Assembly: GCF_027812955.1 (NCBI RefSeq)
Contig: NZ_JAPYZV010000001.1
Span: 547,769 to 611,768, forward strand
Reading direction: 5' to 3'
DNA length: 64,000 nt
Source of the DNA: Pedococcus sp. 5OH_020
Lineage (GTDB): Bacteria > Actinomycetota > Actinomycetes > Actinomycetales > Dermatophilaceae
In this document: positions 1 to 64,000 of the stretch, piece by piece
Numbering within the stretch: the first letter of the stretch is position 1
Layout: each line of letters starts with the position of its first letter
Position numbers and translations under genes: made by a program
Notes under the pieces: generated by a model
The model's input: only the letters and a program-made list of their open reading frames with translations
Databases searched by the model: none
Told to the model about the DNA's origin: nothing

Positions 1-450
1 GTGCCGCAGGGCAAGGTAGCCGTTGCGGTCCAGCTCAGCGACCCCGCGCGTGTCGGCAGCTTCGTGACGCCGGGTACCCACATTGCGATCTTCGACTCCT
101 ACAAGATCAAGGCCCTCGGCGACTCCAAGCAGGCGAAGGAGCTCAACGACGGCGACATCAAGGGCACCAGCCTGCTGCTTGACGACGTCCTCGTCATCGG
201 CATGGGCAGCAGCGCCCTCAACCCGGGCGGCCAGCAGGCGCCGGCAGGCTCCAAGGAGGTTCCCGCGCCGCAGTCGGCTCCGAGCTTCCTCGTCACCGTG
301 GCCGTGACACCGACGGAGTCTGCACGGCTTGTCCATGCGATTGCCACCGGCAGCCTTTACGCCGTCCTCCGCAGCTCCGACCTCAAGATGGCCGGCACGC
401 CCCTGGTGACCGACCTGAACCTCTTCGACCTCTCGGCGGTGGGCAAGTGA
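1..450 (+). CDS. cpaB: CpaB/RcpC-type Flp pilus assembly protein (C-terminal part, cut by window edge)
   Basis: This is the C-terminal ~149 residues of a CpaB/RcpC-like protein; the true start lies before the window. The visible part has the RcpC/CpaB beta-rich region with a conserved VAVAVQLSDPARVGSFVTPG stretch and a later LVTVAVTPTESARLVHA segment, typical of the domain after the SAF domain. In Tad systems CpaB sits in the envelope and helps stabilise the secretin or pilus channel; in Gram-positives its exact role is unclear. Its stop overlaps the next gene by 4 bases, and cpaE, cpaF, tadB and tadC homologues follow, so the operon context supports the call. Confidence 0.8.
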   Translation: MPQGKVAVAVQLSDPARVGSFVTPGTHIAIFDSYKIKALGDSKQAKELNDGDIKGTSLLLDDVLVIGMGSSALNPGGQQAPAGSKEVPAPQSAPSFLVTVAVTPTESARLVHAIATGSLYAVLRSSDLKMAGTPLVTDLNLFDLSAVGK

Positions 451-1637
451 CGCTTCTCTGGGACAACGACCCCACGTCGGGTGACCGGTACGCCTTCGCT
501 CTGGGCGGTGACATCAGCCCGGTGGAGAACCTCGCCGCCGCCGCGCGGAGCCTGCAGGAGTCGGCAGACCCGCTGATGGTGATCGGGCCGGACATCGACA
601 TGCAGTCCGCCTGCGACCTCTCCGAGCTTGCGCGAGTGGAGCGGCCCGAGCTGGGCGTCATCCTCCTGCGTCGCCGCGTGGATGTGGCAGTGCTCGGCCA
701 AGCCCTTCGAGCCGGCATCCGCGAGGTCCTGACGGCCGACGACCTGACCGGGTTGGCCGAGGGAGTCCGCCGGAGCCTGGAGCTGTCGGCAAAGGTCGCC
801 GGTCACGTGACCGAGGGAGGGACAGCAGAGGGGCGTATCGTGACGGTCTTCTCCGCCAAGGGAGGCGTGGGCAAGACCACCTTCTCCACCAACCTCGGTG
901 CCTACCTGGCCTCTCAAGGCTCCAAGGTGCTCCTCATGGACCTCGACCTGGCCTTCGGCGACGTCGCCATCAGCCTCCAGCTGCTCCCGCAGAACTCGAT
1001 GTCGGACCTGATCGCCATGGGCGGGCACGTCGACGCGCAAGGTCTGTCCTCGATCGTCACCAAGCACGAGAGCGGGCTCGACGTCGCCGCGGCGCCATCG
1101 GAGCCAAGTGACGCAGACCGGATCCCCGGCGCCCTGGTGGGCGAGGCCCTTCGCGTGGCGCGACGTCACTACGACTACGTGGTGGTCGACACCCCTCCGG
1201 CCTTCACGGAGCACGTCCTGGCCGCCTTCGATGTCAGCGACCTCCTCATCCTCATCGCGACGCTTGACATCCCCGCGGTGAAGAACCTCCGGCTCAGCCT
1301 GGACACGCTCGACCTCCTGGGCAACCCCCGGGAGAGCCGGGTGGTCGTCCTGAACCGGTCGGACGCGAAGGTAGGCCTGCGGTCCGAGGACGTCGTGGCC
1401 GCCATCCGCCAGGACATCGCCGTCATGGTTCCCAGCAGCCCGGCGGTCCCGGCATCGATCAACCGCGGCGTCCCGATCGTCCTTGACGAGCCGAAACATC
1501 CGGTGAGCGGAGCGTTGCGCGAGCTCGCGGACCGCTTCGTGAAGGTTCAAGCCAACTCGGGGGCTCCTCGGGGCACTGAGCAGGCGCAGCCGGCCAAGCG
1601 GGAACGGTGGAGCCTTGCCCGAGGAGGTAAGCGATGA
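447..1637 (+). CDS. cpaE: CpaE/TadZ-like MinD/ParA-family ATPase of the Tad pilus system
   Basis: A 396-aa protein. Residues ~30-115 look like a degenerate receiver-type domain, as in TadZ/CpaE. Residues ~133-360 form a MinD/ParA ATPase with the deviant Walker A motif SAKGGVGKTT at ~136-145, a DLDLAFGD segment and a VVVDTPP Walker B-like segment. TadZ proteins localise the Tad secretion machine in the cell. The GTG start overlaps the preceding stop (GTGA), and the gene ends inside the start of cpaF (4-base overlap), indicating translational coupling. The C-terminal ~30 residues are basic and rich in Gln and Ala and look disordered. Confidence 0.88.
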   Translation: MTLLWDNDPTSGDRYAFALGGDISPVENLAAAARSLQESADPLMVIGPDIDMQSACDLSELARVERPELGVILLRRRVDVAVLGQALRAGIREVLTADDLTGLAEGVRRSLELSAKVAGHVTEGGTAEGRIVTVFSAKGGVGKTTFSTNLGAYLASQGSKVLLMDLDLAFGDVAISLQLLPQNSMSDLIAMGGHVDAQGLSSIVTKHESGLDVAAAPSEPSDADRIPGALVGEALRVARRHYDYVVVDTPPAFTEHVLAAFDVSDLLILIATLDIPAVKNLRLSLDTLDLLGNPRESRVVVLNRSDAKVGLRSEDVVAAIRQDIAVMVPSSPAVPASINRGVPIVLDEPKHPVSGALRELADRFVKVQANSGAPRGTEQAQPAKRERWSLARGGKR

Positions 1638-3010
1638 GTCTCGCCGACCGGCTGGACAGTGTCCGCCGACAGCAGCAGGCGGCCGCCGCCCCCCAGCAGC
1701 AGCGGAGCCCCAGTGCCCCCCAGGAGCGGCAACGGATCGTCGACCCGTTCGCGACGGTCAAGGCGAGCGTCCACCAGGCGCTGCTCGACTCGTTGGGCCC
1801 CCAGCTGTACGACCCGCATCTGGACCAGACGGAGCTGGAGACGCGGGTCCGGCACACCCTGCAGGAGGTCATCGACTCCGAGGAGACGCCACTCTCTCAT
1901 TCCGACCGCACTCGCATCGCGCAGGAGATCTCGGACGAGATTCTCGGCCACGGTCCGCTGGAGCCCCTGCTCCGTGACAGCGAGATCAGCGAGATCATGG
2001 TCAACGGCGCCGACATGATCTATGTCGAGCGTGCGGGCAAGCTCTACCCGGTCGAGACGCGGTTCTCCTCAGAAGCGCACCTGCGGCGCACGATCGACAA
2101 GATCGTGGGACGAGTCGGACGTCGCGTCGACGAGTCCAGCCCACTCGTGGACGCACGGCTGCCCGACGGTTCCCGAGTCAACGCCGTCATCCCGCCCATC
2201 GCGCTCGACGGTGCGATGCTCACCATCCGCAAGTTCTCGACCGACCCCTTCACCGACCGGGACCTGATCGCCTTCGGTACCTTCAGCCCCCGTGTTCGCG
2301 ACTTCCTCATCGCCTGCGTCAAGGGTCGCAGGAACATCGTGATCTCGGGTGGCACCGGCTCGGGAAAGACGACTCTCCTCAACGTCATCTCGAGCTTCAT
2401 CCCCGACGACGAGCGGATCGTGACCATCGAGGACGCCGCGGAGCTCCAGCTGAAGCAGGACCACGTTCTGCGACTGGAGTCGCGTCCGTCGAACATCGAG
2501 GGCAAGGGCGCAATCCCGATCCGGGAGCTGGTCAAGAACTCCCTGCGAATGCGCCCCGACCGCATCGTCGTCGGCGAGATCCGCGACGGCGCGGCGCTCG
2601 ACATGCTCCAGGCCATGAACACCGGTCACGACGGCTCCATCACCACCGTGCACGCCAACAGCCCTCGCGACAGCCTGTCCCGCCTCGAGACCCTGGTCCT
2701 CATGGCCGGCGTCGACCTACCGGTGCGGGCCATCCGGGAGCAGGTGTCGGGGGCGGTGGACCTGGTCATCCAGCAGGCGCGTCTGAAGGACGGTTCCCGC
2801 CGGATCACCGCCATCAGCGAGGTGGCAGGCATGGAGAGCGACGTCATCACCATGCAGGACCTGTTCACCTTCGACTTCGGCGCGGGGCGGGACGAGCAGG
2901 GGAGGTTCCGCGGCTCGCTGGTCAGCACCGGGCTGCGCCCCAAGTTCTCCCAGGAGCTGGTGGACCAGGGCATCGTCCTGCCGCCGGACATGTTCATCCG
3001 AGGAATGTGA
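1634..3010 (+). CDS. cpaF: CpaF/TadA-family secretion ATPase
   Basis: A 458-aa type II/IV secretion ATPase that should power assembly of the Flp pilus at the membrane. Residues ~1-60 are Gln/Ala-rich and variable; the N-terminal domain follows (~60-225, with MVNGADMIYVERAGK). The P-loop GGTGSGKTT is at ~239-247. The TIEDAAELQL Walker B/Asp box, the RMRPDRIVVGEIR motif and the His box TGHDGSITTVHANS are all present, so the enzyme looks complete. It is the intact paralogue of the disrupted gene at 47130. It overlaps both neighbours by 4 bases. Confidence 0.93.
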   Translation: MSLADRLDSVRRQQQAAAAPQQQRSPSAPQERQRIVDPFATVKASVHQALLDSLGPQLYDPHLDQTELETRVRHTLQEVIDSEETPLSHSDRTRIAQEISDEILGHGPLEPLLRDSEISEIMVNGADMIYVERAGKLYPVETRFSSEAHLRRTIDKIVGRVGRRVDESSPLVDARLPDGSRVNAVIPPIALDGAMLTIRKFSTDPFTDRDLIAFGTFSPRVRDFLIACVKGRRNIVISGGTGSGKTTLLNVISSFIPDDERIVTIEDAAELQLKQDHVLRLESRPSNIEGKGAIPIRELVKNSLRMRPDRIVVGEIRDGAALDMLQAMNTGHDGSITTVHANSPRDSLSRLETLVLMAGVDLPVRAIREQVSGAVDLVIQQARLKDGSRRITAISEVAGMESDVITMQDLFTFDFGAGRDEQGRFRGSLVSTGLRPKFSQELVDQGIVLPPDMFIRGM

Positions 3011-5022
3011 TGAGCCGGAAGCTTCGTGATCCACGCCTCGGTCGGGCTCCTGCGGTCCTCGCCGTCCTGCTATGCGTGCTCGGCGCTCTCACGGGCGTCC
3101 TGCTCACTCCTGTGACCGCCGGCGCTTCCCAGCCGCCCGTCGAGGCGACGCTGAGCGCTGTCCGTGCCACCAAGGGAAGCGTCACCGGTGTCCTCACCGT
3201 GCGGGAGGGCGGGTCACCGGTCGAGGTGAGTGCGGACACGGTGCGCAGCTCGGTGGGTGCCGTGGCGTCCCCGATCACGGTGTCCTCCGTCAACCGCACC
3301 AAGCGCGCCACCATGCTTGTCGTGGACACCAGTGGCTCCATGGGTGCCCAGGGGATGGCTACGGTCCGCCAGTCGGTCAAGGCATTCCTGGCAGATGCAC
3401 CGAAGGACGTGGCGGTCGGCCTGATCTCCTTCGCCGGAACCGCAGGCGTGGACGTCGCACCGACAGCGAACCGCTCCAAGATCCAGGCTGCCGTCAACGG
3501 CTTGGTGGCGCGCGGCGAGACGACGCTCTACGACGCCGTGGCGCTGGCTGGTCCCGCCATGGCGGGTTATCAGGACCGAAGCGTCGTGCTGCTGAGCGAT
3601 GGGGGAGACACCCGCAGCGCCACGGCGACCCGGGCCAGCGCTACTGCCTCGCTGACGCGCTACTCCGTGCGCGCAGAGGTCGTCGGCTTCAATACCGCGG
3701 ACAGCGACAACGCCGTGCTGCAGGGCTTCGCCAAGGCGGGCGGCGGCAGCGTCGCGGCGGCGGGTAACGAGGCCGCGGTCAAGGCAGCGTTCGAGGACGC
3801 CGCGAAGACGCTCGACGCGCAGTCCTCGTTCACCATCACCACGGATGGGTCCAAGGTCGGCGTTCAGACTGTCGTCGTGACCGGCACGGCGGGCGGGGCG
3901 CCGTTCACCGCTCGGGCCACCGTTGACCTGGGCGCCTCCGCTGCCCCCGTCCCCACTCCATCGTCGAGCACTCCGGCGAACGTCGCCTCCGATGAGCCGG
4001 CGGCCTCCGACCCACTCGCAGCGCCCAAGGGGCTGAACCCTGTGGTTCTGGTCGCGATGGGCGCAGTCGCCCTCGGTCTGCTGCTGCTTGTCGCTGCTCT
4101 CGCGGCTCCCAGCTTCCGGTCTGCGAGGAGCCAGCGCGTCAGCTCGATCGAGCGCTACGTGACACCTGGCGTCACCATGTCGACGGACACCGCGGCAGTC
4201 ACGGCGAGCTCGATCAGCAGCAGCCTGATCGACGTCGGAGAGCGGATCATGGAAGGGCGTGAGTCGACCGGGAAGACCATGGCGCTGATCGAGCGAGCGG
4301 ACCTGCCGCTGCGCGCTGGTGAGTGGTGGGTACTGCGCCTGGTCGCTCTGGTCCTCGGCGTCACCGGCGGCGTGGTCCTGTTCAGCGGCGGAGTCGTCAA
4401 GACGATCTTCGCCCTGGTGCTCGGGACGATCGTGGGCTGGCTCCTGCCGGCCGTCGTGCTGCGGTTCCTCGCCAAGCGCAGGGCCAAGAAGTTCGAGTCG
4501 CAGCTGCCGGACGTGCTCACCCTCGTGGCGAGCAGCCTCAGCACCGGCTTCTCATTGCTCCAGGCCCTCGACGCGGTCGCCAAGGACGCCGCCGACCCAG
4601 CCGCCAAGGAGTTCAGCCGTGCGCTCGCCGAGACGCGGATCGGAGCCGATGTGGGCGACGCCCTGGACCACATGTCCGGCCGGATGCAGAGCGACAACAT
4701 GAAGTGGACGGGTATGGCGATCCGAATCCAGCGCGAGGTCGGCGGCAACCTGGCCGAGACGTTGCGCACGACTGCCAAGACTCTTCGCGAACGCGAGGAG
4801 CTGGCCCGGCACGTTCGTGCTCTGTCAGCGGAGGGCCGCCTATCGGCCTACATCCTGATCGCGCTCCCCATCGGCATCTTCTTCTACACCATGAAGACGA
4901 ACCACGACTACGTGCAGCTGCTGTGGACGCGTCCCCTTGGTCTGGCGATGCTCGCCGGCGGCATCATCTCCCTGGGCCTGGGCATGGCCTGGATGCGCAA
5001 AGTCGTGGACGTCAAGGTCTGA
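3007..5022 (+). CDS. tadB: VWA domain fused to TadB-type (T2SS F) membrane protein
   Basis: A 671-aa fusion. Residues ~1-40 carry a signal peptide-like hydrophobic segment ending near TAGA. Residues ~95-270 are a von Willebrand factor A domain with the MIDAS motif DTSGSMG at ~107-113. After a beta-rich linker and a Pro/Ser stretch there is a membrane segment at ~345-365. The C-terminal half contains the T2SS F domain (~495-620, LPDVLTLVASSLSTGFSLLQ) between further membrane helices. Normal TadB proteins are ~300 aa and lack VWA. The fusion would place a metal-dependent adhesion or assembly domain outside the cell, tethered to the inner-membrane platform. Start could be GTG 3007 or ATG 3010. 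Confidence 0.87.
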   Translation: MMSRKLRDPRLGRAPAVLAVLLCVLGALTGVLLTPVTAGASQPPVEATLSAVRATKGSVTGVLTVREGGSPVEVSADTVRSSVGAVASPITVSSVNRTKRATMLVVDTSGSMGAQGMATVRQSVKAFLADAPKDVAVGLISFAGTAGVDVAPTANRSKIQAAVNGLVARGETTLYDAVALAGPAMAGYQDRSVVLLSDGGDTRSATATRASATASLTRYSVRAEVVGFNTADSDNAVLQGFAKAGGGSVAAAGNEAAVKAAFEDAAKTLDAQSSFTITTDGSKVGVQTVVVTGTAGGAPFTARATVDLGASAAPVPTPSSSTPANVASDEPAASDPLAAPKGLNPVVLVAMGAVALGLLLLVAALAAPSFRSARSQRVSSIERYVTPGVTMSTDTAAVTASSISSSLIDVGERIMEGRESTGKTMALIERADLPLRAGEWWVLRLVALVLGVTGGVVLFSGGVVKTIFALVLGTIVGWLLPAVVLRFLAKRRAKKFESQLPDVLTLVASSLSTGFSLLQALDAVAKDAADPAAKEFSRALAETRIGADVGDALDHMSGRMQSDNMKWTGMAIRIQREVGGNLAETLRTTAKTLREREELARHVRALSAEGRLSAYILIALPIGIFFYTMKTNHDYVQLLWTRPLGLAMLAGGIISLGLGMAWMRKVVDVKV

Positions 5023-5034
5023 GGTGGCTGAGGC

Positions 5035-5943
5035 ATGTTGATCTTCTCGCTCATTGCGATCTCACTGGCGTTGGTGACGCTCGTCATCGCCGTCGCGTGG
5101 GGCGCCGGTGAGGCCACTGGCGTGGCCCGCTCGCTGGCCCTGATCGAACGGCAGGTGGACACTCGCGAGGTGGGCCGCGCTGACCTACCCGCCATGGAGC
5201 GGCTGTTCGTCCCGCTCATGGCGAGGACCAGAGGACTGGCCTACCGGCTCTCGCCCAGCGGATCCTCGGAGCGGATGACGCGGCGGCTGGACCTCGCCGG
5301 GAACCCGGGGAACTGGACCGCGGAGCGGATCATGGGGGCCAAGGGCGGCCTGCTGCTCATGGTGGCGGCCGTAGGACTGCTCTTCGGTGGTATCGGGCTC
5401 AGAGGACTGCTCTTCGCAGTCGTGGGGGCGGTCGTCGGGTTCTTCCTCCCGGACCTCCTCCTGATGAACCTCGGCATGAAGCGCCAGGAGGAGCTGCGCC
5501 TCGGGCTGGCCGACGCTCTCGACATGCTGACGGTCTGCGTCGAGGCGGGACAGGGCTTCGACGCTGCGCTCCTCCAGGTTGCGCGAAGCGTGACCGGCCC
5601 CATCGCCGGCGAGTTCGCCCGCATCCTCTCAGAGATCCAGATCGGCAAGAGCCGTGGTCAGGCCTTCGCCTCGCTGTCCGAGCGCACGACCGTCCCGGAG
5701 GCCAAGAACTTCGTGAGCGCCCTCGTCCAGGCCGACCGGCTCGGTCTGCCCATCGGAAACGTCCTCCGTGAGCAGTCGAACCAGATGCGGCTCGTACGGC
5801 GTCAGCGTGCAGAGGAGAAGGCTCAGAAGGTGCCGGTCAAGATCCTCTTCCCGATGCTGCTGTGCATCTTCCCGGCGTTGTTCATCGTCATCATCGGCCC
5901 GGGTGCCATCCGGATGATCGACACCTTCAGCGGGCTCCACTAA
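5035..5943 (+). CDS. tadC: TadC-type inner-membrane protein (T2SS F family)
   Basis: A 302-aa membrane protein. There is a hydrophobic N-terminus, a helix pair around residues 100-145, a T2SS F domain at ~155-270 (LADALDMLTVCVEAGQGFDA) and a C-terminal helix (VKILFPMLLCIFPALFIVII). It starts 12 nt after the VWA-TadB gene with a short GAGG-type RBS. With TadB it should form the platform on which CpaF acts. It is the last recognisable gene of this operon; the pilin and TadE/F genes are not in the window. Confidence 0.9.
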   Translation: MLIFSLIAISLALVTLVIAVAWGAGEATGVARSLALIERQVDTREVGRADLPAMERLFVPLMARTRGLAYRLSPSGSSERMTRRLDLAGNPGNWTAERIMGAKGGLLLMVAAVGLLFGGIGLRGLLFAVVGAVVGFFLPDLLLMNLGMKRQEELRLGLADALDMLTVCVEAGQGFDAALLQVARSVTGPIAGEFARILSEIQIGKSRGQAFASLSERTTVPEAKNFVSALVQADRLGLPIGNVLREQSNQMRLVRRQRAEEKAQKVPVKILFPMLLCIFPALFIVIIGPGAIRMIDTFSGLH

Positions 5944-6017
5944 GGGTCGGCCCGCACGGCAAGGGGGCCTGCGGCGGTCTTGCATCACCCAGCGCCTCTC
6001 GCGGACCTTGCCTTGCC

Positions 6018-6041
6018 TGCCGGGTGCACCTCGGCCCGGCA
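6018..6041. terminator. Candidate bidirectional hairpin between tadC and a convergent regulator gene
   Basis: TGCCGGG (6018-6024) pairs with CCCGGCA (6035-6041) around a 10-nt loop, in the 111-bp gap between convergent genes. There is no T-tract, so intrinsic termination is only a guess. Confidence 0.3.
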
Positions 6042-6054
6042 AGGCCCACCCGTG

Positions 6055-6702
6055 CTATCGGGCCTGACCGACCGACCCGGCCTTGACGAGTCCCAGCCGC
6101 AACGCCGCCATCACCGCGGAGGCGCGGTTGTGGGCCCCGAGCTTCTCGTACACCTTCGACACGTGCGTCTTCACGGTGGACTCGCTCATGTACAGACGCT
6201 TGGCGACCGCCGCGATGGAGTCGCCGGCGACCAGCCTGTCGAGCACCTCCGCCTCCCGCGGCGTCAGCTTCGGCTTGTCGCTGGAGTCCCTGCGGCGCAG
6301 GGCCTCCGCCAACCCCGTCGCCATGAAGGCGTCGGGGGCGACGGCGGCACGACGCACCGCCGCGATCACCTCGTCAGACGGGGCGGACTTGAGCACCAGG
6401 GCGGACGCACCCAGGTCGAGTGCCTCCAGGAGGGTCTCGTCGTCGTTGTGCATGGTCAGCACGACGATCCCCAGACGCGGGGACGCCTCCCTGGCGGCGC
6501 GGGCGAGCACCAGCCCGGAGCCGTCCGGCATGGAGACGTCCACGACGAGGACGTGGATGAGGGTCTGCGCGAGGACGGCCTTCCCCTCGGCGATCCCGCC
6601 TGCCTGACCGACCACCGCCAGGTCCGGCTCGCTGTCGATCATCCGGCATACGGCTTCGCGGACCAGGGTGTGGTCGTCGATCACCACGACGTTGATAGTC
6701 AT
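6055..6702 (-). CDS. NarL/FixJ-family response regulator
   Basis: A 215-aa regulator. The receiver domain (~1-125) has the acidic pair in VIDDHTLVREAV and the phosphoacceptor Asp in VVDVSMPDGSG. The C-terminal LuxR-type HTH (~145-205) contains LTPREAEVLDRLVAGDS and STVKTHVSKVYEKLGAHNR. The start overlaps the end of the upstream histidine kinase gene by 4 bases, so the two form a pair in one transcript. The signal and targets cannot be read from the sequence. Confidence 0.93.
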   Translation of the reverse strand: MTINVVVIDDHTLVREAVCRMIDSEPDLAVVGQAGGIAEGKAVLAQTLIHVLVVDVSMPDGSGLVLARAAREASPRLGIVVLTMHNDDETLLEALDLGASALVLKSAPSDEVIAAVRRAAVAPDAFMATGLAEALRRRDSSDKPKLTPREAEVLDRLVAGDSIAAVAKRLYMSESTVKTHVSKVYEKLGAHNRASAVMAALRLGLVKAGSVGQAR

Positions 6703-8312
6703 GACGGTTGCGGGATCCTTTCGTTGGAGAGCGTGGCGGAGGGGGCGGCTCCGCGGGCGCGCAGGCGCATGCGAAGCGCGACCCCCTGGCCGGCGTACGG
6801 CTCGACGGAGATCTCACCACCCAGCGTCGTGAGCGGGTGGCTGCTGAAGTCACGGGGACCCAAGGCGCTGGTGCCGTCGTGGGCCACCCACATCTCCACG
6901 CGAGGCGCGGCGACGTTGAGCTTCACCTCGACGGTGGCGGCGTTGAAGGAGTGGCGGGCGTCGGCCAGCACCTGGAGGAAGAGGCGGTAGATCAGCACCT
7001 CGGTGTGGGCGGGCAGGCGGAAGCCCGTCTCGCTCAGGTCGATGCGGGTGGTCACCCCCGACGTGGAGCCGAAGTGCTGCAGCCGGGCCCCGATCAGGGC
7101 TCCGAGCCCTGTGTCGGGACGGACGGCGATGCGCAGGTCCGCGATGTGGAGCCGAAGGTCCGCCAGCACTCTCGACATCTCGGTCCGCAGTGCGTCGAGG
7201 TCCTCGGCCAAGGGGGAGCCCTGGTTGCGGGCCGTGCGGCGCAGTGAGTCGATGCCGAACCCCAGGGCGACCATCTCCTGCGCGATGCCGTCGTGCATCT
7301 CGCGGGCCAGGCGCTCCCGCTCCTCCAGTCCGGCCCGCTCGCGCAGTCCCGCGAACAGCACCGAGAGGTCGAGGTTGGCGGCGTGGCGGGCAGCCACCTC
7401 CGTGGCCGCTGCAAGGTTCTGGGCGCTGAAGGGAGTGACGAGCGGCCGGTCCGCCACGAGCAGCCCGAACCGGTCACCTCTGTTGTCCTTCAGGGGTACG
7501 ACGATCACGGAACGGGCGACGAGGTCGTCGGTCCACTCGGCCAAGGTGGGCACGCCCTCGGACCACGTCGTTGCCAGGACGGAGCCCTGCTCCATGGGAT
7601 CCGGCCACGGTGTCCGGTCCGCGCCCCGGATCGCGAGGGGGACCGCCGGGTCGGACCCGAACCCGACGAGCACGGCGCTGCGCGCGGAACGCATCTCTCC
7701 TGCGAGGTCCTGCAGCGCCATCTCGGCCGACGCCGGAGCGTCGAAGCCCGTGTCGAGAGTGTCCGCGAGCTCGTGCAGCCGGCGCAGCAGGGCGCCTGCC
7801 TCGGCCGCGTTGTTGGGGTCCGTGGACGAGGGCTCACCCTCCATCCGGTGGGACCAGGCGCCCAGCAGCCCCATGACCAGGGCCAGCAGCGCTCCGACGA
7901 GGATCCGCTGGCGCTCTCCCTCGCTGAGGCGTCCGAGCCACCACGCCACCGGCACCGCAGTGCCGAGCCCGACGGCGAAGGCCAGCAGTGCGCCACGACG
8001 CGCGAAGCGCAAGCCTGCATGGAAGGCGGGGATGAGCAGCAGACCCTTGGAGGAGGAGCCGGAATACCCCATGGCCACTCCGGCCACGAGACAGTTGGCG
8101 GCCAGGACGGCTAGCAGCTGGCGACGTTGGACGGCCCGGTTGTCATGCCCGACGTACTCGACGGCCGAGGCGGACAGGTCGAGGGTGACCACCAGGAGGA
8201 TCCAGGGCAGCCCCGTGATGAGCTCCCCTTCGAGCGCCGCGAACATCGCCACGACGACTGCGAAGCCCAGCCGAAGACGAGTGGAGAGGGCAGGGCGAGG
8301 CAGCCACCGCAT
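6699..8312 (-). CDS. NarL-type sensor histidine kinase (HisKA_3)
   Basis: A membrane sensor of 537 aa if translated from the ATG at 8312 (MRWLPRPALSTRLRLG). The in-frame region upstream (to 8363) is basic and probably not translated. Several hydrophobic segments occupy residues ~10-150. A GAF-like region follows, and then the HisKA_3 phosphoacceptor box REMHDGIAQE near residue 338. The HATPase region is weakly conserved; I see only a TLGGEISVEP-type G box, so ATP binding is less certain. It partners the overlapping response regulator downstream. Confidence 0.88.
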   Translation of the reverse strand: MRWLPRPALSTRLRLGFAVVVAMFAALEGELITGLPWILLVVTLDLSASAVEYVGHDNRAVQRRQLLAVLAANCLVAGVAMGYSGSSSKGLLLIPAFHAGLRFARRGALLAFAVGLGTAVPVAWWLGRLSEGERQRILVGALLALVMGLLGAWSHRMEGEPSSTDPNNAAEAGALLRRLHELADTLDTGFDAPASAEMALQDLAGEMRSARSAVLVGFGSDPAVPLAIRGADRTPWPDPMEQGSVLATTWSEGVPTLAEWTDDLVARSVIVVPLKDNRGDRFGLLVADRPLVTPFSAQNLAAATEVAARHAANLDLSVLFAGLRERAGLEERERLAREMHDGIAQEMVALGFGIDSLRRTARNQGSPLAEDLDALRTEMSRVLADLRLHIADLRIAVRPDTGLGALIGARLQHFGSTSGVTTRIDLSETGFRLPAHTEVLIYRLFLQVLADARHSFNAATVEVKLNVAAPRVEMWVAHDGTSALGPRDFSSHPLTTLGGEISVEPYAGQGVALRMRLRARGAAPSATLSNERIPQPS

Positions 8313-8429
8313 ACTCGCCTCCCGTCTCTTACCCCGGCGCCCAGCGGTTGCTCCACAGGCCAAGGCCCAGAGTAGTCGTGTCCACCCGTTCCTGGCTCGT
8401 TATCGCAGTCAACATGCCGAGCCGGCAAC

Positions 8430-9212
8430 ATGAGCCTGATGACGTTCAGCAGCCCCGCCTTGACCGCGCTCGTTGAGCTGGTTCTGCCGGGTGCCTGCGC
8501 GGCCTGCGGGGTCCCTGGTGCGCCCGTGTGTGGGTCCTGTCACCGTACGGTCGCCGGGTGCCTCTGGTCAGACGGGCCGGCCCTCGTGAGCCCCGACCCG
8601 CGCCCGGCCGGCCTTCCCGCGGTGTACGCGGCGGGCCGGTACGAAGGCCCCCTGGCCCGGTTGCTCACTGCCTACAAGGACGAGGACCGCCGGGACTGCG
8701 CCGGGCTGCTGGCAGACCGGCTGGGCGAGGCCCTCGACGCCGCCCTGGCCCGCAGTCCTCATGCCTGCCGCCTGATGGCGGATGGTCACCGGCCGCTGCT
8801 GCTGGTCCCCGTTCCGTCGTCGGCGGCGGCGCGCCGACGCAGGGGTGACGCGCCGCTGACCTCGCTGGCTCGCCAAGCGGCTAAGGGCTTCGCCCCGACG
8901 GAGCTGGTGTGCGCCGACGTGCTGCGCCCACGCCGCCGGGTGGCCGACCAGGCGGGGCTGGGGGCAGCCGAACGCAAGGCGAACCTCGAGCACTCGATGG
9001 AGGTCCGGCGCCGCTGCGCGGAGACGGTGCGCGGTCGGCTGTGCGTCGTCGTCGACGACGTCCTCACCACCGGGGCGACCCTCGTCGAGGCCGCTCGTGC
9101 ATTGCTGCAGGCCGGTGCGACCGGCGTGCTCGCAGCGACGATCTGTGCGACCCAGCGGCGTCATCCGGCTCGCGGCGAGACCGAGGGTCAAGACTCGCCA
9201 GCCTGCTCGTAA
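8430..9212 (+). CDS. ComF-family phosphoribosyltransferase-like protein
   Basis: A 260-aa protein. The N-terminal zinc-finger region has CAACGVPGAPVCGSC (four Cys). The C-terminal half is a type I PRTase fold with the PRPP-binding loop VVVDDVLTTGATL near residues 205-217. ComF proteins assist DNA uptake in naturally competent bacteria; in actinobacteria the function is not established. A ComF gene next to hpf and near secA matches the M. tuberculosis Rv3240c-Rv3242c order. The start is ATG at 8430; the next in-frame ATG is at 8439. Confidence 0.87.
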   Translation: MSLMTFSSPALTALVELVLPGACAACGVPGAPVCGSCHRTVAGCLWSDGPALVSPDPRPAGLPAVYAAGRYEGPLARLLTAYKDEDRRDCAGLLADRLGEALDAALARSPHACRLMADGHRPLLLVPVPSSAAARRRRGDAPLTSLARQAAKGFAPTELVCADVLRPRRRVADQAGLGAAERKANLEHSMEVRRRCAETVRGRLCVVVDDVLTTGATLVEAARALLQAGATGVLAATICATQRRHPARGETEGQDSPACS

Positions 9213-9443
9213 ACGTTGCGCCAGCCCGCCTGTCGCAATCGTCTGGTGTGGTCTACCGTCTGGGTATGGCCCCCCTGGCCCTCGTGGAGACCACGAAATC
9301 AGGGCGCCCCGGACGCGGTCCGTCTGGCGCTCGGCGGCAGGGAGCGAAGAGGGTCCAACCGCTCCGGCGGGGGTGGTGCCGCGGTTGATCCGGGCTGCGC
9401 CGCGCCCGACTCTCACATTCGCCGTAACCATGGAGGGACCACC

Positions 9444-10094
9444 GTGGAGATTGTCGTCACCGGACGCCACACCCAGGTATCTGACCGATTTCGTGACCGC
9501 CTCGACGAGAAGCTGGCGAAGATCCCGCAGCTTGCTCCGCGCGTGCAGCGCGTCGATGTCGTCGTGAGCCACGAGCCCAACAAGCGGCAGGCCAAGGCCT
9601 GCGAACGGGTCGAGATCACCTGTCATGTGAAGGGCCCAACCGTGCGGGCCGAGGCATGTCTCGACGACAAGTACGCAGCGCTCGACGTGGCGATGGACAA
9701 GCTGATGGAGCGGCTCAGGCGGGCGCAGGACCGCAAGCGGGTGCATCGGGGCCGCCATGCGCCCGAGTCCGTGGCCCGGGCCACGGCCCGCATCGACTCC
9801 CTCGACGGTGTGCCCCAGCAGGACCACGTGCACGACGGAGAGGGCGATGGCGACCCGTTCGGCACGCAGGGGAACTCTCCCGTGGAGATCCGCGAGAAGG
9901 TGCACGCCACCACACCCATGGCCCTCGACCAGGCCGTCCGTGAGATGGAGCTGGTCGGCCACGACTTCTACCTGTACCACGACGAGGACACCGACAAGCC
10001 GAGCGTCGTCTACCGCCGCCGGGGGTGGTCCTACGGGGTCATCCACCTCGAGGTGTCGACCGAGGAGTCGGAGGACGTCCAGAAGGTCTCCTGA
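9444..10094 (+). CDS. hpf: Long-form ribosome hibernation promoting factor
   Basis: A 216-aa HPF. I place the start at GTG 9444 because GGAGGG lies 6 nt upstream and the product begins [20 protein letters not shown], the normal N-terminus; upstream in-frame codons look non-coding. Residues ~1-100 are the S30AE/YfiA domain. The linker holds [18 protein letters not shown]. The C-terminal dimerisation domain (~155-210) contains [20 protein letters not shown]. Long HPF forms 100S ribosome dimers in stationary phase. Confidence 0.93.
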
Positions 10095-10168
10095 CCAGCG
10101 GACACGACCGACGGCGTCTCATCTGGCGGCCTAGGGCCATTCCGAGGGGCGCCGTCGGCCGGTCGTGG

Positions 10169-10174
10169 CAGGAT
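10169..10174 (+). promoter_or_regulatory. Possible -10 hexamer for a leaderless transcript
   Basis: CAGGAT ends 6 nt before the GTG start at 10181. This is the geometry of actinobacterial leaderless mRNAs, with a TANNNT-like element and T replaced by C at position 1. No clear -35 or RBS is present. Confidence 0.3.
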
Positions 10175-10180
10175 GGCCCG

Positions 10181-10885
10181 GTGAGCACCAGCGAGCTCGA
10201 CGAGCAGGTGGACGCGGGGGACCGCATCCGAGTGGTCATCGCGGACGACCACGTGCTCTACCGGCGCGGCCTGCAGATGGTGGTGTCCCAGGAGGACGAC
10301 ATCGACATCGTGGGGGAGGCGGGCGACGGCAAGGAGGCGGTCGACCGTACCGTCGAGCTGCTTCCCGACGTGGTCCTCATGGACGTCCGGATGCCGCACA
10401 CCTCGGGGATCGAGGCGTGCCAGACGATCAAGGCGCTGGTGCCCTCGACCAAGATCATCATGCTCACGATGTCGGACGAGGAGTCCGACCTGTACGAGGC
10501 GGTGAAGGCGGGCGCCAACGGGTACCTCCTCAAGGACGTCCCCGGCGAGGAGATCGCCGACGGTGTGCGCGCTGTCCATCACGGCGACTCCCTCATCTCG
10601 CCGTCGATGGCGTCCAAGCTGCTGGCCGAGTTCGCCCAGCTCAGCCGCCGTCAGGGCGACCGCCCCAGCGTGGTCGGCGCGCCGCGTCTCACGGAGCGAG
10701 AGCTCGAGGTGCTGCGCCTCGTGGCGCGGGGACTGGCCAACAAGGAGATTGCGCACCAGCTCTTCATCTCCGAGAACACCGTCAAGAACCACGTCCGGAA
10801 CATCCTCGAGAAGCTGCAGCTGCACTCGCGGATGGAGGCGGCGATGTACGCCGTCCGGGAGAACCTCCTCGAACCTGGCGAATGA
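10181..10885 (+). CDS. NarL/FixJ-family response regulator (orphan)
   Basis: A 234-aa regulator. The GTG at 10181 is chosen because the product then starts ~12 residues before the receiver domain ([15 protein letters not shown]); upstream codons are unlike protein. The phosphoacceptor is in [13 protein letters not shown], and the LuxR HTH has [20 protein letters not shown] and [15 protein letters not shown]. No kinase gene is adjacent; the nearest is at 6699, which already has its own partner. Its stop overlaps the ATG of the glycosylase-like gene (ATGA). Confidence 0.92.
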
Positions 10886-12087
10886 CGGAACCCACTCCGG
10901 TGCGGCTGAGCCGCGCCCAGGCGCGCCGGATCGCGCTGGCAGCACAGGGGTTCCTCGACCCGCGTCCTGCACCGGGACAGGCGACCATGCGGCACCTCCA
11001 GCGCGTCGTCGACCGGGTCCAGGTGGTGCAGATCGACAGCGTCAACGTCCTGACGCGCAGCCACTACCTGCCCTTCTTCTCGCGCCTGGGGCCCTACGAC
11101 CGCCCTCTCCTGGACCGAGCCCGTGACCGCGCCCCTCGGCGGCTCGTCGAGTACTGGGCGCACGAGGCGAGCCTCATCCCACCCACCACGTGGCCGTTGC
11201 TCACCTTCCGGATGCAGCGGGCGCTCTCCGACGCGTGGGGTGGCATGCAGCGGGTCGCCAGGGAGCACCCCGAGCTGGTCGAGGCGGTGCGGGCCGAGGT
11301 CGTGTCCCGCGGGCCGCTCACGTCTCGGGAGGTCGAGGCGGCCCTGGAGCACGACCTGCCGCGCCAGCGCGACGAGTGGGGGTGGAACTGGTCCCTGGTG
11401 AAGAGTGCCCTGGAGCACCTGTTCTGGGCCGGCCAGATCAGCTCCGCCGGCAGAACCAGCCAGTTCGAGCGACGCTATGCCGCCGTGGACCGCGTCCTAC
11501 CGCTCGCCGTCGCCACCGCTGCCGACCCGCTGGCGCGGCCCTCCCCCGAGGAGGCGTTCCGTCAGCTCGTGATGCTGGCGGCGCGAGCCCATGGCGTGGG
11601 CACCGAGCAGTGCCTGCGCGACTACTACCGGCTCAAGCCGCACCAGTCGCGCCCTGCCGTGGAGGCACTGGTCGCCGAAGGGCGACTGTTGCCCGCGACG
11701 ATCGAAGGCTCCAACCGCCGTGCCTACCTGCACCCGCAGGCGCGCCGACCGCGGGCCGTGCAGGCCCGCGCGTTGTTGAGCCCCTTCGACTCGCTCATCT
11801 GGCAGCGCGACCGGACGGCGATGCTCTTCGGTTTCGACTTCCGGCTCGAGATCTACGTGCCAGCGACCCAGCGGGTGCACGGCTACTACGTCCTGCCCTT
11901 CCTCTTCGGCGACCGGCTCGTCGCGCGGTGCGACCTCAAGGCGGACCGGGCGGAGGGTGTCCTCCGGGTGCGGGCCGTGCACTGGGAGCCGTCCGCGCCG
12001 CCCGAGGCACGCGATGCCCTCGCGCAGGAGCTGACCTCCATGGCGGGCTGGCTGGGCCTCGCGGAGGTCACTCGGCTGGCGTCCTAG
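10882..12087 (+). CDS. AlkX/YcaQ-like winged-helix DNA glycosylase family protein
   Basis: A 401-aa member of the HTH_42/YcaQ family. The winged-helix repeats include an [17 protein letters not shown] start. The QxD-type signature seen in YcaQ/AlkX is present as Q50-I51-D52 ([10 protein letters not shown]). Characterised relatives unhook DNA interstrand crosslinks or excise alkylated bases. It is translationally coupled to the upstream response regulator by a 4-base overlap, and its 3' end overlaps the convergent membrane-protein gene by 20 bases. The family call is firm; the substrate is inferred. Confidence 0.82.
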
Positions 12088-13579
12088 GGGCCACGAGCAG
12101 AACGAAGCCCTGCTGGTCGGCCTGACGAGTCCAGTGCCACTGGCCCTCCAGCGCACCGGCGAGGGCGTTGGCCCCCGGCAGGAGCGCGTACCGGGCATGC
12201 GTGGCTGCCACAGTGCGCTCCCAGCCGGGTGTGGCGGACAGGGCCGAAACATAGTCGGCGACATAGCTGTGGGCGTACAGCTCGCTGCGACCGTCGATCA
12301 CCGCCGCCACGTTGGGGTGCTTGTAGAGCAGCCATCCGCCGAGCGCGTAGTCGTTGAAGACGACCGTCCCGCTGGGAAGCCTGGAGAGCGCGGAGTCGAG
12401 GTGCGTGGGGACTCCTTCGGGCGCCGAGGAGGTCGCCGAGGCCACGAAGAGGGCCACGACTGCGGCCGAACCGAACCCTCCGGCGACGATCAGTCGGTGC
12501 GCGACCGCGGGCACGGGCGTCCGGCGCTCCCTCGGCAGAACACTGTCGACGGCTCCCGCGGCCAGCGGGGCCAGCATCACGGCGCCGAGGGCGACGGTGC
12601 GGCCGTAGGTGAGGGCCCAGGCCACAGCGAGGAGCCACACGGCCAGATGCGCCCAGCTGGTCTTCGTCTGCCGTCGCGCCCACACCACTAGGACGACGGC
12701 AGCCATAGCGATCGTGGCTGCCAGGTACGGCGACCTCAGGGAGGCCGGCGACCACTCCTCGACGTACTGGGTCGACTTCCCGATCTCCCGCGACGCCAGG
12801 AGAAGCCCCGGACCTGCCGGTGTGACCACGCCACCGGCGACGCTCAGCGTGGGGATGCATGCCAGCCTGAGCAGCTCGGGCGGGCGGTATGAGCGGTCGG
12901 CGACAAGTCCGCAGACGACCGCTCCGCCGACCATCACCCCGGCGGGCCACAGCCCGTGCGAACAGGACCAGAGGTACGACAGTGGCACCAGCCACCACCG
13001 TGGCCTGCCATCGGCGGCTGTCCGCAACCAGGCAGCCGTGGTGACGCCAAGGAGGATGAACGTGACCACCTGTGGACGCGCTGAGACGCTCGCTGACACG
13101 CCGAGCCACCCCAGCAGTGTGGCGATGGCAGCGGGGAGGGGGCGGCTGAAGCGACTGCAGCACCAGTAGAGGCTAAGCATGAGCGCGAGAGCCAGCGCGG
13201 TCTGTGCGAACGCCACACCGCGCAGGCCCCACAGGTGGTCCGCCGCCGCCAACGCAAGCTCAGGGAGCCACTCGTGCAGCACCCACGGGCGGTTGGCGGC
13301 CGGCGGCCACGGCGCCTGACCTGCGAACTGCCATGTGGACCACAGCTGGCGCCCAGCCACGACGTGCCAGAAGGTGTCCGGGTCCTGGATCGGAGTCGCG
13401 AGGCGGCGGAGCAGAACCAGGGGTGTCGTCGCGACGATGATGACCGGCACCCACTCCAGCAGGACGGTGCTGAACCGAGCCGTCCCGCGCGGCGAGTCCG
13501 GTCGGCTCGCTTCCACGGCTGGTCCGCTCTGGGCATCACGGGCAGGCGCGGTGCTCGCCCGACGCCCGAACCTGGCCAT
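12068..13579 (-). CDS. Polytopic membrane protein of unknown function
   Basis: A 503-aa protein with about ten hydrophobic segments from residue ~50 to ~370 and a ~110-residue C-terminal soluble domain ([20 protein letters not shown], later [18 protein letters not shown]). The layout resembles actinobacterial glycosyltransferase-like (GT39/ArnT-type) membrane proteins, but I see no convincing catalytic DE motif. The divergent partner is the MFS gene at 13720. CACAGT lies 6 nt before the ATG on this strand, which could be a leaderless promoter. Confidence 0.75.
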
Positions 13580-13707
13580 GTGCCCACTGTGAGTGCTTGT
13601 CGGGATGGCCGTGTACGAACGCCCACGTCATCGTCCGATCGTCCGAGTGGCAGGAACCGCGCGGCGCTTGATGGGGATCGACCTGTCGCGACGGACTCGA
13701 TGGCACA

Positions 13708-13713
13708 TACTCT
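13708..13713 (+). promoter_or_regulatory. Predicted -10 element, leaderless type
   Basis: TACTCT fits TANNNT and ends 6 nt before the GTG start at 13720. There is no Shine-Dalgarno sequence in between, which suggests the mRNA starts at the start codon. Confidence 0.45.
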
Positions 13714-13719
13714 CCGTCC

Positions 13720-15177
13720 GTGACCGTTCCTGCCACCCCTGTCGCCCGCCGCTCGCACCCTGCGTCGGCGGGGGGCGGCGCCCCACACATCCATCGCGCG
13801 TGGTTCGTCGCGGCCGTGGTTCTCGGAGCCCTGGTGGCGGCCGCGGGCTTCCGGTCCTCCACCGGCGCGCTTCTCGTCCCCCTGGAGGAGGAGTTCGGCT
13901 GGTCGCGTGCGGTGACCTCGGGGGCCGTCACGGCCAACCTGGTCGTCTACGGGGTCACCGCTCCCTTCGCTGCCGCGCTCATGGAGACCTTCGGTATCCG
14001 CCGGGTCGTCACGGGAGCGCTGGTGCTCGTCGCAGCGGGCAGCGGGCTGACCACGGTGATGACCCGGCCCTGGCAGCTGTGGCTGCTGTGGGGCCTGGCG
14101 GTCGGCGTCGGCACCGGTGCGATGGCCCTGGTGCTGGGCTCGGTCATCGCCAACCGCTGGTTCGTCGAGGCTCGCCGCGGGCTGGTCACGGGCATCTTCT
14201 CCGCCGCCGGGGCGGCGGGACAGCTCGTGTTCCTGCCCGGCATCGCGGCGCTCGCCACTGGACCGGGGTGGCGCTGGGCCGCCCTGGTGGTGACCGGTGC
14301 GGCCCTGCTGCTGGTGCCGCTCGTCCTGGTCGTCGTACGGGACCGGCCGGCGGACCTGGGCCTGCTGCCGTACGGCGCGGCTCCCGTTCCCGATGGCACG
14401 CTCGCGGGCTCGCCGACGTCGGTGGCATCTCTCGGTCTCACGGGTCCGGCGACGCCGGGGGTGCCGTGGGAAGGGGCGTCCACGAATGGACAGCCGCTGG
14501 CGCCGGTCGGCCGCCCACCCGGACCGGCGGGCGTCGCGGTCCGGACCCTGAGGCAGAGCCTGCGGTCGCGGACGTTCTGGATCCTCGTCGGCACGTTCTG
14601 GATCTGCGGCTGGTCCACCAACGGCCTCATCGGCACCCACTTCATCCCAGCCGCCCACGACCACGGCATGCCCGAGACCACGGCAGCCGGGCTGCTGGCT
14701 CTCATCGGGGTCTTCGACCTGGTGGGGACCATCGCCTCGGGATGGCTGACCGACAAGGTCGACCCCCGGTGGCTGCTCTGTGGCTACTACGGCTTCCGCG
14801 GTCTGTCGCTGCTCTTCGTGCCCGCCCTGCTCGGTCCGGACATCCGGCCGAACCTCTTCGTCTTCATCGTGTTCTACGGGCTCGACTGGGTGGCTACCGT
14901 TCCGCCCACCATCGCCCTGTGCCGGAGGCACTTCGGCGTGCAGCGCTCGAGCGTCGTGTTCGGGTGGGTCTTCGCCGCACACATGGTGGGCGCCGGGGTG
15001 GCGGCCTCGTATGCGGGGTGGGTACGCCAAAGCACCGGGGACTACTTCACGGCGTGGCTGACCGCGGGCGGGCTGTGCCTCTTTGCGGCACTCGCGTGCC
15101 TGGCCATCTCCGCGCCGGCCGAGGGTCGGCCGGGGAGCGGCGACAGCGAGAATGCGCAGGTCGCCGCTGTCGCGTGA
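13720..15177 (+). CDS. Major facilitator superfamily transporter
   Basis: A 485-aa MFS permease, likely monocarboxylate/oxalate:formate-antiporter-like. Twelve hydrophobic segments are visible, in two halves separated by a ~90-residue polar loop (~residues 210-285). The first half contains FRSSTGALLVPLEEEFGWSR, typical of that subgroup; the second has LVGTIASGWLTDKVDPRWLL, the A-like motif. The substrate cannot be named. Transcribed away from the membrane protein at 12068. Confidence 0.87.
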   Translation: MTVPATPVARRSHPASAGGGAPHIHRAWFVAAVVLGALVAAAGFRSSTGALLVPLEEEFGWSRAVTSGAVTANLVVYGVTAPFAAALMETFGIRRVVTGALVLVAAGSGLTTVMTRPWQLWLLWGLAVGVGTGAMALVLGSVIANRWFVEARRGLVTGIFSAAGAAGQLVFLPGIAALATGPGWRWAALVVTGAALLLVPLVLVVVRDRPADLGLLPYGAAPVPDGTLAGSPTSVASLGLTGPATPGVPWEGASTNGQPLAPVGRPPGPAGVAVRTLRQSLRSRTFWILVGTFWICGWSTNGLIGTHFIPAAHDHGMPETTAAGLLALIGVFDLVGTIASGWLTDKVDPRWLLCGYYGFRGLSLLFVPALLGPDIRPNLFVFIVFYGLDWVATVPPTIALCRRHFGVQRSSVVFGWVFAAHMVGAGVAASYAGWVRQSTGDYFTAWLTAGGLCLFAALACLAISAPAEGRPGSGDSENAQVAAVA

Positions 15178-15245
15178 CGGCGACCGCGCCGAGATGACGT
15201 AGCAGGTCGTCAGGCACGCGTTGACACGCGTGCTTGGGTGAGCCC

Positions 15246-15536
15246 ATGAGCACCATCGACGTGACCGACAACCCCGCTCTGCACCGCTACGAGGCCCGGG
15301 TGGACGGTGACCTGGCCGGCTTCGCCGCCTACCGGTTCAGGGGGGAGCACCAGATCGTCTTCACCCATACCGAGATCGAGGACGCCTTCGGCGGTCAGGG
15401 GGTCGGCGGCACGCTCGCGAAGGGTGCGCTCGACGACGTCCGCGCCAAGGGCGAGCGGAAGGTGGTGGCGCTGTGCCCGTTCATCGCGGCTTGGCTGGAG
15501 AGACACCCCGCCTACCAGGACCTCGTGGCGGCCTGA
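15246..15536 (+). CDS. Small GNAT-like N-acetyltransferase (YidJ type)
   Basis: A 96-aa protein starting at ATG 15246 (MSTIDVTDNPALHRYEARVD). It has the mini-GNAT layout: two short beta strands, HTEIEDAFGGQGVGGTLAKG as the acetyl-CoA binding segment, and a C-terminal LCPFIAAWLERHPAY. These ~90-100 aa proteins are predicted acetyltransferases with unknown substrates. An in-frame ATG also exists at 15234, but the first residues would not match the family. Confidence 0.85.
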   Translation: MSTIDVTDNPALHRYEARVDGDLAGFAAYRFRGEHQIVFTHTEIEDAFGGQGVGGTLAKGALDDVRAKGERKVVALCPFIAAWLERHPAYQDLVAA

Positions 15537-15583
15537 GGGCGACCACGGGGCGGTGCCGGGCAGGAGACGCAGCAGCAGGCGCG

Positions 15584-15624
15584 GGTGCTGTGGTGGAACG
15601 GTGCGCCGGTGCCGTCGTGGAACG
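15584..15624. repeat. Imperfect direct repeat, 17 bp, period 24
   Basis: A 17-bp unit ending in GTGGAACG occurs at 15584-15600 and 15608-15624 with two mismatches, in the gap before secA. No function is apparent. Confidence 0.4.
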
Positions 15625-15760
15625 CCGCACGGGTCCGGGGCGTTCGGCGTCGAGGGACAGGACCCCAGCCGCCGGTCCACAGGAGGGGGCGACTCGACTA
15701 GCCTAGGTCGGGCCGTTGCCATCCGGATGTCCACGGCCGCGAACTTTCAGGAGAGACTGC

Positions 15761-18706
<2,946 letters not shown>

Positions 18707-18713
18707 CGGTGCG

Positions 18714-19273
<560 letters not shown>

Positions 19274-19274
<1 letters not shown>

Positions 19275-20176
19275 CACTGCTCGCCGTCCGCGGTGGCTGC
19301 CGGCGCCCGGACGATCTGGCCGGGCAGGACGCGGTCCGGCTCTGGTCCGATGACCCGCCGGTTCGCGGCGTACCACCGCGGCCACTGCGCCGCCACCTCC
19401 GCGGCGCTTGCCTGCGGACCGAGGTGTCGGGCGACGATCCCCCACAGGCTGTCTCCGCGCTGGACCACGATGCCGGCAGGCTCAGCGGTCCGTCCCGCCG
19501 GGGCGCTCACCAGGGAGGGGTCTGCCTGCGGTCGCTGGAGGGGACGTGACGGGGTCCACCCCGGAGACGGGGGCTCTGGCACTGGGCCTGTCGGCACTGG
19601 GCTTGTCGGCACTGGGCTTGTCGGCACTGGGGCCGCCGCTTCTCTCCGTGCCATGGCCGGTCGTGCCCATGTCCGGAGGCTCGGCGCCACAGCTGGACGC
19701 AGGGTGACCGCGAATCCGGGCGCAGGGGGAGCGGCGTCGCCCATGTGGAGCGGGAGCGCGACCTGCGCCCCTGCCGACCCGGACGGCCGGGCGTCGAACA
19801 CTGCCGCGGCCGGCGCTGGCTGCGCGGCTGCCACGCCCGGGACCAGTGCCGAGCCGAGAGAGGCACCGACAAGAAGGGCAGCGACGCGTCGGGAGAGTGC
19901 GGGCGACCAGACCGCCGCCACCAGGCCTGCAAGCCAGCCGAGCCGGCCGGAGGCGTGCGCCAAGGTCGCCACCACGGTACTGAGCACCAGCCAGCCGCCG
20001 AGCACAGTTGCGGCGCCGCACGCCAGCAGCGTCAGGACCTCGTCAGGGGCTGCGGGTCCCGGAGCGGCGACCATTGCCCACTGGTGCGCCGCGCTTGTCG
20101 CCAGCGCCGTCTCGGCCACGGTCCCCGCAGCTGCTGTCGCGGTCGCAGCCGCAGCAAGGCGCCATACGTTTACCAT
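19274..20176 (-). CDS. Membrane protein with C-terminal LysM domain
   Basis: A 300-aa protein from the ATG at 20176, which follows a GGGGGGAAAC purine run. Hydrophobic segments lie at residues ~4-25, ~45-75 and ~80-115. A Pro/Ser-rich region follows, encoded in part by a 15-bp tandem repeat (PVPTS units). The C-terminal LysM domain (~233-295) has VVQRGDSLWGIVARHLGP and ANRRVIGPEPDRVLPGQIV. The domain should bind peptidoglycan outside the membrane. Such LysM proteins commonly sit next to the Rv3235-like gene. Confidence 0.85.
19586..19630. repeat. 15-bp tandem repeat, three copies, inside the LysM gene
   Basis: Three head-to-tail copies of GCYTGTCGGCACTGG encode PVPTS-type units of the LysM protein linker; the first copy differs at one base. 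A partial fourth copy lies at 19573-19585. The unit is a multiple of three, so copy-number change would keep the frame. Confidence 0.8.
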
Positions 20177-20356
20177 CGTTTCCCCCCGGAAGCGTGCATT
20201 TGCCTTGTCGGCCCGGCGACGGTAACAGGAGATCCGTGAGGGCGGCAAGGAGCTACCCACAGGCGGCTTGCGGCTACGGCAACGGTGCTGCGGCTACGCT
20301 GGCCCCGCGGCGGGGCGCCAGGGGGACGCTCGGCGCGGACCGGGGCGGAGACATCA

Positions 20357-20893
20357 GTGCGGTGGGACGAGCTGTTCGACGACCTGGCAGCGCAGTGGGA
20401 GGCCGAGGTTCGGCGCGAGCTCGACGCCGAGGTCGCCGATCGCACCCGGCGCGAACGCGGTGTCATCGGGCTCTATGAGCGGCTCGCGGTCGGCGCCCGT
20501 GCCGCCGTCACCCTTCGGGTCGGCGGCAGGATCGAGGGCCGGGTCGCAGACGTCGGAGACGGTTGGCTCCTGGTTCTCACCCAGCAGGGGCCCGCGGCCC
20601 TCGTGCCTTTCGCGGGGATCGCGTCCGTGGTCAGCGCGAGCCCACGCGCCGTCGGGATGCCGGTCGGTCGCCGGTTCGGGCTGGGCTACGCCCTGCGCGG
20701 CCTGAGCAGAGACCGTTCGGTGGTCACGCTGACGGATACCTCCGGCGGGCTCGCGACCGGAACGATCGACGCGGTCGGCCGGGACGTGCTGGAGCTGAGC
20801 GAGCATCCCGCCGACCTTCCGCGGCGACCGCAGCACGTCACGGGGACCAAGCTCGTCCCCTTCGGGGCCATCGTGGCGCTGCGCCAGGCCTGA
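20357..20893 (+). CDS. Hypothetical protein, small beta-rich domain
   Basis: A 178-aa protein. The GTG at 20357 (VRWDELFDDLAAQWEAEVRR) is preferred over upstream codons because that helix is the first protein-like stretch. Residues ~5-50 are helical and charged. Residues ~55-175 have a repeating beta pattern (VTLRVGGRIEGRVADVGDGW, VTLTDTSGGLATGTIDAVGR) suggestive of two Sm-like or PRC-like barrels. I do not recognise a function. It is divergent from the LysM gene. Confidence 0.7.
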   Translation: MRWDELFDDLAAQWEAEVRRELDAEVADRTRRERGVIGLYERLAVGARAAVTLRVGGRIEGRVADVGDGWLLVLTQQGPAALVPFAGIASVVSASPRAVGMPVGRRFGLGYALRGLSRDRSVVTLTDTSGGLATGTIDAVGRDVLELSEHPADLPRRPQHVTGTKLVPFGAIVALRQA

Positions 20894-20996
20894 GGGGGCC
20901 CGGCGCACCGGCCCGCCCTGCGCCTGAATCGGCCGGTTCGGTGGTGCCGGTTCGCTGCGCCGCACTGCTCCCCGTGGTTCACGCCGGCTGGTTCCC

Positions 20997-21230
20997 TCAG
21001 CCCGTTCCCTCCTGACCCTGCCCGAAGGGGTGAGCGGCGACGAAGGTCTTGGTCTCGTTGTACATCCGCTGGATGTAGCTCTCGAGCTCTGCCACCTCGA
21101 CGCGCCACTGCCCGCGGCCCCCCACCTTGATCGCGGGCAGCTCGCCCGACCGCACCAGGGCATAAGCCTGGGCCGAGGAGATGTCGAGAACCTCCGACAC
21201 CTCCGACAGCTGAATAAAGCGCTTCACCAC
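20997..21230 (-). CDS. Excisionase-type helix-turn-helix protein (HTH_17)
   Basis: A 77-aa DNA-binding protein. The MerR/excisionase-like winged helix covers residues ~5-58: LSEVSEVLDISSAQAYALVR, then ELPAIKVGGRGQWRVEVAEL. It starts with GTG GTG AAG at 21230, with GAGG ~10 nt upstream. It is a chromosomal regulator rather than a phage excisionase, judging by its backbone location next to the CpaB/CpaE-like pair; similar proteins occur beside such pairs in related actinobacteria, from memory. Confidence 0.82.
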   Translation of the reverse strand: MVKRFIQLSEVSEVLDISSAQAYALVRSGELPAIKVGGRGQWRVEVAELESYIQRMYNETKTFVAAHPFGQGQEGTG

Positions 21231-21486
21231 GACTTGCCCCTCTTCCCTTGATGGTCGCCTTGACTACGACCATAACGTCCCTTGACCAACTGTTTACCAT
21301 GTTCTTGCGTCCAGGGACGATCGGTCGTCAGATTGCCGCATCGACAGCCGTTTGGGGGAGTTGGCATCCGGCACTTGTGGATGAGCGCCGACGCTGTGGA
21401 CTGGAGACCACACGGGAGCGCTCCGTGCGTCATGATGGCCATGCGGCGGGGGGACGTCCGGCGCAGACACGGACCAGGGGGACACC

Positions 21487-22161
21487 GTGAGTGACGTAGC
21501 AGTACCCAGGGCGCAGCGGCTCAGACGTCCGGGGTGGGGCGATGTGAGGCTCCTCGTCGGGGTCCTCCTCGTGCTGGGCTCCGTGGTCGTCGGGTCGGTC
21601 GTCGTGGCCCACGCGGACGACCGCACCGCGATGTACGTGGCGCGGACGCCCCTGGTCCCTGGGCAGCCGCTCGGCGCGGAGAACCTGCAGCGGGTCGACG
21701 TCCAGCTGGGCTCACAGGTGGGGCAGTACCTGTCCGCGGCCGGTGAGCTGGGCTCCGGCCGGTTCGTGCTTCGGGACGTCGCCCCGGGCGAGCTCGTTCC
21801 GGCGAGCGCGGTGGGACGGCAGGACCAGGTGGGCGTGCAACCTCTGACCCTCACCGTGGATGCGGGCGCCGCCGCCGCCCTGAAGGTGGGGTCGAGGGTG
21901 GACGTGTACCTGAACCCGGCCGACCCGCATGCCGGCGCGGCAGCCAGGGCCTTCACCGGACCGCAGCTCGCCCTTCGCGGGGTCTCGGTGTCGAGCCTGC
22001 CCAGCACCGCCGGCGGCCTGGGCGCGTCGGGCAGCGGAGATCGGCCCATCCAGGTGATGTCTCCCACCGAGCAGATCAGGGACATCATCGGCAAGGTCGA
22101 CGCCGGGGCCCGGGTCACCGTGGTGCCCGTGGCAGGCACGCCTCTCAAGGTGGACCAGTGA
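21487..22161 (+). CDS. SAF-domain CpaB-like protein (second set)
   Basis: A 224-aa protein with a short cytoplasmic N-terminus, one membrane helix at ~22-40 and an extracellular SAF domain at ~50-110 (YVARTPLVPGQPLGAENLQ, FVLRDVAPGELVPASAV). A second domain with VDAGAAAALKVGSRVDVYLN follows, as in RcpC/CpaB. It starts at GTG 21487 and overlaps the next gene by 4 bases. It is paralogous to the gene at the left edge but lies away from any intact cpaF. Confidence 0.82.
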   Translation: MSDVAVPRAQRLRRPGWGDVRLLVGVLLVLGSVVVGSVVVAHADDRTAMYVARTPLVPGQPLGAENLQRVDVQLGSQVGQYLSAAGELGSGRFVLRDVAPGELVPASAVGRQDQVGVQPLTLTVDAGAAAALKVGSRVDVYLNPADPHAGAAARAFTGPQLALRGVSVSSLPSTAGGLGASGSGDRPIQVMSPTEQIRDIIGKVDAGARVTVVPVAGTPLKVDQ

Positions 22162-23459
22162 CCCTTGCGGTCATCACGGCGTTGCACGGCAGCTGGGAGG
22201 CCGAGATCGTGGCCACCCTCGGCGGCACCTCTGGCTACGTCGTGTCTCGACGATGTGCCGACCTGGCAGAGCTGCTGGCGGCTGCCGCGGCGGGGATCGG
22301 CGACATTGCCCTCGTGTCCGCCGACCTGCGTGGCGTCGACCGGGCAGCGCTGCACCACCTGGAGACGCACGGTGTCGCCGTGGCCGGAGTCGTCGCTCCG
22401 GGGGACGAGCCAGGAGAGCGCGAGCTGCGCCAGCTCGGCCTCACCGTCGTCGTGAGAGCCGACGTCCTCACCCACGACCTCGAAGACGCCCTGGAGGTGC
22501 TCGCCACGCACCTGGAGGCGCCTGGCGCCGAGAGCCCCGAGCGGCAGGCGAGCGCAGGCGGTCCTGTCGACTCATCGTCGCGGGCCGGGGTCGATGCGCG
22601 GGTCATCGCGGTGTGGGGCCCAACCGGTGCCCCTGGTCGCAGCACGGTGGCTCTCAACCTGGCAGCGGAGCTCGCTCATTCGGCACCCACGATCCTGGTG
22701 GACTGCGACACGTATGGTTCGTCGACAGCGCAGGCTCTGGCCCTGCTCGACGAGGCCCCGGGCATGGCTGCGGCAGCACGGGCCGCCGACCACGGAAAGC
22801 TCGACCTGATGGCGCTGGCTCGGGTGGCGCCAGAGGTGGGCCCAGACCTGCGGGTGCTCTCCGGCGTGCCTCGCCCGGAACGCTGGACCGAGCTGCGCGC
22901 GCCCTCGGTGAGCCACGTTCTCGCGATGGCACGCCGGCTCTGCCGGTTCGTCGTGGTGGACTGCGGGTTCTCCCTCGAGGACGACGAGGAGCTCTCCTAC
23001 GACACGGTGGCGCCGCGCCGCAACGCTGCCACGCTCAGCAGCCTGGAGGCCGCGGACGACCTGGTGGTCGTGGGCTCGGCCGACCCGGTCGGCCTGCAAA
23101 GGCTGGTCCGTGGCGTCCAGGACCTTGCCGAGGTGACCTCCCCGGCGTCCCGTCGCGTGGTCGTCAACCGGGTACGGGCCAGTGCGGTCGGCAGCCACCC
23201 GGAGCGACGGATCGGGGAGGCGCTGGGTCGGTTCGCCGGTCTGGAGGCCGTGACGTATCTGCCCTGGGACCCGGAGACGCTGGACGGCGCAATGCTGGCG
23301 GGCCGCTCCCTGTCCGAGTTCGCGCCTCACTCTGACCTCCGTCGTGCCATCGCGGGTCTGGCTGAGCAGTACGCCCACCGCGCGCAGGGCGGCGACGGCG
23401 GTCGGCGGAGCCGTCGCAGGAAGGCCCGCGTGCGAACCCGGCCACCCTTCAGGAGCTGA
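22158..23459 (+). CDS. CpaE-like MinD/ParA-family protein (second set)
   Basis: A 433-aa protein. Residues ~1-115 look like an atypical receiver. Residues ~150-400 are a ParA/MinD-type domain, but the P-loop region reads GPTGAPGRSTVALNLA, so the usual GKT/S lysine is Arg (GRST). VVVDCGFSLEDDEEL takes the Walker B position. This divergence is seen in helicase/secretion-neighbourhood CpaE-like proteins. It overlaps the SAF gene by 4 bases and the convergent membrane gene by 11. Role inferred: a partner of a second Tad-like machine. Confidence 0.8.
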   Translation: MTLAVITALHGSWEAEIVATLGGTSGYVVSRRCADLAELLAAAAAGIGDIALVSADLRGVDRAALHHLETHGVAVAGVVAPGDEPGERELRQLGLTVVVRADVLTHDLEDALEVLATHLEAPGAESPERQASAGGPVDSSSRAGVDARVIAVWGPTGAPGRSTVALNLAAELAHSAPTILVDCDTYGSSTAQALALLDEAPGMAAAARAADHGKLDLMALARVAPEVGPDLRVLSGVPRPERWTELRAPSVSHVLAMARRLCRFVVVDCGFSLEDDEELSYDTVAPRRNAATLSSLEAADDLVVVGSADPVGLQRLVRGVQDLAEVTSPASRRVVVNRVRASAVGSHPERRIGEALGRFAGLEAVTYLPWDPETLDGAMLAGRSLSEFAPHSDLRRAIAGLAEQYAHRAQGGDGGRRSRRRKARVRTRPPFRS

Positions 23460-24762
23460 ACAGCAGCGTGAGACCACCGACGGTGTAGCCGACCATGAGG
23501 GCCAGCAGGGGGACCTGACCAAGCACCGCGGCGCGGCGTGGGAAGAGGGCCACCGCCCTCTCGTGGGCCAGCACCACGCCGAGAACGTGGCCGGTGATGA
23601 TCGCGACGACCTGGATCGCTGCGACGAGACCGGGTGCGATCAGGGTCGCGGACGGCTTCAGGTCTGCCGTGCCGAGCCAGTCGGCCCCTGTCCCGAGGGG
23701 GTCCGACAGACGCGCCAGTCCATTGGTCCCCTCCCAGACCCACAGTGACCAGTAGTGCGCGACGAGGTAGCCGGCGGCGATCGGGACGAGGGACGGTGCG
23801 AACGCGGTGGTCACTCCGCGTGGCGAGACGGCGGCGAGACGCGCCGACAGCACCGCGGCAACGTCGAGCGACCCGGCGACCGCGAGGCAGAAGGTGACCA
23901 GGGCCCCGGTCTCCCACACCCGCGCAGGCAGTGCCGAGGACTGGACGAACGAGTACCACCGCGTCTCACCGGAGAAGCCGTCGTACGCCGTGCTGCCCAG
24001 CATCACCGAGGTGACCGCTACCAGACCCGGCCTGGCCGGGATGGTCAGCGGTCCGTGCAGCGGCGTCCGGAGCACCCACCGCCCGTCGACCCTTCGTCCC
24101 AGGGGGCTCAGCGTCCCGTAGAGCGAGGACCACGCGGTGAACGGGTCTCCGTGGCGTAGGTATGGCGGACCGAAGACGAGCGACAGCAGCAGGCTGACGA
24201 TGAGGAAGCCCAGGATCGCGACCCGCAGCGTGGAGAGGTCCGCGTTGTCCGGGGCGATGAGCTCCAGCCAGACGAACGCGAGCAGGCCGAGCGCAGCCGG
24301 CCAGTGGCCCCACCGGTAGTCGGCGAGGGTGAAGTCCTCGCCGACCCTGCCCAGCGCCAGGAGCCCGCTGCGCATCCACCGCACGGGGTTCACCAGCCGC
24401 CAGATGCCTCCGAACACGACGGAGATGAAGGCCAGCCCGACCCAGAGCCAGACGTACACGACCCGTGGTACCGGGTTGTTGGCATTGTCCGGTCCGGCGA
24501 GGAGCGCGAGCAGGGTCCACCCGGTGAGCAGGAGCGAGACCAGGACGAAGAGTCCCCGGACGGGGGCGGAGTCGAGGGCCAGCGAGACGACCATCGGCAG
24601 GAGGCGTCCGTCCTCGGCGTGGAGCCGCGGTTCCCGCCACAGCAGTCCGAGAGCCAGGAAGGAGACCACCAGGGCAAGGACCGCCCCCAGGAGAAGCAGC
24701 GAGAACGGCAGCGGCAGGTCCTCGCGCGCGCCGACGCCATGGGCCGGCAGCGCGACCATCAC
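23449..24762 (-). CDS. Polytopic membrane protein, possibly of the family often labelled fenitrothion hydrolase
   Basis: A 437-aa integral membrane protein with about ten hydrophobic segments (for example LLLGAVLALVVSFLALGLLW near the start and YLVAHYWSLWVWEGTNGLAR later). Many actinobacterial homologues carry the name fenitrothion hydrolase, but nothing here shows hydrolase residues. Its ATG overlaps the stop of the cupredoxin-like lipoprotein gene by 4 bases, so they are likely co-expressed; metal handling is one guess. Confidence 0.7.
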   Translation of the reverse strand: MMVALPAHGVGAREDLPLPFSLLLLGAVLALVVSFLALGLLWREPRLHAEDGRLLPMVVSLALDSAPVRGLFVLVSLLLTGWTLLALLAGPDNANNPVPRVVYVWLWVGLAFISVVFGGIWRLVNPVRWMRSGLLALGRVGEDFTLADYRWGHWPAALGLLAFVWLELIAPDNADLSTLRVAILGFLIVSLLLSLVFGPPYLRHGDPFTAWSSLYGTLSPLGRRVDGRWVLRTPLHGPLTIPARPGLVAVTSVMLGSTAYDGFSGETRWYSFVQSSALPARVWETGALVTFCLAVAGSLDVAAVLSARLAAVSPRGVTTAFAPSLVPIAAGYLVAHYWSLWVWEGTNGLARLSDPLGTGADWLGTADLKPSATLIAPGLVAAIQVVAIITGHVLGVVLAHERAVALFPRRAAVLGQVPLLALMVGYTVGGLTLLFSS

Positions 24763-25247
24763 TGGACGGCGATCTTGAGCAGGCGCAGCTCGGGCTCGTG
24801 GGTCTCCACCTCGAAGACGCCAGGGTCCTTGCCGACCACCGTGACGGACAGCGGACGCCCGGCGACGAGCTTCTTCTCGATGTCGAAGCCATGGAGGTGG
24901 AGCTCGTCGTCGTGGTCGGCAGTGACGACGAGGGTAAGGCTCTCGCCGACCCTGAGGGGCACGGTCGCCGGCGCCGGCGTCACGGTCCTGCCCGTCACCG
25001 TGACGGTGAGCGTCCGGGAGGCCGTGGTGGAGCTCGACGGTGAGCTGGACGAGACGGCGGAGGATGAGCCGGCCGTGGAGCCGGCCGAGCTCGACGAAGT
25101 CGCTGAGGCGGAGCCGGAGGACGACCCGCCTGTCGCGACCGTGGCCGGGTCACCTGTTCCGCACGCTGCGGTTGCGGCCACGAGGCCGGCAGTGAGCGTC
25201 ACCCACCAGACCCGGCGCGCCGTGCTCCCCACCGTCGTCTTCGTCAC
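24759..25247 (-). CDS. Cupredoxin-like lipoprotein
   Basis: A 162-aa secreted lipoprotein. The N-terminal signal ends in a lipobox-like ATAACGTG (Cys ~29), followed by a Ser/Thr-rich spacer to residue ~78. The C-terminal ~80 residues have a cupredoxin-type pattern (LRVGESLTLVVTADHDDELH, LHGF, GVFEVETHEPELRLLKIAV). His residues are present, but the classical Cys ligand is missing, so copper binding is uncertain. First gene of a two-gene unit with the membrane protein. Confidence 0.72.
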   Translation of the reverse strand: MTKTTVGSTARRVWWVTLTAGLVAATAACGTGDPATVATGGSSSGSASATSSSSAGSTAGSSSAVSSSSPSSSTTASRTLTVTVTGRTVTPAPATVPLRVGESLTLVVTADHDDELHLHGFDIEKKLVAGRPLSVTVVGKDPGVFEVETHEPELRLLKIAVQ

Positions 25248-25287
25248 GAATCGCAGTCTAAACAGCGACTTCTGCCACGATGTGGGG

Positions 25288-26712
25288 GTGTCCGACCGCC
25301 TGAGCTCCCTCGACGCGTCGTTCCTCTATCTCGAGGAGTCGACGACGCCGATGCACGTGGGGTCGGTCATGGTGTTCGACCCCCCGAGCGAGGGGTTCGA
25401 CTACGAGCGGCTCCTGCAGCTCATCGCGACCCGGATCGCGTTCGTGCCGCGCTACCGGCAGCGGATCCGGCCCGTGCCGGGCCGGCTGGCCAACCCGGTA
25501 TGGGTGGACGACGAGAGCTTCGACGTGACCTACCACGTGCGCAGGTCGGCACTGCCGCGCCCAGGGACGGACGAGCAGCTCCAGGAGTTCGTCGCGCGAG
25601 TGCAGCCGCGGGCCCTGAACCGCAACCGTCCGCTGTGGGAGGTGTACCTCGTCGAAGGTATGGAGCAGGGCCGGTTCGCCATCGTCACCAAGTCGCACCA
25701 GGCGCTGGTCGACGGGGTCAATGCCGTCGACATCGCCCACGTCATCGTCGATGGCGACCCCGGGGCCGATGGGCTGGTCACTGACACCTGGCGGCCGTCC
25801 CGGGAGCCGAGCGACGTCGAGCTGCTCACGGGCGCCCTGGTCGACGCGGTCCGTCGACCGAGCGAGATCATCGAGAACATCCGGGGCGGGATCGTCGACA
25901 TCAAGGCGGTGGGGAGTCGAGCCCTCGGACTCGCCACCGGACTGGCGTCGACGCTGGCGCGGACGGCAGCGCGGCCGGCGCCACAGTCCCCACTGAACGC
26001 CCCGGTCGGCGAGGCCCGCCGGTACGTCATGATCGGGACGGACCTCGAGGACTACCGCAAGGTCCGCAACCGCCTGGCCCGCGGCCCGTACGCCGACGAC
26101 GTCAGCATCAACGACGTCGTGCTCGCGACGGTCTCGGGCGCCTTCCGGTCGTGGTTGCTGACGCGCGGCGAGTCCGTCCACTCCGGCACCACGGTGCGCG
26201 CCATGGTGCCCGTCAGCGTGTACGACGAGGACGCGCGGCACGTCGGCGGCCGGCTGACCGCCTGCTTCGTCGACCTGCCGGTGGGTGAGCCTGCACCGTC
26301 CATGCGGCTGCACCAGATCGCCTTCGCCATGCGCCAGCAGATGGAGGGGGGGCAGGCCGTCGGCGCGGAGTCCCTTGCGGGGCTCGCGGGCTTCGCGCCC
26401 CCCACGCTTCACTCCCTCGGCGCCCGGCTGGGCTCGGCCATGTCGCGGCGGCTGTTCAACGTCGTCATCACGAACGTCCCGGGCCCGCAGCACACCTTGT
26501 ATGCCGCCGACGCCAAGATGCTCTCGACGTACCCGGTGATGCCGCTGGCCCGGGGACAGGCCCTGTCGATCGGGCTGACGTCCTACGACGGCGGGGTCTA
26601 CTACGGGCTCAACGCCGACCGTGACTCGATGCCCGACATCGACGTCCTGGGCCAGAGCATCGTCGACTCCCTCGCGGAGCTGCTCGACAGCCACCGCTCG
26701 CAGACACGATGA
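25288..26712 (+). CDS. Wax ester synthase/diacylglycerol acyltransferase (WS/DGAT)
   Basis: A 474-aa WS/DGAT. The GTG at 25288 gives VSDRLSSLDASFLYLEESTT, the canonical start (MxxLSxLDAxFL). The acyltransferase active-site motif HHxxxDG appears as SHQALVDG: the second, catalytic His and the DG are kept and the first His is Ser. The late PLSIGLTSYDGGVYYGLNAD-type motif is present. These enzymes make triacylglycerols or wax esters from acyl-CoA at the membrane. The start is divergent from the cupredoxin lipoprotein. It overlaps the patatin gene by 4 bases, suggesting joint lipid storage and turnover. Confidence 0.9.
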   Translation: MSDRLSSLDASFLYLEESTTPMHVGSVMVFDPPSEGFDYERLLQLIATRIAFVPRYRQRIRPVPGRLANPVWVDDESFDVTYHVRRSALPRPGTDEQLQEFVARVQPRALNRNRPLWEVYLVEGMEQGRFAIVTKSHQALVDGVNAVDIAHVIVDGDPGADGLVTDTWRPSREPSDVELLTGALVDAVRRPSEIIENIRGGIVDIKAVGSRALGLATGLASTLARTAARPAPQSPLNAPVGEARRYVMIGTDLEDYRKVRNRLARGPYADDVSINDVVLATVSGAFRSWLLTRGESVHSGTTVRAMVPVSVYDEDARHVGGRLTACFVDLPVGEPAPSMRLHQIAFAMRQQMEGGQAVGAESLAGLAGFAPPTLHSLGARLGSAMSRRLFNVVITNVPGPQHTLYAADAKMLSTYPVMPLARGQALSIGLTSYDGGVYYGLNADRDSMPDIDVLGQSIVDSLAELLDSHRSQTR

Positions 26713-27716
26713 GCGGCTCGGACACCCCGGACCGGGACGGACGCCGACGCGGGCTTGTCCTGGGGGGCGGTGGTGTGCTGGGCGCCGCGTGGATGGTCGG
26801 GGCGCTGAAGGCTCTGGAGGACGAGCTCGGCGTGGACGCGCGGGACTTCGACGCATACGTCGGGACGTCCGCGGGCTCGGTCCTCACCGGGCTGTTGGGT
26901 GCCGGTGTCGGCGTCGCCGACCTGCTGCGTCACCAGCTGGACGGCTCGATCGACGTAGGCCCGCTGGCAGGCTACGGGTGGGACTACGACAAGGACACGG
27001 GCGGGGACCGGCCCGGCCTGCCGAGAATGGGCCTGGGCTCTCGACAGCTGTTGCGCCGCAACGTCCTTCACCTCCGGTCCCTGCCACCCACCGCAGTACT
27101 CTCCGCCATCCTGCCCGAGGGCCGGGGCAGCATCGAGGCGGTCGGCTCCCTGATGAGCTTCGTCGTCCCGAAGGGTTGGGTACCTCGGCCCGGCGTGACA
27201 GTGGTCGCCCTGGACTACGACACCGGTGAGCGGGTCCCGTTCGGACGCCCGGAGGCTCCCGCGGTCGACCTCGCGGAGGCCGTCATGGCTTCCTGCGCCA
27301 TTCCGGGCTGGTACCAGCCGGTCCGCATCGGTGACCACCGGTACATCGACGGAGGCGCCTGGTCGTCCACGAACCTCGACCTCATGGTGGGCCAGGGCCT
27401 GGACGAGATCTTCGTCCTCGCACCACAGGTCAGCTTCGTCCGGGACACCCCGACGCACTGGCGGACCCGCGTCGAGCGACAGTGGCGCAACCGCGTCACG
27501 ATGCGGGTACTGCGCGAGCTGTCCCGCGTCCACGCGGACGGGGCGGAGGTCACCGTGCTGGGTCCCGGCGAGGAGGACCTCGAGGCGTTCGGCGCTAACC
27601 TCATGGACGTCAGCCGCCGGCCGCTGGTCATCGAGACCTCCTTGCGGACCTCGGCGGTGGCCCTGCGCGACCCCGCACCCCTGCCCGACCGCTCCGACTT
27701 CGAGGACGTGGGATGA
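26709..27716 (+). CDS. Patatin-like phospholipase
   Basis: A 335-aa patatin-family lipid acyl hydrolase. The oxyanion hole is LVLGGGGVLGAAWMVGALKA (~16-35), the nucleophile elbow GTSAG is at ~57-61 (GxSxG), and the catalytic Asp is in DGGAWSSTNLDL (~215). The catalytic dyad is complete. It is translationally coupled to the WS/DGAT gene before and the small DUF6912-like gene after, both by 4-base overlaps, so it probably acts on the same lipid pool. Confidence 0.92.
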   Translation: MSGSDTPDRDGRRRGLVLGGGGVLGAAWMVGALKALEDELGVDARDFDAYVGTSAGSVLTGLLGAGVGVADLLRHQLDGSIDVGPLAGYGWDYDKDTGGDRPGLPRMGLGSRQLLRRNVLHLRSLPPTAVLSAILPEGRGSIEAVGSLMSFVVPKGWVPRPGVTVVALDYDTGERVPFGRPEAPAVDLAEAVMASCAIPGWYQPVRIGDHRYIDGGAWSSTNLDLMVGQGLDEIFVLAPQVSFVRDTPTHWRTRVERQWRNRVTMRVLRELSRVHADGAEVTVLGPGEEDLEAFGANLMDVSRRPLVIETSLRTSAVALRDPAPLPDRSDFEDVG

Positions 27717-28135
27717 CCCAGACGCGGATCTACGTGCCGCTCACCGGAGACGACGTGCGCCGGCTGGCCGCCACGCGGCAGGTGGAGGGCGCTCCGGTGC
27801 GTGCGTTCGCGGTCACGGACAAAGTGGAGCGTGCCCTGCCGACCGGCGACGAGGAGGAGTGGGAGTATGCCGCCCTGACCGAGGCGGTGGAGGCCGCCGG
27901 AGTGCTGCAGGGAACCGCCGTGGGCAGACGGGTGGTCGCGGCCGCGGACGTGGACCCCTCCTGGGTCGCCGGTGACGGGCTCAGCGAGGGACTCTGCGCC
28001 GTGACGGTCGAGCAGCCGGTCCCGCTTCGCAGGATCGTGTCGTTCCACGTCGACGAGACTGCGGGGGACCAGGGCATGGAGGACCTGCTCTGGTACGACG
28101 TGACGGAGCTCGACGAGGTCCTTCGGCTCGTCTGA
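27713..28135 (+). CDS. DUF6912-like hypothetical protein
   Basis: A 140-aa soluble protein beginning MTQTRIYVPLTGDDVRRLAA, with FAVTDKVERALP in the middle and LLWYDVTELDEVLRLV at the end. This pattern matches actinobacterial DUF6912 proteins; no catalytic motif is visible. It is the third gene of the WS/DGAT-patatin operon, linked by an ATGA overlap. Confidence 0.75.
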   Translation: MTQTRIYVPLTGDDVRRLAATRQVEGAPVRAFAVTDKVERALPTGDEEEWEYAALTEAVEAAGVLQGTAVGRRVVAAADVDPSWVAGDGLSEGLCAVTVEQPVPLRRIVSFHVDETAGDQGMEDLLWYDVTELDEVLRLV

Positions 28136-28193
28136 GCGGCTCCCCTTTCGACCGGCTCCCCCGTTCCGACGGCCCCCTGCGGAGGCTGCCTGC

Positions 28194-29027
28194 TCAGACC
28201 TGGTCGGCCAGCCAGGGGTCGACCACGGCGTGGAAGGCCTCCGGCTGGTCGCGGCGCACGCAGTGCCCAGCCCGCGGGACCACCACCAGCCGGAGCCGCG
28301 GGTTCCCGATGGCTTCCGCCCGCGCCCGGATGTCCGCGCTGAGCAGGACGCCGGTGTCCCCCGTGAGCGCCAGCAACGGCACGGTGGTCGCCAGGAGGAG
28401 CTGGTCCCAGGGCGCCGCCAGGGAGGCGACGCCGAGAGCCAGGAAGTCCAGGTCCACCTCGGTCTTGGCCTGCGCCCAGGCAGCGAGCTCCGACTCGGCC
28501 CAGCCCGGGTTCTCCCGGCGGCCTTGTGCGAGCTGCGCCTCGAGGTCCTCCACGAACGCGCGACAGTCGGCGATCCGCTCCTCGACGACCTCTGCCGGCT
28601 GGACGCGAAGGTACGGGTCTCGCCACGCGGGCTCCTCCAGGACTGCCGCCCGCACCAGGTCCGGTCGCCTGGAGGCGAGCGCTCCGGCGAGGCCGCCCCC
28701 CATGGAGTGGCCCACCAGGATGACGCGGTCACCCTGGCTGGCGACGACGGCCTCGACGGCCGTCTCGGTGGCGCTGTACATCTCCTCCATGGGGTCCGGA
28801 GACAGCAGCTGGGACGGCGTGAAGCGTGGTGAGCGGCCGTGGCCGAGGGCGTCCACGCCGACCACCCGGTACCGAGGCGACCAGCGCCGCACCGCGTCGG
28901 GCCAGCAGTCGCCGGAGTCTCCCAAGCCGTGGAGGAGCACCAGGGTCGGGGTTCCCGGCCGGGAGGCGCCCGCCCAGCGGTAGGCGAGCTCTGGGCTGTC
29001 GTGACCACCGCGCATACGTGACACCAT
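28194..29027 (-). CDS. Alpha/beta-hydrolase
   Basis: A 277-aa alpha/beta-hydrolase. The ATG at 29027 has GGAGGG 7-8 nt upstream; ATG 29015 is an alternative. The oxyanion region LVLLHGLGDSGDCWPDAVRR, the nucleophile elbow GHSMGGG (~107-113) and the late Asp (LALTGDTGVLL) and His (RAGHCVRRDQPEAF) complete the triad. The substrate is unknown. It is divergent from pruA with a 42-bp gap. Confidence 0.9.
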   Translation of the reverse strand: MVSRMRGGHDSPELAYRWAGASRPGTPTLVLLHGLGDSGDCWPDAVRRWSPRYRVVGVDALGHGRSPRFTPSQLLSPDPMEEMYSATETAVEAVVASQGDRVILVGHSMGGGLAGALASRRPDLVRAAVLEEPAWRDPYLRVQPAEVVEERIADCRAFVEDLEAQLAQGRRENPGWAESELAAWAQAKTEVDLDFLALGVASLAAPWDQLLLATTVPLLALTGDTGVLLSADIRARAEAIGNPRLRLVVVPRAGHCVRRDQPEAFHAVVDPWLADQV

Positions 29028-29069
29028 AGGTGCCCTCCCACCAAGCGACCCTTGAGGAGTCCGCACGCC

Positions 29070-30698
29070 ATGGATGCCGTCACCCAGGTGCCCGCCCCGG
29101 TCAACGAGCCCGTCCTGGACTACGCCCCCGGCAGCCCCGAGCGGGCTTCCCTCGAGGCGGCGCTCACCGAGCTCGCCAGTGAGCAGGTCGAGCTGCCCCA
29201 TACCATCGGCGGCAGGCGGGTGAACGGTAGCGGCCGGACCATCGAGGTGCGCCAGCCGCATGCCCACCGCAAGGTGCTCGGCACGATGCACAACGCCACC
29301 GTCGAGGACGCCCAGGCCGCGGTGGCCGCAGCCAAGGCCGCCGCTCCGGCCTGGCGCGACCTGAGCTTCGACGATCGCGCCGCCGTCCTGCTGAAGGCGG
29401 CGGAGCTGCTGTCAGGGCCCTGGCGGTCACGCCTGAACGCGGCCACGATGCTCGGGCAGTCGAAGACGGCGTACCAGGCCGAGATCGACGCCGCGTGCGA
29501 GCTCGTCGACTTCTGGCGCATCAACGTGCACTTCGCCCGGCAGATCCTGGCGGAGCAGCCGCCCCTGAACGCCAAGGGGGTCTGGAACCGCACCGACCAC
29601 CGCCCGCTCGAGGGCTTCGTATACGCGATCACCCCGTTCAACTTCACCGCCATCGCCGGCAACCTGCCGACGGCGCCGGCCCTCATGGGCAACACGGTCG
29701 TGTGGAAGCCCTCGCCCACGCAGCAGCTCGCGGCGCAGCTGACCATGGAGCTGCTGGAAGCCGCGGGCCTGCCCCCCGGCGTCATCAACCTGGTCACCGG
29801 CGACGGGCTCGACGTGTCCAAGGTGACCCTCGCCGACCCGGATCTCGCAGGCATCCACTTCACCGGCTCGACGCCGACGTTCCAGCATCTGTGGCAGGAG
29901 GTGGGCGCGAACCTCCCGAGCTACCGCACCTACCCGCGCCTGGTGGGGGAGACCGGCGGCAAGGACTTCATCGTCGCTCACGCTTCGGCGGACCCCGACG
30001 TGCTGCGTACCGCCATGATCCGCGGGGCGTTCGAGTACCAGGGCCAGAAGTGCTCGGCCGCTTCGCGCGCGTACGTGCCCGAGTCCCTGTGGCGCGGGAT
30101 AAAGGCGGATCTCGTCTCGATCACCGCCGAGCTGCCCCAGGGCGACGTCACCGACCTGTCCAACTTCATGGGCGCGGTCATCGACGAGCGTGCCTTCAAG
30201 CGGCACGCCGCCGCGATCGACCGGGCGCACGCGACCGCAGGCGTCGAGGTGGTGGCGGGCGGCACCTACGACGACAGTGAGGGCTGGTTCGTCAGGCCCA
30301 CGGTGCTACAGATCGACGACCCGACGGACGAGTCGTTCAAGACCGAGTACTTCGGCCCCATCCTGTCCGTCCACGTGTACCGGGACGACGAGTACGACAC
30401 GGTCCTCCAGCAGATGGAGAGCTTCGCGCCGTACGGGTTGACCGGCTCGATCATCGCGCAGGACCGCGGCGTCATCGCGGGCGCCACCCGGCGGCTGCGC
30501 TTCGCCGCGGGGAACTTCTACGTCAACGACAAGCCGACCGGTGCAGTGGTGGGCCAGCAGCCGTTCGGCGGGGGCCGTGCCTCCGGCACCAACGACAAGG
30601 CCGGCGCCGCGCAGAACCTGGTGCGCTGGACCAGCGCCCGCTCCATCAAGGAGACGTTCGACCCGCCCAGGAGCCACGCCTACCCGCACATGGGCTGA
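29070..30698 (+). CDS. pruA: L-glutamate gamma-semialdehyde dehydrogenase (1-pyrroline-5-carboxylate dehydrogenase)
   Basis: A 542-aa aldehyde dehydrogenase of the PruA group, oxidising P5C/glutamate semialdehyde to glutamate with NAD. The ATG at 29070 follows GAGGAG 12 nt upstream. NAD-binding and catalytic features include AITPFNFTAIAGNLPTAPAL, the Glu motif LVGETGGKD and the active Cys in FEYQGQKCSAASRAY. The C-terminus has QQPFGGGRASGTNDKAG. Length matches the family. No proline dehydrogenase gene is adjacent. Confidence 0.95.
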   Translation: MDAVTQVPAPVNEPVLDYAPGSPERASLEAALTELASEQVELPHTIGGRRVNGSGRTIEVRQPHAHRKVLGTMHNATVEDAQAAVAAAKAAAPAWRDLSFDDRAAVLLKAAELLSGPWRSRLNAATMLGQSKTAYQAEIDAACELVDFWRINVHFARQILAEQPPLNAKGVWNRTDHRPLEGFVYAITPFNFTAIAGNLPTAPALMGNTVVWKPSPTQQLAAQLTMELLEAAGLPPGVINLVTGDGLDVSKVTLADPDLAGIHFTGSTPTFQHLWQEVGANLPSYRTYPRLVGETGGKDFIVAHASADPDVLRTAMIRGAFEYQGQKCSAASRAYVPESLWRGIKADLVSITAELPQGDVTDLSNFMGAVIDERAFKRHAAAIDRAHATAGVEVVAGGTYDDSEGWFVRPTVLQIDDPTDESFKTEYFGPILSVHVYRDDEYDTVLQQMESFAPYGLTGSIIAQDRGVIAGATRRLRFAAGNFYVNDKPTGAVVGQQPFGGGRASGTNDKAGAAQNLVRWTSARSIKETFDPPRSHAYPHMG

Positions 30699-30707
30699 CC
30701 TCTTCGA

Positions 30708-31199
30708 CTAGCGGCGCAGCCACTGCTTCGCGGTCGCCGCCTCGATGGCGATCGCCTCCTGGATCGGCGGTGCCGCGGCCTTCTCGATCTTGCCGCCGAT
30801 CAGCGGCACCTTGGCCTTCAGCTCGGAGTCCAGGGTCTCCACGGTGCCGCTCGCGCCCGGCGCCAGGGACAGCGTGCCGGCCAGTGAGACCGGCACCCCG
30901 GCGACCGACATCTCGACTTTCCCGGTGCGGCTGCCGTCCGTCGCCGCAGGCCCCCAGGTCTGGGTCTCCAGCACCTTCAGGGTCTGCCCAACCATGTTCT
31001 TGGCGAAGTCCGGGAGCGCGTCGGCCGGCAGGACACGCTCAGTCCTGATCGTGGTCACGTCCGCAGTGCTGCTCACCTCGGCGGTGTACTTCACCGCGGC
31101 CGTGGCCGCGCACTTGGCCTCCTGGAACGCCTTGTCGGACAACACCGCGAAGACCTCCTGCGGGGTGGCGTCGTACTCCATCGTCGTGGCGATCTTCAT
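30708..31199 (-). CDS. DUF2505 (START-like) protein
   Basis: A 163-aa protein starting MKIATTMEYDATPQEVFAVL, the typical start of DUF2505, a SRPBCC/START-fold family common in actinobacteria. The C-terminus has SELKAKVPLIGGKIEKAAAP, as in the family. Ligand and role are unknown. GGAGAG precedes the ATG at 31199. It converges on pruA with a 9-bp gap. Confidence 0.88.
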   Translation of the reverse strand: MKIATTMEYDATPQEVFAVLSDKAFQEAKCAATAAVKYTAEVSSTADVTTIRTERVLPADALPDFAKNMVGQTLKVLETQTWGPAATDGSRTGKVEMSVAGVPVSLAGTLSLAPGASGTVETLDSELKAKVPLIGGKIEKAAAPPIQEAIAIEAATAKQWLRR

Positions 31200-31259
31200 G
31201 CGTCTCTCCTGGTGGGGGAAGCGGGGGGCCGGGGCTGCGCCAGCGTATCGGCGCGATCG

Positions 31260-32165
31260 TCACCCCAGCGAGGTGGCAGGACGGAGCCGCACCGGCTGGC
31301 CGGGCACGACCTGCGCGGCGGCATCTGCCGTCGGGCCGGTCAGTACGGCCACCACGGGGTAGCCGCCCGTCACGGGGTGGTCCGCCAGGAACACCACAGG
31401 CCTGCCGTCCGGAGGCAGCTGGACGGCGCCGCGCACCAGGCCCTCGCTGGGCACCTCCGCCGTGCGACGCCCGTCGTCGCGCAGCAGTCGGGGCCCGTCG
31501 AGGCGAACGCCGACCCGGTCACTCGTCGCCGAAACCAGCCACTCGGTCTCGGCGAGCTGGGCGGGGTCGGCGAGCCAGTCCCAGCGAGGTCCAGGCCGGG
31601 TGTCGAGGACCACCAGGCCGCCGCCTGGTGGTGCGACGGGCGCCACGTCGACGAGCAGGTCAGTGAAGTCGTCGCCTTGGGACAGGCCCACGGGAAGCCG
31701 GTCGCCGCTGCGGACCGGCGGCGGGCCGAGGCCCGACAGCGTGTCATGGCTGCGCGAGCCGAGCACCGGCGGCACGAGGAGCCCACCTCGCACGGCGAGG
31801 TAGCTGCGAAGGCCCGCGTCCGGGCGCGACATCCTTAGCACCTGACCGTCCCGGAGCAGGAACGGCGCCGCGTACCCCACCGCTCGGTCGTCGACCTGGA
31901 CGCGGCAGCTCGCCCCGGTCACCACGACCGTCACGCTCCCATGCGCGCGCAGCGCGACGCCTCCGAGCAGGCACTCGAGGGCTGCCTGAGCGGGGCTCTG
32001 CCCGAGTAGGCGCGCACCGAGCTCGAACGCTCGGCCGTCGGCGGCACCGGAGGGGCTGACGCCCAACGAGCTCAGCCCGGGCCGGCCGCCGTCCTGCACC
32101 AGACACAACGGGCCGGTTTCGACGACCTCGAGGAAGGCGGCCACGCCGACCCCTTGAGACGTCAT
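31260..32165 (-). CDS. pxpC: 5-oxoprolinase subunit C (biotin-dependent carboxyltransferase fold)
   Basis: A 301-aa PxpC/KipA. The start at 32165 (MTSQGVGVAAFLEVVETGPL) overlaps pxpB by 4 bases. Family motifs are QDGGRPGLSSLGVSPSGAAD near the N-terminus and LVRGAVQLPPDGRPVVFLAD near the C-terminus. With PxpA and PxpB it hydrolyses 5-oxoproline to glutamate using ATP. Last gene of the operon. Confidence 0.93.
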   Translation of the reverse strand: MTSQGVGVAAFLEVVETGPLCLVQDGGRPGLSSLGVSPSGAADGRAFELGARLLGQSPAQAALECLLGGVALRAHGSVTVVVTGASCRVQVDDRAVGYAAPFLLRDGQVLRMSRPDAGLRSYLAVRGGLLVPPVLGSRSHDTLSGLGPPPVRSGDRLPVGLSQGDDFTDLLVDVAPVAPPGGGLVVLDTRPGPRWDWLADPAQLAETEWLVSATSDRVGVRLDGPRLLRDDGRRTAEVPSEGLVRGAVQLPPDGRPVVFLADHPVTGGYPVVAVLTGPTADAAAQVVPGQPVRLRPATSLG

Positions 32166-32848
32166 CGGCCCCCCTCGGGGGCCGCTTGGCCTCCTGCCGG
32201 GGCGGCGGCCACGTCGGTGAACCACACGACGCCTCGTGGTCGCAGCAGCGCCGGTGGGTTCCGATCCAGGCTCCAGAGCTGGGCGTCGGTCGTGCCGACG
32301 AGCTGCCAGCCACCAGGGGAGTCACGCGGGTAGATGCCACTGAACTCGTCCGCCAGGCCGACCGAGCCGGCCGGCACGGTGCTGCGCGGGGTCGTACGTC
32401 GGGGGACGCGCAGGCGGGGGTCCCCACCCACGAGGTAGGCGAAGCCCGGTGCGAACCCTGCGAACCCCACCGTCCAGGGGGTCGCCGTGTGCGCGGCGAC
32501 GACCTCGTCTTGGCTGAGCCCCGTCAGGTCGCACACCTGCGCCAGGTCGGGCCCGTCGTACCGGACGGGGATCCGGACGGGGTCCGGAGGCGGTTCCGCC
32601 GTATCGGGGTCGCCGTGCGGGCTCTGCGGTGGCTGGGCGACCGCGGCCTGCGCGGCGGTCCGGAGCCCGGGCAGGAATCGCGGCTCGCGCGCCACGAGGA
32701 GCACCGTTCGGGCCCCCAGCACCGCGTCGCTGAGCCCCGCTGGCCGCCGGGGACCCGTGAGGACGCCGTGAAGGGCCAATGCGTCGTCCAGCGAGTCGAG
32801 CTCCACAAGGACGGCACCGTCGCCGTAGGGCAGCAGCCGTGCGTGCAT
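32162..32848 (-). CDS. pxpB: 5-oxoprolinase subunit B
   Basis: A 228-aa PxpB/KipI. The ATG at 32848 gives MHARLLPYGDGAVLVELDSL, the normal start. The central VPVRYDGPDLAQV-type motif (here IPVRYDGPDLAQVCDLTGLS) and TVGFAGFAPGFAYLVG, PRRTTPRSTVPAGSVG and YPRDSPGGWQLVG are all present. It starts 5 nt after pxpA and overlaps pxpC. Confidence 0.94.
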   Translation of the reverse strand: MHARLLPYGDGAVLVELDSLDDALALHGVLTGPRRPAGLSDAVLGARTVLLVAREPRFLPGLRTAAQAAVAQPPQSPHGDPDTAEPPPDPVRIPVRYDGPDLAQVCDLTGLSQDEVVAAHTATPWTVGFAGFAPGFAYLVGGDPRLRVPRRTTPRSTVPAGSVGLADEFSGIYPRDSPGGWQLVGTTDAQLWSLDRNPPALLRPRGVVWFTDVAAAPAGGQAAPEGGR

Positions 32849-32853
32849 GAAGT

Positions 32854-33624
32854 TCAGCCGGCGGTGGTGAGGAAGGCAGCGACACGCACCCCGGCGGCCT
32901 CCAGCAGGCTGCGAACAGCCGTTGCCATCGCCACGCCCCCCGGGCTGTCGCCGTGCACGCAGAGGGAGCCGGGACGCAGGCGCAAGGGGGTCCCGTCCGC
33001 CGCCGCGACGACGCCCTCCCTTACCAGCCGGACCATGCGCTCGGCGACCTCCGAGGCGTCGGTGAGCACGGCACCCGGCTCGGTGCGCGGCAGCAGCGAA
33101 CCGTCGGACCGGTAGGCGCGGTCCGCGAAAGCCTCGGTCACGGTCCGCAGGCCAGCGGTCTCGGCCAGCTGCAGCAGGACTGAACCCGGCAGCCCGAGCA
33201 CCGCGAGGCCGGGGTCTACCGCGCGAACCGCCGCCACGACCGCAGCGGCCTGCTTCTCGTGCCTGACGACCGCGTTGTACAGGGCGCCGTGCGGCTTGAC
33301 GTAGCGCACCGCCGTACCGGCTGCGGCAGCGAGCCCCTGGAGCGCGCCGATCTGGTACATCACGTCCGCGGTGAGGTCCTGGGGAGCCACGTCCATGAAG
33401 CGGCGGCCGAAGCCGGCCAGGTCGCGGTAGCCCACCTGGGCGCCCACCACGACCCCGGCCTCGGCGGCCTGGCGGCAGACGGACAGGAGGGTGGCGGGGT
33501 CCCCCGCGTGGAAGCCGCAGGCGACGTTCGCACTTGTCACGACGCGGAGCATTCCGGTGTCGTCCCCGAGGATCCACCGTCCGAAGGACTCACCGAGGTC
33601 GGCGTTGAGGTCGACGGTGCTCAT
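32854..33624 (-). CDS. pxpA: 5-oxoprolinase subunit A (LamB/YcsF family)
   Basis: A 256-aa LamB/YcsF protein: [14 protein letters not shown] at the start, [16 protein letters not shown] and VKPHGALYN in the body, and a C-terminal [14 protein letters not shown]. It is the catalytic subunit of the PxpABC 5-oxoprolinase. The ATG overlaps the stop of the small upstream gene by 4 bases. Confidence 0.95.
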
Positions 33625-34067
33625 GAGACAGCGCGCAGCGTCGACGCGTGACGCTGGAGTACCTGGGTGGAGGTGTGCAGGAGCGCCCGCAGGCGACGAC
33701 GGCGGCTGTCCAGCAGCGAGGTGACGTGGTCCAGCTCCTGCTGCAGGTCCGTCGGACTCTGGAACGGCGGCGCCGTGGAAGTGGCGCGCTCGATGGCCCT
33801 TCTCGCCCCGGCGATGGCCTCTGCCAGGTCGCCGGCGCGTGCGTGCAGGGCGGCGCCGACCATGTCGAGCTCATGAGCAGCCGCTGCAGTAGCAGCGTCC
33901 AAGGCCTCTGCGCCGCCGCGGGCCTCGATGGCCGAGGCGTCGGGGATGGCCGAGGCGTCGCGGGCGTCGTGGTTGGCGCGACCCGCGGTGCGAAGGCGAG
34001 CGGCGAGCCGACGCAGGCAGCCTCCCAGGTGCGAACAGGATGCCGGGTCGCCGGCGACCGTGCTCAT
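33621..34067 (-). CDS. Hypothetical all-helical protein in the pxp operon
   Basis: A 148-aa, Ala/Arg-rich, predicted all-helical protein. Two long amphipathic helices cover residues ~55-90 and ~105-145 ([20 protein letters not shown]). There is no signal peptide and no WxG motif. It overlaps the neighbouring genes on both sides by 4 bases, so it is translated with pxpA. I do not recognise the family. Size and helical layout recall ESX/WXG100-type partners, but this is a shape resemblance only. Confidence 0.65.
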
Positions 34068-34381
34068 GAAGGCGCCTCACGGCTGCCGATGAGCACCCGG
34101 AGGTGGGAGGGAGCTCCGACGGCGGCCGGGATGGGCTCGTCGGACGCGCATCCCGGGTCGGGTAGGAGCGCGGCGACGTGCGTAGCGAAGGTGCGCATCT
34201 CGTCGAGAAGCGCGGCGACGTGCTCCACGTACTCGTCCAGCGCCGCCTGGGTCTGCCGGTCACCCAGCGCGGGGAAGTGGTCGAGGACCTCCGTCGCGCC
34301 CGCTCCCGCGCACTCACGCAGCGACGCGAGCGCCTCAGCGGGCGACGGGCACGGCGTGGCACCGGCCGGGGCGAGCGGCAT
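34064..34381 (-). CDS. Hypothetical helical protein, first gene of the pxp operon
   Basis: A 105-aa protein from the ATG at 34381 (MPLAPAGATPCPSPAEALAS). A central helical part (ALDEYVEHVAALLDEMRTFA) and a short variable tail follow. No RBS is visible, but TAGAGT sits 7 nt before the ATG, as for a leaderless mRNA. The gene overlaps the next by 4 bases. Family not recognised; the pairing of two small helical genes ahead of pxpABC is the notable point. Confidence 0.6.
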   Translation of the reverse strand: MPLAPAGATPCPSPAEALASLRECAGAGATEVLDHFPALGDRQTQAALDEYVEHVAALLDEMRTFATHVAALLPDPGCASDEPIPAAVGAPSHLRVLIGSREAPS

Positions 34382-34388
34382 ACGGCTC

Positions 34389-34394
34389 ACTCTA
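34389..34394 (-). promoter_or_regulatory. Predicted leaderless -10 element for the pxp operon
   Basis: On the minus strand TAGAGT fits TANNNT and ends 7 nt before the ATG at 34381. It lies inside the interrupted palindrome CTCACT-CT-AGTGAG (34386-34399), which could be an operator. Confidence 0.4.
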
Positions 34395-34409
34395 GTGAGG
34401 TCACGAGAA

Positions 34410-34449
34410 CGGCCCCCGGAGATTCCCACAGGGGGCTCTCCGGGGGCCG
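34410..34449 (-). terminator. Strong hairpin terminator downstream of the DUF6131-type gene
   Basis: A perfect 13-bp stem, CGGCCCCCGGAGA (34410-34422) with TCTCCGGGGGCCG (34437-34449), encloses a 14-nt loop. It lies 39 bp after the stop of the minus-strand small gene and before the next operon promoter. There is no U-tract, as is common for high-GC actinobacterial terminators. Confidence 0.7.
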
Positions 34450-34487
34450 ATCGCGCGTGCGAGGACGAGTACTCCGTCAGGGAGAGC

Positions 34488-34643
34488 TCAGTACCAGTGC
34501 TTCCTGCCACCGACCCCGTTACCCAGGGCGCCGATGAGGGCCAGGATCAGGCCGATGACCAGCAGGATGCCGCCGATCGTCGTGAGAATACCGATCCCGG
34601 CCACTAGACCGATGATCAGAAGGATCAGTCCGAGGATGATCAC
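34488..34643 (-). CDS. DUF6131-type tiny membrane protein
   Basis: A 51-aa, almost wholly hydrophobic protein: GTG start at 34643, sequence beginning MIILGLILLIIGLVAGIGIL and ending GNGVGGRKHWY. AAGGAG is 8 nt upstream, so the start is well supported. Two membrane helices are separated by a short turn. This matches small actinobacterial DUF6131 proteins; function unknown. It is monocistronic, bracketed by its own promoter (34698-34725) and a strong terminator (34410-34449). Confidence 0.85.
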   Translation of the reverse strand: MIILGLILLIIGLVAGIGILTTIGGILLVIGLILALIGALGNGVGGRKHWY

Positions 34644-34662
34644 GTAGAGCTCCTTAGGTCGA

Positions 34663-34674
34663 AAACGTACGTTT
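34663..34674. promoter_or_regulatory. 12-bp perfect palindrome, candidate operator
   Basis: AAACGTACGTTT lies in the 5' untranslated region of the DUF6131-type gene, between its predicted promoter and its RBS. It is A/T-flanked in a GC-rich genome. A repressor site is a reasonable guess. Confidence 0.4.
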
Positions 34675-34697
34675 CACTCCATCACACTTGCAGCGAA

Positions 34698-34725
34698 AAA
34701 CTACTCTGACCAGGGTCCTTGTCAA
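34698..34725 (-). promoter_or_regulatory. Sigma-70-like promoter for the DUF6131-type gene
   Basis: On the minus strand TTGACA (34725-34720) and TAGTTT (34703-34698) are separated by 16 nt. Transcription would begin near 34690, giving a ~45-nt leader. Confidence 0.55.
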
Positions 34726-34885
34726 TTCTGACGCGCCCAAGGCGTCGGCATCCGTTTCAGAAGCGCTGCAGTCGCTGCGGTTGCCACGAGATGCGTCGAA
34801 GGGCGGTCCACGGCCGCTGCGGTGGGCGATAGTCTCGCTGGAGGTGCACACCGTCGTGCGCCCCACGGCACACCGTCACGTGAGG

Positions 34886-37800
34886 ATGAAGTCGACCGCC
34901 ATGTCAGCGTCGCTGGAGCAGTCCCGTCAGCAGCTTCTCCGTTCGGCCTCCGAGAGGGTGGACCACGGTAGGGGTGAGGCCGTCGAGGGGTTCCTTCGGA
35001 CGTACTACCGCCACGTGGCCACCGAGGATCTCCTCGCACGGGCTCCGGAGGACCTCCTGGGGGCTGCGCTGGCCCACCGAGAGCTGGCGCAGAGCCGGCC
35101 CGTCGGAACCGTCAACGTGGAGGTGTTCAACCCCGAGGTCGCGGAGCAGGGCTGGGCGAGCGGCCACACGGTGGTGCAGGTCGTGACCGACGACATGCCT
35201 TTCCTCGTCGACTCCGTGACGTCGGAGCTCCAGCGGCTGAACCGGGCGGTCCACCTGGTCGTGCACCCCACGATGCGGGTACGGCGCGACGCCACCGGCG
35301 AGCTCCAGGAGCTGCTGCTCGGCGAGGCCGGGGGGTCCGCTGACGGGTCCGGTGACGGGTCCGGGGAGGGCCAGTTCGGGGTGGTCCGGGAGTCCTGGAT
35401 GCACCTGGAGATCGACCGGGACAGCGACGTCGGTGACCGGGCGCGGATCGCCGAGGGCGTGCGGACCGTGCTGGGCAACGTCCGTGAGGCCGTGGAGGAC
35501 TGGCCGAAGATGCGGGCGACCTGTTCGCAGATCGCCCAGGAGCTGGCGGACCACCCGCCGTACGGCATCCCGGCGCGCGAGGTCGAGCAGGCCCGGGGGC
35601 TGCTCGAGTGGCTCGCGGACAACCACTTCACGTTCCTGGGCTACCGCGAGTACGCGCTGCGCCGTGGGGTCGAGGCGGACCATCTCGAGGCGGTGCACGG
35701 CACGGGACTCGGGCTGCTGCGCTACGACCCCACGGGCGAGGGGGTGCGGCTGAGCGAGCAGGCCCGCAGCGTCGCCCGGACGCCGGAGCTGCTCATCATC
35801 ACCAAGGCGAACTCGCGGGCGACGGTGCACCGCAACACCTACCTCGACTACGTCAGCGTCAAGCAGCTGGACGAGGCGGGGCAGGTCACCGGGGAGAAGC
35901 GGTTCCTCGGTCTGTTCACCTCCAGCGCTTACACGGAGTCGGTGACCCGAGTGCCGGTCCTTCGGGAGAAGGTCGCGGCCATCTTCGAGCGCACCGGCTT
36001 CCTGCCCGACTCTCACTCGGGCAAGGACCTGCTCGAGGTCCTCGAGAACTACCCCCGTGACGAGCTGTTCCAAGCCGACGAGGAGTCGCTCTACGACAAC
36101 GCGACCGCCGTGCTGCACCTTCAGGAGCGACGTAGGACCAAGCTCTTCCTGCGACGCGACAGGTTCGGCCGGTTCGTCTCGTGTCTGGTGTACATCCCGC
36201 GGGACCGCTACAACACCGGCGTCCGGCTCAAGATGGACTCCATCCTGCGCCAGGCGTTCCCGGGCGCCACCGTGGACTTCACCACCCGGGTCTCCGAGTC
36301 GGTCCTGGCCCGGTTGCACTTCGTCGTCAGGGTCCCTCAGGGCGAGTCGATCCCCGAGGTGGACCAGACGCTTCTGGAGCGCCGGCTCGTGGACGCTACC
36401 CGCACCTGGGAGGAGGACCTGACCGAGGCGGCCCGGGTGGAGCATGGCGAGGAGGCGGCCGCGAGGCTCTCGGGGCTGTACGGGCGGGCTTTCCCCGAGG
36501 CCTACAAGGAGGACTTCACGCCCCGCGTCGGCGTCGTGGACATCCGGCACATGGACGCCCTGGACGCCGAGGGCTCGACCGGCCTGAACCTGTACCAGGA
36601 GCCGGGTGCGCCGAGCACCGAGCGCCGGTTCAAGCTCTACCGTCGCAGCCCCCTCTCGCTGACGCAGGTGCTGCCCATGTTCACGCATATGGGTGTCGAG
36701 GTCGTCGACGAGCGGCCCTACGAGATCTCGCGCGCCGACGGGGTGACGCTCTTCGTCTACGACTTCGGGCTGCGGGTCCGCAACGACAAGGTGTGGTCCG
36801 GGGACGGGGGGCGGGACCGGTTGCGCGAGCTGTTCCAGGACGCCGTCGCTGCTGTCTGGAGCGGCCAGGCGGAGTCCGACGGCTTCAACGCCCTCGTGCT
36901 GGGCGCCGGGCTCACCTGGCGGCAGGTCGTCATCCTGCGAACGGTCGCGAAGTACCTGCGCCAGACCGGGTCCACGTTCTCCCAGGAGTATGTGGAGTCA
37001 GCCCTGGCGTCGAACGTCGCCCTTGCCGGCCGGCTCGTCGACCTGTTCGAGGTGCGGTTCGACCCCAACCGGTACGACGGCCAGGCCGGGTCCGAGCGGG
37101 AGACCCGGGAGACGGCGGTGTCCGAGTCCATCACCAAGGGCCTGGACGAGGTGCGCTCCCTGGACCACGACCGCATCATCCGGGCGTTCCTCGGGGTTAT
37201 CGCCGCAACGCTGCGCACGAACTACTACCAGCCAGACCCCTCCGGCGGCGTGAGGCCGTACGTCTCGCTCAAGCTCAACCCGAAGAAGGTGCCGGACCTG
37301 CCGGCCCCGCGGCCGCAGTTCGAGATCTTCGTGTACTCGCCCCGGGTGGAAGGCGTCCATCTCCGGTTCGGCCCGGTGGCCCGCGGCGGTCTGCGCTGGT
37401 CCGACCGCCGGGAGGACTTCCGCACCGAGGTGCTCGGCCTGGTGAAGGCGCAGATGGTCAAGAACGCCGTGATCGTGCCCACCGGGTCCAAGGGCGGGTT
37501 CTACGCCAAGCAGCTCCCGGACCCCGCGGTGGACCGTGACGCGTGGCTGGCCGAGGGCATCGCGTCGTACAAGATCTTCATCTCCGGGCTGCTCGACGTC
37601 ACGGACAACCGCAACGGGTCGCAGATCGTGCCGCCTCCGGCCGTCGTCAGGCACGACGGGGACGACTCCTACCTCGTCGTGGCGGCGGACAAGGGGACTG
37701 CGACCTTCTCCGACATCGCGAACGGGGTGGCCCAGTCGTACGGCTTCTGGCTCGACGACGCCTTCGCCTCCGGCGGCTCGGCCGGGTACGACCACAAGGC

Positions 37801-39802
37801 CATGGGCATCACCGCGCGCGGTGCGTGGGAGTCGGTCAAGCGTCACTTCCGCGAGATGGGACACGACACCCAGAGCACCGACTTCACCGCCGTGGGGATC
37901 GGCGACATGTCCGGTGACGTCTTCGGCAACGGCATGCTCCTGTCCGAGCACATCCGTCTGGTCGCCGCGTTCGACCACCGCCACATCTTCGTCGACCCGC
38001 AGCCCGTGGCGGCGACCAGCTTCGCGGAGCGCAAGAGGCTTTTCGACCTGCCGCGCTCCTCGTGGGCCGACTACGACCGCTCCCTCATCAGCGCAGGGGG
38101 TGGGGTCTTCGAGCGCTCCCTGAAGTCCATCACCATCACCCCCGAGATGTCGCAGGCGCTCGGGCTCAGCGCAGGTCGCTCGACGATGACGCCGGCCGAG
38201 CTCATGAAGGCGATCCTCCAGGCGCCCGTGGACCTGCTCTGGAACGGCGGCATCGGCACGTACGTCAAGGCATCGACCGAGCAGAGCTCGGACATCGGGG
38301 ACCGGGCCAACGACGCCATCCGCGTCGACGGCGCCATGCTCCGCTGCAAGGTGGTCGGCGAGGGGGGCAACCTCGGCCTGTCGCAGCTGGGTCGGGTCGA
38401 GGCGGCCCTTCAGGGCGTCCGGGTCAACACCGACGCCATCGACAACTCGGCCGGGGTCGACACCTCGGACCACGAGGTCAACATCAAGATCCTGCTGACC
38501 GCCCTGGTGCGGTCCGGGGACATGACCCTGAAGCAGCGCAACGCCCTGCTCGCCTCGATGACCGACGAGGTGGCCCACCAGGTGCTGCGGGACAACTACG
38601 AACAGAACGTCCTGCTGGGCAACGCCCGGGCCCAGGAGCACCCCATGCTCCCGGTGCACCAGCGGCTGATCCACTGGCTGGAGGAGCGCGGCGACCTCGA
38701 CAGGGCGCTGGAGTTCCTGCCGTCCGACGCGGAGATCGACCGCCGGTCCCAGGCCGGCAAGGGCCTGAAGTCGCCCGAGTTCTCGGTCCTGGTCGCGTAC
38801 GCCAAGCTCGCGCTGAAGGAGGACCTGCTGCCGTCGGAGCTTCCCGACGACCCCTGGTTCCAGCAGACGCTCACGGACTACTTCCCGCAGCCGCTGCGTG
38901 AGCAGTTCTCCGAAGAGCTGACGCAGCATCCGCTGCGCCGCGAGATCATCACCAACGCGGTAGTCAACTCGATGGTGAACCGTGGCGGCATCACGTTCGC
39001 CTTCCGCGCCATGGAGGAGACCGGCTCGACGCCGGAGCAGATCGCCCGGGCCTTCGTGGTGTGCCGGGAGATCTTCGACCTGCCGGGCTTCGTCAGGTCG
39101 GTGGAGGCGCTCGACAACGCCGTGCCCACGGCGGTGCAGAGCCAGCTGTACCTGGAGTTCCGCCGCCTCATCGACCGTTCGATGCGGTGGTTCCTGACCT
39201 CGCGTCCGTCGCGTCTGGACGTCGCGAGCGAGGTGGCACGGTTCGGCGCCGTCGTAGGCGACTACGCTCCGAGGATCCCCGAGCTGCTCAAGGGCGCGGA
39301 GCTGAAGCGGTTGCAGCGCAACACGGCCGCCTTCGAGAAGGCGGGCGTCCCCGCCGAGCTGGCGCTGCGGTCGGCGAGCCTGCTGGACCAGTTCTCACTG
39401 CTGGACATCGTCGACATCGCGACCGACACGGGGGAGTCGCCCGACGACATCGCCTCGCTGTACTTCGTGCTCTCGGAGAGGTTCGGGATCGACGCCATGC
39501 TGACCAGGGTGACGAACCTGCCCCGCGACGACCGCTGGGACGCCTTGGCACGAGGCGCGCTTCGGGACGACCTGTATGCGGTGCTGGAGAGCCTGGTCCG
39601 TTCCGTCATGGACGCCTCGACGTCCGGCGCCCCGGCAGTGGCCCGCTACGACCAGTGGGCACGGGCGAACGCCGAGTCGCTGTCGCGGGCCCGTACGGCC
39701 CTGTCCGGGATCGAGCGCCTGGACAGGCCGAACATCGCCGCATTGTCGGTCGCGCTCCGTACCCTCCGCTCGGTGATTCGGTCAGGGGCGGCCACCTCTT
39801 GA
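34886..39802 (+). CDS. gdh: NAD-dependent glutamate dehydrogenase, large (GdhB/L-180 class)
   Basis: A ~1638-aa NAD-specific glutamate dehydrogenase, converting glutamate to 2-oxoglutarate and ammonia. The start is uncertain: ATG 34886 (MKSTAMSASLEQ) or ATG 34901. The N-terminal ~700 residues are the ACT-like regulatory region (QVVTDDMPFLVDSVTSELQR). The catalytic core has GGLRWSDRREDFRTEVLGLV, VIVPTGSKGGFYAKQLPD and the Rossmann part FGNGMLLSEHIRLVAAFDHR. A long C-terminal region (AGKGLKSPEFSVLVAYAKLA) completes the class. No neighbour is obviously linked. Confidence 0.94.
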   Translation: MKSTAMSASLEQSRQQLLRSASERVDHGRGEAVEGFLRTYYRHVATEDLLARAPEDLLGAALAHRELAQSRPVGTVNVEVFNPEVAEQGWASGHTVVQVVTDDMPFLVDSVTSELQRLNRAVHLVVHPTMRVRRDATGELQELLLGEAGGSADGSGDGSGEGQFGVVRESWMHLEIDRDSDVGDRARIAEGVRTVLGNVREAVEDWPKMRATCSQIAQELADHPPYGIPAREVEQARGLLEWLADNHFTFLGYREYALRRGVEADHLEAVHGTGLGLLRYDPTGEGVRLSEQARSVARTPELLIITKANSRATVHRNTYLDYVSVKQLDEAGQVTGEKRFLGLFTSSAYTESVTRVPVLREKVAAIFERTGFLPDSHSGKDLLEVLENYPRDELFQADEESLYDNATAVLHLQERRRTKLFLRRDRFGRFVSCLVYIPRDRYNTGVRLKMDSILRQAFPGATVDFTTRVSESVLARLHFVVRVPQGESIPEVDQTLLERRLVDATRTWEEDLTEAARVEHGEEAAARLSGLYGRAFPEAYKEDFTPRVGVVDIRHMDALDAEGSTGLNLYQEPGAPSTERRFKLYRRSPLSLTQVLPMFTHMGVEVVDERPYEISRADGVTLFVYDFGLRVRNDKVWSGDGGRDRLRELFQDAVAAVWSGQAESDGFNALVLGAGLTWRQVVILRTVAKYLRQTGSTFSQEYVESALASNVALAGRLVDLFEVRFDPNRYDGQAGSERETRETAVSESITKGLDEVRSLDHDRIIRAFLGVIAATLRTNYYQPDPSGGVRPYVSLKLNPKKVPDLPAPRPQFEIFVYSPRVEGVHLRFGPVARGGLRWSDRREDFRTEVLGLVKAQMVKNAVIVPTGSKGGFYAKQLPDPAVDRDAWLAEGIASYKIFISGLLDVTDNRNGSQIVPPPAVVRHDGDDSYLVVAADKGTATFSDIANGVAQSYGFWLDDAFASGGSAGYDHKAMGITARGAWESVKRHFREMGHDTQSTDFTAVGIGDMSGDVFGNGMLLSEHIRLVAAFDHRHIFVDPQPVAATSFAERKRLFDLPRSSWADYDRSLISAGGGVFERSLKSITITPEMSQALGLSAGRSTMTPAELMKAILQAPVDLLWNGGIGTYVKASTEQSSDIGDRANDAIRVDGAMLRCKVVGEGGNLGLSQLGRVEAALQGVRVNTDAIDNSAGVDTSDHEVNIKILLTALVRSGDMTLKQRNALLASMTDEVAHQVLRDNYEQNVLLGNARAQEHPMLPVHQRLIHWLEERGDLDRALEFLPSDAEIDRRSQAGKGLKSPEFSVLVAYAKLALKEDLLPSELPDDPWFQQTLTDYFPQPLREQFSEELTQHPLRREIITNAVVNSMVNRGGITFAFRAMEETGSTPEQIARAFVVCREIFDLPGFVRSVEALDNAVPTAVQSQLYLEFRRLIDRSMRWFLTSRPSRLDVASEVARFGAVVGDYAPRIPELLKGAELKRLQRNTAAFEKAGVPAELALRSASLLDQFSLLDIVDIATDTGESPDDIASLYFVLSERFGIDAMLTRVTNLPRDDRWDALARGALRDDLYAVLESLVRSVMDASTSGAPAVARYDQWARANAESLSRARTALSGIERLDRPNIAALSVALRTLRSVIRSGAATS

Positions 39803-39861
39803 CCACCGCAGGCACCCTGCGGGCAGCGAGCCCGCGCGGTGGGCACGCCGGGGGGCGAGGT

Positions 39862-39867
39862 TAGGCT
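39862..39867 (+). promoter_or_regulatory. Predicted leaderless -10 element for pdtaS
   Basis: TAGGCT ends 6 nt before the GTG at 39874, with no RBS between. Confidence 0.45.
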
Positions 39868-39873
39868 GCGAGC

Positions 39874-41367
39874 GTGCCCACCCTCAACGAGGTGCTGCAG
39901 ACCTCCACCGACCTCGCACCGGCAGAGGTCGAGTGGCTGCAGCTGCTCGTGGGTGACTGGCAGCTGATCTCCGACCTGTCCTTCGCCGACCTTGTGCTGT
40001 GGGTTCCCGGCGGTATGGAGGGCTGGCTGGCTGTCGCCCACGTCCGGCCCACGACGGGGCAGATGGTGTTCTTCGAGGACGTGGTCGGCCGCCGCACACA
40101 CCGAGGCAGACAGTCGCTGCTCGACCAGGCGTACGGCGACGGTCGCATCGTCCGGGAGCGGGACCCGATCTTCCGCGACGACATGCCCGTCCGGGAGGAG
40201 GCCATCCCGGTCGTCCGGGCGGGCCGGGCGCTGGCGGTGATCACCCGCCATACGAACCTTGCTGCGATGCGCACCCCGAGCCGGCTCGAGCTCACCTACC
40301 AGGCGCTCGCTGACGCACTGGCTCGGATGATCGCGGCCGGCGAGTTTCCCAACATCTCGGCCCCCACCGGGCAGCGCCGGGGCGCGCCGAGGGTCGGCGA
40401 CGGCGTCATCCGGCTCGATGTCAACGGCGTCGTCTCCTACGCCAGCCCCAACGCGCTGTCGGCGATCCACCGGCTGGGTCATGTCGGCGACGTCATCGGG
40501 GAGCTGCTGGCCAAGGTGGTCGCGGACCTGCTGCGCGACGAGTCGCCGGTCGACGAGTCACTGGCTGTGGTGGTCACCGGACGCGCACCGTGGCGGACCG
40601 AGGTCACCTCGCGGGGCGCCAGCGTGTCGATGCGAGCCATCCCGATCACCGAGGCGGGTGAGCGGGTGGGAGCCCTGCTCCTGCTCCGGGACGTCTCGGA
40701 ACTGCGCCGGCGCGAGCAGGAGCTCATCACCAAGGACGCCACGATCCGCGAGATCCACCACCGGGTGAAGAACAACCTCCAGACGGTGGCCGCGCTGCTG
40801 CGGCTCCAGGCGCGACGGCTTCCCGAAGGAGAGGCAGGCAGGGCTGCCCTGGAGGAGGCGGTGCGCCGGGTGGGGGTCATCGCCCTGGTCCACGAGACCT
40901 TGAGCCAGGGGTTCGACGAGACGGTGGACTTCGACGACATCGCCGTGCGAGGGCTGCAGGCCATCACCGAGCTGGCGAAGATGGAGCACCCCATCTCCTC
41001 GACCGTCATCGGGACCTTCGGCACGTTGCGCGCGGAGGACGCGACGGCCATGGCGATGATCCTGTCCGAGCTCGTCCAGAACGCGGTCGAGCACGGTCTC
41101 GCGGAGACCGGCGGTGGCTCGATCTGTGTCGAGGCCAAGCGCACGGCCGACGACCGGGGAGAGGAGGTCCTGTCCGTGGCGATCGTCGACGACGGGGCGG
41201 GGCTGCCGTCGGACTTCAAGCCCGGCAGGTCGGGGCTGGGGACGCAGATCGTGGAGTCCCTGGTGCAGGACCTGCGCGGACGGATCATCTGGGAGGCGGC
41301 GGAGCCTCGAGGGACGAAGGTGCTGTTCCGGGCCAGGCTCCGGCCGTTGGCTCGGGATGGTGCCTGA
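39874..41367 (+). CDS. pdtaS: PdtaS-type sensor histidine kinase
   Basis: A 497-aa soluble kinase. An N-terminal GAF domain (~1-150) is followed by a PAS-like region (~170-280). The HisKA_2 phosphoacceptor box is IREIHHRVKNNLQTVAALLR near residue 292, and HATPase_c has ELVQNAVEHGL, VDDGAGLP and SGLGTQIV. This architecture matches M. tuberculosis PdtaS (Rv3220c), which partners the RNA-binding ANTAR regulator PdtaR. The adjacent whiB1-type gene gives the same neighbourhood as Rv3219-Rv3220c. No PdtaR gene is in the window. Confidence 0.92.
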   Translation: MPTLNEVLQTSTDLAPAEVEWLQLLVGDWQLISDLSFADLVLWVPGGMEGWLAVAHVRPTTGQMVFFEDVVGRRTHRGRQSLLDQAYGDGRIVRERDPIFRDDMPVREEAIPVVRAGRALAVITRHTNLAAMRTPSRLELTYQALADALARMIAAGEFPNISAPTGQRRGAPRVGDGVIRLDVNGVVSYASPNALSAIHRLGHVGDVIGELLAKVVADLLRDESPVDESLAVVVTGRAPWRTEVTSRGASVSMRAIPITEAGERVGALLLLRDVSELRRREQELITKDATIREIHHRVKNNLQTVAALLRLQARRLPEGEAGRAALEEAVRRVGVIALVHETLSQGFDETVDFDDIAVRGLQAITELAKMEHPISSTVIGTFGTLRAEDATAMAMILSELVQNAVEHGLAETGGGSICVEAKRTADDRGEEVLSVAIVDDGAGLPSDFKPGRSGLGTQIVESLVQDLRGRIIWEAAEPRGTKVLFRARLRPLARDGA

Positions 41368-41480
41368 GTCGCCGCCGCGAGGCGAGCGGCGCGAGCGGCC
41401 TTGCACCAGGGAGCAGCTTGCCGACACCCCGACGCACCGTGGGGCGGATCGCGACACGCGGGACACCCTCGGACACGGAT

Positions 41481-41516
41481 GTGCCCCACAACGCGCCAAG
41501 GCGCGTCGCGGGGCAC
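41481..41516. terminator. Bidirectional hairpin terminator between pdtaS and whiB
   Basis: A two-part stem: GTGCCCC (41481-41487) with GGGGCAC (41510-41516), and ACGCGCC (41491-41497) with GGCGCGT (41500-41506), with symmetric 3-nt internal loops and a 2-nt apical loop. It sits between convergent genes, 113 bp after pdtaS and 13 bp after whiB. Confidence 0.7.
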
Positions 41517-41529
41517 GCGACGAGAGAAG

Positions 41530-41778
41530 TCAGCCGGCGCGACGGGCGCGAGCGTTGCGGCGCTTCAGCGCGCGACGCTCGTCTTCGGACATGCCACCCC
41601 AGACGCCGGCGTCCTGGCCGGACTCGATGGCCCACTTGAGGCACACGTCGATAACTTCACAGCGTCGGCAAACAGCCTTGGCCTCCTCGATCTGGAGAAT
41701 CGCGGGGCCGGTGTTCCCGATGGGGAAGAACAGCTCCGGGTCCTCGTCGAGGCAGGCAGCGCGGTCGCGCCAATCCAT
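41530..41778 (-). CDS. whiB1: WhiB1-type iron-sulfur transcriptional regulator
   Basis: An 82-aa Wbl protein. Four cluster cysteines are C9, C37, C40 and C46 (CxxC spacing kept). The turn motif GVWGGMSEDERRALKRRNAR is at ~58-77, followed by a basic C-terminus. WhiB1 carries a nitric-oxide-sensitive [4Fe-4S] cluster and binds the sigma factor; it is essential in mycobacteria. The ATG at 41778 has AAGGAG 10 nt upstream (41789-41794). It is close to full family length. Confidence 0.95.
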   Translation of the reverse strand: MDWRDRAACLDEDPELFFPIGNTGPAILQIEEAKAVCRRCEVIDVCLKWAIESGQDAGVWGGMSEDERRALKRRNARARRAG

Positions 41779-42138
41779 GAAGATCGTGCTCCTTGTGATG
41801 ACAGGGGTACGCCCAGTGCGACGAGGTCCCCGGTTGCGGACCTCACGGCACGGACGCGTCATTGCGGTGTGTGCGGGGTCGTGCACCTGGGCAGTCGCGG
41901 GTCACCGGAGTTCCGGGTGCCATTTCCACACAGGATGAAACGCACGCGCGCCCCATTTTGAAGGGCTGCACGCTCCTCTGCCAACGGGTTGGCGCATGTT
42001 TCTGTTCCAGCCTCACAGATGGAAGGGCTTTTGGGCAGGTCCCAGGCCGTGAGACCGTCTCGCAAACGTGAGGCTTTGGTCACATTGCGAGACGGGGCGC
42101 CCCTGACTTGGCACGCACCAGGACCTACTGTGGCCGTC
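41779..42138. other. Intergenic region upstream of whiB1 and the gene at 42139
   Basis: A 360-bp divergent intergenic stretch. It holds the whiB RBS (41789-41794) and the TACTGT -10 element of the gene at 42139. Long upstream regions are usual for whiB1. No other gene is seen. Confidence 0.6.
42126..42131 (+). promoter_or_regulatory. Predicted leaderless -10 element
   Basis: TACTGT fits TANNNT and ends 7 nt before the GTG at 42139, supporting that start over the GTG at 42130. Confidence 0.4.
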
Positions 42139-42549
42139 GTGAGCGAACCGCGCGGGACCGGGGGCGTCGAGCAGGCCCACCGACCCGGGAGGTTCCGTGC
42201 CGTCGCGGCTCTGGTCTGCGCTGTCGAGGCAGTCGTGCTGCTGGCGTTCTGCGCCTTCTACCTGTGGGAGCTGGCCCGGGGCGAGGGCGACGACCCCAGT
42301 CGAACCGTCATGTCCGCGGTGCTCATCGCCCTCACCGCTGTGGCTCTCGGCCTGTTGGGTCGCGCGTGGTGGCGGGGAGCCAGCTGGCCGAACGCCCCCA
42401 CGGTCGTGTGGAACCTGCTGCTCCTGCCGGTCGCGTGGAGCTTGGTGCAGGGCGACCGGGCGGTCGTGGGGGCTCTCGTGGCTCTGGTCGCGCTGCTGGG
42501 GATCGTCGCTGCGGTGCGCAGCAGCCCCGGCAACGGCGGCACTGCCTGA
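42139..42549 (+). CDS. Small membrane protein of unknown function
   Basis: A 136-aa protein with four hydrophobic segments (for example AALVCAVEAVVLLAFCAFYL and VSAVLIALTAVALGLLGRAW-like stretches). It resembles small actinobacterial integral membrane proteins found near whiB1, but I do not recognise the family. It converges on the FtsK-like gene with a 43-bp gap. Confidence 0.75.
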   Translation: MSEPRGTGGVEQAHRPGRFRAVAALVCAVEAVVLLAFCAFYLWELARGEGDDPSRTVMSAVLIALTAVALGLLGRAWWRGASWPNAPTVVWNLLLLPVAWSLVQGDRAVVGALVALVALLGIVAAVRSSPGNGGTA

Positions 42550-42592
42550 CCTCGCCATGCGAGGTGCCGACCACGCGGCCGGGTCTGGAACG

Positions 42593-45500
42593 TCAGCAAC
42601 GGCGCTGGGCCTCCGAGGCCGTCTGGTCCGGCGATGCCACTTGGACTGGTATCGCGGCTCCCTGGCGAAGCAGATGCCCGCGGCCCGGCACCGGACGCGC
42701 AGCCGGGGCCAGCCGCAGCCCGAACAGCTCTGCGTCACCGGCGGTCCGTGGACCTAGCAGGATGCCGGTGCGATGCCGGCTCAGGTCGACCGCCAACCCG
42801 CGATACTGAGTCGCCATCCTGCTGGGATCTGCCCCGCAGATGACGACGCCGTGGTGCGCATCCACCAGCCTGGCCATCTCCTGCAGTGCCGGCTCGACCG
42901 GACTGTCCACCACGTCGTGGGCCAGGTCCACCACCACAGCCAAGGAGCTCACCCGGCGGCGGAGGTCGACGAGTGGCTCCGGCTGGTCGGGATGGGACCA
43001 CAGCGCCACCCGTGGGTCGTCGCGCAGCCTGTCCAAGGCACCGGGTCGGCCGGCGACGACCGCCAGCGGGTGCCCTTGCTGCAACAGGCCACGGGCCAGC
43101 ACCAGCAACGTGGTCGACACCCCACTGCCCGCGGCCCCGCACACCAGCCAACGCCGACCGTCGTCGACCAGCGACAGTCCGACCGGGTCACCACTGTCGC
43201 CGCCGACCCCTGCGAGAACCACGCCCGCCCGCCGGTGCGTCGACAGGCTGGTCTCGCTGACGTGGTCGGGAAGGTCGACCATCCTGAACGCCGTGGCGTA
43301 TGCAGGCGTCACGGGTGACGTGGGAGCGGTGCCCGCTCCGATGGTCCCTCCGACGAGTGTCGCGGTGGTCGTCGGCGTGGGTTTCGGCGTGGATGTCGGG
43401 GTGGGTGTTGCGAGCTGGACCTCCGTGCCGTCGAGCAGGAGTCCCCGGCCGGGTGGCTGACGACGCGGAACCCTGGAAGGGGCCAGGCCGGCGAGGATGG
43501 CATCGGTCGGGTCGGCCAGACGGAGCAGCACCCTGCGCGAGAGTACCGAGGCGATCGGGCCGAGCAGGAGTGACCTGTCACCAGCGACCATTGCGCGCAC
43601 GCCCACTGCCTCACCCTCGCGCAGGAGAGCGGTCAGCCTTCCCACGAGGGTCGGCTGAGCCTCTTCGAGATGGTGGCTGAGCAGCTGCCAGTCGTCGATC
43701 AGGACGAGCATGGGCGGACCCGCGTCCGAGCGCGGGACCGGGTGGTCGGCCTGCCGCGGGGCCAGCGAGCGGCGTGGACTCCTGGACAGCCGTCCTCGGC
43801 GCCCGGCGACCTCCTCGGCGAGTCGTCCCAGGAAGCGCTCGAGCCGGGCGATGTCGGCGGAGTCGACGTGCGTCCCACACTGCGGCAGTTCCGTGAGGGC
43901 CGCCAAGGAACCGCTGCTGACCGCGTGCAGATGCAGCTGCGTTGCATCGAGCCTCGCCGAGAACGCCTGTGCCGTGGTCAGCAGGGCCGTCGAGCGGCCG
44001 CTCCCGCTCGACCCTATGAGCCCCCAGTGTCCGGGCAGCCGCAGGTCGACCACCAGGGGCAGCTGCTTCTGTCGTTCCGGATAGTCGGCCAGCCCCACTG
44101 AGGCCGTGAGATCGCCGCCCTCGGTGGGTGGCAGAGAGTACCAGCGCACGTCCTCCGGCAGGACAGGAAGCCACGCGGGGCGGCTGCTCGTGGCCGCGAG
44201 CTGCGCTGCCGCCCCCCTTACTGCCGTGACGATCTCGCCGAGCTCGCTGCCCTCGTCGCTCGCCGAGGGCAGGGATGAGAGGACGGGGTCGCCGAACGTC
44301 ACCGTGCGAACGTTGATGCCGTCGAGCCGGCGTGCCGGCTGCCCGCCCACGTGGGCGGCGTGGAACAACGTCAGGCCGCCGTCACCCGTGCGGGCGAACC
44401 CGCGCCCGGGAGTGTCCTGCGCCAGGCCGGCCGCGTCGGGAGCGTCGATGACGTCGGACGAGTCGGCCGCGTCCCTGACGCGCAGCGCGACGCGAAGGTT
44501 CATGTTCGCCCTGATGTCCCAGGTGACCACCCCGGCCGGACGCTGCGTCGCCAGGACGAGGTGGACGCCGAGCGAGCGACCCAGGGAGGCGACGCGCACC
44601 ATACCGTCGACGAAGGAGGGGAGCTCCTCGGCGAGTGCCCTGAACTCGTCCACGACGACGACCAGCCTCGCCAGTGGAGCCGCGGCACCGTGCGGGCTTC
44701 CCTGGTAGGCAAGGAAGTCCGTCACCTCGGCACCTGCGAGGATCCGCTCCCGCCGCCGGAGCTCCGAGCGCAAGGACGTCAAGGCACGCTCCGCGAGGTG
44801 CTCGTCGAGGTCGGTGACGACTCCGGCGGTGTGCGGCAACACTGCGCAGTCTCGGAAGGCAGCACCTCCCTTGTAGTCCACCAGGACGAACGACAGGTGC
44901 TCCGGCCGGTTGTGAAGGGCCAGAGAGGCCACCAGCGTCCGCAACAGCTCGGACTTGCCGGATCCCGTCGTCCCCGCCACCAGGACGTGCGGCCCGTCCG
45001 CAGCCAGGTCCAGCCACCACGTGCCGTCGACAGTGAGGCCGACCGGTACGCGGGTGGCGTGTGGTCGCGCTTCCCAGCCGGCCGCCACGGATCTGGAGCC
45101 CGGCCGCTGACCCAGGAGCTGGCCCAGTGCGACAGAGGCGACCAAGCCCGCGCCGGTGCGGGCGGCGGCCGTGGTGTCGCGCAGCGGCGCCAGCGCCCGG
45201 CTCAACCTGTCGGACCACCAGTCGCCGGCGGCGTCGAAGCCCTCCAGCACCTCAGGTTCGCGGCCGGCCCCCACCAGCGTCGGATGCTCGGACTGCGTTA
45301 CGTCGAGCACTGCTGCGCACTCCGTCGGAAGCAAGGCGCCCGCCTGGTCCAGCGCGATGGTGCATACCCCTACCGCCAGTCCCTTCCGGAGGACGACAGG
45401 CAGGCCTGGGAGACGTCGTAGTGCGGCAGCGCCGTCCAGCACGAGGACCGTCCAGGGCCCGCCCCAGGGCTGCGTGGGTCCGGGACTGGCCTGCGTCCGC

Positions 45501-46945
45501 CCCCGGACAACCTCGGCGAGCCGGCCGATGGTGGACCGGGCGACGGCTTCGTCCCAGTCCAGCACGGCCGCGGTGCCAGACCGCCGAGCTCCGTTCGGGC
45601 CTCGTTGATGAGGCAGCCGTTGGAGCCACTCCCAGCGCTGCTGAGTCCCACTCTCGGCGCCCACGACGACGAAGTCGACCTCGGTGGGAGGGTGCAGGGT
45701 AGCAAGCTGGCCGAGGAGCAGGTGAGCCACACCGGCCACTCGGCGACGATCGCCGCAGATGCCCAGCACTCCCACGGCGGCGAGGGGTATGACGCAGGGC
45801 ACTCTTCCCATGAGCACGTGGTCGGCGCTATGCCCTTCGGCTGGCGCCAGCAGCCGAACCGGGGAGGCTCGGGTGCAGAGCCCGACGCTCACGGCGAGGG
45901 CGTCATCGTCACCTGCTCCACGCTCCCACAACCGGGGCGACGGCCCAGTCGCGATCTCGAGCAGCTCAGCAGCATCGGGATAGGCGTGTCGTAGCGCTGC
46001 GGCCGACTGAGCCGCGGTCGCTCGAGCGCTTGCCATCGCCGCGTCGTACGCCCGTCGATGCTCGGCCAGCTCCGCGGCATAGCGGCGTCGAGACCCCCAT
46101 CGGTCACTCACCGCAGTCCCGCCCATCATGAGCGGCGTCATCAGCGCGAAGGCCATCATCGCGGGGCTGACGGCGAAGGCCATCACGGCGGCCACCGGGA
46201 GGGGAAGGAGTATGGGCAGCCAGGGCAACCGCACGGGTTGCGGCGCCCTGGGTGGGCTGGGGAGAGCGACGGAGAGCGCCGGGGGAGCGGATGGCAGGCG
46301 TGGTCGGCGGTTCACTCCTCGCGTCCCGTCACCCCGCTCGACCGTGGGGGCCGGCAGCGCATGCGGTAGGCGCAGGACGAGCATGGTGTCGCCCAGGGTG
46401 ATGGGAGCTTCGGCCTCCAGGCGGCAGGGGCGTGAGTCCACCGGCTCGCCGTCCAGGCGCGTCCCGTTGAGCGAGCCGAGGTCTCGAACCGTGACACCGT
46501 CGGCGGTGACCACGACCTCGGCATGGAGCCGAGACAGTCTCGCGTCGGCGAGACACAGGTCGGCCTCCCGGGACCGTCCGATGGTGTACCGACCGCTGAC
46601 CATCCAGAGCACGTGACCAGCGTCCGGACCATGAGTGACCGCGAGCGCCACTGGCGAGGGCCGTTGGGGCTGCTGCTGCTCCGTCCGCCGCCCTGACGCG
46701 AGCGCCACGGCGGCGCCGTCGAGCAGCGGCGCAGACCCTGGACGAGTGAGAGGTCCAACCGCCTGCCCGCCGACCCAGATCGTCCGGTCGGGGGAGTCCG
46801 GAAGGCCCAGGTGTCGGCTCAGGGCATCGGCGAGCTCCTGGGTGGTCGTGCCCTCCGGCGCTTCCACCTCCACCTCGGTGACGGTTGTGGAGGGCTCGGC
46901 GGCGGTTGTCGGGTGCTCGGTGACGACGGACAGGCGAAGCAGCAC
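42593..46945 (-). CDS. FHA-FtsK/SpoIIIE multidomain ATPase (EssC/EccC-like)
   Basis: A 1450-aa protein. Residues ~1-85 are ubiquitin-like/variable. An FHA domain spans ~105-185 (GRYTIGRSREADLCLADARL, LGSLNGTRLDG). Two membrane helices lie at ~243-290, and three FtsK/SpoIIIE-type ATPase domains follow. The first is canonical, with Walker A GTTGSGKS near 657 and Walker B LVVVVDEFRALAE. The second (GSSGSGRST, ~975) and third (GAAGSGVST, ~1268) lack the P-loop Lys. This is the layout of type VII secretion ATPases, where domain 1 is the motor and the others bind substrate. No WXG100, EccB/D or EsaA gene is adjacent. Confidence 0.88.
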   Translation of the reverse strand: MLLRLSVVTEHPTTAAEPSTTVTEVEVEAPEGTTTQELADALSRHLGLPDSPDRTIWVGGQAVGPLTRPGSAPLLDGAAVALASGRRTEQQQPQRPSPVALAVTHGPDAGHVLWMVSGRYTIGRSREADLCLADARLSRLHAEVVVTADGVTVRDLGSLNGTRLDGEPVDSRPCRLEAEAPITLGDTMLVLRLPHALPAPTVERGDGTRGVNRRPRLPSAPPALSVALPSPPRAPQPVRLPWLPILLPLPVAAVMAFAVSPAMMAFALMTPLMMGGTAVSDRWGSRRRYAAELAEHRRAYDAAMASARATAAQSAAALRHAYPDAAELLEIATGPSPRLWERGAGDDDALAVSVGLCTRASPVRLLAPAEGHSADHVLMGRVPCVIPLAAVGVLGICGDRRRVAGVAHLLLGQLATLHPPTEVDFVVVGAESGTQQRWEWLQRLPHQRGPNGARRSGTAAVLDWDEAVARSTIGRLAEVVRGRTQASPGPTQPWGGPWTVLVLDGAAALRRLPGLPVVLRKGLAVGVCTIALDQAGALLPTECAAVLDVTQSEHPTLVGAGREPEVLEGFDAAGDWWSDRLSRALAPLRDTTAAARTGAGLVASVALGQLLGQRPGSRSVAAGWEARPHATRVPVGLTVDGTWWLDLAADGPHVLVAGTTGSGKSELLRTLVASLALHNRPEHLSFVLVDYKGGAAFRDCAVLPHTAGVVTDLDEHLAERALTSLRSELRRRERILAGAEVTDFLAYQGSPHGAAAPLARLVVVVDEFRALAEELPSFVDGMVRVASLGRSLGVHLVLATQRPAGVVTWDIRANMNLRVALRVRDAADSSDVIDAPDAAGLAQDTPGRGFARTGDGGLTLFHAAHVGGQPARRLDGINVRTVTFGDPVLSSLPSASDEGSELGEIVTAVRGAAAQLAATSSRPAWLPVLPEDVRWYSLPPTEGGDLTASVGLADYPERQKQLPLVVDLRLPGHWGLIGSSGSGRSTALLTTAQAFSARLDATQLHLHAVSSGSLAALTELPQCGTHVDSADIARLERFLGRLAEEVAGRRGRLSRSPRRSLAPRQADHPVPRSDAGPPMLVLIDDWQLLSHHLEEAQPTLVGRLTALLREGEAVGVRAMVAGDRSLLLGPIASVLSRRVLLRLADPTDAILAGLAPSRVPRRQPPGRGLLLDGTEVQLATPTPTSTPKPTPTTTATLVGGTIGAGTAPTSPVTPAYATAFRMVDLPDHVSETSLSTHRRAGVVLAGVGGDSGDPVGLSLVDDGRRWLVCGAAGSGVSTTLLVLARGLLQQGHPLAVVAGRPGALDRLRDDPRVALWSHPDQPEPLVDLRRRVSSLAVVVDLAHDVVDSPVEPALQEMARLVDAHHGVVICGADPSRMATQYRGLAVDLSRHRTGILLGPRTAGDAELFGLRLAPAARPVPGRGHLLRQGAAIPVQVASPDQTASEAQRRC

Positions 46946-47740
46946 GGAGGAACGCTAGGGGCGCGGAGCCTGGCTGTGCCGGTTGTCCACTGGTCTCGGG
47001 GTGCCAGGACTCCTCCCGGCCCCGTCCAGTGATTCGACGCAAAGTTAAGTGAACCGAAGGTAACGGGGGAACCTAGCCGCGGAGTGCGTCGGGATGGCAG
47101 GGTGATCGTGCTACCAGGGGGGTGGGCGCATGACTGCAGTGGCGACGGTGGAGTCCGAGGTTCGGGAGCTCATTCGCCGCTCGGGTCTCGATCCGGCGAA
47201 GGACGGTCGAGAGCTCGACCGGCTGGTGCGCGATGCTGTGGCGGACTACGAGGAGCGCTCCCTGCACGGGGGACTTCCGGTCCTGAGCGACGTGGAGGAC
47301 GCCGTCAAGTCGGTAGTCGACGCCGTAGCGGGGTTCGGTCCGCTGCAGCGGTACTTCGACGACCCGACCGTCGAGGAGATCTGGATCAACGAGCCGACGA
47401 AGGTGTTCGTCGCCCGTGCAGGCGTGGCAGAGCTCACGACGACGATCCTGACCGCCGACGAGGTACGGGATCTGGTGGAGCGGATGCTCAAGTCCAGCGG
47501 CCGGCGGGTAGACCTGTCCAGCCCCTTCGTCGATGCCGTGCTTCCGGACGGCTCGCGGCTGCACGTCGTCATCCCGGACATCACCCGCACGCACTGGTCC
47601 GTCAACGTCCGCAAGTTCGTCGTCAAGGCTTCGCATCTCGAGGACCTGGTACGGCTCGGGACGTTGACGCCCGCCTCGGCCGCCTTCCTCAGCGCAGCCG
47701 TCGCGGCCGGACTCAACATCCTCGTCGCGGGCGGCACCCA

Positions 47741-47750
47741 AGCCGGCAAG
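47741..47750. repeat. Left attachment site (attL core) of the integrative element
   Basis: AGCCGGCAAG here and AGCGGGCAAG at 52377-52386 match at 9 of 10 positions; the shared core GGCAAG (47745-47750) is the GK codon pair of the cpaF P-loop. Crossover must fall in or next to this core because cpaF is in frame across the two outer ends. Confidence 0.75.
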
Positions 47751-47770
47751 CCGACGAATCGTCAATGCAA

Positions 47771-47790
47771 CCCCATCTGTTGGGATGGGG
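47771..47790. repeat. Inverted repeat just inside the left end
   Basis: CCCCATC (47771-47777) and GATGGGG (47784-47790) form a 7-bp stem with a 6-nt loop, 21 bp from the attL core. It could be a recombinase or directionality-factor binding arm, or a short hairpin insulating the cargo gene from cpaF transcription. Confidence 0.4.
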
Positions 47791-47820
47791 TGAACACGAG
47801 AAAATGTCGTCACCCTGGGA

Positions 47821-47826
47821 CATACT
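47821..47826 (+). promoter_or_regulatory. Possible leaderless -10 element for the SIR2 gene
   Basis: CATACT ends 6 nt before the GTG at 47833, a CANNNT variant of the leaderless -10 pattern. It overlaps the end of the chimeric cpaF frame, so read-through from cpaF is the alternative source of transcript. Confidence 0.3.
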
Positions 47827-47832
47827 GACGCG

Positions 47833-49512
47833 GTGGTAGATGTCATCAGACGCAGGCGGGCCTTTCGTATGCCCGAGGAGCTCGTTGCAGCCGTCTCGGA
47901 GCGACGAGTGATCCCCTTCGTTGGAGCGGGCTTCTCGCTGACCTTGGGGCTCCCAGACTGGGGTCAGTTGCTCGCCAATCTGTGCAAGGAGCTCGACGTG
48001 GGTCTGAGCTTCGAGGAAATCAATGACTATGCGAACAGCGACTTCCTGCAAATTGCGGAGTACCTGTACATCAAATCCGATCGACGCATTGGTCCCCTGC
48101 GCCATGTGATCGAGCAAGGCATGGTTGGAAGGGACATTAGGCCTGCGACGTCAACGCCTCACGTAGAACTGGCAAACCTAGGTGCCCCTCAGATATATAC
48201 AACGAACTACGATGACATGCTTGAAAAAACGTACCGCGCGCTGGGACTGTCATTCTCAGTTGTTGCGCTACCAAAGGACGTTGCTCAGGTAAATACGCGA
48301 GACACGCAAATAATTAAATATCACGGTGACTTGCGTCATGAGGGAACGCTGGTTCTAACAGAGTCCGCTTATTACAAACGACTTGACTTTGAGTCGCCGA
48401 TGGATCTTAAATTCCGATCAGATCTGTTGGGTAGATCGGTCCTGTACATGGGGTACTCGTTCCGCGACATCAATATCCGGCTCATTTGGTTCAAGTTGAT
48501 GCAGATGATGCAGGACATTCCTGAATCGGATAGGCGGCCCTCGTACATCCTTCGCCTAGGGCCCAATCCTGTCCTCGACGAACTCTATAAGGACGTCGGT
48601 CTGCGGACCATCGTTCTCGACCCGGCGTCGAAGTTCAACGATCACGACCGGCGCGAGTTGCTGGGGGACTTTCTGGGGGAGCTCGCTACGCAATCCAGCC
48701 AGGCAAGCCCCCCTTCGTCCAGAGGTAAGCAGTTCGCATCTGCGGGCTTCATTCAAGAAATTGCGTTGCGCATTGGCGCAGACACTAACCCTGCGGATGA
48801 GTTCCTCCAATTTGACCTGCCCGGCTCAAATTCGGTGACGATGGCTATCCGGCGTATGGTGGTGAAGGATGTGCCCCAAGATCTTGAGGACGCGTATCGG
48901 GAAGCTTTGTATGACGGCATGGCGCACGTGACTTTCCTGCCGCCTCCATACGTGATCCCTCTTGGTCGAAAGATAAAGCAGTTCGGGCCTCACCAGAACG
49001 TTACGGAGTTCTTCCTGCGTATGCTGCGTGGCGGCAGCGAGCAGGTGCATAGTGTGCGTCCGATCTTAGGGACAGCCAGCCTCCCTTGGCAGACGATCTG
49101 GGGTGCGGAGGTCTCTGAGGCCGCAGTCCGGCGACTGGTGCGCGAAGCGAGGCGTGAACTGGCATGGACGAAAGCGGGAAACGCCGACGATGACCTCGTG
49201 TATTGCGTTGATCTGCTGAAGCGCGTCGTGTCCGGCCAAATCTTCGGTCCTACGCCTGACTCAAAGCTGATGGCGCAAGCTGCTTCGATCATCTCTGAGT
49301 CGGAACAGATCTATCCGGCAATGACATCGTATGAGCCGCCAGCCGACGGTGGTCCTTTGTTGGATGGGGCCCTGGCTCAGGTTCAAGCTCGTCGTGAGGC
49401 GATCGAGGCGGGAGAGATCAAAAAGGATCCGGAGTACGAAGGGACACGCGGGGTCCGTTTCGCGTTTGACCTTGAAGCCCCGGACGATGGAGAGGATGAG
49501 AGTACTGGCTAG
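47833..49512 (+). CDS. SIR2-family protein, predicted NADase defence effector
   Basis: A 559-aa protein. The N-terminal SIR2-like domain (~25-245) keeps GAGFS (31-35), TTNYD with N125, KYHGD with H164 and the late GYSFRDINIR, i.e. the NAD-binding and catalytic Asn/His set of SIR2 NADases. The C-terminal ~310 residues (from ~255, after a Ser/Gln-rich linker) match nothing I recognise and may sense infection. SIR2 proteins of this kind deplete NAD on phage infection. Gene interior is locally AT-rich (for example around 48190-48330), unlike neighbours. GTG start at 47833. Confidence 0.87.
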   Translation: MVDVIRRRRAFRMPEELVAAVSERRVIPFVGAGFSLTLGLPDWGQLLANLCKELDVGLSFEEINDYANSDFLQIAEYLYIKSDRRIGPLRHVIEQGMVGRDIRPATSTPHVELANLGAPQIYTTNYDDMLEKTYRALGLSFSVVALPKDVAQVNTRDTQIIKYHGDLRHEGTLVLTESAYYKRLDFESPMDLKFRSDLLGRSVLYMGYSFRDINIRLIWFKLMQMMQDIPESDRRPSYILRLGPNPVLDELYKDVGLRTIVLDPASKFNDHDRRELLGDFLGELATQSSQASPPSSRGKQFASAGFIQEIALRIGADTNPADEFLQFDLPGSNSVTMAIRRMVVKDVPQDLEDAYREALYDGMAHVTFLPPPYVIPLGRKIKQFGPHQNVTEFFLRMLRGGSEQVHSVRPILGTASLPWQTIWGAEVSEAAVRRLVREARRELAWTKAGNADDDLVYCVDLLKRVVSGQIFGPTPDSKLMAQAASIISESEQIYPAMTSYEPPADGGPLLDGALAQVQARREAIEAGEIKKDPEYEGTRGVRFAFDLEAPDDGEDESTG

Positions 49513-49638
49513 GGTCGGCCAGTTGCTTGGTGTCGTGCGTGGCGGCTCTTGACTTGAATTAGCAACACAACTCGTCGGGCTGCTGGACAGGGGTGGGCGT
49601 CGTCCCATAGCGGCCGTCGTCGGGCTGCGGGGGAGCGT

Positions 49639-49673
49639 GTCAAGGGCGCGCAGCGGCGTAGCGGACCCTTGAC
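49639..49673. repeat. Inverted repeat, candidate rolling-circle origin or operator
   Basis: GTCAAGGG (49639-49646) and CCCTTGAC (49666-49673) are perfect 8-bp arms around 19 nt. The arms are less GC-rich than the surrounding DNA and lie ~350 bp before the Rep gene. Confidence 0.5.
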
Positions 49674-49952
49674 GGCGCGGAGGAGCGGGCCAGAGAGTGG
49701 CGCGGCGGGACGGCGACCGCATAGGTGACCAAACGGCTGATGTTGCTGCCTGGGTATGCGCTGCTGTGATGTGCGTGCGGCGCCTCTGACCGGGGGCGAA
49801 GACAAACACAACAAAACGATGCCCTTGCCCGAGGGCGCTAAGCGAGCCAGGAACGACGAGAGAGCGTTCACGCAGACATCGCAGGGTGACGGGACCACGA
49901 CTGACTGCTCATCCGCAGGGGCACAGGTCGCCCTGATCAACTAACTCACACA

Positions 49953-49981
49953 GGACCGGTCGAGCCAATGGCTCCCGGTCC
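49953..49981 (+). terminator. Hairpin with short T-run inside the integrative element
   Basis: GGACCGG (49953-49959) pairs with CCGGTCC (49975-49981), and GAGCC (49962-49966) with GGCTC (49970-49974), with a TC bulge and a 3-nt loop, followed by TTTCC. It fits an intrinsic terminator for rightward transcription, or a single-strand origin-type hairpin ahead of Rep. Confidence 0.55.
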
Positions 49982-50025
49982 TTTCCGCGTACCGGGGGCT
50001 CCGTTCTCGTTGCTGTGGAGTCATC

Positions 50026-50796
50026 GTGTCGTCGTCGGTCCGTGTGCCGCCTACCTTCTCGGGATGGTCGTTGTCGTTATGTGCCGCTGCCGGGGAGGCG
50101 GGGGGCTGCTTCGTTTCCTCGCGCCAGGAGCGGAGGGGTGGGGGGAGGCGCGGGTCGGCAGCTGATCCTGCGCGGGCCCGATTAGAGGCGGGTCGTCGCG
50201 CCCGTTCGCGGATGCGCCGGTACTGCGCGGCCAACCGGCTAAACCGGCTGGGAACGCTGACGTATCGCGGTGAGGGGTGTCACGACCCAAGGCAGGCGCG
50301 GCGCGATGTGGGTCTGTTCTTCCGAGGGCTGCGGCAGTCGCTTGGTGGGGAGTCGTTCCCGTACGTGTGGGTGCCCGAGTGGCACAAGTCCGGTCATGGG
50401 CTGCATCTGCATTTCGCGGTCGGCAAGTTCGTGCCGCGTGGGCTCATTGAGGAGGCGTGGGGTCACGGCTTCGTGCACATCAAGTTGCTGGGCGATCTCC
50501 CGGCGGGTTCCGGCTCGTTTGCCGAGGCTCGCAAGGCTGCGGGGTACCTGTCGAAGTACGTGGCGAAGTCGTTCGATGATGACCGTGATGGGGTGCTGCG
50601 TCCTGCGGGGCTGCATCGCTTCGATGTGGCGCAGGGCTTCACGCCGCGCACGATCCTGATTCGGGGTGCTACCCGTGCGGAGGTCTTGGAGCATGCGGCG
50701 GGGGCCATGGGCGGGCCACCAGATGTGTTCTGGTCGTCGGCTGAGGTTGAGGGCTGGCAGGGTGCGGCTGCGGTGTGGGTGCAATGGCGCGGCTGA
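50026..50796 (+). CDS. HUH-type rolling-circle replication initiator (Rep)
   Basis: A ~256-aa protein; the start is uncertain (GTG 50026 used; the conserved part begins near 50212, MRRYCAANRLNRLGTLTYRG). It shows the HUH motif as HLHF (~127-130, within KSGHGLHLHFAVGKF) and a downstream GYLSKYVAKSF with Tyr 174 and Tyr 178 as nucleophile candidates. HUH Rep proteins nick one strand at an origin and start rolling-circle replication. It lies in the element next to the recombinase, so it should copy the excised circle. The gene overlaps the next one by 13 bases. Confidence 0.78.
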   Translation: MSSSVRVPPTFSGWSLSLCAAAGEAGGCFVSSRQERRGGGRRGSAADPARARLEAGRRARSRMRRYCAANRLNRLGTLTYRGEGCHDPRQARRDVGLFFRGLRQSLGGESFPYVWVPEWHKSGHGLHLHFAVGKFVPRGLIEEAWGHGFVHIKLLGDLPAGSGSFAEARKAAGYLSKYVAKSFDDDRDGVLRPAGLHRFDVAQGFTPRTILIRGATRAEVLEHAAGAMGGPPDVFWSSAEVEGWQGAAAVWVQWRG

Positions 50797-51077
50797 CCGG
50801 AGAGGAGTTGGCGGCGTGGGTCGCTGCGTCCTGTGCTCGGTCGGGGGTACCGGTGTTCGTTACCGATTCCTCGACGCTGAGCCAGGTGGGCAGGCTGGTG
50901 GGCGGTGGTCGGGGAGGGCCCGCACGGCGCGCCAGCGCCGAGGACCCGCCGCGACGGCGCTCACAACCGCCAGTGGATCTCGACGCGGGACGGGTCGATG
51001 CTGCGGGCTCCCATCGTGCCGGGACGGATGATCACGTGGTCCACGAGGGCTCGGACGATGGCGGCCTGTTGGCCTAG
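50784..51077 (+). CDS. Small hypothetical protein, 3' end antisense to the recombinase gene
   Basis: A 97-aa protein from ATG 50784: MARLTGEELAAWVAASCARS then GVPVFVTDSSTLSQVGRLVG, a compact helical/strand start, and a polar acidic tail. Proteins with this start occur beside Rep and serine recombinase genes in other small actinobacterial elements, as far as I recall. Codons from 50961 on are the complement of the recombinase 3' end (117-bp convergent overlap), so the tail may be constrained by that gene. Function unknown. Confidence 0.55.
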   Translation: MARLTGEELAAWVAASCARSGVPVFVTDSSTLSQVGRLVGGGRGGPARRASAEDPPRRRSQPPVDLDAGRVDAAGSHRAGTDDHVVHEGSDDGGLLA

Positions 51078-52358
51078 CGGCATGTCGCCGCTGCCCCATG
51101 CGGCGCGTAGGGCGCTGGCGTTTCCCATGTGGCCGGCGATCACGGTCGAGCCGGCCTGCTGGACCTGTCTGCGGCGGTTCGCGATGAGTCGCGCGTCGAG
51201 GGTTTGTCGGGCGGCTCGCCACTCCGGTCGGGTGAGTTCGCCTGCGGCCCACATCTCGGCCAGCTCCTCCAGCTTCGCGGCGTCGGCGGCGATGGACTCG
51301 CTCAGGGCCGCGCTGCTCTCGTCCGCCCGATGGCGTCCGTCGATTGCCGCCGCAAGTTCCGGAGTGTCGAGCCGGTACAGGATGGCATCGACGACCAGTT
51401 CCTCAACGGTTGCACTGATCATGGTTCCGCCGCAGCCCCCGAAGTCCGGTCCGGAACGGCACATGTACCGGCGACGGTTCCGGCTCTGCCCGGTGACCAT
51501 CTTCGCCCCACACCTGCCGCAGCGACAGAGACCCGAGAGCAGGTAACGGCGAGGGGTTCGGTTGGTGCGCCGCGACGGGTCACTCAGAAGCGCGAGGATC
51601 TGGCTGTGTTCCTCCTCGGTGATGATCGCGGGCCACACCGCTTTGCCGATGACCTGCCCTTGGTGCTCGCGGAGCCCGGCAATCCGTGGCGACTTCAGCA
51701 GATTCCGCAGGGTCGGCGTGCGCCATTCCTTGCCCATGACGGTTCGCACGCCGCTGTCCTGAAGCCAGGTCGTCAGGCTGGTCAGCGGCTCACCTGCTAG
51801 GAGTCGCGATGCCAGGTCGCGAATGACTGCCGCCTCGGCCTCGTCCAGGGTGACTCGATCTGCTTGGTACCCGTACGCCCGAGGTCCACCACCGGACGGC
51901 TTACCGGCTTGGGCGAGTTCCAACTGCTTGCGCTTGGTCCGGCGTGACTTGGCGTCCGACTCGTTAGCGGCCACAGCACCCATCAAGCGCGCCACAAACA
52001 GTCCGTCGCTGCTTCCCAGGTCGAACTCCCCGTGCAGGGTCACCACGTCACCGACCCCGGCTCTGGCGCAGACGTCGGCGAACTCTTCAAGTTCGATGGG
52101 CCTTCGGTGCAGCCGGTCCATGTGCCAGACCAGCACCGCATCGGCTTGCCGGTCGCGGATCGCGTCGAGCATCGCCCGGTACTGCGGACGGGTCTTGCCG
52201 TTGTAGGCCGACACGTCGTCGTCGACGAACTCGGCAACGACGGGCCATCCACGTCGCTGAGCCTCCGCTCGGCAGTCGGCGAGTTGGCGCGTGACGCCGC
52301 CCCCTTCCCCGGTGCGGTCCTGGGAGATGCGGGCGTAGATGACTGCATGCTTGGGCAT
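50961..52358 (-). CDS. Large serine recombinase (integrase)
   Basis: A 465-aa recombinase. The resolvase-type catalytic domain (~1-150) has Ser12 in IYARIS and the Arg-containing LVWHMDRLHRR. The recombinase domain follows (YGYQADRVTLDEAEAAVIRD). The zinc ribbon CRCGRCGAKMVTGQSRNRRR plus YMCRSGPDFGGCGG carries the cysteines. The C-terminus has a coiled-coil-like helix. It should catalyse attP x attB integration at the cpaF P-loop codons. The start is 22 bp from the attR core. Confidence 0.95.
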   Translation of the reverse strand: MPKHAVIYARISQDRTGEGGGVTRQLADCRAEAQRRGWPVVAEFVDDDVSAYNGKTRPQYRAMLDAIRDRQADAVLVWHMDRLHRRPIELEEFADVCARAGVGDVVTLHGEFDLGSSDGLFVARLMGAVAANESDAKSRRTKRKQLELAQAGKPSGGGPRAYGYQADRVTLDEAEAAVIRDLASRLLAGEPLTSLTTWLQDSGVRTVMGKEWRTPTLRNLLKSPRIAGLREHQGQVIGKAVWPAIITEEEHSQILALLSDPSRRTNRTPRRYLLSGLCRCGRCGAKMVTGQSRNRRRYMCRSGPDFGGCGGTMISATVEELVVDAILYRLDTPELAAAIDGRHRADESSAALSESIAADAAKLEELAEMWAAGELTRPEWRAARQTLDARLIANRRRQVQQAGSTVIAGHMGNASALRAAWGSGDMPLGQQAAIVRALVDHVIIRPGTMGARSIDPSRVEIHWRL

Positions 52359-52364
52359 GGGGGC

Positions 52365-52370
52365 AGACTA
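52365..52370 (-). promoter_or_regulatory. Predicted leaderless -10 element of the recombinase, next to attR
   Basis: On the minus strand TAGTCT ends 6 nt before the ATG at 52358. The attR core begins 11 bp further upstream, so the -35 region lies in or beyond the core and differs between integrated and excised states. Confidence 0.5.
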
Positions 52371-52376
52371 GCAATT

Positions 52377-52386
52377 AGCGGGCAAG
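52377..52386. repeat. Right attachment site (attR core)
   Basis: AGCGGGCAAG, 9 of 10 bases identical to attL (47741-47750). After it the interrupted cpaF frame continues with ACC ACC CTG CTG AAC (TTLLN). Confidence 0.75.
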
Positions 52387-52479
52387 ACCACCCTGCTGAA
52401 CTGCATTGCCTCGGCCATCCCGCCGCGCGAACGCGTCGTGACGTGCGAAGAGGTGTTCGAGCTACCAAGGGCGAAATAA
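52381..52479 (+). pseudogene. cpaF: Internal fragment of the second cpaF with a second breakpoint
   Basis: Starting with the GK codons, the frame reads TTLLNCIASAIPPRERVVTC and EEVFEL, the normal CpaF sequence after the P-loop. It then leaves the family after EL, near 52463, and stops at TAA 52477-52479. The Asp box, His box and C-terminal domain are absent here and not found anywhere to the right in the window. So the gene has a second disruption ~80 bp from the element. Confidence 0.88.
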
Positions 52480-52920
52480 ACACAGATGTGCCTCGACGGG
52501 CTTAGAGCTGTGTTGTGGGATCTGTCGGCAGCGGCAGCGTAAGGCAGACGGCACTAGTAGATCCAGAACTACCCCCGCAGCGTCGGTCATCGTTGGTGAC
52601 GTTGGCTGAGGGGCTGTGGCCTGCAAAAACGGCTCGCGAGGCGTCGGTCAGCGTTGGCACCCGCTGGTGGTCTTGCGGACTTTTTGCGGACTGCTCAGGA
52701 GTCCGGCTCCAAGACGGGGCCATCGTCCCGAGGTAAGCCGCTCGTCGGGACACAGTCGGTGGCTCCGCCCAGCGGTCGTTCGGATCCAGGTCTCCAACCG
52801 AGGAGGCCATTCGCTCCGCCAAATTCCCGGCGGTTGCCTTCGGCCCGTGGCCGGCGCAGTCATGCGTGGAGGCTCAGAGTTTTCGTCGTGACGGAGCGAT
52901 ATGTCCTATCTGGCGTCAGC
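52480..52920. other. Non-coding stretch before hsdR with direct repeats
   Basis: About 440 bp. A 17-bp unit beginning GCGTCGGTCA occurs at 52580-52596 and 52641-52657 with one mismatch. Two closely spaced TTGCGGACT copies lie near 52673-52691, and CGGACT/AGTCCG arms enclose 7 nt just after them. No convincing gene; it may hold the left end of the second accessory segment and the hsd promoter. Confidence 0.5.
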
Positions 52921-55704
52921 ATGCTGGCTATCGTGACTCCCGTGGGGGAACTCGACGGCGCGGCGAGGCTCGCAGCTGAGCAGCGGGCCCGGGTGGTCAT
53001 CGACCGCCAGCTGACCAGCGCGGGCTGGGCGGTCCAGGACAAGAAGGACCTGAACCTGTTCGCCTCCGACGGCGTGGCCTGCCGGGAGGTGGTCATGAAG
53101 GCCGGCCACGGTCGGGCCGACTACGTCCTTTACGTGGACAAGAAGGCCGTGGGCGTCATCGAGGCCAAGCCGGAGGGCACCGCTCTTTCCGGGGTCGAGT
53201 GGCAGTCAGGCATGTACGCCGAGGGCCTTCCGACGGACGTGCGGCTCCGCGCGCTGACCGTCGACGGACGTCTCCCATTCGTGTTCGAGGCAAGCGGCAC
53301 CGAGACCCACTTCACCAACGGCTACGACCCCGACGCCCGAGCACGACGACTGTTCAACTTCCCCAGGCCGGGCACGCTGGCCAAGATCCTCCGCGACGCG
53401 GAAGCCGACCCAGACCAGCCGACGTGGCGCGCCAGAGTCCGCCATCTTCCCGAGCTCGACACCCGGCCGCTGCGCCCCGCTCAGATCACCGCCATCGGCG
53501 GCATCGAGAACAGCCTCATCAACCAGCAGTTCGACCGGTCGCTGGTGCAGATGGCCACCGGCGCCGGCAAGACCTTCACCGCCGTGACCACCGCCTACCG
53601 GCTGCTGCGATTCGGCGGGTTCCAACGGATCCTGTTCCTCGTCGACCGCAACAACCTCGCCGAGCAGACTCTCGCCGAGTTCCAGAACTACCGGACGCCT
53701 GGCGACGGCCGGCGGTTCACCGAGATCTACGGCGTCGACAAGCTGTCCTCCGCCGGCATGCTCCAGTCCTCCAGCGTCGTCGTTTCGACCATCCAGCGCG
53801 TCTTCAAGGCCTTGGAGAACGAAGAGGTCACCACTGGCGATGACCCCGGCCTCGATGACTACGTCCCCGACGCACCGGTAGCGGTCGCGTACAACCCCGC
53901 GATGCCGCCGGAGACGTTCGACCTAGTGATCGTCGACGAGGCGCACCGCTCCATCTACGGGGTGTGGCGCGGCGTCCTGGAGTACTTCGACGCCCACGTC
54001 GTCGGCCTCACCGCCACCCCCGGCAAACAGACCTTCGCGTTCTTCCGCCAGAACCTCGTCTCGGAGTACACCTACCCCCAGTCCGTCGCCGACCGGGTCA
54101 ACGTCGACTTCGACCTCTACCGGATCCGCACGAACATCTCAGAGAAGGGCGCCACGATCGACGCGGGCCTGTTCGTGCCCAAGGTCGACCGCCGCACCCG
54201 GAAGGAGCGCCTGGAGCAGCTCGAGGAGGACTACGAGTACACCCACAAGCAGCTCGACCGGGCCGTCACCGCGAAATCCCAGATCCGCCTCGTCCTGGAG
54301 ACGTTCCGGGATCGGCTGTTCACCGAGATCTTCCCCGGCCGCTCGACCGTGCCGAAGACGCTGATCTTCGCCAAGGACGACGCGCACGCGGAAGAGATCG
54401 TCACCACCGTCCGAGAGGTGTTCGGCAAGGGGAACGACTTCGCCGCCAAGATCACCTACGCCGCCCGAGACCCCAAGGGGCAACTGCAGGCCTTCCGCAC
54501 GTCACCCTCCCTGCGGATCGCGGTCACCGTCGACATGATCGCCACCGGCACGGACGTCAAACCCCTCGAGTGCGTCTTCTTCATGCGCGACGTCCGCTCC
54601 GCGCAGTACTTCGAGCAGATGAAGGGCCGCGGAGCGCGCACCATCGCACCGGCCGACTTCCAGTCCGTGACCCCTGACGCCACCGCCAAGACCCGGTTCG
54701 TCATCGTCGACGCCGTCGGGGTTACCGAACATGACTTCGTCGAACCACCCCTTAACCGAGACAAGGCGGTCCCGCTCAAGAAGCTGCTCGACAAGGCGGC
54801 AGCACTGTCCCTGACCGAGGACGAGACCGCCACCCTCGCCTCCCGCCTGGCCAAGCTGGAGCTGGAGCTCACCCCGCAGGAGCGCGCCGAGCTCGACGAC
54901 GTGGCCGGGGCACCGGTGCGCGACATCGTCCGGGCCCTGGTCGATGCAGTCGACCCCGACACCCAGGCGCACATCGCCGAGGAGGCGACAGATCGTGAGG
55001 CCGCTATCCAGGACGTGCTCGATGAGGCGATCAAACCGCTCGCCGCCAACCCGGAGCTACGGGCGCGCATCCTCGAGCTCAGGGCGACCCACGACCGGGT
55101 CATCGACGAGGTCAACCAAGACACCCTCATCGACGCGCACGGCGTCGTCGACACCACGAGGGCCAAGTCCATCGTCGCCTCATGGACCGCCTACTTGAAG
55201 GAGCACCGCGCCGAGATCACAGCCATCCAGCTTGCCACGGAGGCCAAGGAACGGCGTCTCGCCTTCGCCGACATCCAGGAGCTCGCCGACCGGATCTCCC
55301 GGCCGCCGTACAACTGGACGCCCGATCTCATCTGGGATGCCTACGCCGCCGTCGACGTCGACCGGGTTCGCCACAGCGACCACCACACCCTGACCGACCT
55401 GGTCTCTCTGCTGCGCTATACCGTCGGAGTCGACAAGCAGCTCGTTCCTTACGCCGACCAGGTCCGGGAGCGCTACGCCGCCTGGCTCGCGCAGCAAGCA
55501 CAAGCCGGAACGACCTTCAGTCCCCTCGAAAGGTGGTGGCTCGACCGCATGGTTGGAATAATTGCATCATCCGCCGGCATCACCGCCGACGACCTCGACC
55601 AAGCACCCTTCACCGACAAGGGCGGCATCGACGGAGCCCTACGTGATCTCGGCAATCATGTCGACGACCTCCTCGATCAGCTGAACACGGAGCTTACCGC
55701 GTGA
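52921..55704 (+). CDS. hsdR: Type I restriction enzyme R subunit
   Basis: A 927-aa HsdR from ATG 52921 (MLAIVTPVGELDGAARLAAE); GTG 52942 is another possible start. A PD-(D/E)xK-type nuclease region is near residues 63-84 (GRADYVLYVDKKAVGVIEAK). Helicase motifs are MATGAGKTF (~212), VDEAHRSIYG (~338), GLTATPG, and the late EQMKGRGART. The nuclease-helicase subunit translocates and cuts unmodified DNA in complex with HsdM and HsdS. All key motifs are intact. It overlaps hsdS by 4 bases. Confidence 0.94.
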   Translation: MLAIVTPVGELDGAARLAAEQRARVVIDRQLTSAGWAVQDKKDLNLFASDGVACREVVMKAGHGRADYVLYVDKKAVGVIEAKPEGTALSGVEWQSGMYAEGLPTDVRLRALTVDGRLPFVFEASGTETHFTNGYDPDARARRLFNFPRPGTLAKILRDAEADPDQPTWRARVRHLPELDTRPLRPAQITAIGGIENSLINQQFDRSLVQMATGAGKTFTAVTTAYRLLRFGGFQRILFLVDRNNLAEQTLAEFQNYRTPGDGRRFTEIYGVDKLSSAGMLQSSSVVVSTIQRVFKALENEEVTTGDDPGLDDYVPDAPVAVAYNPAMPPETFDLVIVDEAHRSIYGVWRGVLEYFDAHVVGLTATPGKQTFAFFRQNLVSEYTYPQSVADRVNVDFDLYRIRTNISEKGATIDAGLFVPKVDRRTRKERLEQLEEDYEYTHKQLDRAVTAKSQIRLVLETFRDRLFTEIFPGRSTVPKTLIFAKDDAHAEEIVTTVREVFGKGNDFAAKITYAARDPKGQLQAFRTSPSLRIAVTVDMIATGTDVKPLECVFFMRDVRSAQYFEQMKGRGARTIAPADFQSVTPDATAKTRFVIVDAVGVTEHDFVEPPLNRDKAVPLKKLLDKAAALSLTEDETATLASRLAKLELELTPQERAELDDVAGAPVRDIVRALVDAVDPDTQAHIAEEATDREAAIQDVLDEAIKPLAANPELRARILELRATHDRVIDEVNQDTLIDAHGVVDTTRAKSIVASWTAYLKEHRAEITAIQLATEAKERRLAFADIQELADRISRPPYNWTPDLIWDAYAAVDVDRVRHSDHHTLTDLVSLLRYTVGVDKQLVPYADQVRERYAAWLAQQAQAGTTFSPLERWWLDRMVGIIASSAGITADDLDQAPFTDKGGIDGALRDLGNHVDDLLDQLNTELTA

Positions 55705-56945
55705 GGTCGTGCAGGGCCGGCTGGGAGCAGGTCCCGCTCAGTCGCGTGGCGCCGGAGGTCAAAGGCTCGATCACATGCACTCCCGGGGTCGCCTATGAGC
55801 TGTGGAGCGTTCCAGCGTTTGCGGATGGTCGCCCGGAGATCGTGGACGGCGAACAGGTCGCGAGTGCAAAGCGACCGGTTGAACCTGACGACGTCCTGAT
55901 CTGCAAGATCAATCCCCGCATCAACCGGGTCTGGCAGGTAGGCCCGGCGCGTGGGCGCCCACAAGTGGCGTCGCCCGAGTGGATTACCGTGCGTCCCGGC
56001 GCTGTCGGCAGCGTCGAGCCCGCTTACCTACGCCACTACCTCTCAAGTCCATCGTTCCGCGACTGGATCGTTGGCGAGGTTTCCGGTGTGACCGGTAGCC
56101 ACACTCGGGCGAAGCCCGCCCAAGTGCTGAGCCGGTTGATCCCGGTGCCACCCGTTCTCGAACAGCGTCGGATCGTCGACATCGTCGAAGACCACCTCTC
56201 CCGACTCGATGCCGCGGTGAGCGGGATGAGTACAGCACAACAACGCGTGGTCATGCTTCGTGCAGTCGCGTTCTCGACACTGTTGTCGAGAGGGAAGGCG
56301 TGCGAGGGATCGACCATCGTGTCGCTCGGCAGCATGTCAGACATCGGAACTGGCACTACCCCAAGTAGAGGCACGAAGGCGTTCTACGAGGGTGGAACGA
56401 TCCCTTGGATTACCAGCGGAGACCTCCATCAAGGAGTCGTGACGGATGTCAGGCAGTTCGTCACTAAGAAGGCGCTGCGTGAGACCAGCCTTCGGTTGTA
56501 TCCCAAGGGCACGCTGCTTTTGGCCATGTACGGCGAGGGCAAAACACGTGGGACGTGCGCCGAGCTTGGAGTGGAGGCAACGGTGAATCAGGCATGTGCA
56601 GCGGTTCAATTGAAGGACCAATCGACTGCGCCGTGGGTTCGTGCCGTGTTGGACGCTCAGTACGTCGGGATGCGCGGGATGGCAGCCGGCGGCGTTCAGC
56701 CGAACCTGAACCTGCGGTTGGTTCGCTCGATCGAAATTCCGATGCCCGATTTGACTACTCGTGAGCAACTGTTGGGAGAGCTCAGCGCCATTCTTGACGC
56801 CTCACGGCGCCTCGAGTCGGCCACAGCACCACTCAGATCACGCGCTGGCACGTTGCGCCGAGCGGTTTTGTCGGCCGCCTTCGCGGGCAAGCTCTCTGGG
56901 CGAAGTGCTGACGTAGAGGTCATCGAGGAGTTAGCTGGTGTTTGA
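55701..56945 (+). CDS. hsdS: Type I restriction-modification specificity subunit
   Basis: A 414-aa HsdS with two target recognition domains. The first TRD covers ~5-150. The first conserved helical region is LIPVPPVLEQRRIVDIVEDH (~152-171). The second TRD begins ~210 with IGTGTTPSRGTKAFYEGGTI and ends with IEIPMPDLTTREQLLGELSA, followed by the distal helix ending LRRAVLSAAFAGKLSG. It sets the bipartite DNA target, which cannot be predicted here. The GTG start overlaps hsdR (GTGA). Confidence 0.92.
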   Translation: MRSCRAGWEQVPLSRVAPEVKGSITCTPGVAYELWSVPAFADGRPEIVDGEQVASAKRPVEPDDVLICKINPRINRVWQVGPARGRPQVASPEWITVRPGAVGSVEPAYLRHYLSSPSFRDWIVGEVSGVTGSHTRAKPAQVLSRLIPVPPVLEQRRIVDIVEDHLSRLDAAVSGMSTAQQRVVMLRAVAFSTLLSRGKACEGSTIVSLGSMSDIGTGTTPSRGTKAFYEGGTIPWITSGDLHQGVVTDVRQFVTKKALRETSLRLYPKGTLLLAMYGEGKTRGTCAELGVEATVNQACAAVQLKDQSTAPWVRAVLDAQYVGMRGMAAGGVQPNLNLRLVRSIEIPMPDLTTREQLLGELSAILDASRRLESATAPLRSRAGTLRRAVLSAAFAGKLSGRSADVEVIEELAGV

Positions 56946-56977
56946 TTTGCGCTCCACGTCGGGTGAGCCGAGGCTCC

Positions 56978-57418
56978 ATGACTGCTGAAGGGCAGCCGCT
57001 TGTTTCGCCGGCTTCGGCGCAGCAACTATCTCCGGACAAGGATTTCGACAACATGGTCGACAACCTCTACCACCTCTACGGCGCAGGCGAAGACGAGGAA
57101 ATCTGGGAGCCGAAGACCCTCAGCGCTGACCTCATCGACCCCTCTCAGCTGATTAACGACCCCGATGACGAAGAAGGAGAGGCAAAGGGCGAGGCGATTC
57201 GCGGGGTGCGAGCTGGGACGTGGACGCCACCCTTGTTCTTGATGCACCACACCGACAATGCGCATCCGTTCGTCCTGATCGAGGGCATGCACCGCTACAC
57301 AGCGGCCCACCACGAGGGGGCCGACACCATCGGCGCATGGGTCGCTCATTCCTCCTGTGGCGTCGCAGCCACGGATCCCATTGGCGCAAACACCTCTGAC
57401 TGGCAACCGCATGAGTGA
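56978..57418 (+). CDS. ParB/sulfiredoxin-fold-like protein inserted between hsdS and hsdM
   Basis: A 146-aa protein. ATG 56978 has GAGG ~6 nt upstream; a TTG at 56942 overlapping hsdS is an alternative. The central part has the ParB N-terminal layout: SADLIDPSQLI, then a polar acidic loop, then PPLFLMHH and LIEGMHRYTAAHHEGADTIG, where GMHR corresponds to the GxHR box. No HTH domain follows, so it is a stand-alone ParB/Srx fold. Its stop overlaps hsdM by 8 bases, so it is expressed with the R-M genes. Role unknown: an anti-restriction control or nuclease/CTPase accessory is possible. Confidence 0.7.
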   Translation: MTAEGQPLVSPASAQQLSPDKDFDNMVDNLYHLYGAGEDEEIWEPKTLSADLIDPSQLINDPDDEEGEAKGEAIRGVRAGTWTPPLFLMHHTDNAHPFVLIEGMHRYTAAHHEGADTIGAWVAHSSCGVAATDPIGANTSDWQPHE

Positions 57419-58901
57419 CGCACGCAGGCTTGTGGACAAGCTGTGGTCGTACTGCGACGTGCTGCGTGACGACGGTGTGGGCGTCATCGAGTACACCGAG
57501 CAGTTGACATACCTGCTCTTCCTCAAGATGACTCATGAGCGGGCCACCCGCAGGCTCAAGCCTGAACAAATCGTGCCGGACGAGTACTCGTGGCAGCGGC
57601 TGCTCGACGCGCAGGGCGACCAACTCGAGCTCACCTACACCCGCATCCTCGTCGGGCTGGCACGCGAGCCGGGCGTGATTGGAACGATCTTCCGCAAGGC
57701 ACAGAACCGGATCCAGGACCCGGCCAAACTCAAGCGCCTTATCGTCGACCTGATCGACAAGGAGAACTGGTCGCAGTCGGGCACCGACATCAAGGGCGAC
57801 GCCTACGAGGAGCTCCTCTCCAAGGGCGCCTCAGACAAGGGGTCCGGGGCCGGGCAGTACTTCACCCCTCGTGCGCTCATCCACGCGATCGTTGACGTGA
57901 TCCGACCGACGGTGGCAGATACCGTGGTCGACCCGGCCTGCGGCACGGCCGGGTTCCTCCTCGTCGCGCACGAGCGTGCCTCCCTTGGGGCGGAGTCCAT
58001 GACCCCAACCGAGCGGGACAAGCTGCGGGACGGCTTAGTCCGCGGGTACGAGCTCGTAGACAACACTGCCCGCCTTGCCGCGATGAACCTGCTCCTGCAC
58101 GGGATGGGCACAGCGAACGGCGACTCTCTCATCGAGGTTCGCGACTCTCTCATCGCTGATCCGGGACAGCGATGGTCGGTGGTGCTGTCGAACCCGCCGT
58201 TCGGGCGCAAGTCCTCACTGACGATGGTCGGTGCTGACGGCCGTGAAGTTCGTGAGGACCGGGAGATCGAGCGACAGGACTTCGTCGCCACGACGAGCAA
58301 CAAGCAGCTCAACTTCGTCCAGCACATCATGACGATCCTCGACACCAACGGCCGTGCCGCCGTTGTCCTCCCCGACAACGTCCTCTTCGAGGGCGGCGCC
58401 GGCGAGACCATCCGCCGCAAGCTGCTGGCGGACTTCAACCTGCACACGATGCTCCGGTTGCCGACCGGGATCTTCTATGCCCAGGGCGTCAAGGCCAACG
58501 TGCTCTTCTTCGACAAGAAGGTTGCTCGCCCGGGGCAGCCCTGGACCGAGAAGCTCTGGGTCTACGACCTACGGACGAATATGCACTTCACCCTCAAGCA
58601 GAACCCGCTCCGCCGTGCCGACCTCGACGACTTCGTCGCCGCGTACCTGCCCGGAGAAGCGAGCGAGAGGACGGAGTCCGAGAGGTGGAAGGCTTTCACC
58701 TGCGACGAGATCATCGCCCGGGACAAGGCGAACCTTGATATCACCTGGCTGCGTGACGAGTCCCTCGAGGACCTGGACAACCTGCCCTCACCCGATGTGA
58801 TCGCCCGAGAGATCGTCGAGGACCTCACCGGCGCGCTGGCCGAATTCGAGGCCGTGGCTTCTGCGCTGGAGGCACAGCTGGACACGGCAGGCGAGAGGTA
58901 G
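57411..58901 (+). CDS. hsdM: Type I restriction-modification methyltransferase subunit
   Basis: A 496-aa N6-adenine methyltransferase. ATG 57411 (MSDARRLVDKLWSYCDVLRD) gives the usual start. The N-terminal helical HsdM_N domain covers ~1-130. SAM-binding motif I is DPACGTAGF (~174-182), and catalytic motif IV is NPPF (~261). The C-terminal target-contact part includes LDITWLRDESLEDLDNLPSP. It methylates the host at the HsdS target and forms the core of the restriction complex. It is the last gene of the operon. Confidence 0.94.
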   Translation: MSDARRLVDKLWSYCDVLRDDGVGVIEYTEQLTYLLFLKMTHERATRRLKPEQIVPDEYSWQRLLDAQGDQLELTYTRILVGLAREPGVIGTIFRKAQNRIQDPAKLKRLIVDLIDKENWSQSGTDIKGDAYEELLSKGASDKGSGAGQYFTPRALIHAIVDVIRPTVADTVVDPACGTAGFLLVAHERASLGAESMTPTERDKLRDGLVRGYELVDNTARLAAMNLLLHGMGTANGDSLIEVRDSLIADPGQRWSVVLSNPPFGRKSSLTMVGADGREVREDREIERQDFVATTSNKQLNFVQHIMTILDTNGRAAVVLPDNVLFEGGAGETIRRKLLADFNLHTMLRLPTGIFYAQGVKANVLFFDKKVARPGQPWTEKLWVYDLRTNMHFTLKQNPLRRADLDDFVAAYLPGEASERTESERWKAFTCDEIIARDKANLDITWLRDESLEDLDNLPSPDVIAREIVEDLTGALAEFEAVASALEAQLDTAGER

Positions 58902-59314
58902 GCAGGCTGATACGGGCTGCGCTTGCGATGCCTCCTTGCGCGCGAGCAGGGCTGCTCCAACATCAAGCTGTCTTCCGCAGGATGGACACCATCGTGGCGT
59001 CCGGAGGTGACGACCGTGTCCAGCCATCACTGCAGTTCAGAGCGTCGTGGACGCAGTCGGACATGGTCGGACACCCCCGTGGGATAGACGCCGGCCCGTG
59101 CATGCATCACCGAACGATCGCGCCTGGTAGAGACCGTGACGAGGCGTGCTGTCGTTCCCACCGTCCCAAGGCGTCCGTGGCGCCCGCGGCCGCCGTGAAC
59201 TGCGTAGATGCGCGGACGCTGTCACGCAGTCCGGGCCCCTTGAAGGTGTCCGGCGCTTCGTCGCCGGCCCTCCAAGCGGCGCCAACGGAGTTGTAGCGAT
59301 AAGCGCTCTCAGCT
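58902..59314. other. Intergenic stretch after hsdM, nothing recognised
   Basis: About 410 bp between hsdM and the convergent lipoprotein gene. An open frame at 58928-59296 has no RBS and no protein-like pattern. No clear terminator or repeat was seen. Confidence 0.5.
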
Positions 59315-60010
59315 TCAGCGGGCGGCCTTCCCGACGTCAGTGAAGGTGTACTCGGGTGCGCTAAAGGACAGTGCCGGAATGACAGTGAACGTCGCGAGTT
59401 CGGCCTTCGGCACCTTGAACGTCATCCACACCTTCGTTGAGGACGCAGGCCCGACCTGGTCGGGAACAGGGTCCATGGCCAGAACGTCGTCGCCGGCCCA
59501 GCTGAGGATGTCGGCGTCAAACTGGTTGGCGCCGTACCGGCCCTTCATGAAGATGTTCTGGCCCTCGAACTTCAGCGGCTGCGACGTCGGGTTCTGGAGG
59601 CGCAGGGTCACTTTGATGGCAACTTCGTTGGGGAGGACGTCGGGTCCGCTGCCCTTCTCGACGTTGTATGAGCCCGGAATGACCTTCTCCACCTGTGCGC
59701 TCGTGTACAGCTTGGCTTCGGCGAACTCGACGATGATCCCTTCGGGTGTCGTCATCTTGCGACCGGCCGTCTGCAGGACCGAGCTACTCGTTGGGCTCTC
59801 CGAGCCCGTGCCCGTCTGTTCGTTCAGGGGTGTGCCGACGGGCGCGGGGCTGGAGGGGGTGCTCGCTGCGCTCGTGGGAGTGGCCGCCGACTGCGAACTG
59901 TTCGAGGCCGCCGGCGAGGTTGGAGGCTGCGGACCGGTGGATCCGCAGGCGGTGAGAGCGAACAGTGCAGTGGCGCTCAGGGCGATCGCCCCCTGTCGAT
60001 ATGCCGTCAT
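59315..60010 (-). CDS. Secreted lipoprotein with DUF4352-like domain
   Basis: A 231-aa lipoprotein. Signal peptide MTAYRQGAIALSATALFALT leads to the lipobox LTACGS (Cys ~22). A Ser/Thr/Pro linker runs to ~80. The C-terminal ~150 residues have alternating beta strands (NEVAIKVTLRLQNPTSQPLK, STKVWMTFKVPKAELATFTV), a pattern of immunoglobulin-like DUF4352/telomeric-repeat-like lipoproteins. Function unknown. ATG at 60010. Confidence 0.78.
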   Translation of the reverse strand: MTAYRQGAIALSATALFALTACGSTGPQPPTSPAASNSSQSAATPTSAASTPSSPAPVGTPLNEQTGTGSESPTSSSVLQTAGRKMTTPEGIIVEFAEAKLYTSAQVEKVIPGSYNVEKGSGPDVLPNEVAIKVTLRLQNPTSQPLKFEGQNIFMKGRYGANQFDADILSWAGDDVLAMDPVPDQVGPASSTKVWMTFKVPKAELATFTVIPALSFSAPEYTFTDVGKAAR

Positions 60011-60275
60011 GCTCTCGTTCTATCCCATAACTTCATCGTTGCGTCGGGAGTGGACGCCCGTGGCGGAACAGACTGACACGCATCGGTAGGAGGGCGACGG
60101 GGCCGCGCTGAATGCTCGGCTGCAGATGTGCCGCGCCCACCTGCACACGGCCCGGCGCCCGGTCTGTTGAAGCCCTCTCGGGCGCTACGGCCCGCAACGG
60201 CACCCGGCGTCATGGCCGAGGTCGAGAGGGCGCTCGGGCGCTTGGAGTGTCGGTGCTCGCTGAGAGGCTGTTCGC

Positions 60276-60689
60276 ATGCAGGTTGAGCGAGCTCCGTGCC
60301 CGATCTGTCGTGCACCGATGACGGACGACGATGGCGCGAGGACGAAGAAGGGTCATCCGGTTCACGCCCTGTGCCTGGAGCAGGCTCGCATGGCAGGCGC
60401 CCGGATCCAGGCACCCAACAACATGCAGCACTCCGGGCCGAAGAAGGAGCGCGCAGGTCTCACGGCGAGTCGGCCCGGCCGCTGCCCAATCTGCATGCGC
60501 CTCTTTGGTGCGGGCACGCCCATTGGTCCCTGCCTCGACGGGCAGTGGGGCCATGCCTCGTGTGCCGGGGCGCAGCAGGCGGCGGCTCGGAACAAGGCCG
60601 AGATCCTCGCCGGTGAGACCTACCGCTCGCGTCGGGAGAGCACATGGCGTCGCGGCGTCTCGCCGGGGAGTTCACGTCGCAAGACGTGA
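60276..60689 (+). CDS. Tandem zinc-finger protein, unknown function
   Basis: A 137-aa protein. Two modules repeat the pattern CPxC...HxxxxxC: C8/C11 with H27, H30 and C33, and C70/C73 with H93 and C96 (CPICRAP and CPICMRL). A basic C-terminus (RRESTWRRG) follows. Likely a nucleic-acid- or protein-binding zinc protein of the accessory region. No family is recognised. Confidence 0.65.
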   Translation: MQVERAPCPICRAPMTDDDGARTKKGHPVHALCLEQARMAGARIQAPNNMQHSGPKKERAGLTASRPGRCPICMRLFGAGTPIGPCLDGQWGHASCAGAQQAAARNKAEILAGETYRSRRESTWRRGVSPGSSRRKT

Positions 60690-60755
60690 CCGGGTCACGC
60701 GAGGATCGGTGCCCTGAAGAGCAGCCCGAGAGAGTTGCCCCGATCCCGCCCTGGG

Positions 60756-60879
60756 CGGTACCACCACGGTCGGGGCTTTTCCGCTCGGTCGCGATCCGCT
60801 CGTAGGTCAGCCCTCGGTGTGCATCGCGGTCGCGAGGGCGCGGTGCCGGCCGTCCACTCGGGGGGGCGGCGACGCGCAT
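60756..60879 (-). pseudogene. Decayed copy of the HTH gene at 63072
   Basis: On the minus strand an ATG at 60879 starts a short frame that matches the N-terminus of the intact gene (VAA, then the GLTYERIATE/GRTYESIATE HTH start), then jumps to the C-terminal EKPR-TVVVPP segment. A one-base loss near 60773 shifts the frame. The middle ~80 codons are deleted. DNA identity of the end piece (TACCACCACGG region) with 63095-63120 is near complete. Confidence 0.7.
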
Positions 60880-60999
60880 GGCCGCCTCCGACCCTGCCCG
60901 GCGTCGCTGCCGCGCAGGCCCGAGATCCGCCGCGGACCCGCAGGCATAGGCATGCTGCGCCAGAAGCGCAACGCGGGGTGGACCGAGGCTGGCCGTGCC

Positions 61000-62115
61000 T
61001 CAGGTGAAGCAGGGACCGCCGCCGAGGCGGCGCAGGCCTTCCAGGTCGCCGTCGGCGAAGGTCAGCTGCCGGCTGTTCCGGGGTGCCATGAGCTGGCTGG
61101 TGTCGTCGATGTGGGTGAGCCCGGCGAGGTGGGCCAGCTCGTGCAGGACGATGGCCTGGCCCTGCCACCAGCCGTCGCCCGGGCGGTTCAGGATCTGGGT
61201 GAACGACGGCCCGTCCAGGTACACGGTGCCGCTGACCCAGTGCTTGTCTCGCTCGGATGTGTATGGTGCCCCCGCCGGTCCGGCAAGCCCCGCGACGGAG
61301 CCGGCAAGCTCAGGAACTCGGGTGGGGTCCGTCCAGGCGACGAGCACCGGAGACCAGCGGTCTCCATACCGTCCCGGATCCGTCGGCGGACGCTGCGACG
61401 CGGGTGGCTCGTCCGTGGCCCCGTCGAGGACGAACCGCAGTCCTGTGACGCGGCTGACCTCACCAAGCCCGGTCGACAGGAGCTTGGCCGCCCCGGGTGG
61501 TGCCGACGCCGAGTTGACGACGACGTGGATGGGGCGGCAGGGGTCCCACCGGACCGGCTCGCTGCCCGGGCCGCTGAGGGTGTCCATGAACGCGTAGGCG
61601 AGTGACCGGCTCCGTGGGGCACTGGGGGCGCCGAGCGGGTGGTTGGAGGCGTCGGCGGGGACCGGCGGCCATGACGCTCGCGCACCGGCTCCGGTCACCG
61701 GGCTGCCGAGGGGCCCGGTCGCGAGGTCGCCGAGCGGAGCGACCGGAATGCCGGCGATGCTCCTGTCGGTGGACTCCCCGACCACCTGGTCGCGCAGCCA
61801 CAAGGCACCGACCACCAGTGAGAGCGCGACGACCAGGGGGACCAGGGCGGACGGCGACCGGCGTGAGCGCCGGGGCCTTCTCATTGCGGGCTGCGGGATC
61901 GGGGGTGCCGAGACCGCCGGCATGCGATGCCCGCTGGACTGGCGACGGCGAGGCCGGGCCCGGCCGGCCTGCACGTCGGCGAGGCACCACAGGCATAGGG
62001 CGCGCCCAGTGCCCGGGTCCACGCCGACTCGTTCACCTGCCACGAGCAGCTCTCCGCACGCGCACCGCACGTTGTCGGGCAGCGTGGTTACCCCTATGCC
62101 GTTGCCGATGTCCAA
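61000..62115 (-). CDS. Membrane-anchored matrixin-like metalloprotease with N-terminal zinc ribbon
   Basis: A 371-aa protein. The N-terminal cytoplasmic zinc-ribbon has C18, C20, C41 and C44. A basic stretch precedes one membrane helix at ~89-108 (ALVPLVVALSLVVGALWL). The extracellular C-terminal half is a matrixin-type domain: WDPCRPIHVVVNSASAPPGA, then the zinc site HELAHLAGLTH (~325-335, HExxHxxGxxH). The active site is intact, so it is a predicted peptidase with unknown substrate. ATG at 62115 assumed. Confidence 0.82.
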   Translation of the reverse strand: MDIGNGIGVTTLPDNVRCACGELLVAGERVGVDPGTGRALCLWCLADVQAGRARPRRRQSSGHRMPAVSAPPIPQPAMRRPRRSRRSPSALVPLVVALSLVVGALWLRDQVVGESTDRSIAGIPVAPLGDLATGPLGSPVTGAGARASWPPVPADASNHPLGAPSAPRSRSLAYAFMDTLSGPGSEPVRWDPCRPIHVVVNSASAPPGAAKLLSTGLGEVSRVTGLRFVLDGATDEPPASQRPPTDPGRYGDRWSPVLVAWTDPTRVPELAGSVAGLAGPAGAPYTSERDKHWVSGTVYLDGPSFTQILNRPGDGWWQGQAIVLHELAHLAGLTHIDDTSQLMAPRNSRQLTFADGDLEGLRRLGGGPCFT

Positions 62116-62393
62116 AGCCCTGCCCTCTGCCGCTCACCTGTGCGGAACACCGTGGCCGACCCACACGCGAGATGTGGCGTGACCTCGTAAACGGCCGCGA
62201 AAATCAGCCGTTCGGCTGAGGCTGAACGCGGTCGCGGGAACCCCCGTGTCAGGCAGTGCCTCTACGCATCTGCTCAGCCCGAATGAGGGCGCTGCGCCGC
62301 TCTCGCGCAGTGCGATCGAGGGGTGGACGCGCGCCACGAAGACGCATGTCGTGATGCCTCCTTCGCCATGCAGCACAACGAAGGAGGAGAACC

Positions 62394-62510
62394 ATGAGTC
62401 GGTCACCAGCAGGGTGGTACCCGCGCAGGATGACGCCCGTCAGTTGTACCGGCACGGGCAACGCTGGACGGAGCACTTGACTCCGGCAGGGCGGCGTCAC
62501 GGCCATCGCC
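62394..62510 (+). pseudogene. Frameshifted DUF2510-domain start
   Basis: A strong RBS (AAGGAGGAGAACC) precedes ATG 62394, which reads MSRSPAGWYP. Two bases later the family continuation (AQDDARQLYRHGQRWTEHLT) is in the next frame; the ATG frame stops after 28 codons. DUF2510 normally reads GWYPDP...WDGxxWTEH, so one base appears lost near 62424. After correction the frame stays open into the Lsr2-like gene. Confidence 0.6.
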
Positions 62511-62644
62511 CCCGGACCCTTAGGCGCAAAGCTCCACCAGCGCCGCAGAGGGGCCCTTGGCAGTCGCAGTCGGCGAGGCTGAACCTTTCACCTGTGATTG
62601 GATGCGCATTGCCCGCGGTTTCGAATACTTGGAGAGGTGAAACG

Positions 62645-63001
62645 TTGAAGGTCACGATCGACTCGACCGAGCCGTTGGATGATGCCCTTCGCGTCATCGG
62701 CGCCGTGTATAAGGTCAGGCTGAATGTTGTGGACGACACTGCTGAGGCCCAAGGGCCGGGCGCGGTAGCGAGCCCGCTGGTTGCGGCGCCCGAGGAGGGC
62801 AAGCCGTCTCAGCGGTCCACGCCGAGACCATCACGGCGCCGTCGGCAGAACACCACATCGAAGCGGGATGGCCGAAACGTGTTGTCTGTCAGCGTTTCCG
62901 AGATGCGCAGCTGGGCACTGGCCAACGGTCACCGGGTCAGCGCCCGGGGCACGCTGCCGACCTCGGTGACGGCTGCCTACGCGGACGCCCACAGCGGCTG
63001 A
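62645..63001 (+). CDS. Lsr2-like nucleoid-associated protein
   Basis: A 118-aa protein. The TTG at 62645 is chosen for GGAGAGG placed 7 nt upstream. The C-terminal domain (~80-115) has VSEMRSWALANGHRVSARGT then LPTSVTAAYADAH, the Lsr2 DNA-binding pattern with RG in the minor-groove loop (RGxIP becomes RGTLP). The N-terminus (VTIDSTEPLDDALRVIGAVY) differs from the Lsr2 dimerisation domain and resembles phage-encoded Lsr2-type proteins. It may silence AT-rich foreign DNA, or protect this island from host Lsr2. Confidence 0.77.
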   Translation: MKVTIDSTEPLDDALRVIGAVYKVRLNVVDDTAEAQGPGAVASPLVAAPEEGKPSQRSTPRPSRRRRQNTTSKRDGRNVLSVSVSEMRSWALANGHRVSARGTLPTSVTAAYADAHSG

Positions 63002-63071
63002 CGGCAGACCCCAGCGGAGCCGCCTGACGCTCTCTTTGTGCTGGCGACGGAGGCGTCGGCCACGTCACTGG

Positions 63072-63488
63072 TTATCGGGCGTCGTCGGCGGTCGGCGGCA
63101 CCACCACGGTGCGGGGCTTTTCTGACTGCGCCACCCCATGAGTCCCCTCCAGGCCGAGCAGGCGGCACCGCGCCTCGACGATGCGCAGAATGGCCAGCGC
63201 GGCGGCCACGTCCCCGGCCATGGCGTTCTCCCAGAGCGCGGCTTGGACGGCGTCCAGCCGCCGGGTCTCCTGGAGCCGCAGCTGGCTTATCGCTTCGGTC
63301 TCGTGGGTGGCGAGGGCGTCGCTGACGATGTGACAGACGGTGCCGCGGTTGGCGTAGCCGAGCTCGGTGGCGATGCTCTCGTAGGTCCGGCCCTGGGTGC
63401 GCAGCTCGATCGCCCGGGCGCGGCGCGCGGCCGCAAGAGCGCGGTTGCGGTGTCGACCGTCCACCGGGGGGAGCGCGGCGACGCTCAT
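63072..63488 (-). CDS. HTH protein, phage small-terminase-like
   Basis: A 138-aa protein. Residues ~18-65 are a helix-turn-helix (ARAIELRTQGRTYESIATEL then GYANRGTVCHIVSDAL). Residues ~68-115 form an amphipathic helix pair (LRLQETRRLDAVQAALWENA, ILRIVEARCRLLGLEG), as in small phage DNA-binding proteins resembling terminase small subunits. ATG 63488 overlaps the upstream small gene (ATGA). A decayed copy lies at 60756-60879. Confidence 0.72.
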   Translation of the reverse strand: MSVAALPPVDGRHRNRALAAARRARAIELRTQGRTYESIATELGYANRGTVCHIVSDALATHETEAISQLRLQETRRLDAVQAALWENAMAGDVAAALAILRIVEARCRLLGLEGTHGVAQSEKPRTVVVPPTADDAR

Positions 63489-63673
63489 GGCGACGCCCGT
63501 TCATGCCGGCGCCGCGGACGGCGCTCAGGAGTGACCTCAGCGGCGGTCGGTATCAGGGCGTCCTGCGCCGCGGGGTGGCCCGCAACGGCTCGGCACGCCG
63601 CTCCGCCTGCGTGGGGCGGCCGCGTCTCCACGGCAGGGATGAGGAAGTGGGCGCGGTCGGTGGTTAACACCAT
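63485..63673 (-). CDS. Small hypothetical protein coupled to the HTH gene
   Basis: A 62-aa protein from ATG 63673 (MVLTTDRAHFLIPAVETRPP) ending in a basic tail (RRPRRRHERASP). GGGAG lies close upstream. Its stop overlaps the HTH gene start by 4 bases, which argues for a real gene. Family not recognised; it may help present the HTH protein. Confidence 0.5.
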   Translation of the reverse strand: MVLTTDRAHFLIPAVETRPPHAGGAACRAVAGHPAAQDALIPTAAEVTPERRPRRRHERASP

Positions 63674-63747
63674 GCTCCCACAGTACGCAGCCGGCCTGAC
63701 AACGCCGCGCGCCACTCCGCGCGAGGAACGGTGCGATGGGTAGTGGG

Positions 63748-64000
63748 TCAGTTTGAAGGCCGCCTCGAGGCAAGCTTCCAAGACGCCCAGGCGAGCAGAA
63801 GTCCGATGATGAGGACCGCAGTCGCCAACCAGTAGGGCCGCTTGGCGACCAACAGGGAGATGCACCCGGCAAACCCCATCACAGTGAAGATGCCTGCGAA
63901 CGCCAGCCGGACGAGGTGCCATAGAGAGGCTGCACCCCTCAGCCGAACCCTCGCACCGGGTGCCTCGACCTCGACCTCACTGATCTTTGAGAACTCTTCG
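63748..64000 (-). CDS. Partial membrane protein at the right window edge
   Basis: A minus-strand frame with no stop to the window end; its start lies beyond 64000. The visible 83 residues begin EEFSKISEVEVEAPGARVRL and hold two membrane helices (AFAGIFTVMGFAGCISLLV and YWLATAVLIIGLLLAWASW), ending ASRRPSN at the TGA 63750-63748. The hydrophobic pattern and codon use support coding. Family unknown. Confidence 0.6.
   Translation of the reverse strand, partial: EEFSKISEVEVEAPGARVRLRGAASLWHLVRLAFAGIFTVMGFAGCISLLVAKRPYWLATAVLIIGLLLAWASWKLASRRPSN

Follow-up and report, generated by a model that had tools for sequence, protein, structure and literature searches.

Double interruption of a cpaF-type pilus ATPase gene by mobile elements, and recurrent insertion into this gene in the family of its host

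Why is a pilus ATPase gene broken at the Gly-Lys codons of its Walker A motif, with a recombinase gene beside the break? This question is raised by a 64-kb window, the whole stretch of DNA analysed here, from a genome (G000) in which two different mobile elements have each interrupted a cpaF/tadA-type pilus ATPase gene. As seen in Table 1, the Walker-A codons are the break point for the 4.64-kb element 1. The open frame of cpaF enters at 47130 and runs into LVAGGTQAGK, with a T2SSE domain in its product (Pfam), and TTLLNC, in frame with it, begins at 52387. The earlier note, made from sequence alone, had described this frame, its resumption and a recombinase starting 22 bp from the right junction, and all of this was confirmed (start codon at 52358, GGGCAAG at 52380). 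The GGCAAG that it reported is indeed present at both junctions (47745-47750 and 52381-52386), but the bases common to homologous junctions are narrower, AA only. The note had also let cpaF continue to 52479; TTLLNC is in frame, but the gene is cut again at EEVFEL, 78 bp past element 1, where the frame stops at 52463. One of the two insertions had thus been seen, and neither the multi-site hotspot nor the competence link was part of that note.

Table 1. Positions of the features in the window, with the basis of each assignment
Feature	Position	Strand	Basis
Uninterrupted paralogous cpaF (GGTGSGKTTLLN type), another Tad locus; control	1634..3010	+	Search of family genomes
FtsK/SpoIIIE protein with FHA domain, divergent from cpaF	42593..46945	-	Domains; neighbour and orientation as Mlut_07490/Mlut_07500, M. 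luteus tad-1
cpaF/tadA 5' fragment, residues 1-207 of intact relative, last motif P-loop GGTQAGK	47130..47749	+	Frame, domain, alignment to intact relative
Putative attL core dinucleotide AA, element 1, P-loop lysine codon	47748..47749	+	Bases common to P-loop junctions
Element 1, 4.64-kb integrative element	47750..52383	.	Junctions, ORFs, domains, comparison with relatives
Cargo protein (559 aa) with SIR2_2 domain; ThsA as best match in PADLOC, E 5.7e-28	47833..49512	+	Pfam, PADLOC
REP_ORF2-G2P replication-associated protein	50026..50796	+	Pfam
Large serine recombinase LSR1, 465 aa	50961..52358	-	ORF, Pfam
Putative attR core dinucleotide AA, element 1	52384..52385	+	Bases common to P-loop junctions
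cpaF middle fragment TTLLNC...EEVFEL, residues 208-234	52386..52463	+	Alignment to intact relative
Left junction of element 2, common dinucleotide CT	52462..52463	+	Junction comparison
Element 2, left part; island ~74 kb, end near C11:674174 (L054:4175)	52464..64000	.	Far end beside LSR2 and cpaF residues 234-406
HsdR, type I restriction subunit, element 2	52654..55704	+	ORF, Pfam
HsdS specificity subunit, element 2	55701..56945	+	ORF, Pfam
HsdM methylase, element 2	57357..58901	+	ORF, Pfam

The product of LSR1 contains the Resolvase (PF00239), Recombinase (PF07508) and Zn-ribbon (PF13408) domains and falls within the size range of large serine recombinases (~450-600 aa). Its gene adjoins the att junction, and the site is uninterrupted in relatives; the check that had been proposed on this point found cpaF running unbroken across the P-loop in all 10 of the other genomes of the genus. 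Domains, junctions and uninterrupted relatives therefore support the original proposal that an element encoding a large serine recombinase (LSR), here element 1, has integrated at the GK codons within a cpaF gene. The 6-mer GGCAAG by itself means little; the junction match is regarded as above chance because the genus relatives are uninterrupted and LSR1 relatives occupy the same codon elsewhere. The SIR2/ThsA-like cargo, judged by its domain and its PADLOC match, is likely to serve in anti-phage defence, and a gene matching REP_ORF2-G2P was found in six other P-loop elements. AICEs are defined by an FtsK-like transfer protein; element 1 was rejected as an AICE, as no transfer gene was found among four tested proteins (SIR2, REP, the LSR and an ORF of 100 aa that has no Pfam match). 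A single IMG/VR scan for viral kin of LSR1 returned one weak relative, 40% identical over residues 6-330.

Relatives of LSR1 were found at the P-loop codon of cpaF in nine genomes, 8 of them beyond the window genome. The dinucleotide AA recurs at every P-loop junction available (nine right, seven left), the att arms are similar, and AA is the candidate 2-bp crossover core of these elements. Within the LSR1 clade (support 98/96), 6 of the 10 full-length members lie at the P-loop and 4 are not at cpaF, so targeting of cpaF is only preferential, and strict specificity is ruled out. Seven changes are needed to account for the P-loop label on a 37-row recombinase tree, and 107 of 500 shuffles were as low, so that the label is not clearly clustered. 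The conditions that the note set for refuting its claim, that the recombinase targets the GK codons, turned out largely in favour of that claim, given the uninterrupted relatives and the nine genomes, with the clade members elsewhere counting against it; the suggested comparison of att sites among homologues yielded junctions with an AA core, but not a clear clustering of the target. A neighbouring set of LSR1 relatives targets another gene, where the junction again carries AA. The ends of that gene are taken by us to be 13E12/HNH, and Pfam gave no confirmation of the HNH identity on five fragments. phiRv1 is an element in a 13E12/HNH repeat gene; elements of its type differ from element 1 in their target gene, and the AA junction is common to the neighbouring LSR1 relatives at the presumed 13E12/HNH ends.

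At the second cut, a match to cpaF residues 234-406 lies ~74 kb away, outside the window. LSR2 is also present at codon 234 in the single-contig genome G002 (LSR 85% identical), and a 54% relative of LSR2 was found at the same codon in G068. A single element spanning both cuts was ruled out, as two LSRs (37% identical) lie at two junctions. The codon-234 islands of G000 and G002 match in the LSR region, in a Prim-Pol/HTH protein (56%), in a DUF4192 protein (63%) and in two smaller ORFs but nowhere else, so their cargo differs; part of the 74-kb island may be a later accretion. When the 66 ORFs of the G000 island were compared with the 40 kb surrounding the intact cpaF of G007, no match was found.

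Across the family of the host, 15 of ~167 genomes have a split cpaF whose two halves lie on a single contig, separated by 4-79 kb. The insertions occupy about seven sites, six of them not the P-loop, and their integrases are unrelated: serine recombinases occur at the P-loop, ~88, 234 and ~295, and tyrosine integrases at ~88, 111 and 165. An integrase of one kind or the other was found at 13 of the 15 loci; the insertion in G090 resembles a transposon, and a search next to the G014 cut revealed no integrase. Divergent integrases have therefore entered this gene recurrently and independently, and cpaF is a multi-site insertion hotspot with hits stacked in one gene. Kept out of the 15 are four genomes whose cuts coincide with a contig end or whose pieces lie on separate contigs (G054, G061, G180 and G166), two with a weak 3' match or a draft contig (G036 and G026) and two that show nothing beyond a frameshift (G140 and G129), together with G025, G097 and G183, which were taken as intact from their long open frames, the 3' place being below the listed matches. 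One-sided cases were kept apart (G068, G074, G083, G084, G121 and G131, with G083 outside the 167), and the adjacency check of the cpaF pieces covers the stretch of residues 207-235.

The paralogous cpaF of another Tad locus, which has a similar P-loop motif, served as a control. Of 90 gene copies listed, from 85 of 186 genomes, 87 are full-length, two are partial at contig ends and one is undecided. The difference from the split gene gives a Fisher p of 0.0016, or 0.013 with the undecided copy counted, in a comparison that counts gene copies for the control and in which weakly scoring fragments of split copies may be missing from the matches listed.

The gene order at the locus (divergent FtsK-FHA, cpaF, tadB, TadE) matches M. 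luteus tad-1, in which, according to passages of the sources, tadA1 is required for natural transformation (PMC4322843, PMC8467076). Both loci have a divergent FtsK/SpoIIIE gene, tadA/cpaF, tadB, tadC and TadE/G-like genes; the likeness is one of gene order, and tad-1 is functional in M. luteus whereas its counterpart is cut in the window genome. By gene order and family, rather than by sequence comparison, the hit cpaF appears to encode the motor ATPase of a tad-1-type pilus; in Kocuria L013 the gene upstream of cpaF is not FtsK, which counts against this reading. The insertions themselves are observed directly; we infer both a competence role of the cut pilus and selection for cutting it.

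By the chemistry of the LSR family, LSR1 would join attP to an attB whose centre is the AA in the lysine codon of the P-loop. Integration leaves the ATPase without Walker A, as anatomy and comparison indicate, and codon 234 of the same gene holds another element, whose LSR is only distantly related. Elements in cpaF would abolish DNA uptake while integrated and would thereby be shielded from replacement by transforming DNA. Such self-protection could explain the convergence of several serine and tyrosine integrase lineages on a single gene and the sparing of the paralogue. A defence-like gene is present in several LSR1-type elements, so hosts may be repaid with phage protection. By analogy with comYC, comFA, comM and comEC, it is probable that mobile elements here inactivate an actinobacterial competence pilus. 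That the two outer pieces of cpaF look still constrained is also counted in favour of this reading.

Neutral landing is the alternative that survives best, as a minority possibility of perhaps one chance in four: integrases would exploit the conserved DNA of a dispensable ATPase gene, with pilus loss as a side effect and the repeats reflecting tolerance, not advantage. Conserved codons of such a gene could attract integrases without any benefit, and cpaF seems dispensable because family genomes were found with remnants only (G103, G134), with frameshifts (G129, G140) or without a match at the threshold used; the LSR1 clade, moreover, uses other sites too. This explanation fits poorly with a largely full-length paralogue of similar P-loop motif, and with unrelated integrases at about seven positions, mostly outside the P-loop.

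Excision of the element under some condition could also restore cpaF, so that insertion would control the pilus; phage insertions in comK or sigK are of this kind, excision restoring the gene. Both outer cpaF pieces of the window genome look still constrained and keep open frames, as do the downstream tadB and TadE-like genes, and the pN/pS of the 5' piece (0.194) lies within the range of nine intact relatives (0.151-0.230). However, two elements would need to leave, and the pN/pS of the 3' piece (0.104) is the highest of its set (intact relatives 0.054-0.089), which suggests mild relaxation, so that a switch is distinctly improbable. Breakage by an unrelated rearrangement or assembly error, with the recombinase as a bystander, deserves scarcely any credence: the assembly does consist of 32 contigs, but the junctions are in the interior of a contig, other genomes have an LSR1 relative at this codon between similar att arms, the codon-234 split recurs in a single-contig genome, and homologous junctions with uninterrupted relatives rule out a chance repeat or assembly error as the cause of the split.

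Inactivation of a competence pilus, the preferred reading, has precedents in passages of the literature. DNA competence genes are reported to be strongly over-represented among the targets of LSRs (Durrant et al. 2022, PMC10083194). The elements described in parts of that paper resemble element 1 in domain set, recombinase beside att, short core and coding-gene insertion, and differ in host target, here the ATPase of a Tad-type pilus, which is entered at several sites; its main text does not contain the terms cpaF, T2SS, secretion and ATPase. According to passages of Croucher et al. 2016 (PMC4774983) and PMC11472951, mobile elements disrupt comK, comYC, comFA, comM and comEC, integrases at two comFA sites are 34.1% identical, and comM insertions often carry defence systems. 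Coding insertion in a transformation gene, conservation across genera and divergent integrases are shared with the cpaF elements; the known disruptors in these passages belong to Firmicutes and Proteobacteria genera, whereas the present ones are in Actinomycetota, in a tad-1-type motor ATPase, with stacked insertions. No cpaF/tadA-targeting mobile element was named among the papers listed by searches of open-access literature.

The conflict between mobile elements and transformation is documented, in the passages cited, for several Firmicutes and Proteobacteria (PMC4774983, PMC11472951), and competence in Actinomycetota is described in part of another source as little known (PMC8467076). The present findings suggest that natural transformation in Actinomycetota is disarmed by mobile DNA in much the same way as elsewhere. 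Our opinion is evenly balanced on the wider proposal that the competence-pilus motor gene is a battleground across Actinomycetota families, with at least six serine and tyrosine integrase lineages that arrived separately, about seven places, 2-3 cuts in single genomes, and a smallest class of element that is a streamlined Rep and recombinase vehicle, exchanging defence genes and shutting off DNA uptake. The insertions supply candidate LSR/attB pairs, each at a defined cpaF codon, and the conflict hypothesis becomes testable in another phylum. Splits of cpaF would predict which isolates resist transformation, and a gene hit by so many unrelated integrases points to a pilus that matters.

The cpaF gene of the window genome (4.4 Mb in 32 contigs), whose fragment carries a T2SSE domain in Pfam, reads in frame into LVAGGTQAGK and picks up again at TTLLNC, with the large serine recombinase LSR1 starting 22 bp from the right junction, as the earlier note had described. 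The insert between these arms, element 1, spans 4,636 bp from AA to AA, and its three proteins have Pfam domains (SIR2_2; REP_ORF2-G2P; Resolvase/Recombinase/Zn-ribbon). The uninterrupted site expected in relatives was also found: all 10 other genus genomes have a cpaF match, and the P-loop is crossed unbroken in every one, including G002, whose cpaF is cut further downstream.

Matching the full-length cpaF of a relative (L023, 408 codons) to the window genome put residues 4-214 and 206-234 inside the window; residues 234-406 followed some 74 kb further downstream. Next to the far piece is another recombinase, LSR2 (37% identity with LSR1), and CT is common to the junctions of this second insert, element 2. 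Only the second insertion is present in the single-contig genome G002, where cpaF to codon 234 is followed by 70.7 kb, an LSR2 relative of 85% identity and the rest of cpaF. In G068, an LSR2 relative (54%) is also located at codon 234. The 74-kb island (L052, L053) includes a CTP transferase, UbiA, a solute-binding protein and a melibiase, and this housekeeping-like and sugar-use cargo suggests accretion. Type I restriction genes lie just within two inserts. Another LSR2 relative, L070, abuts a sequence which we take to be a ComM/magnesium-chelatase gene, a known target of large serine recombinases.

Coordinates of features in the window (G000:C11:547769-611768) and in compared genomes
Feature	Location	Coordinates
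cpaF start	window	47130
cpaF coding resumes (TTLLNC)	window	52387
Control cpaF paralogue	window	1634-3010
HsdR, HsdS, HsdM	window	52654-58901
HsdM	G068 insert	L121:5377-7380
DprA/Smf-type protein (PF02481)	G014 island	L107:2325-3176
LSR2 relative L070	G107	G107:C90:11973-13373
Further LSR1 relative (L002)	window genome	G000:C10:960-1706

Relatives of LSR1 abut the P-loop codon of cpaF in 9 genomes, the window genome included. The right junctions read AAG ACx ACx in 9/9 and the left ones GGCAA followed by G or C in all 7 available, so that AA is what the two sides have in common. A REP_ORF2-G2P gene recurs in six more of these mini-elements, and the cargo differs between them; this survey covers all but the actinomycetote MAG element.

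Recombinases and contents of elements at the P-loop codon
Genome	Identity to LSR1	REP_ORF2-G2P	Cargo
Window (element 1)		yes	SIR2/ThsA-like (PADLOC ThsA, E 5.7e-28)
G177	77%	yes	nSTAND ATPase, FkbM methyltransferase
Phycicoccus HDW14 (G159)	74%	yes	zero cargo genes called
Kocuria dechangensis	55%	yes	3'-5' exonuclease
G275	55%	yes	351-aa protein without match
Nocardioides MAG	54%	yes	MUG113/T5orf172 protein (weak PADLOC match)
G342	51%	none in two Pfam-scanned proteins besides recombinase relatives	
Modestobacter altitudinis	gene broken into frames	yes	NACHT protein without PADLOC match
Actinomycetote MAG	gene cut by contig end		
G084 (one-sided case)			AbiTii adjoining the cut

In a recombinase tree of 37 rows, the LSR1 clade comprises 10 rows (98/96), six at the P-loop and four elsewhere (Nostocoides Soil756, Kocuria polaris, Actinotalea soli and Cellulomonas phragmiteti). 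The cpaF of Actinotalea soli is cut at a site other than the P-loop; that of the other three is unbroken. The gene ends abutted by a neighbouring recombinase set are presumably those of 13E12/HNH proteins; five such fragments had no Pfam family. LSR1 thus has a preference for the P-loop codon, to which its clade is not limited. On the whole tree, the P-loop label requires seven changes, of which starred branches force six or more, and 107 of 500 label shuffles needed no more, indicating that the site was reached, or left, repeatedly. The P-loop recombinases of G109 and G110 fall outside the LSR1 group, so separate lineages reached this codon, the placement of G110, like that of G172 and G017, being uncertain owing to long branches. 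A further LSR1 relative in the window genome (57% over residues 2-249) lies near a contig end beside what we assume to be another 13E12/HNH gene end. The Nostocoides homologue (L012, 74%) comes directly after an HNH-like gene, with a junction that looks like an inverted cpaF left arm.

This cpaF is an insertion hotspot. Among 186 family genomes, 165 had the 5' piece and 163 the 3' piece (union about 167). Both places were listed in 139 genomes, adjacent in 131, split by 4.1-79 kb in 7 and on two contigs in 1; of 22 genomes with one place listed, eight (G014, G017, G085, G133, G161, G163, G172 and G175) proved split on one contig, giving 15 of about 167. Six further mid-contig cuts, with one half only or halves on different contigs, occur in G068, G074, G083 (not among the 167), G084, G121 and G131. 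The cuts in these 21 genomes lie near residues 80-97, 111, 142, 165, 207, 231-234 and 294-308, with an end near 268-276 in G074. Outside the family, the cpaF of Modestobacter altitudinis (L018, L119, L120) is cut three times, at about 90, 207 and 234, and that of Actinotalea once, near 300; in the former, a tyrosine integrase lies at the first cut, and the second element carries the NACHT protein.

Thirteen of the 15 splits were accompanied by an integrase. Apart from LSR1 and LSR2, serine recombinases adjoin cuts at the P-loop (G109, G110), at about 88 (G017, G121) and at about 295 (G163, G175, G172, Actinotalea). Tyrosine integrases adjoin those of G085 (111), G161 (165) and Modestobacter (about 90), and one lies some 370 bp from the cut of G133 (about 88). 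No integrase was seen beside the G014 cut or among the tested proteins of the G090 insert, which include one resembling a DDE transposase (rve; E 2.4e-5, short of the Pfam cut-off). The G014 island, at about codon 142, carries a DprA/Smf-type protein beside an ORF without Pfam match; a transformation-linked family is thus borne by an element whose insertion disrupts a pilus gene. It can be seen that the insertions occupy fixed codons, with recombinases at the junctions and unbroken sites in relatives, and that several integrase lineages converge on one gene.

The window's other Tad-type cpaF served as a control in the same 186 genomes. Its 90 listed matches (at least 55% identity; 85 genomes) comprised 87 essentially full-length copies and three partial ones, two at contig ends and the third, in G181, ambiguous. 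Compared with this control, 15/167 splits gave a Fisher p of 0.0016, or 0.013 with G181 counted, the control being gene copies in fewer genomes, where weak pieces of split copies may lie outside the matches listed. The insertions in the window genome look recent, with relaxation mild at most: its outer cpaF pieces have zero stops across residues 4-206 and 236-405. In comparison with nine intact relatives, the 5' piece has a mean pN/pS of 0.194, where the intact genes span 0.151-0.230, and the 3' piece one of 0.104, where they span 0.054-0.089.

A tadB (T2SSF), a TadE-like and a Tad-family gene lie 3' of the far cpaF piece. On the 5' side, cpaF is flanked by a divergent FtsK/SpoIIIE-FHA gene, and 10/10 genus relatives have a match to it adjoining their cpaF. 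The same arrangement is seen in Micrococcus luteus, where, according to PMC4322843 and PMC8467076, Mlut_07490 (FtsK/SpoIIIE, reverse) directly adjoins Mlut_07500 (tadA1/CpaF, forward), the first gene of tad-1; the Kocuria dechangensis cpaF, in contrast, has another upstream neighbour. In these studies, transformation in M. luteus is abolished by deleting any tad gene but tadB and reduced at least 1000-fold by a point mutation in Mlut_07490. Because the gene order matches tad-1, whose tad genes, tadB excepted, are needed for transformation, the cut cpaF is probably the competence-pilus motor gene, as judged by gene order and not by sequence.

Our search of open-access papers returned no cpaF/tadA-targeting element among the matches listed. 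Durrant et al. (PMC10083194) describe targets of large serine recombinases as enriched in competence genes, and Croucher et al. (PMC4774983) give comK, comYC, comFA and comM as targets and regard convergent insertion by divergent integrases as additional evidence. Crossover at AA and at CT would be catalysed by the large serine recombinases, and insertion would abolish ATPase function and, with it, DNA uptake. Following the argument of Croucher et al., the elements may gain by escaping removal through transforming DNA.
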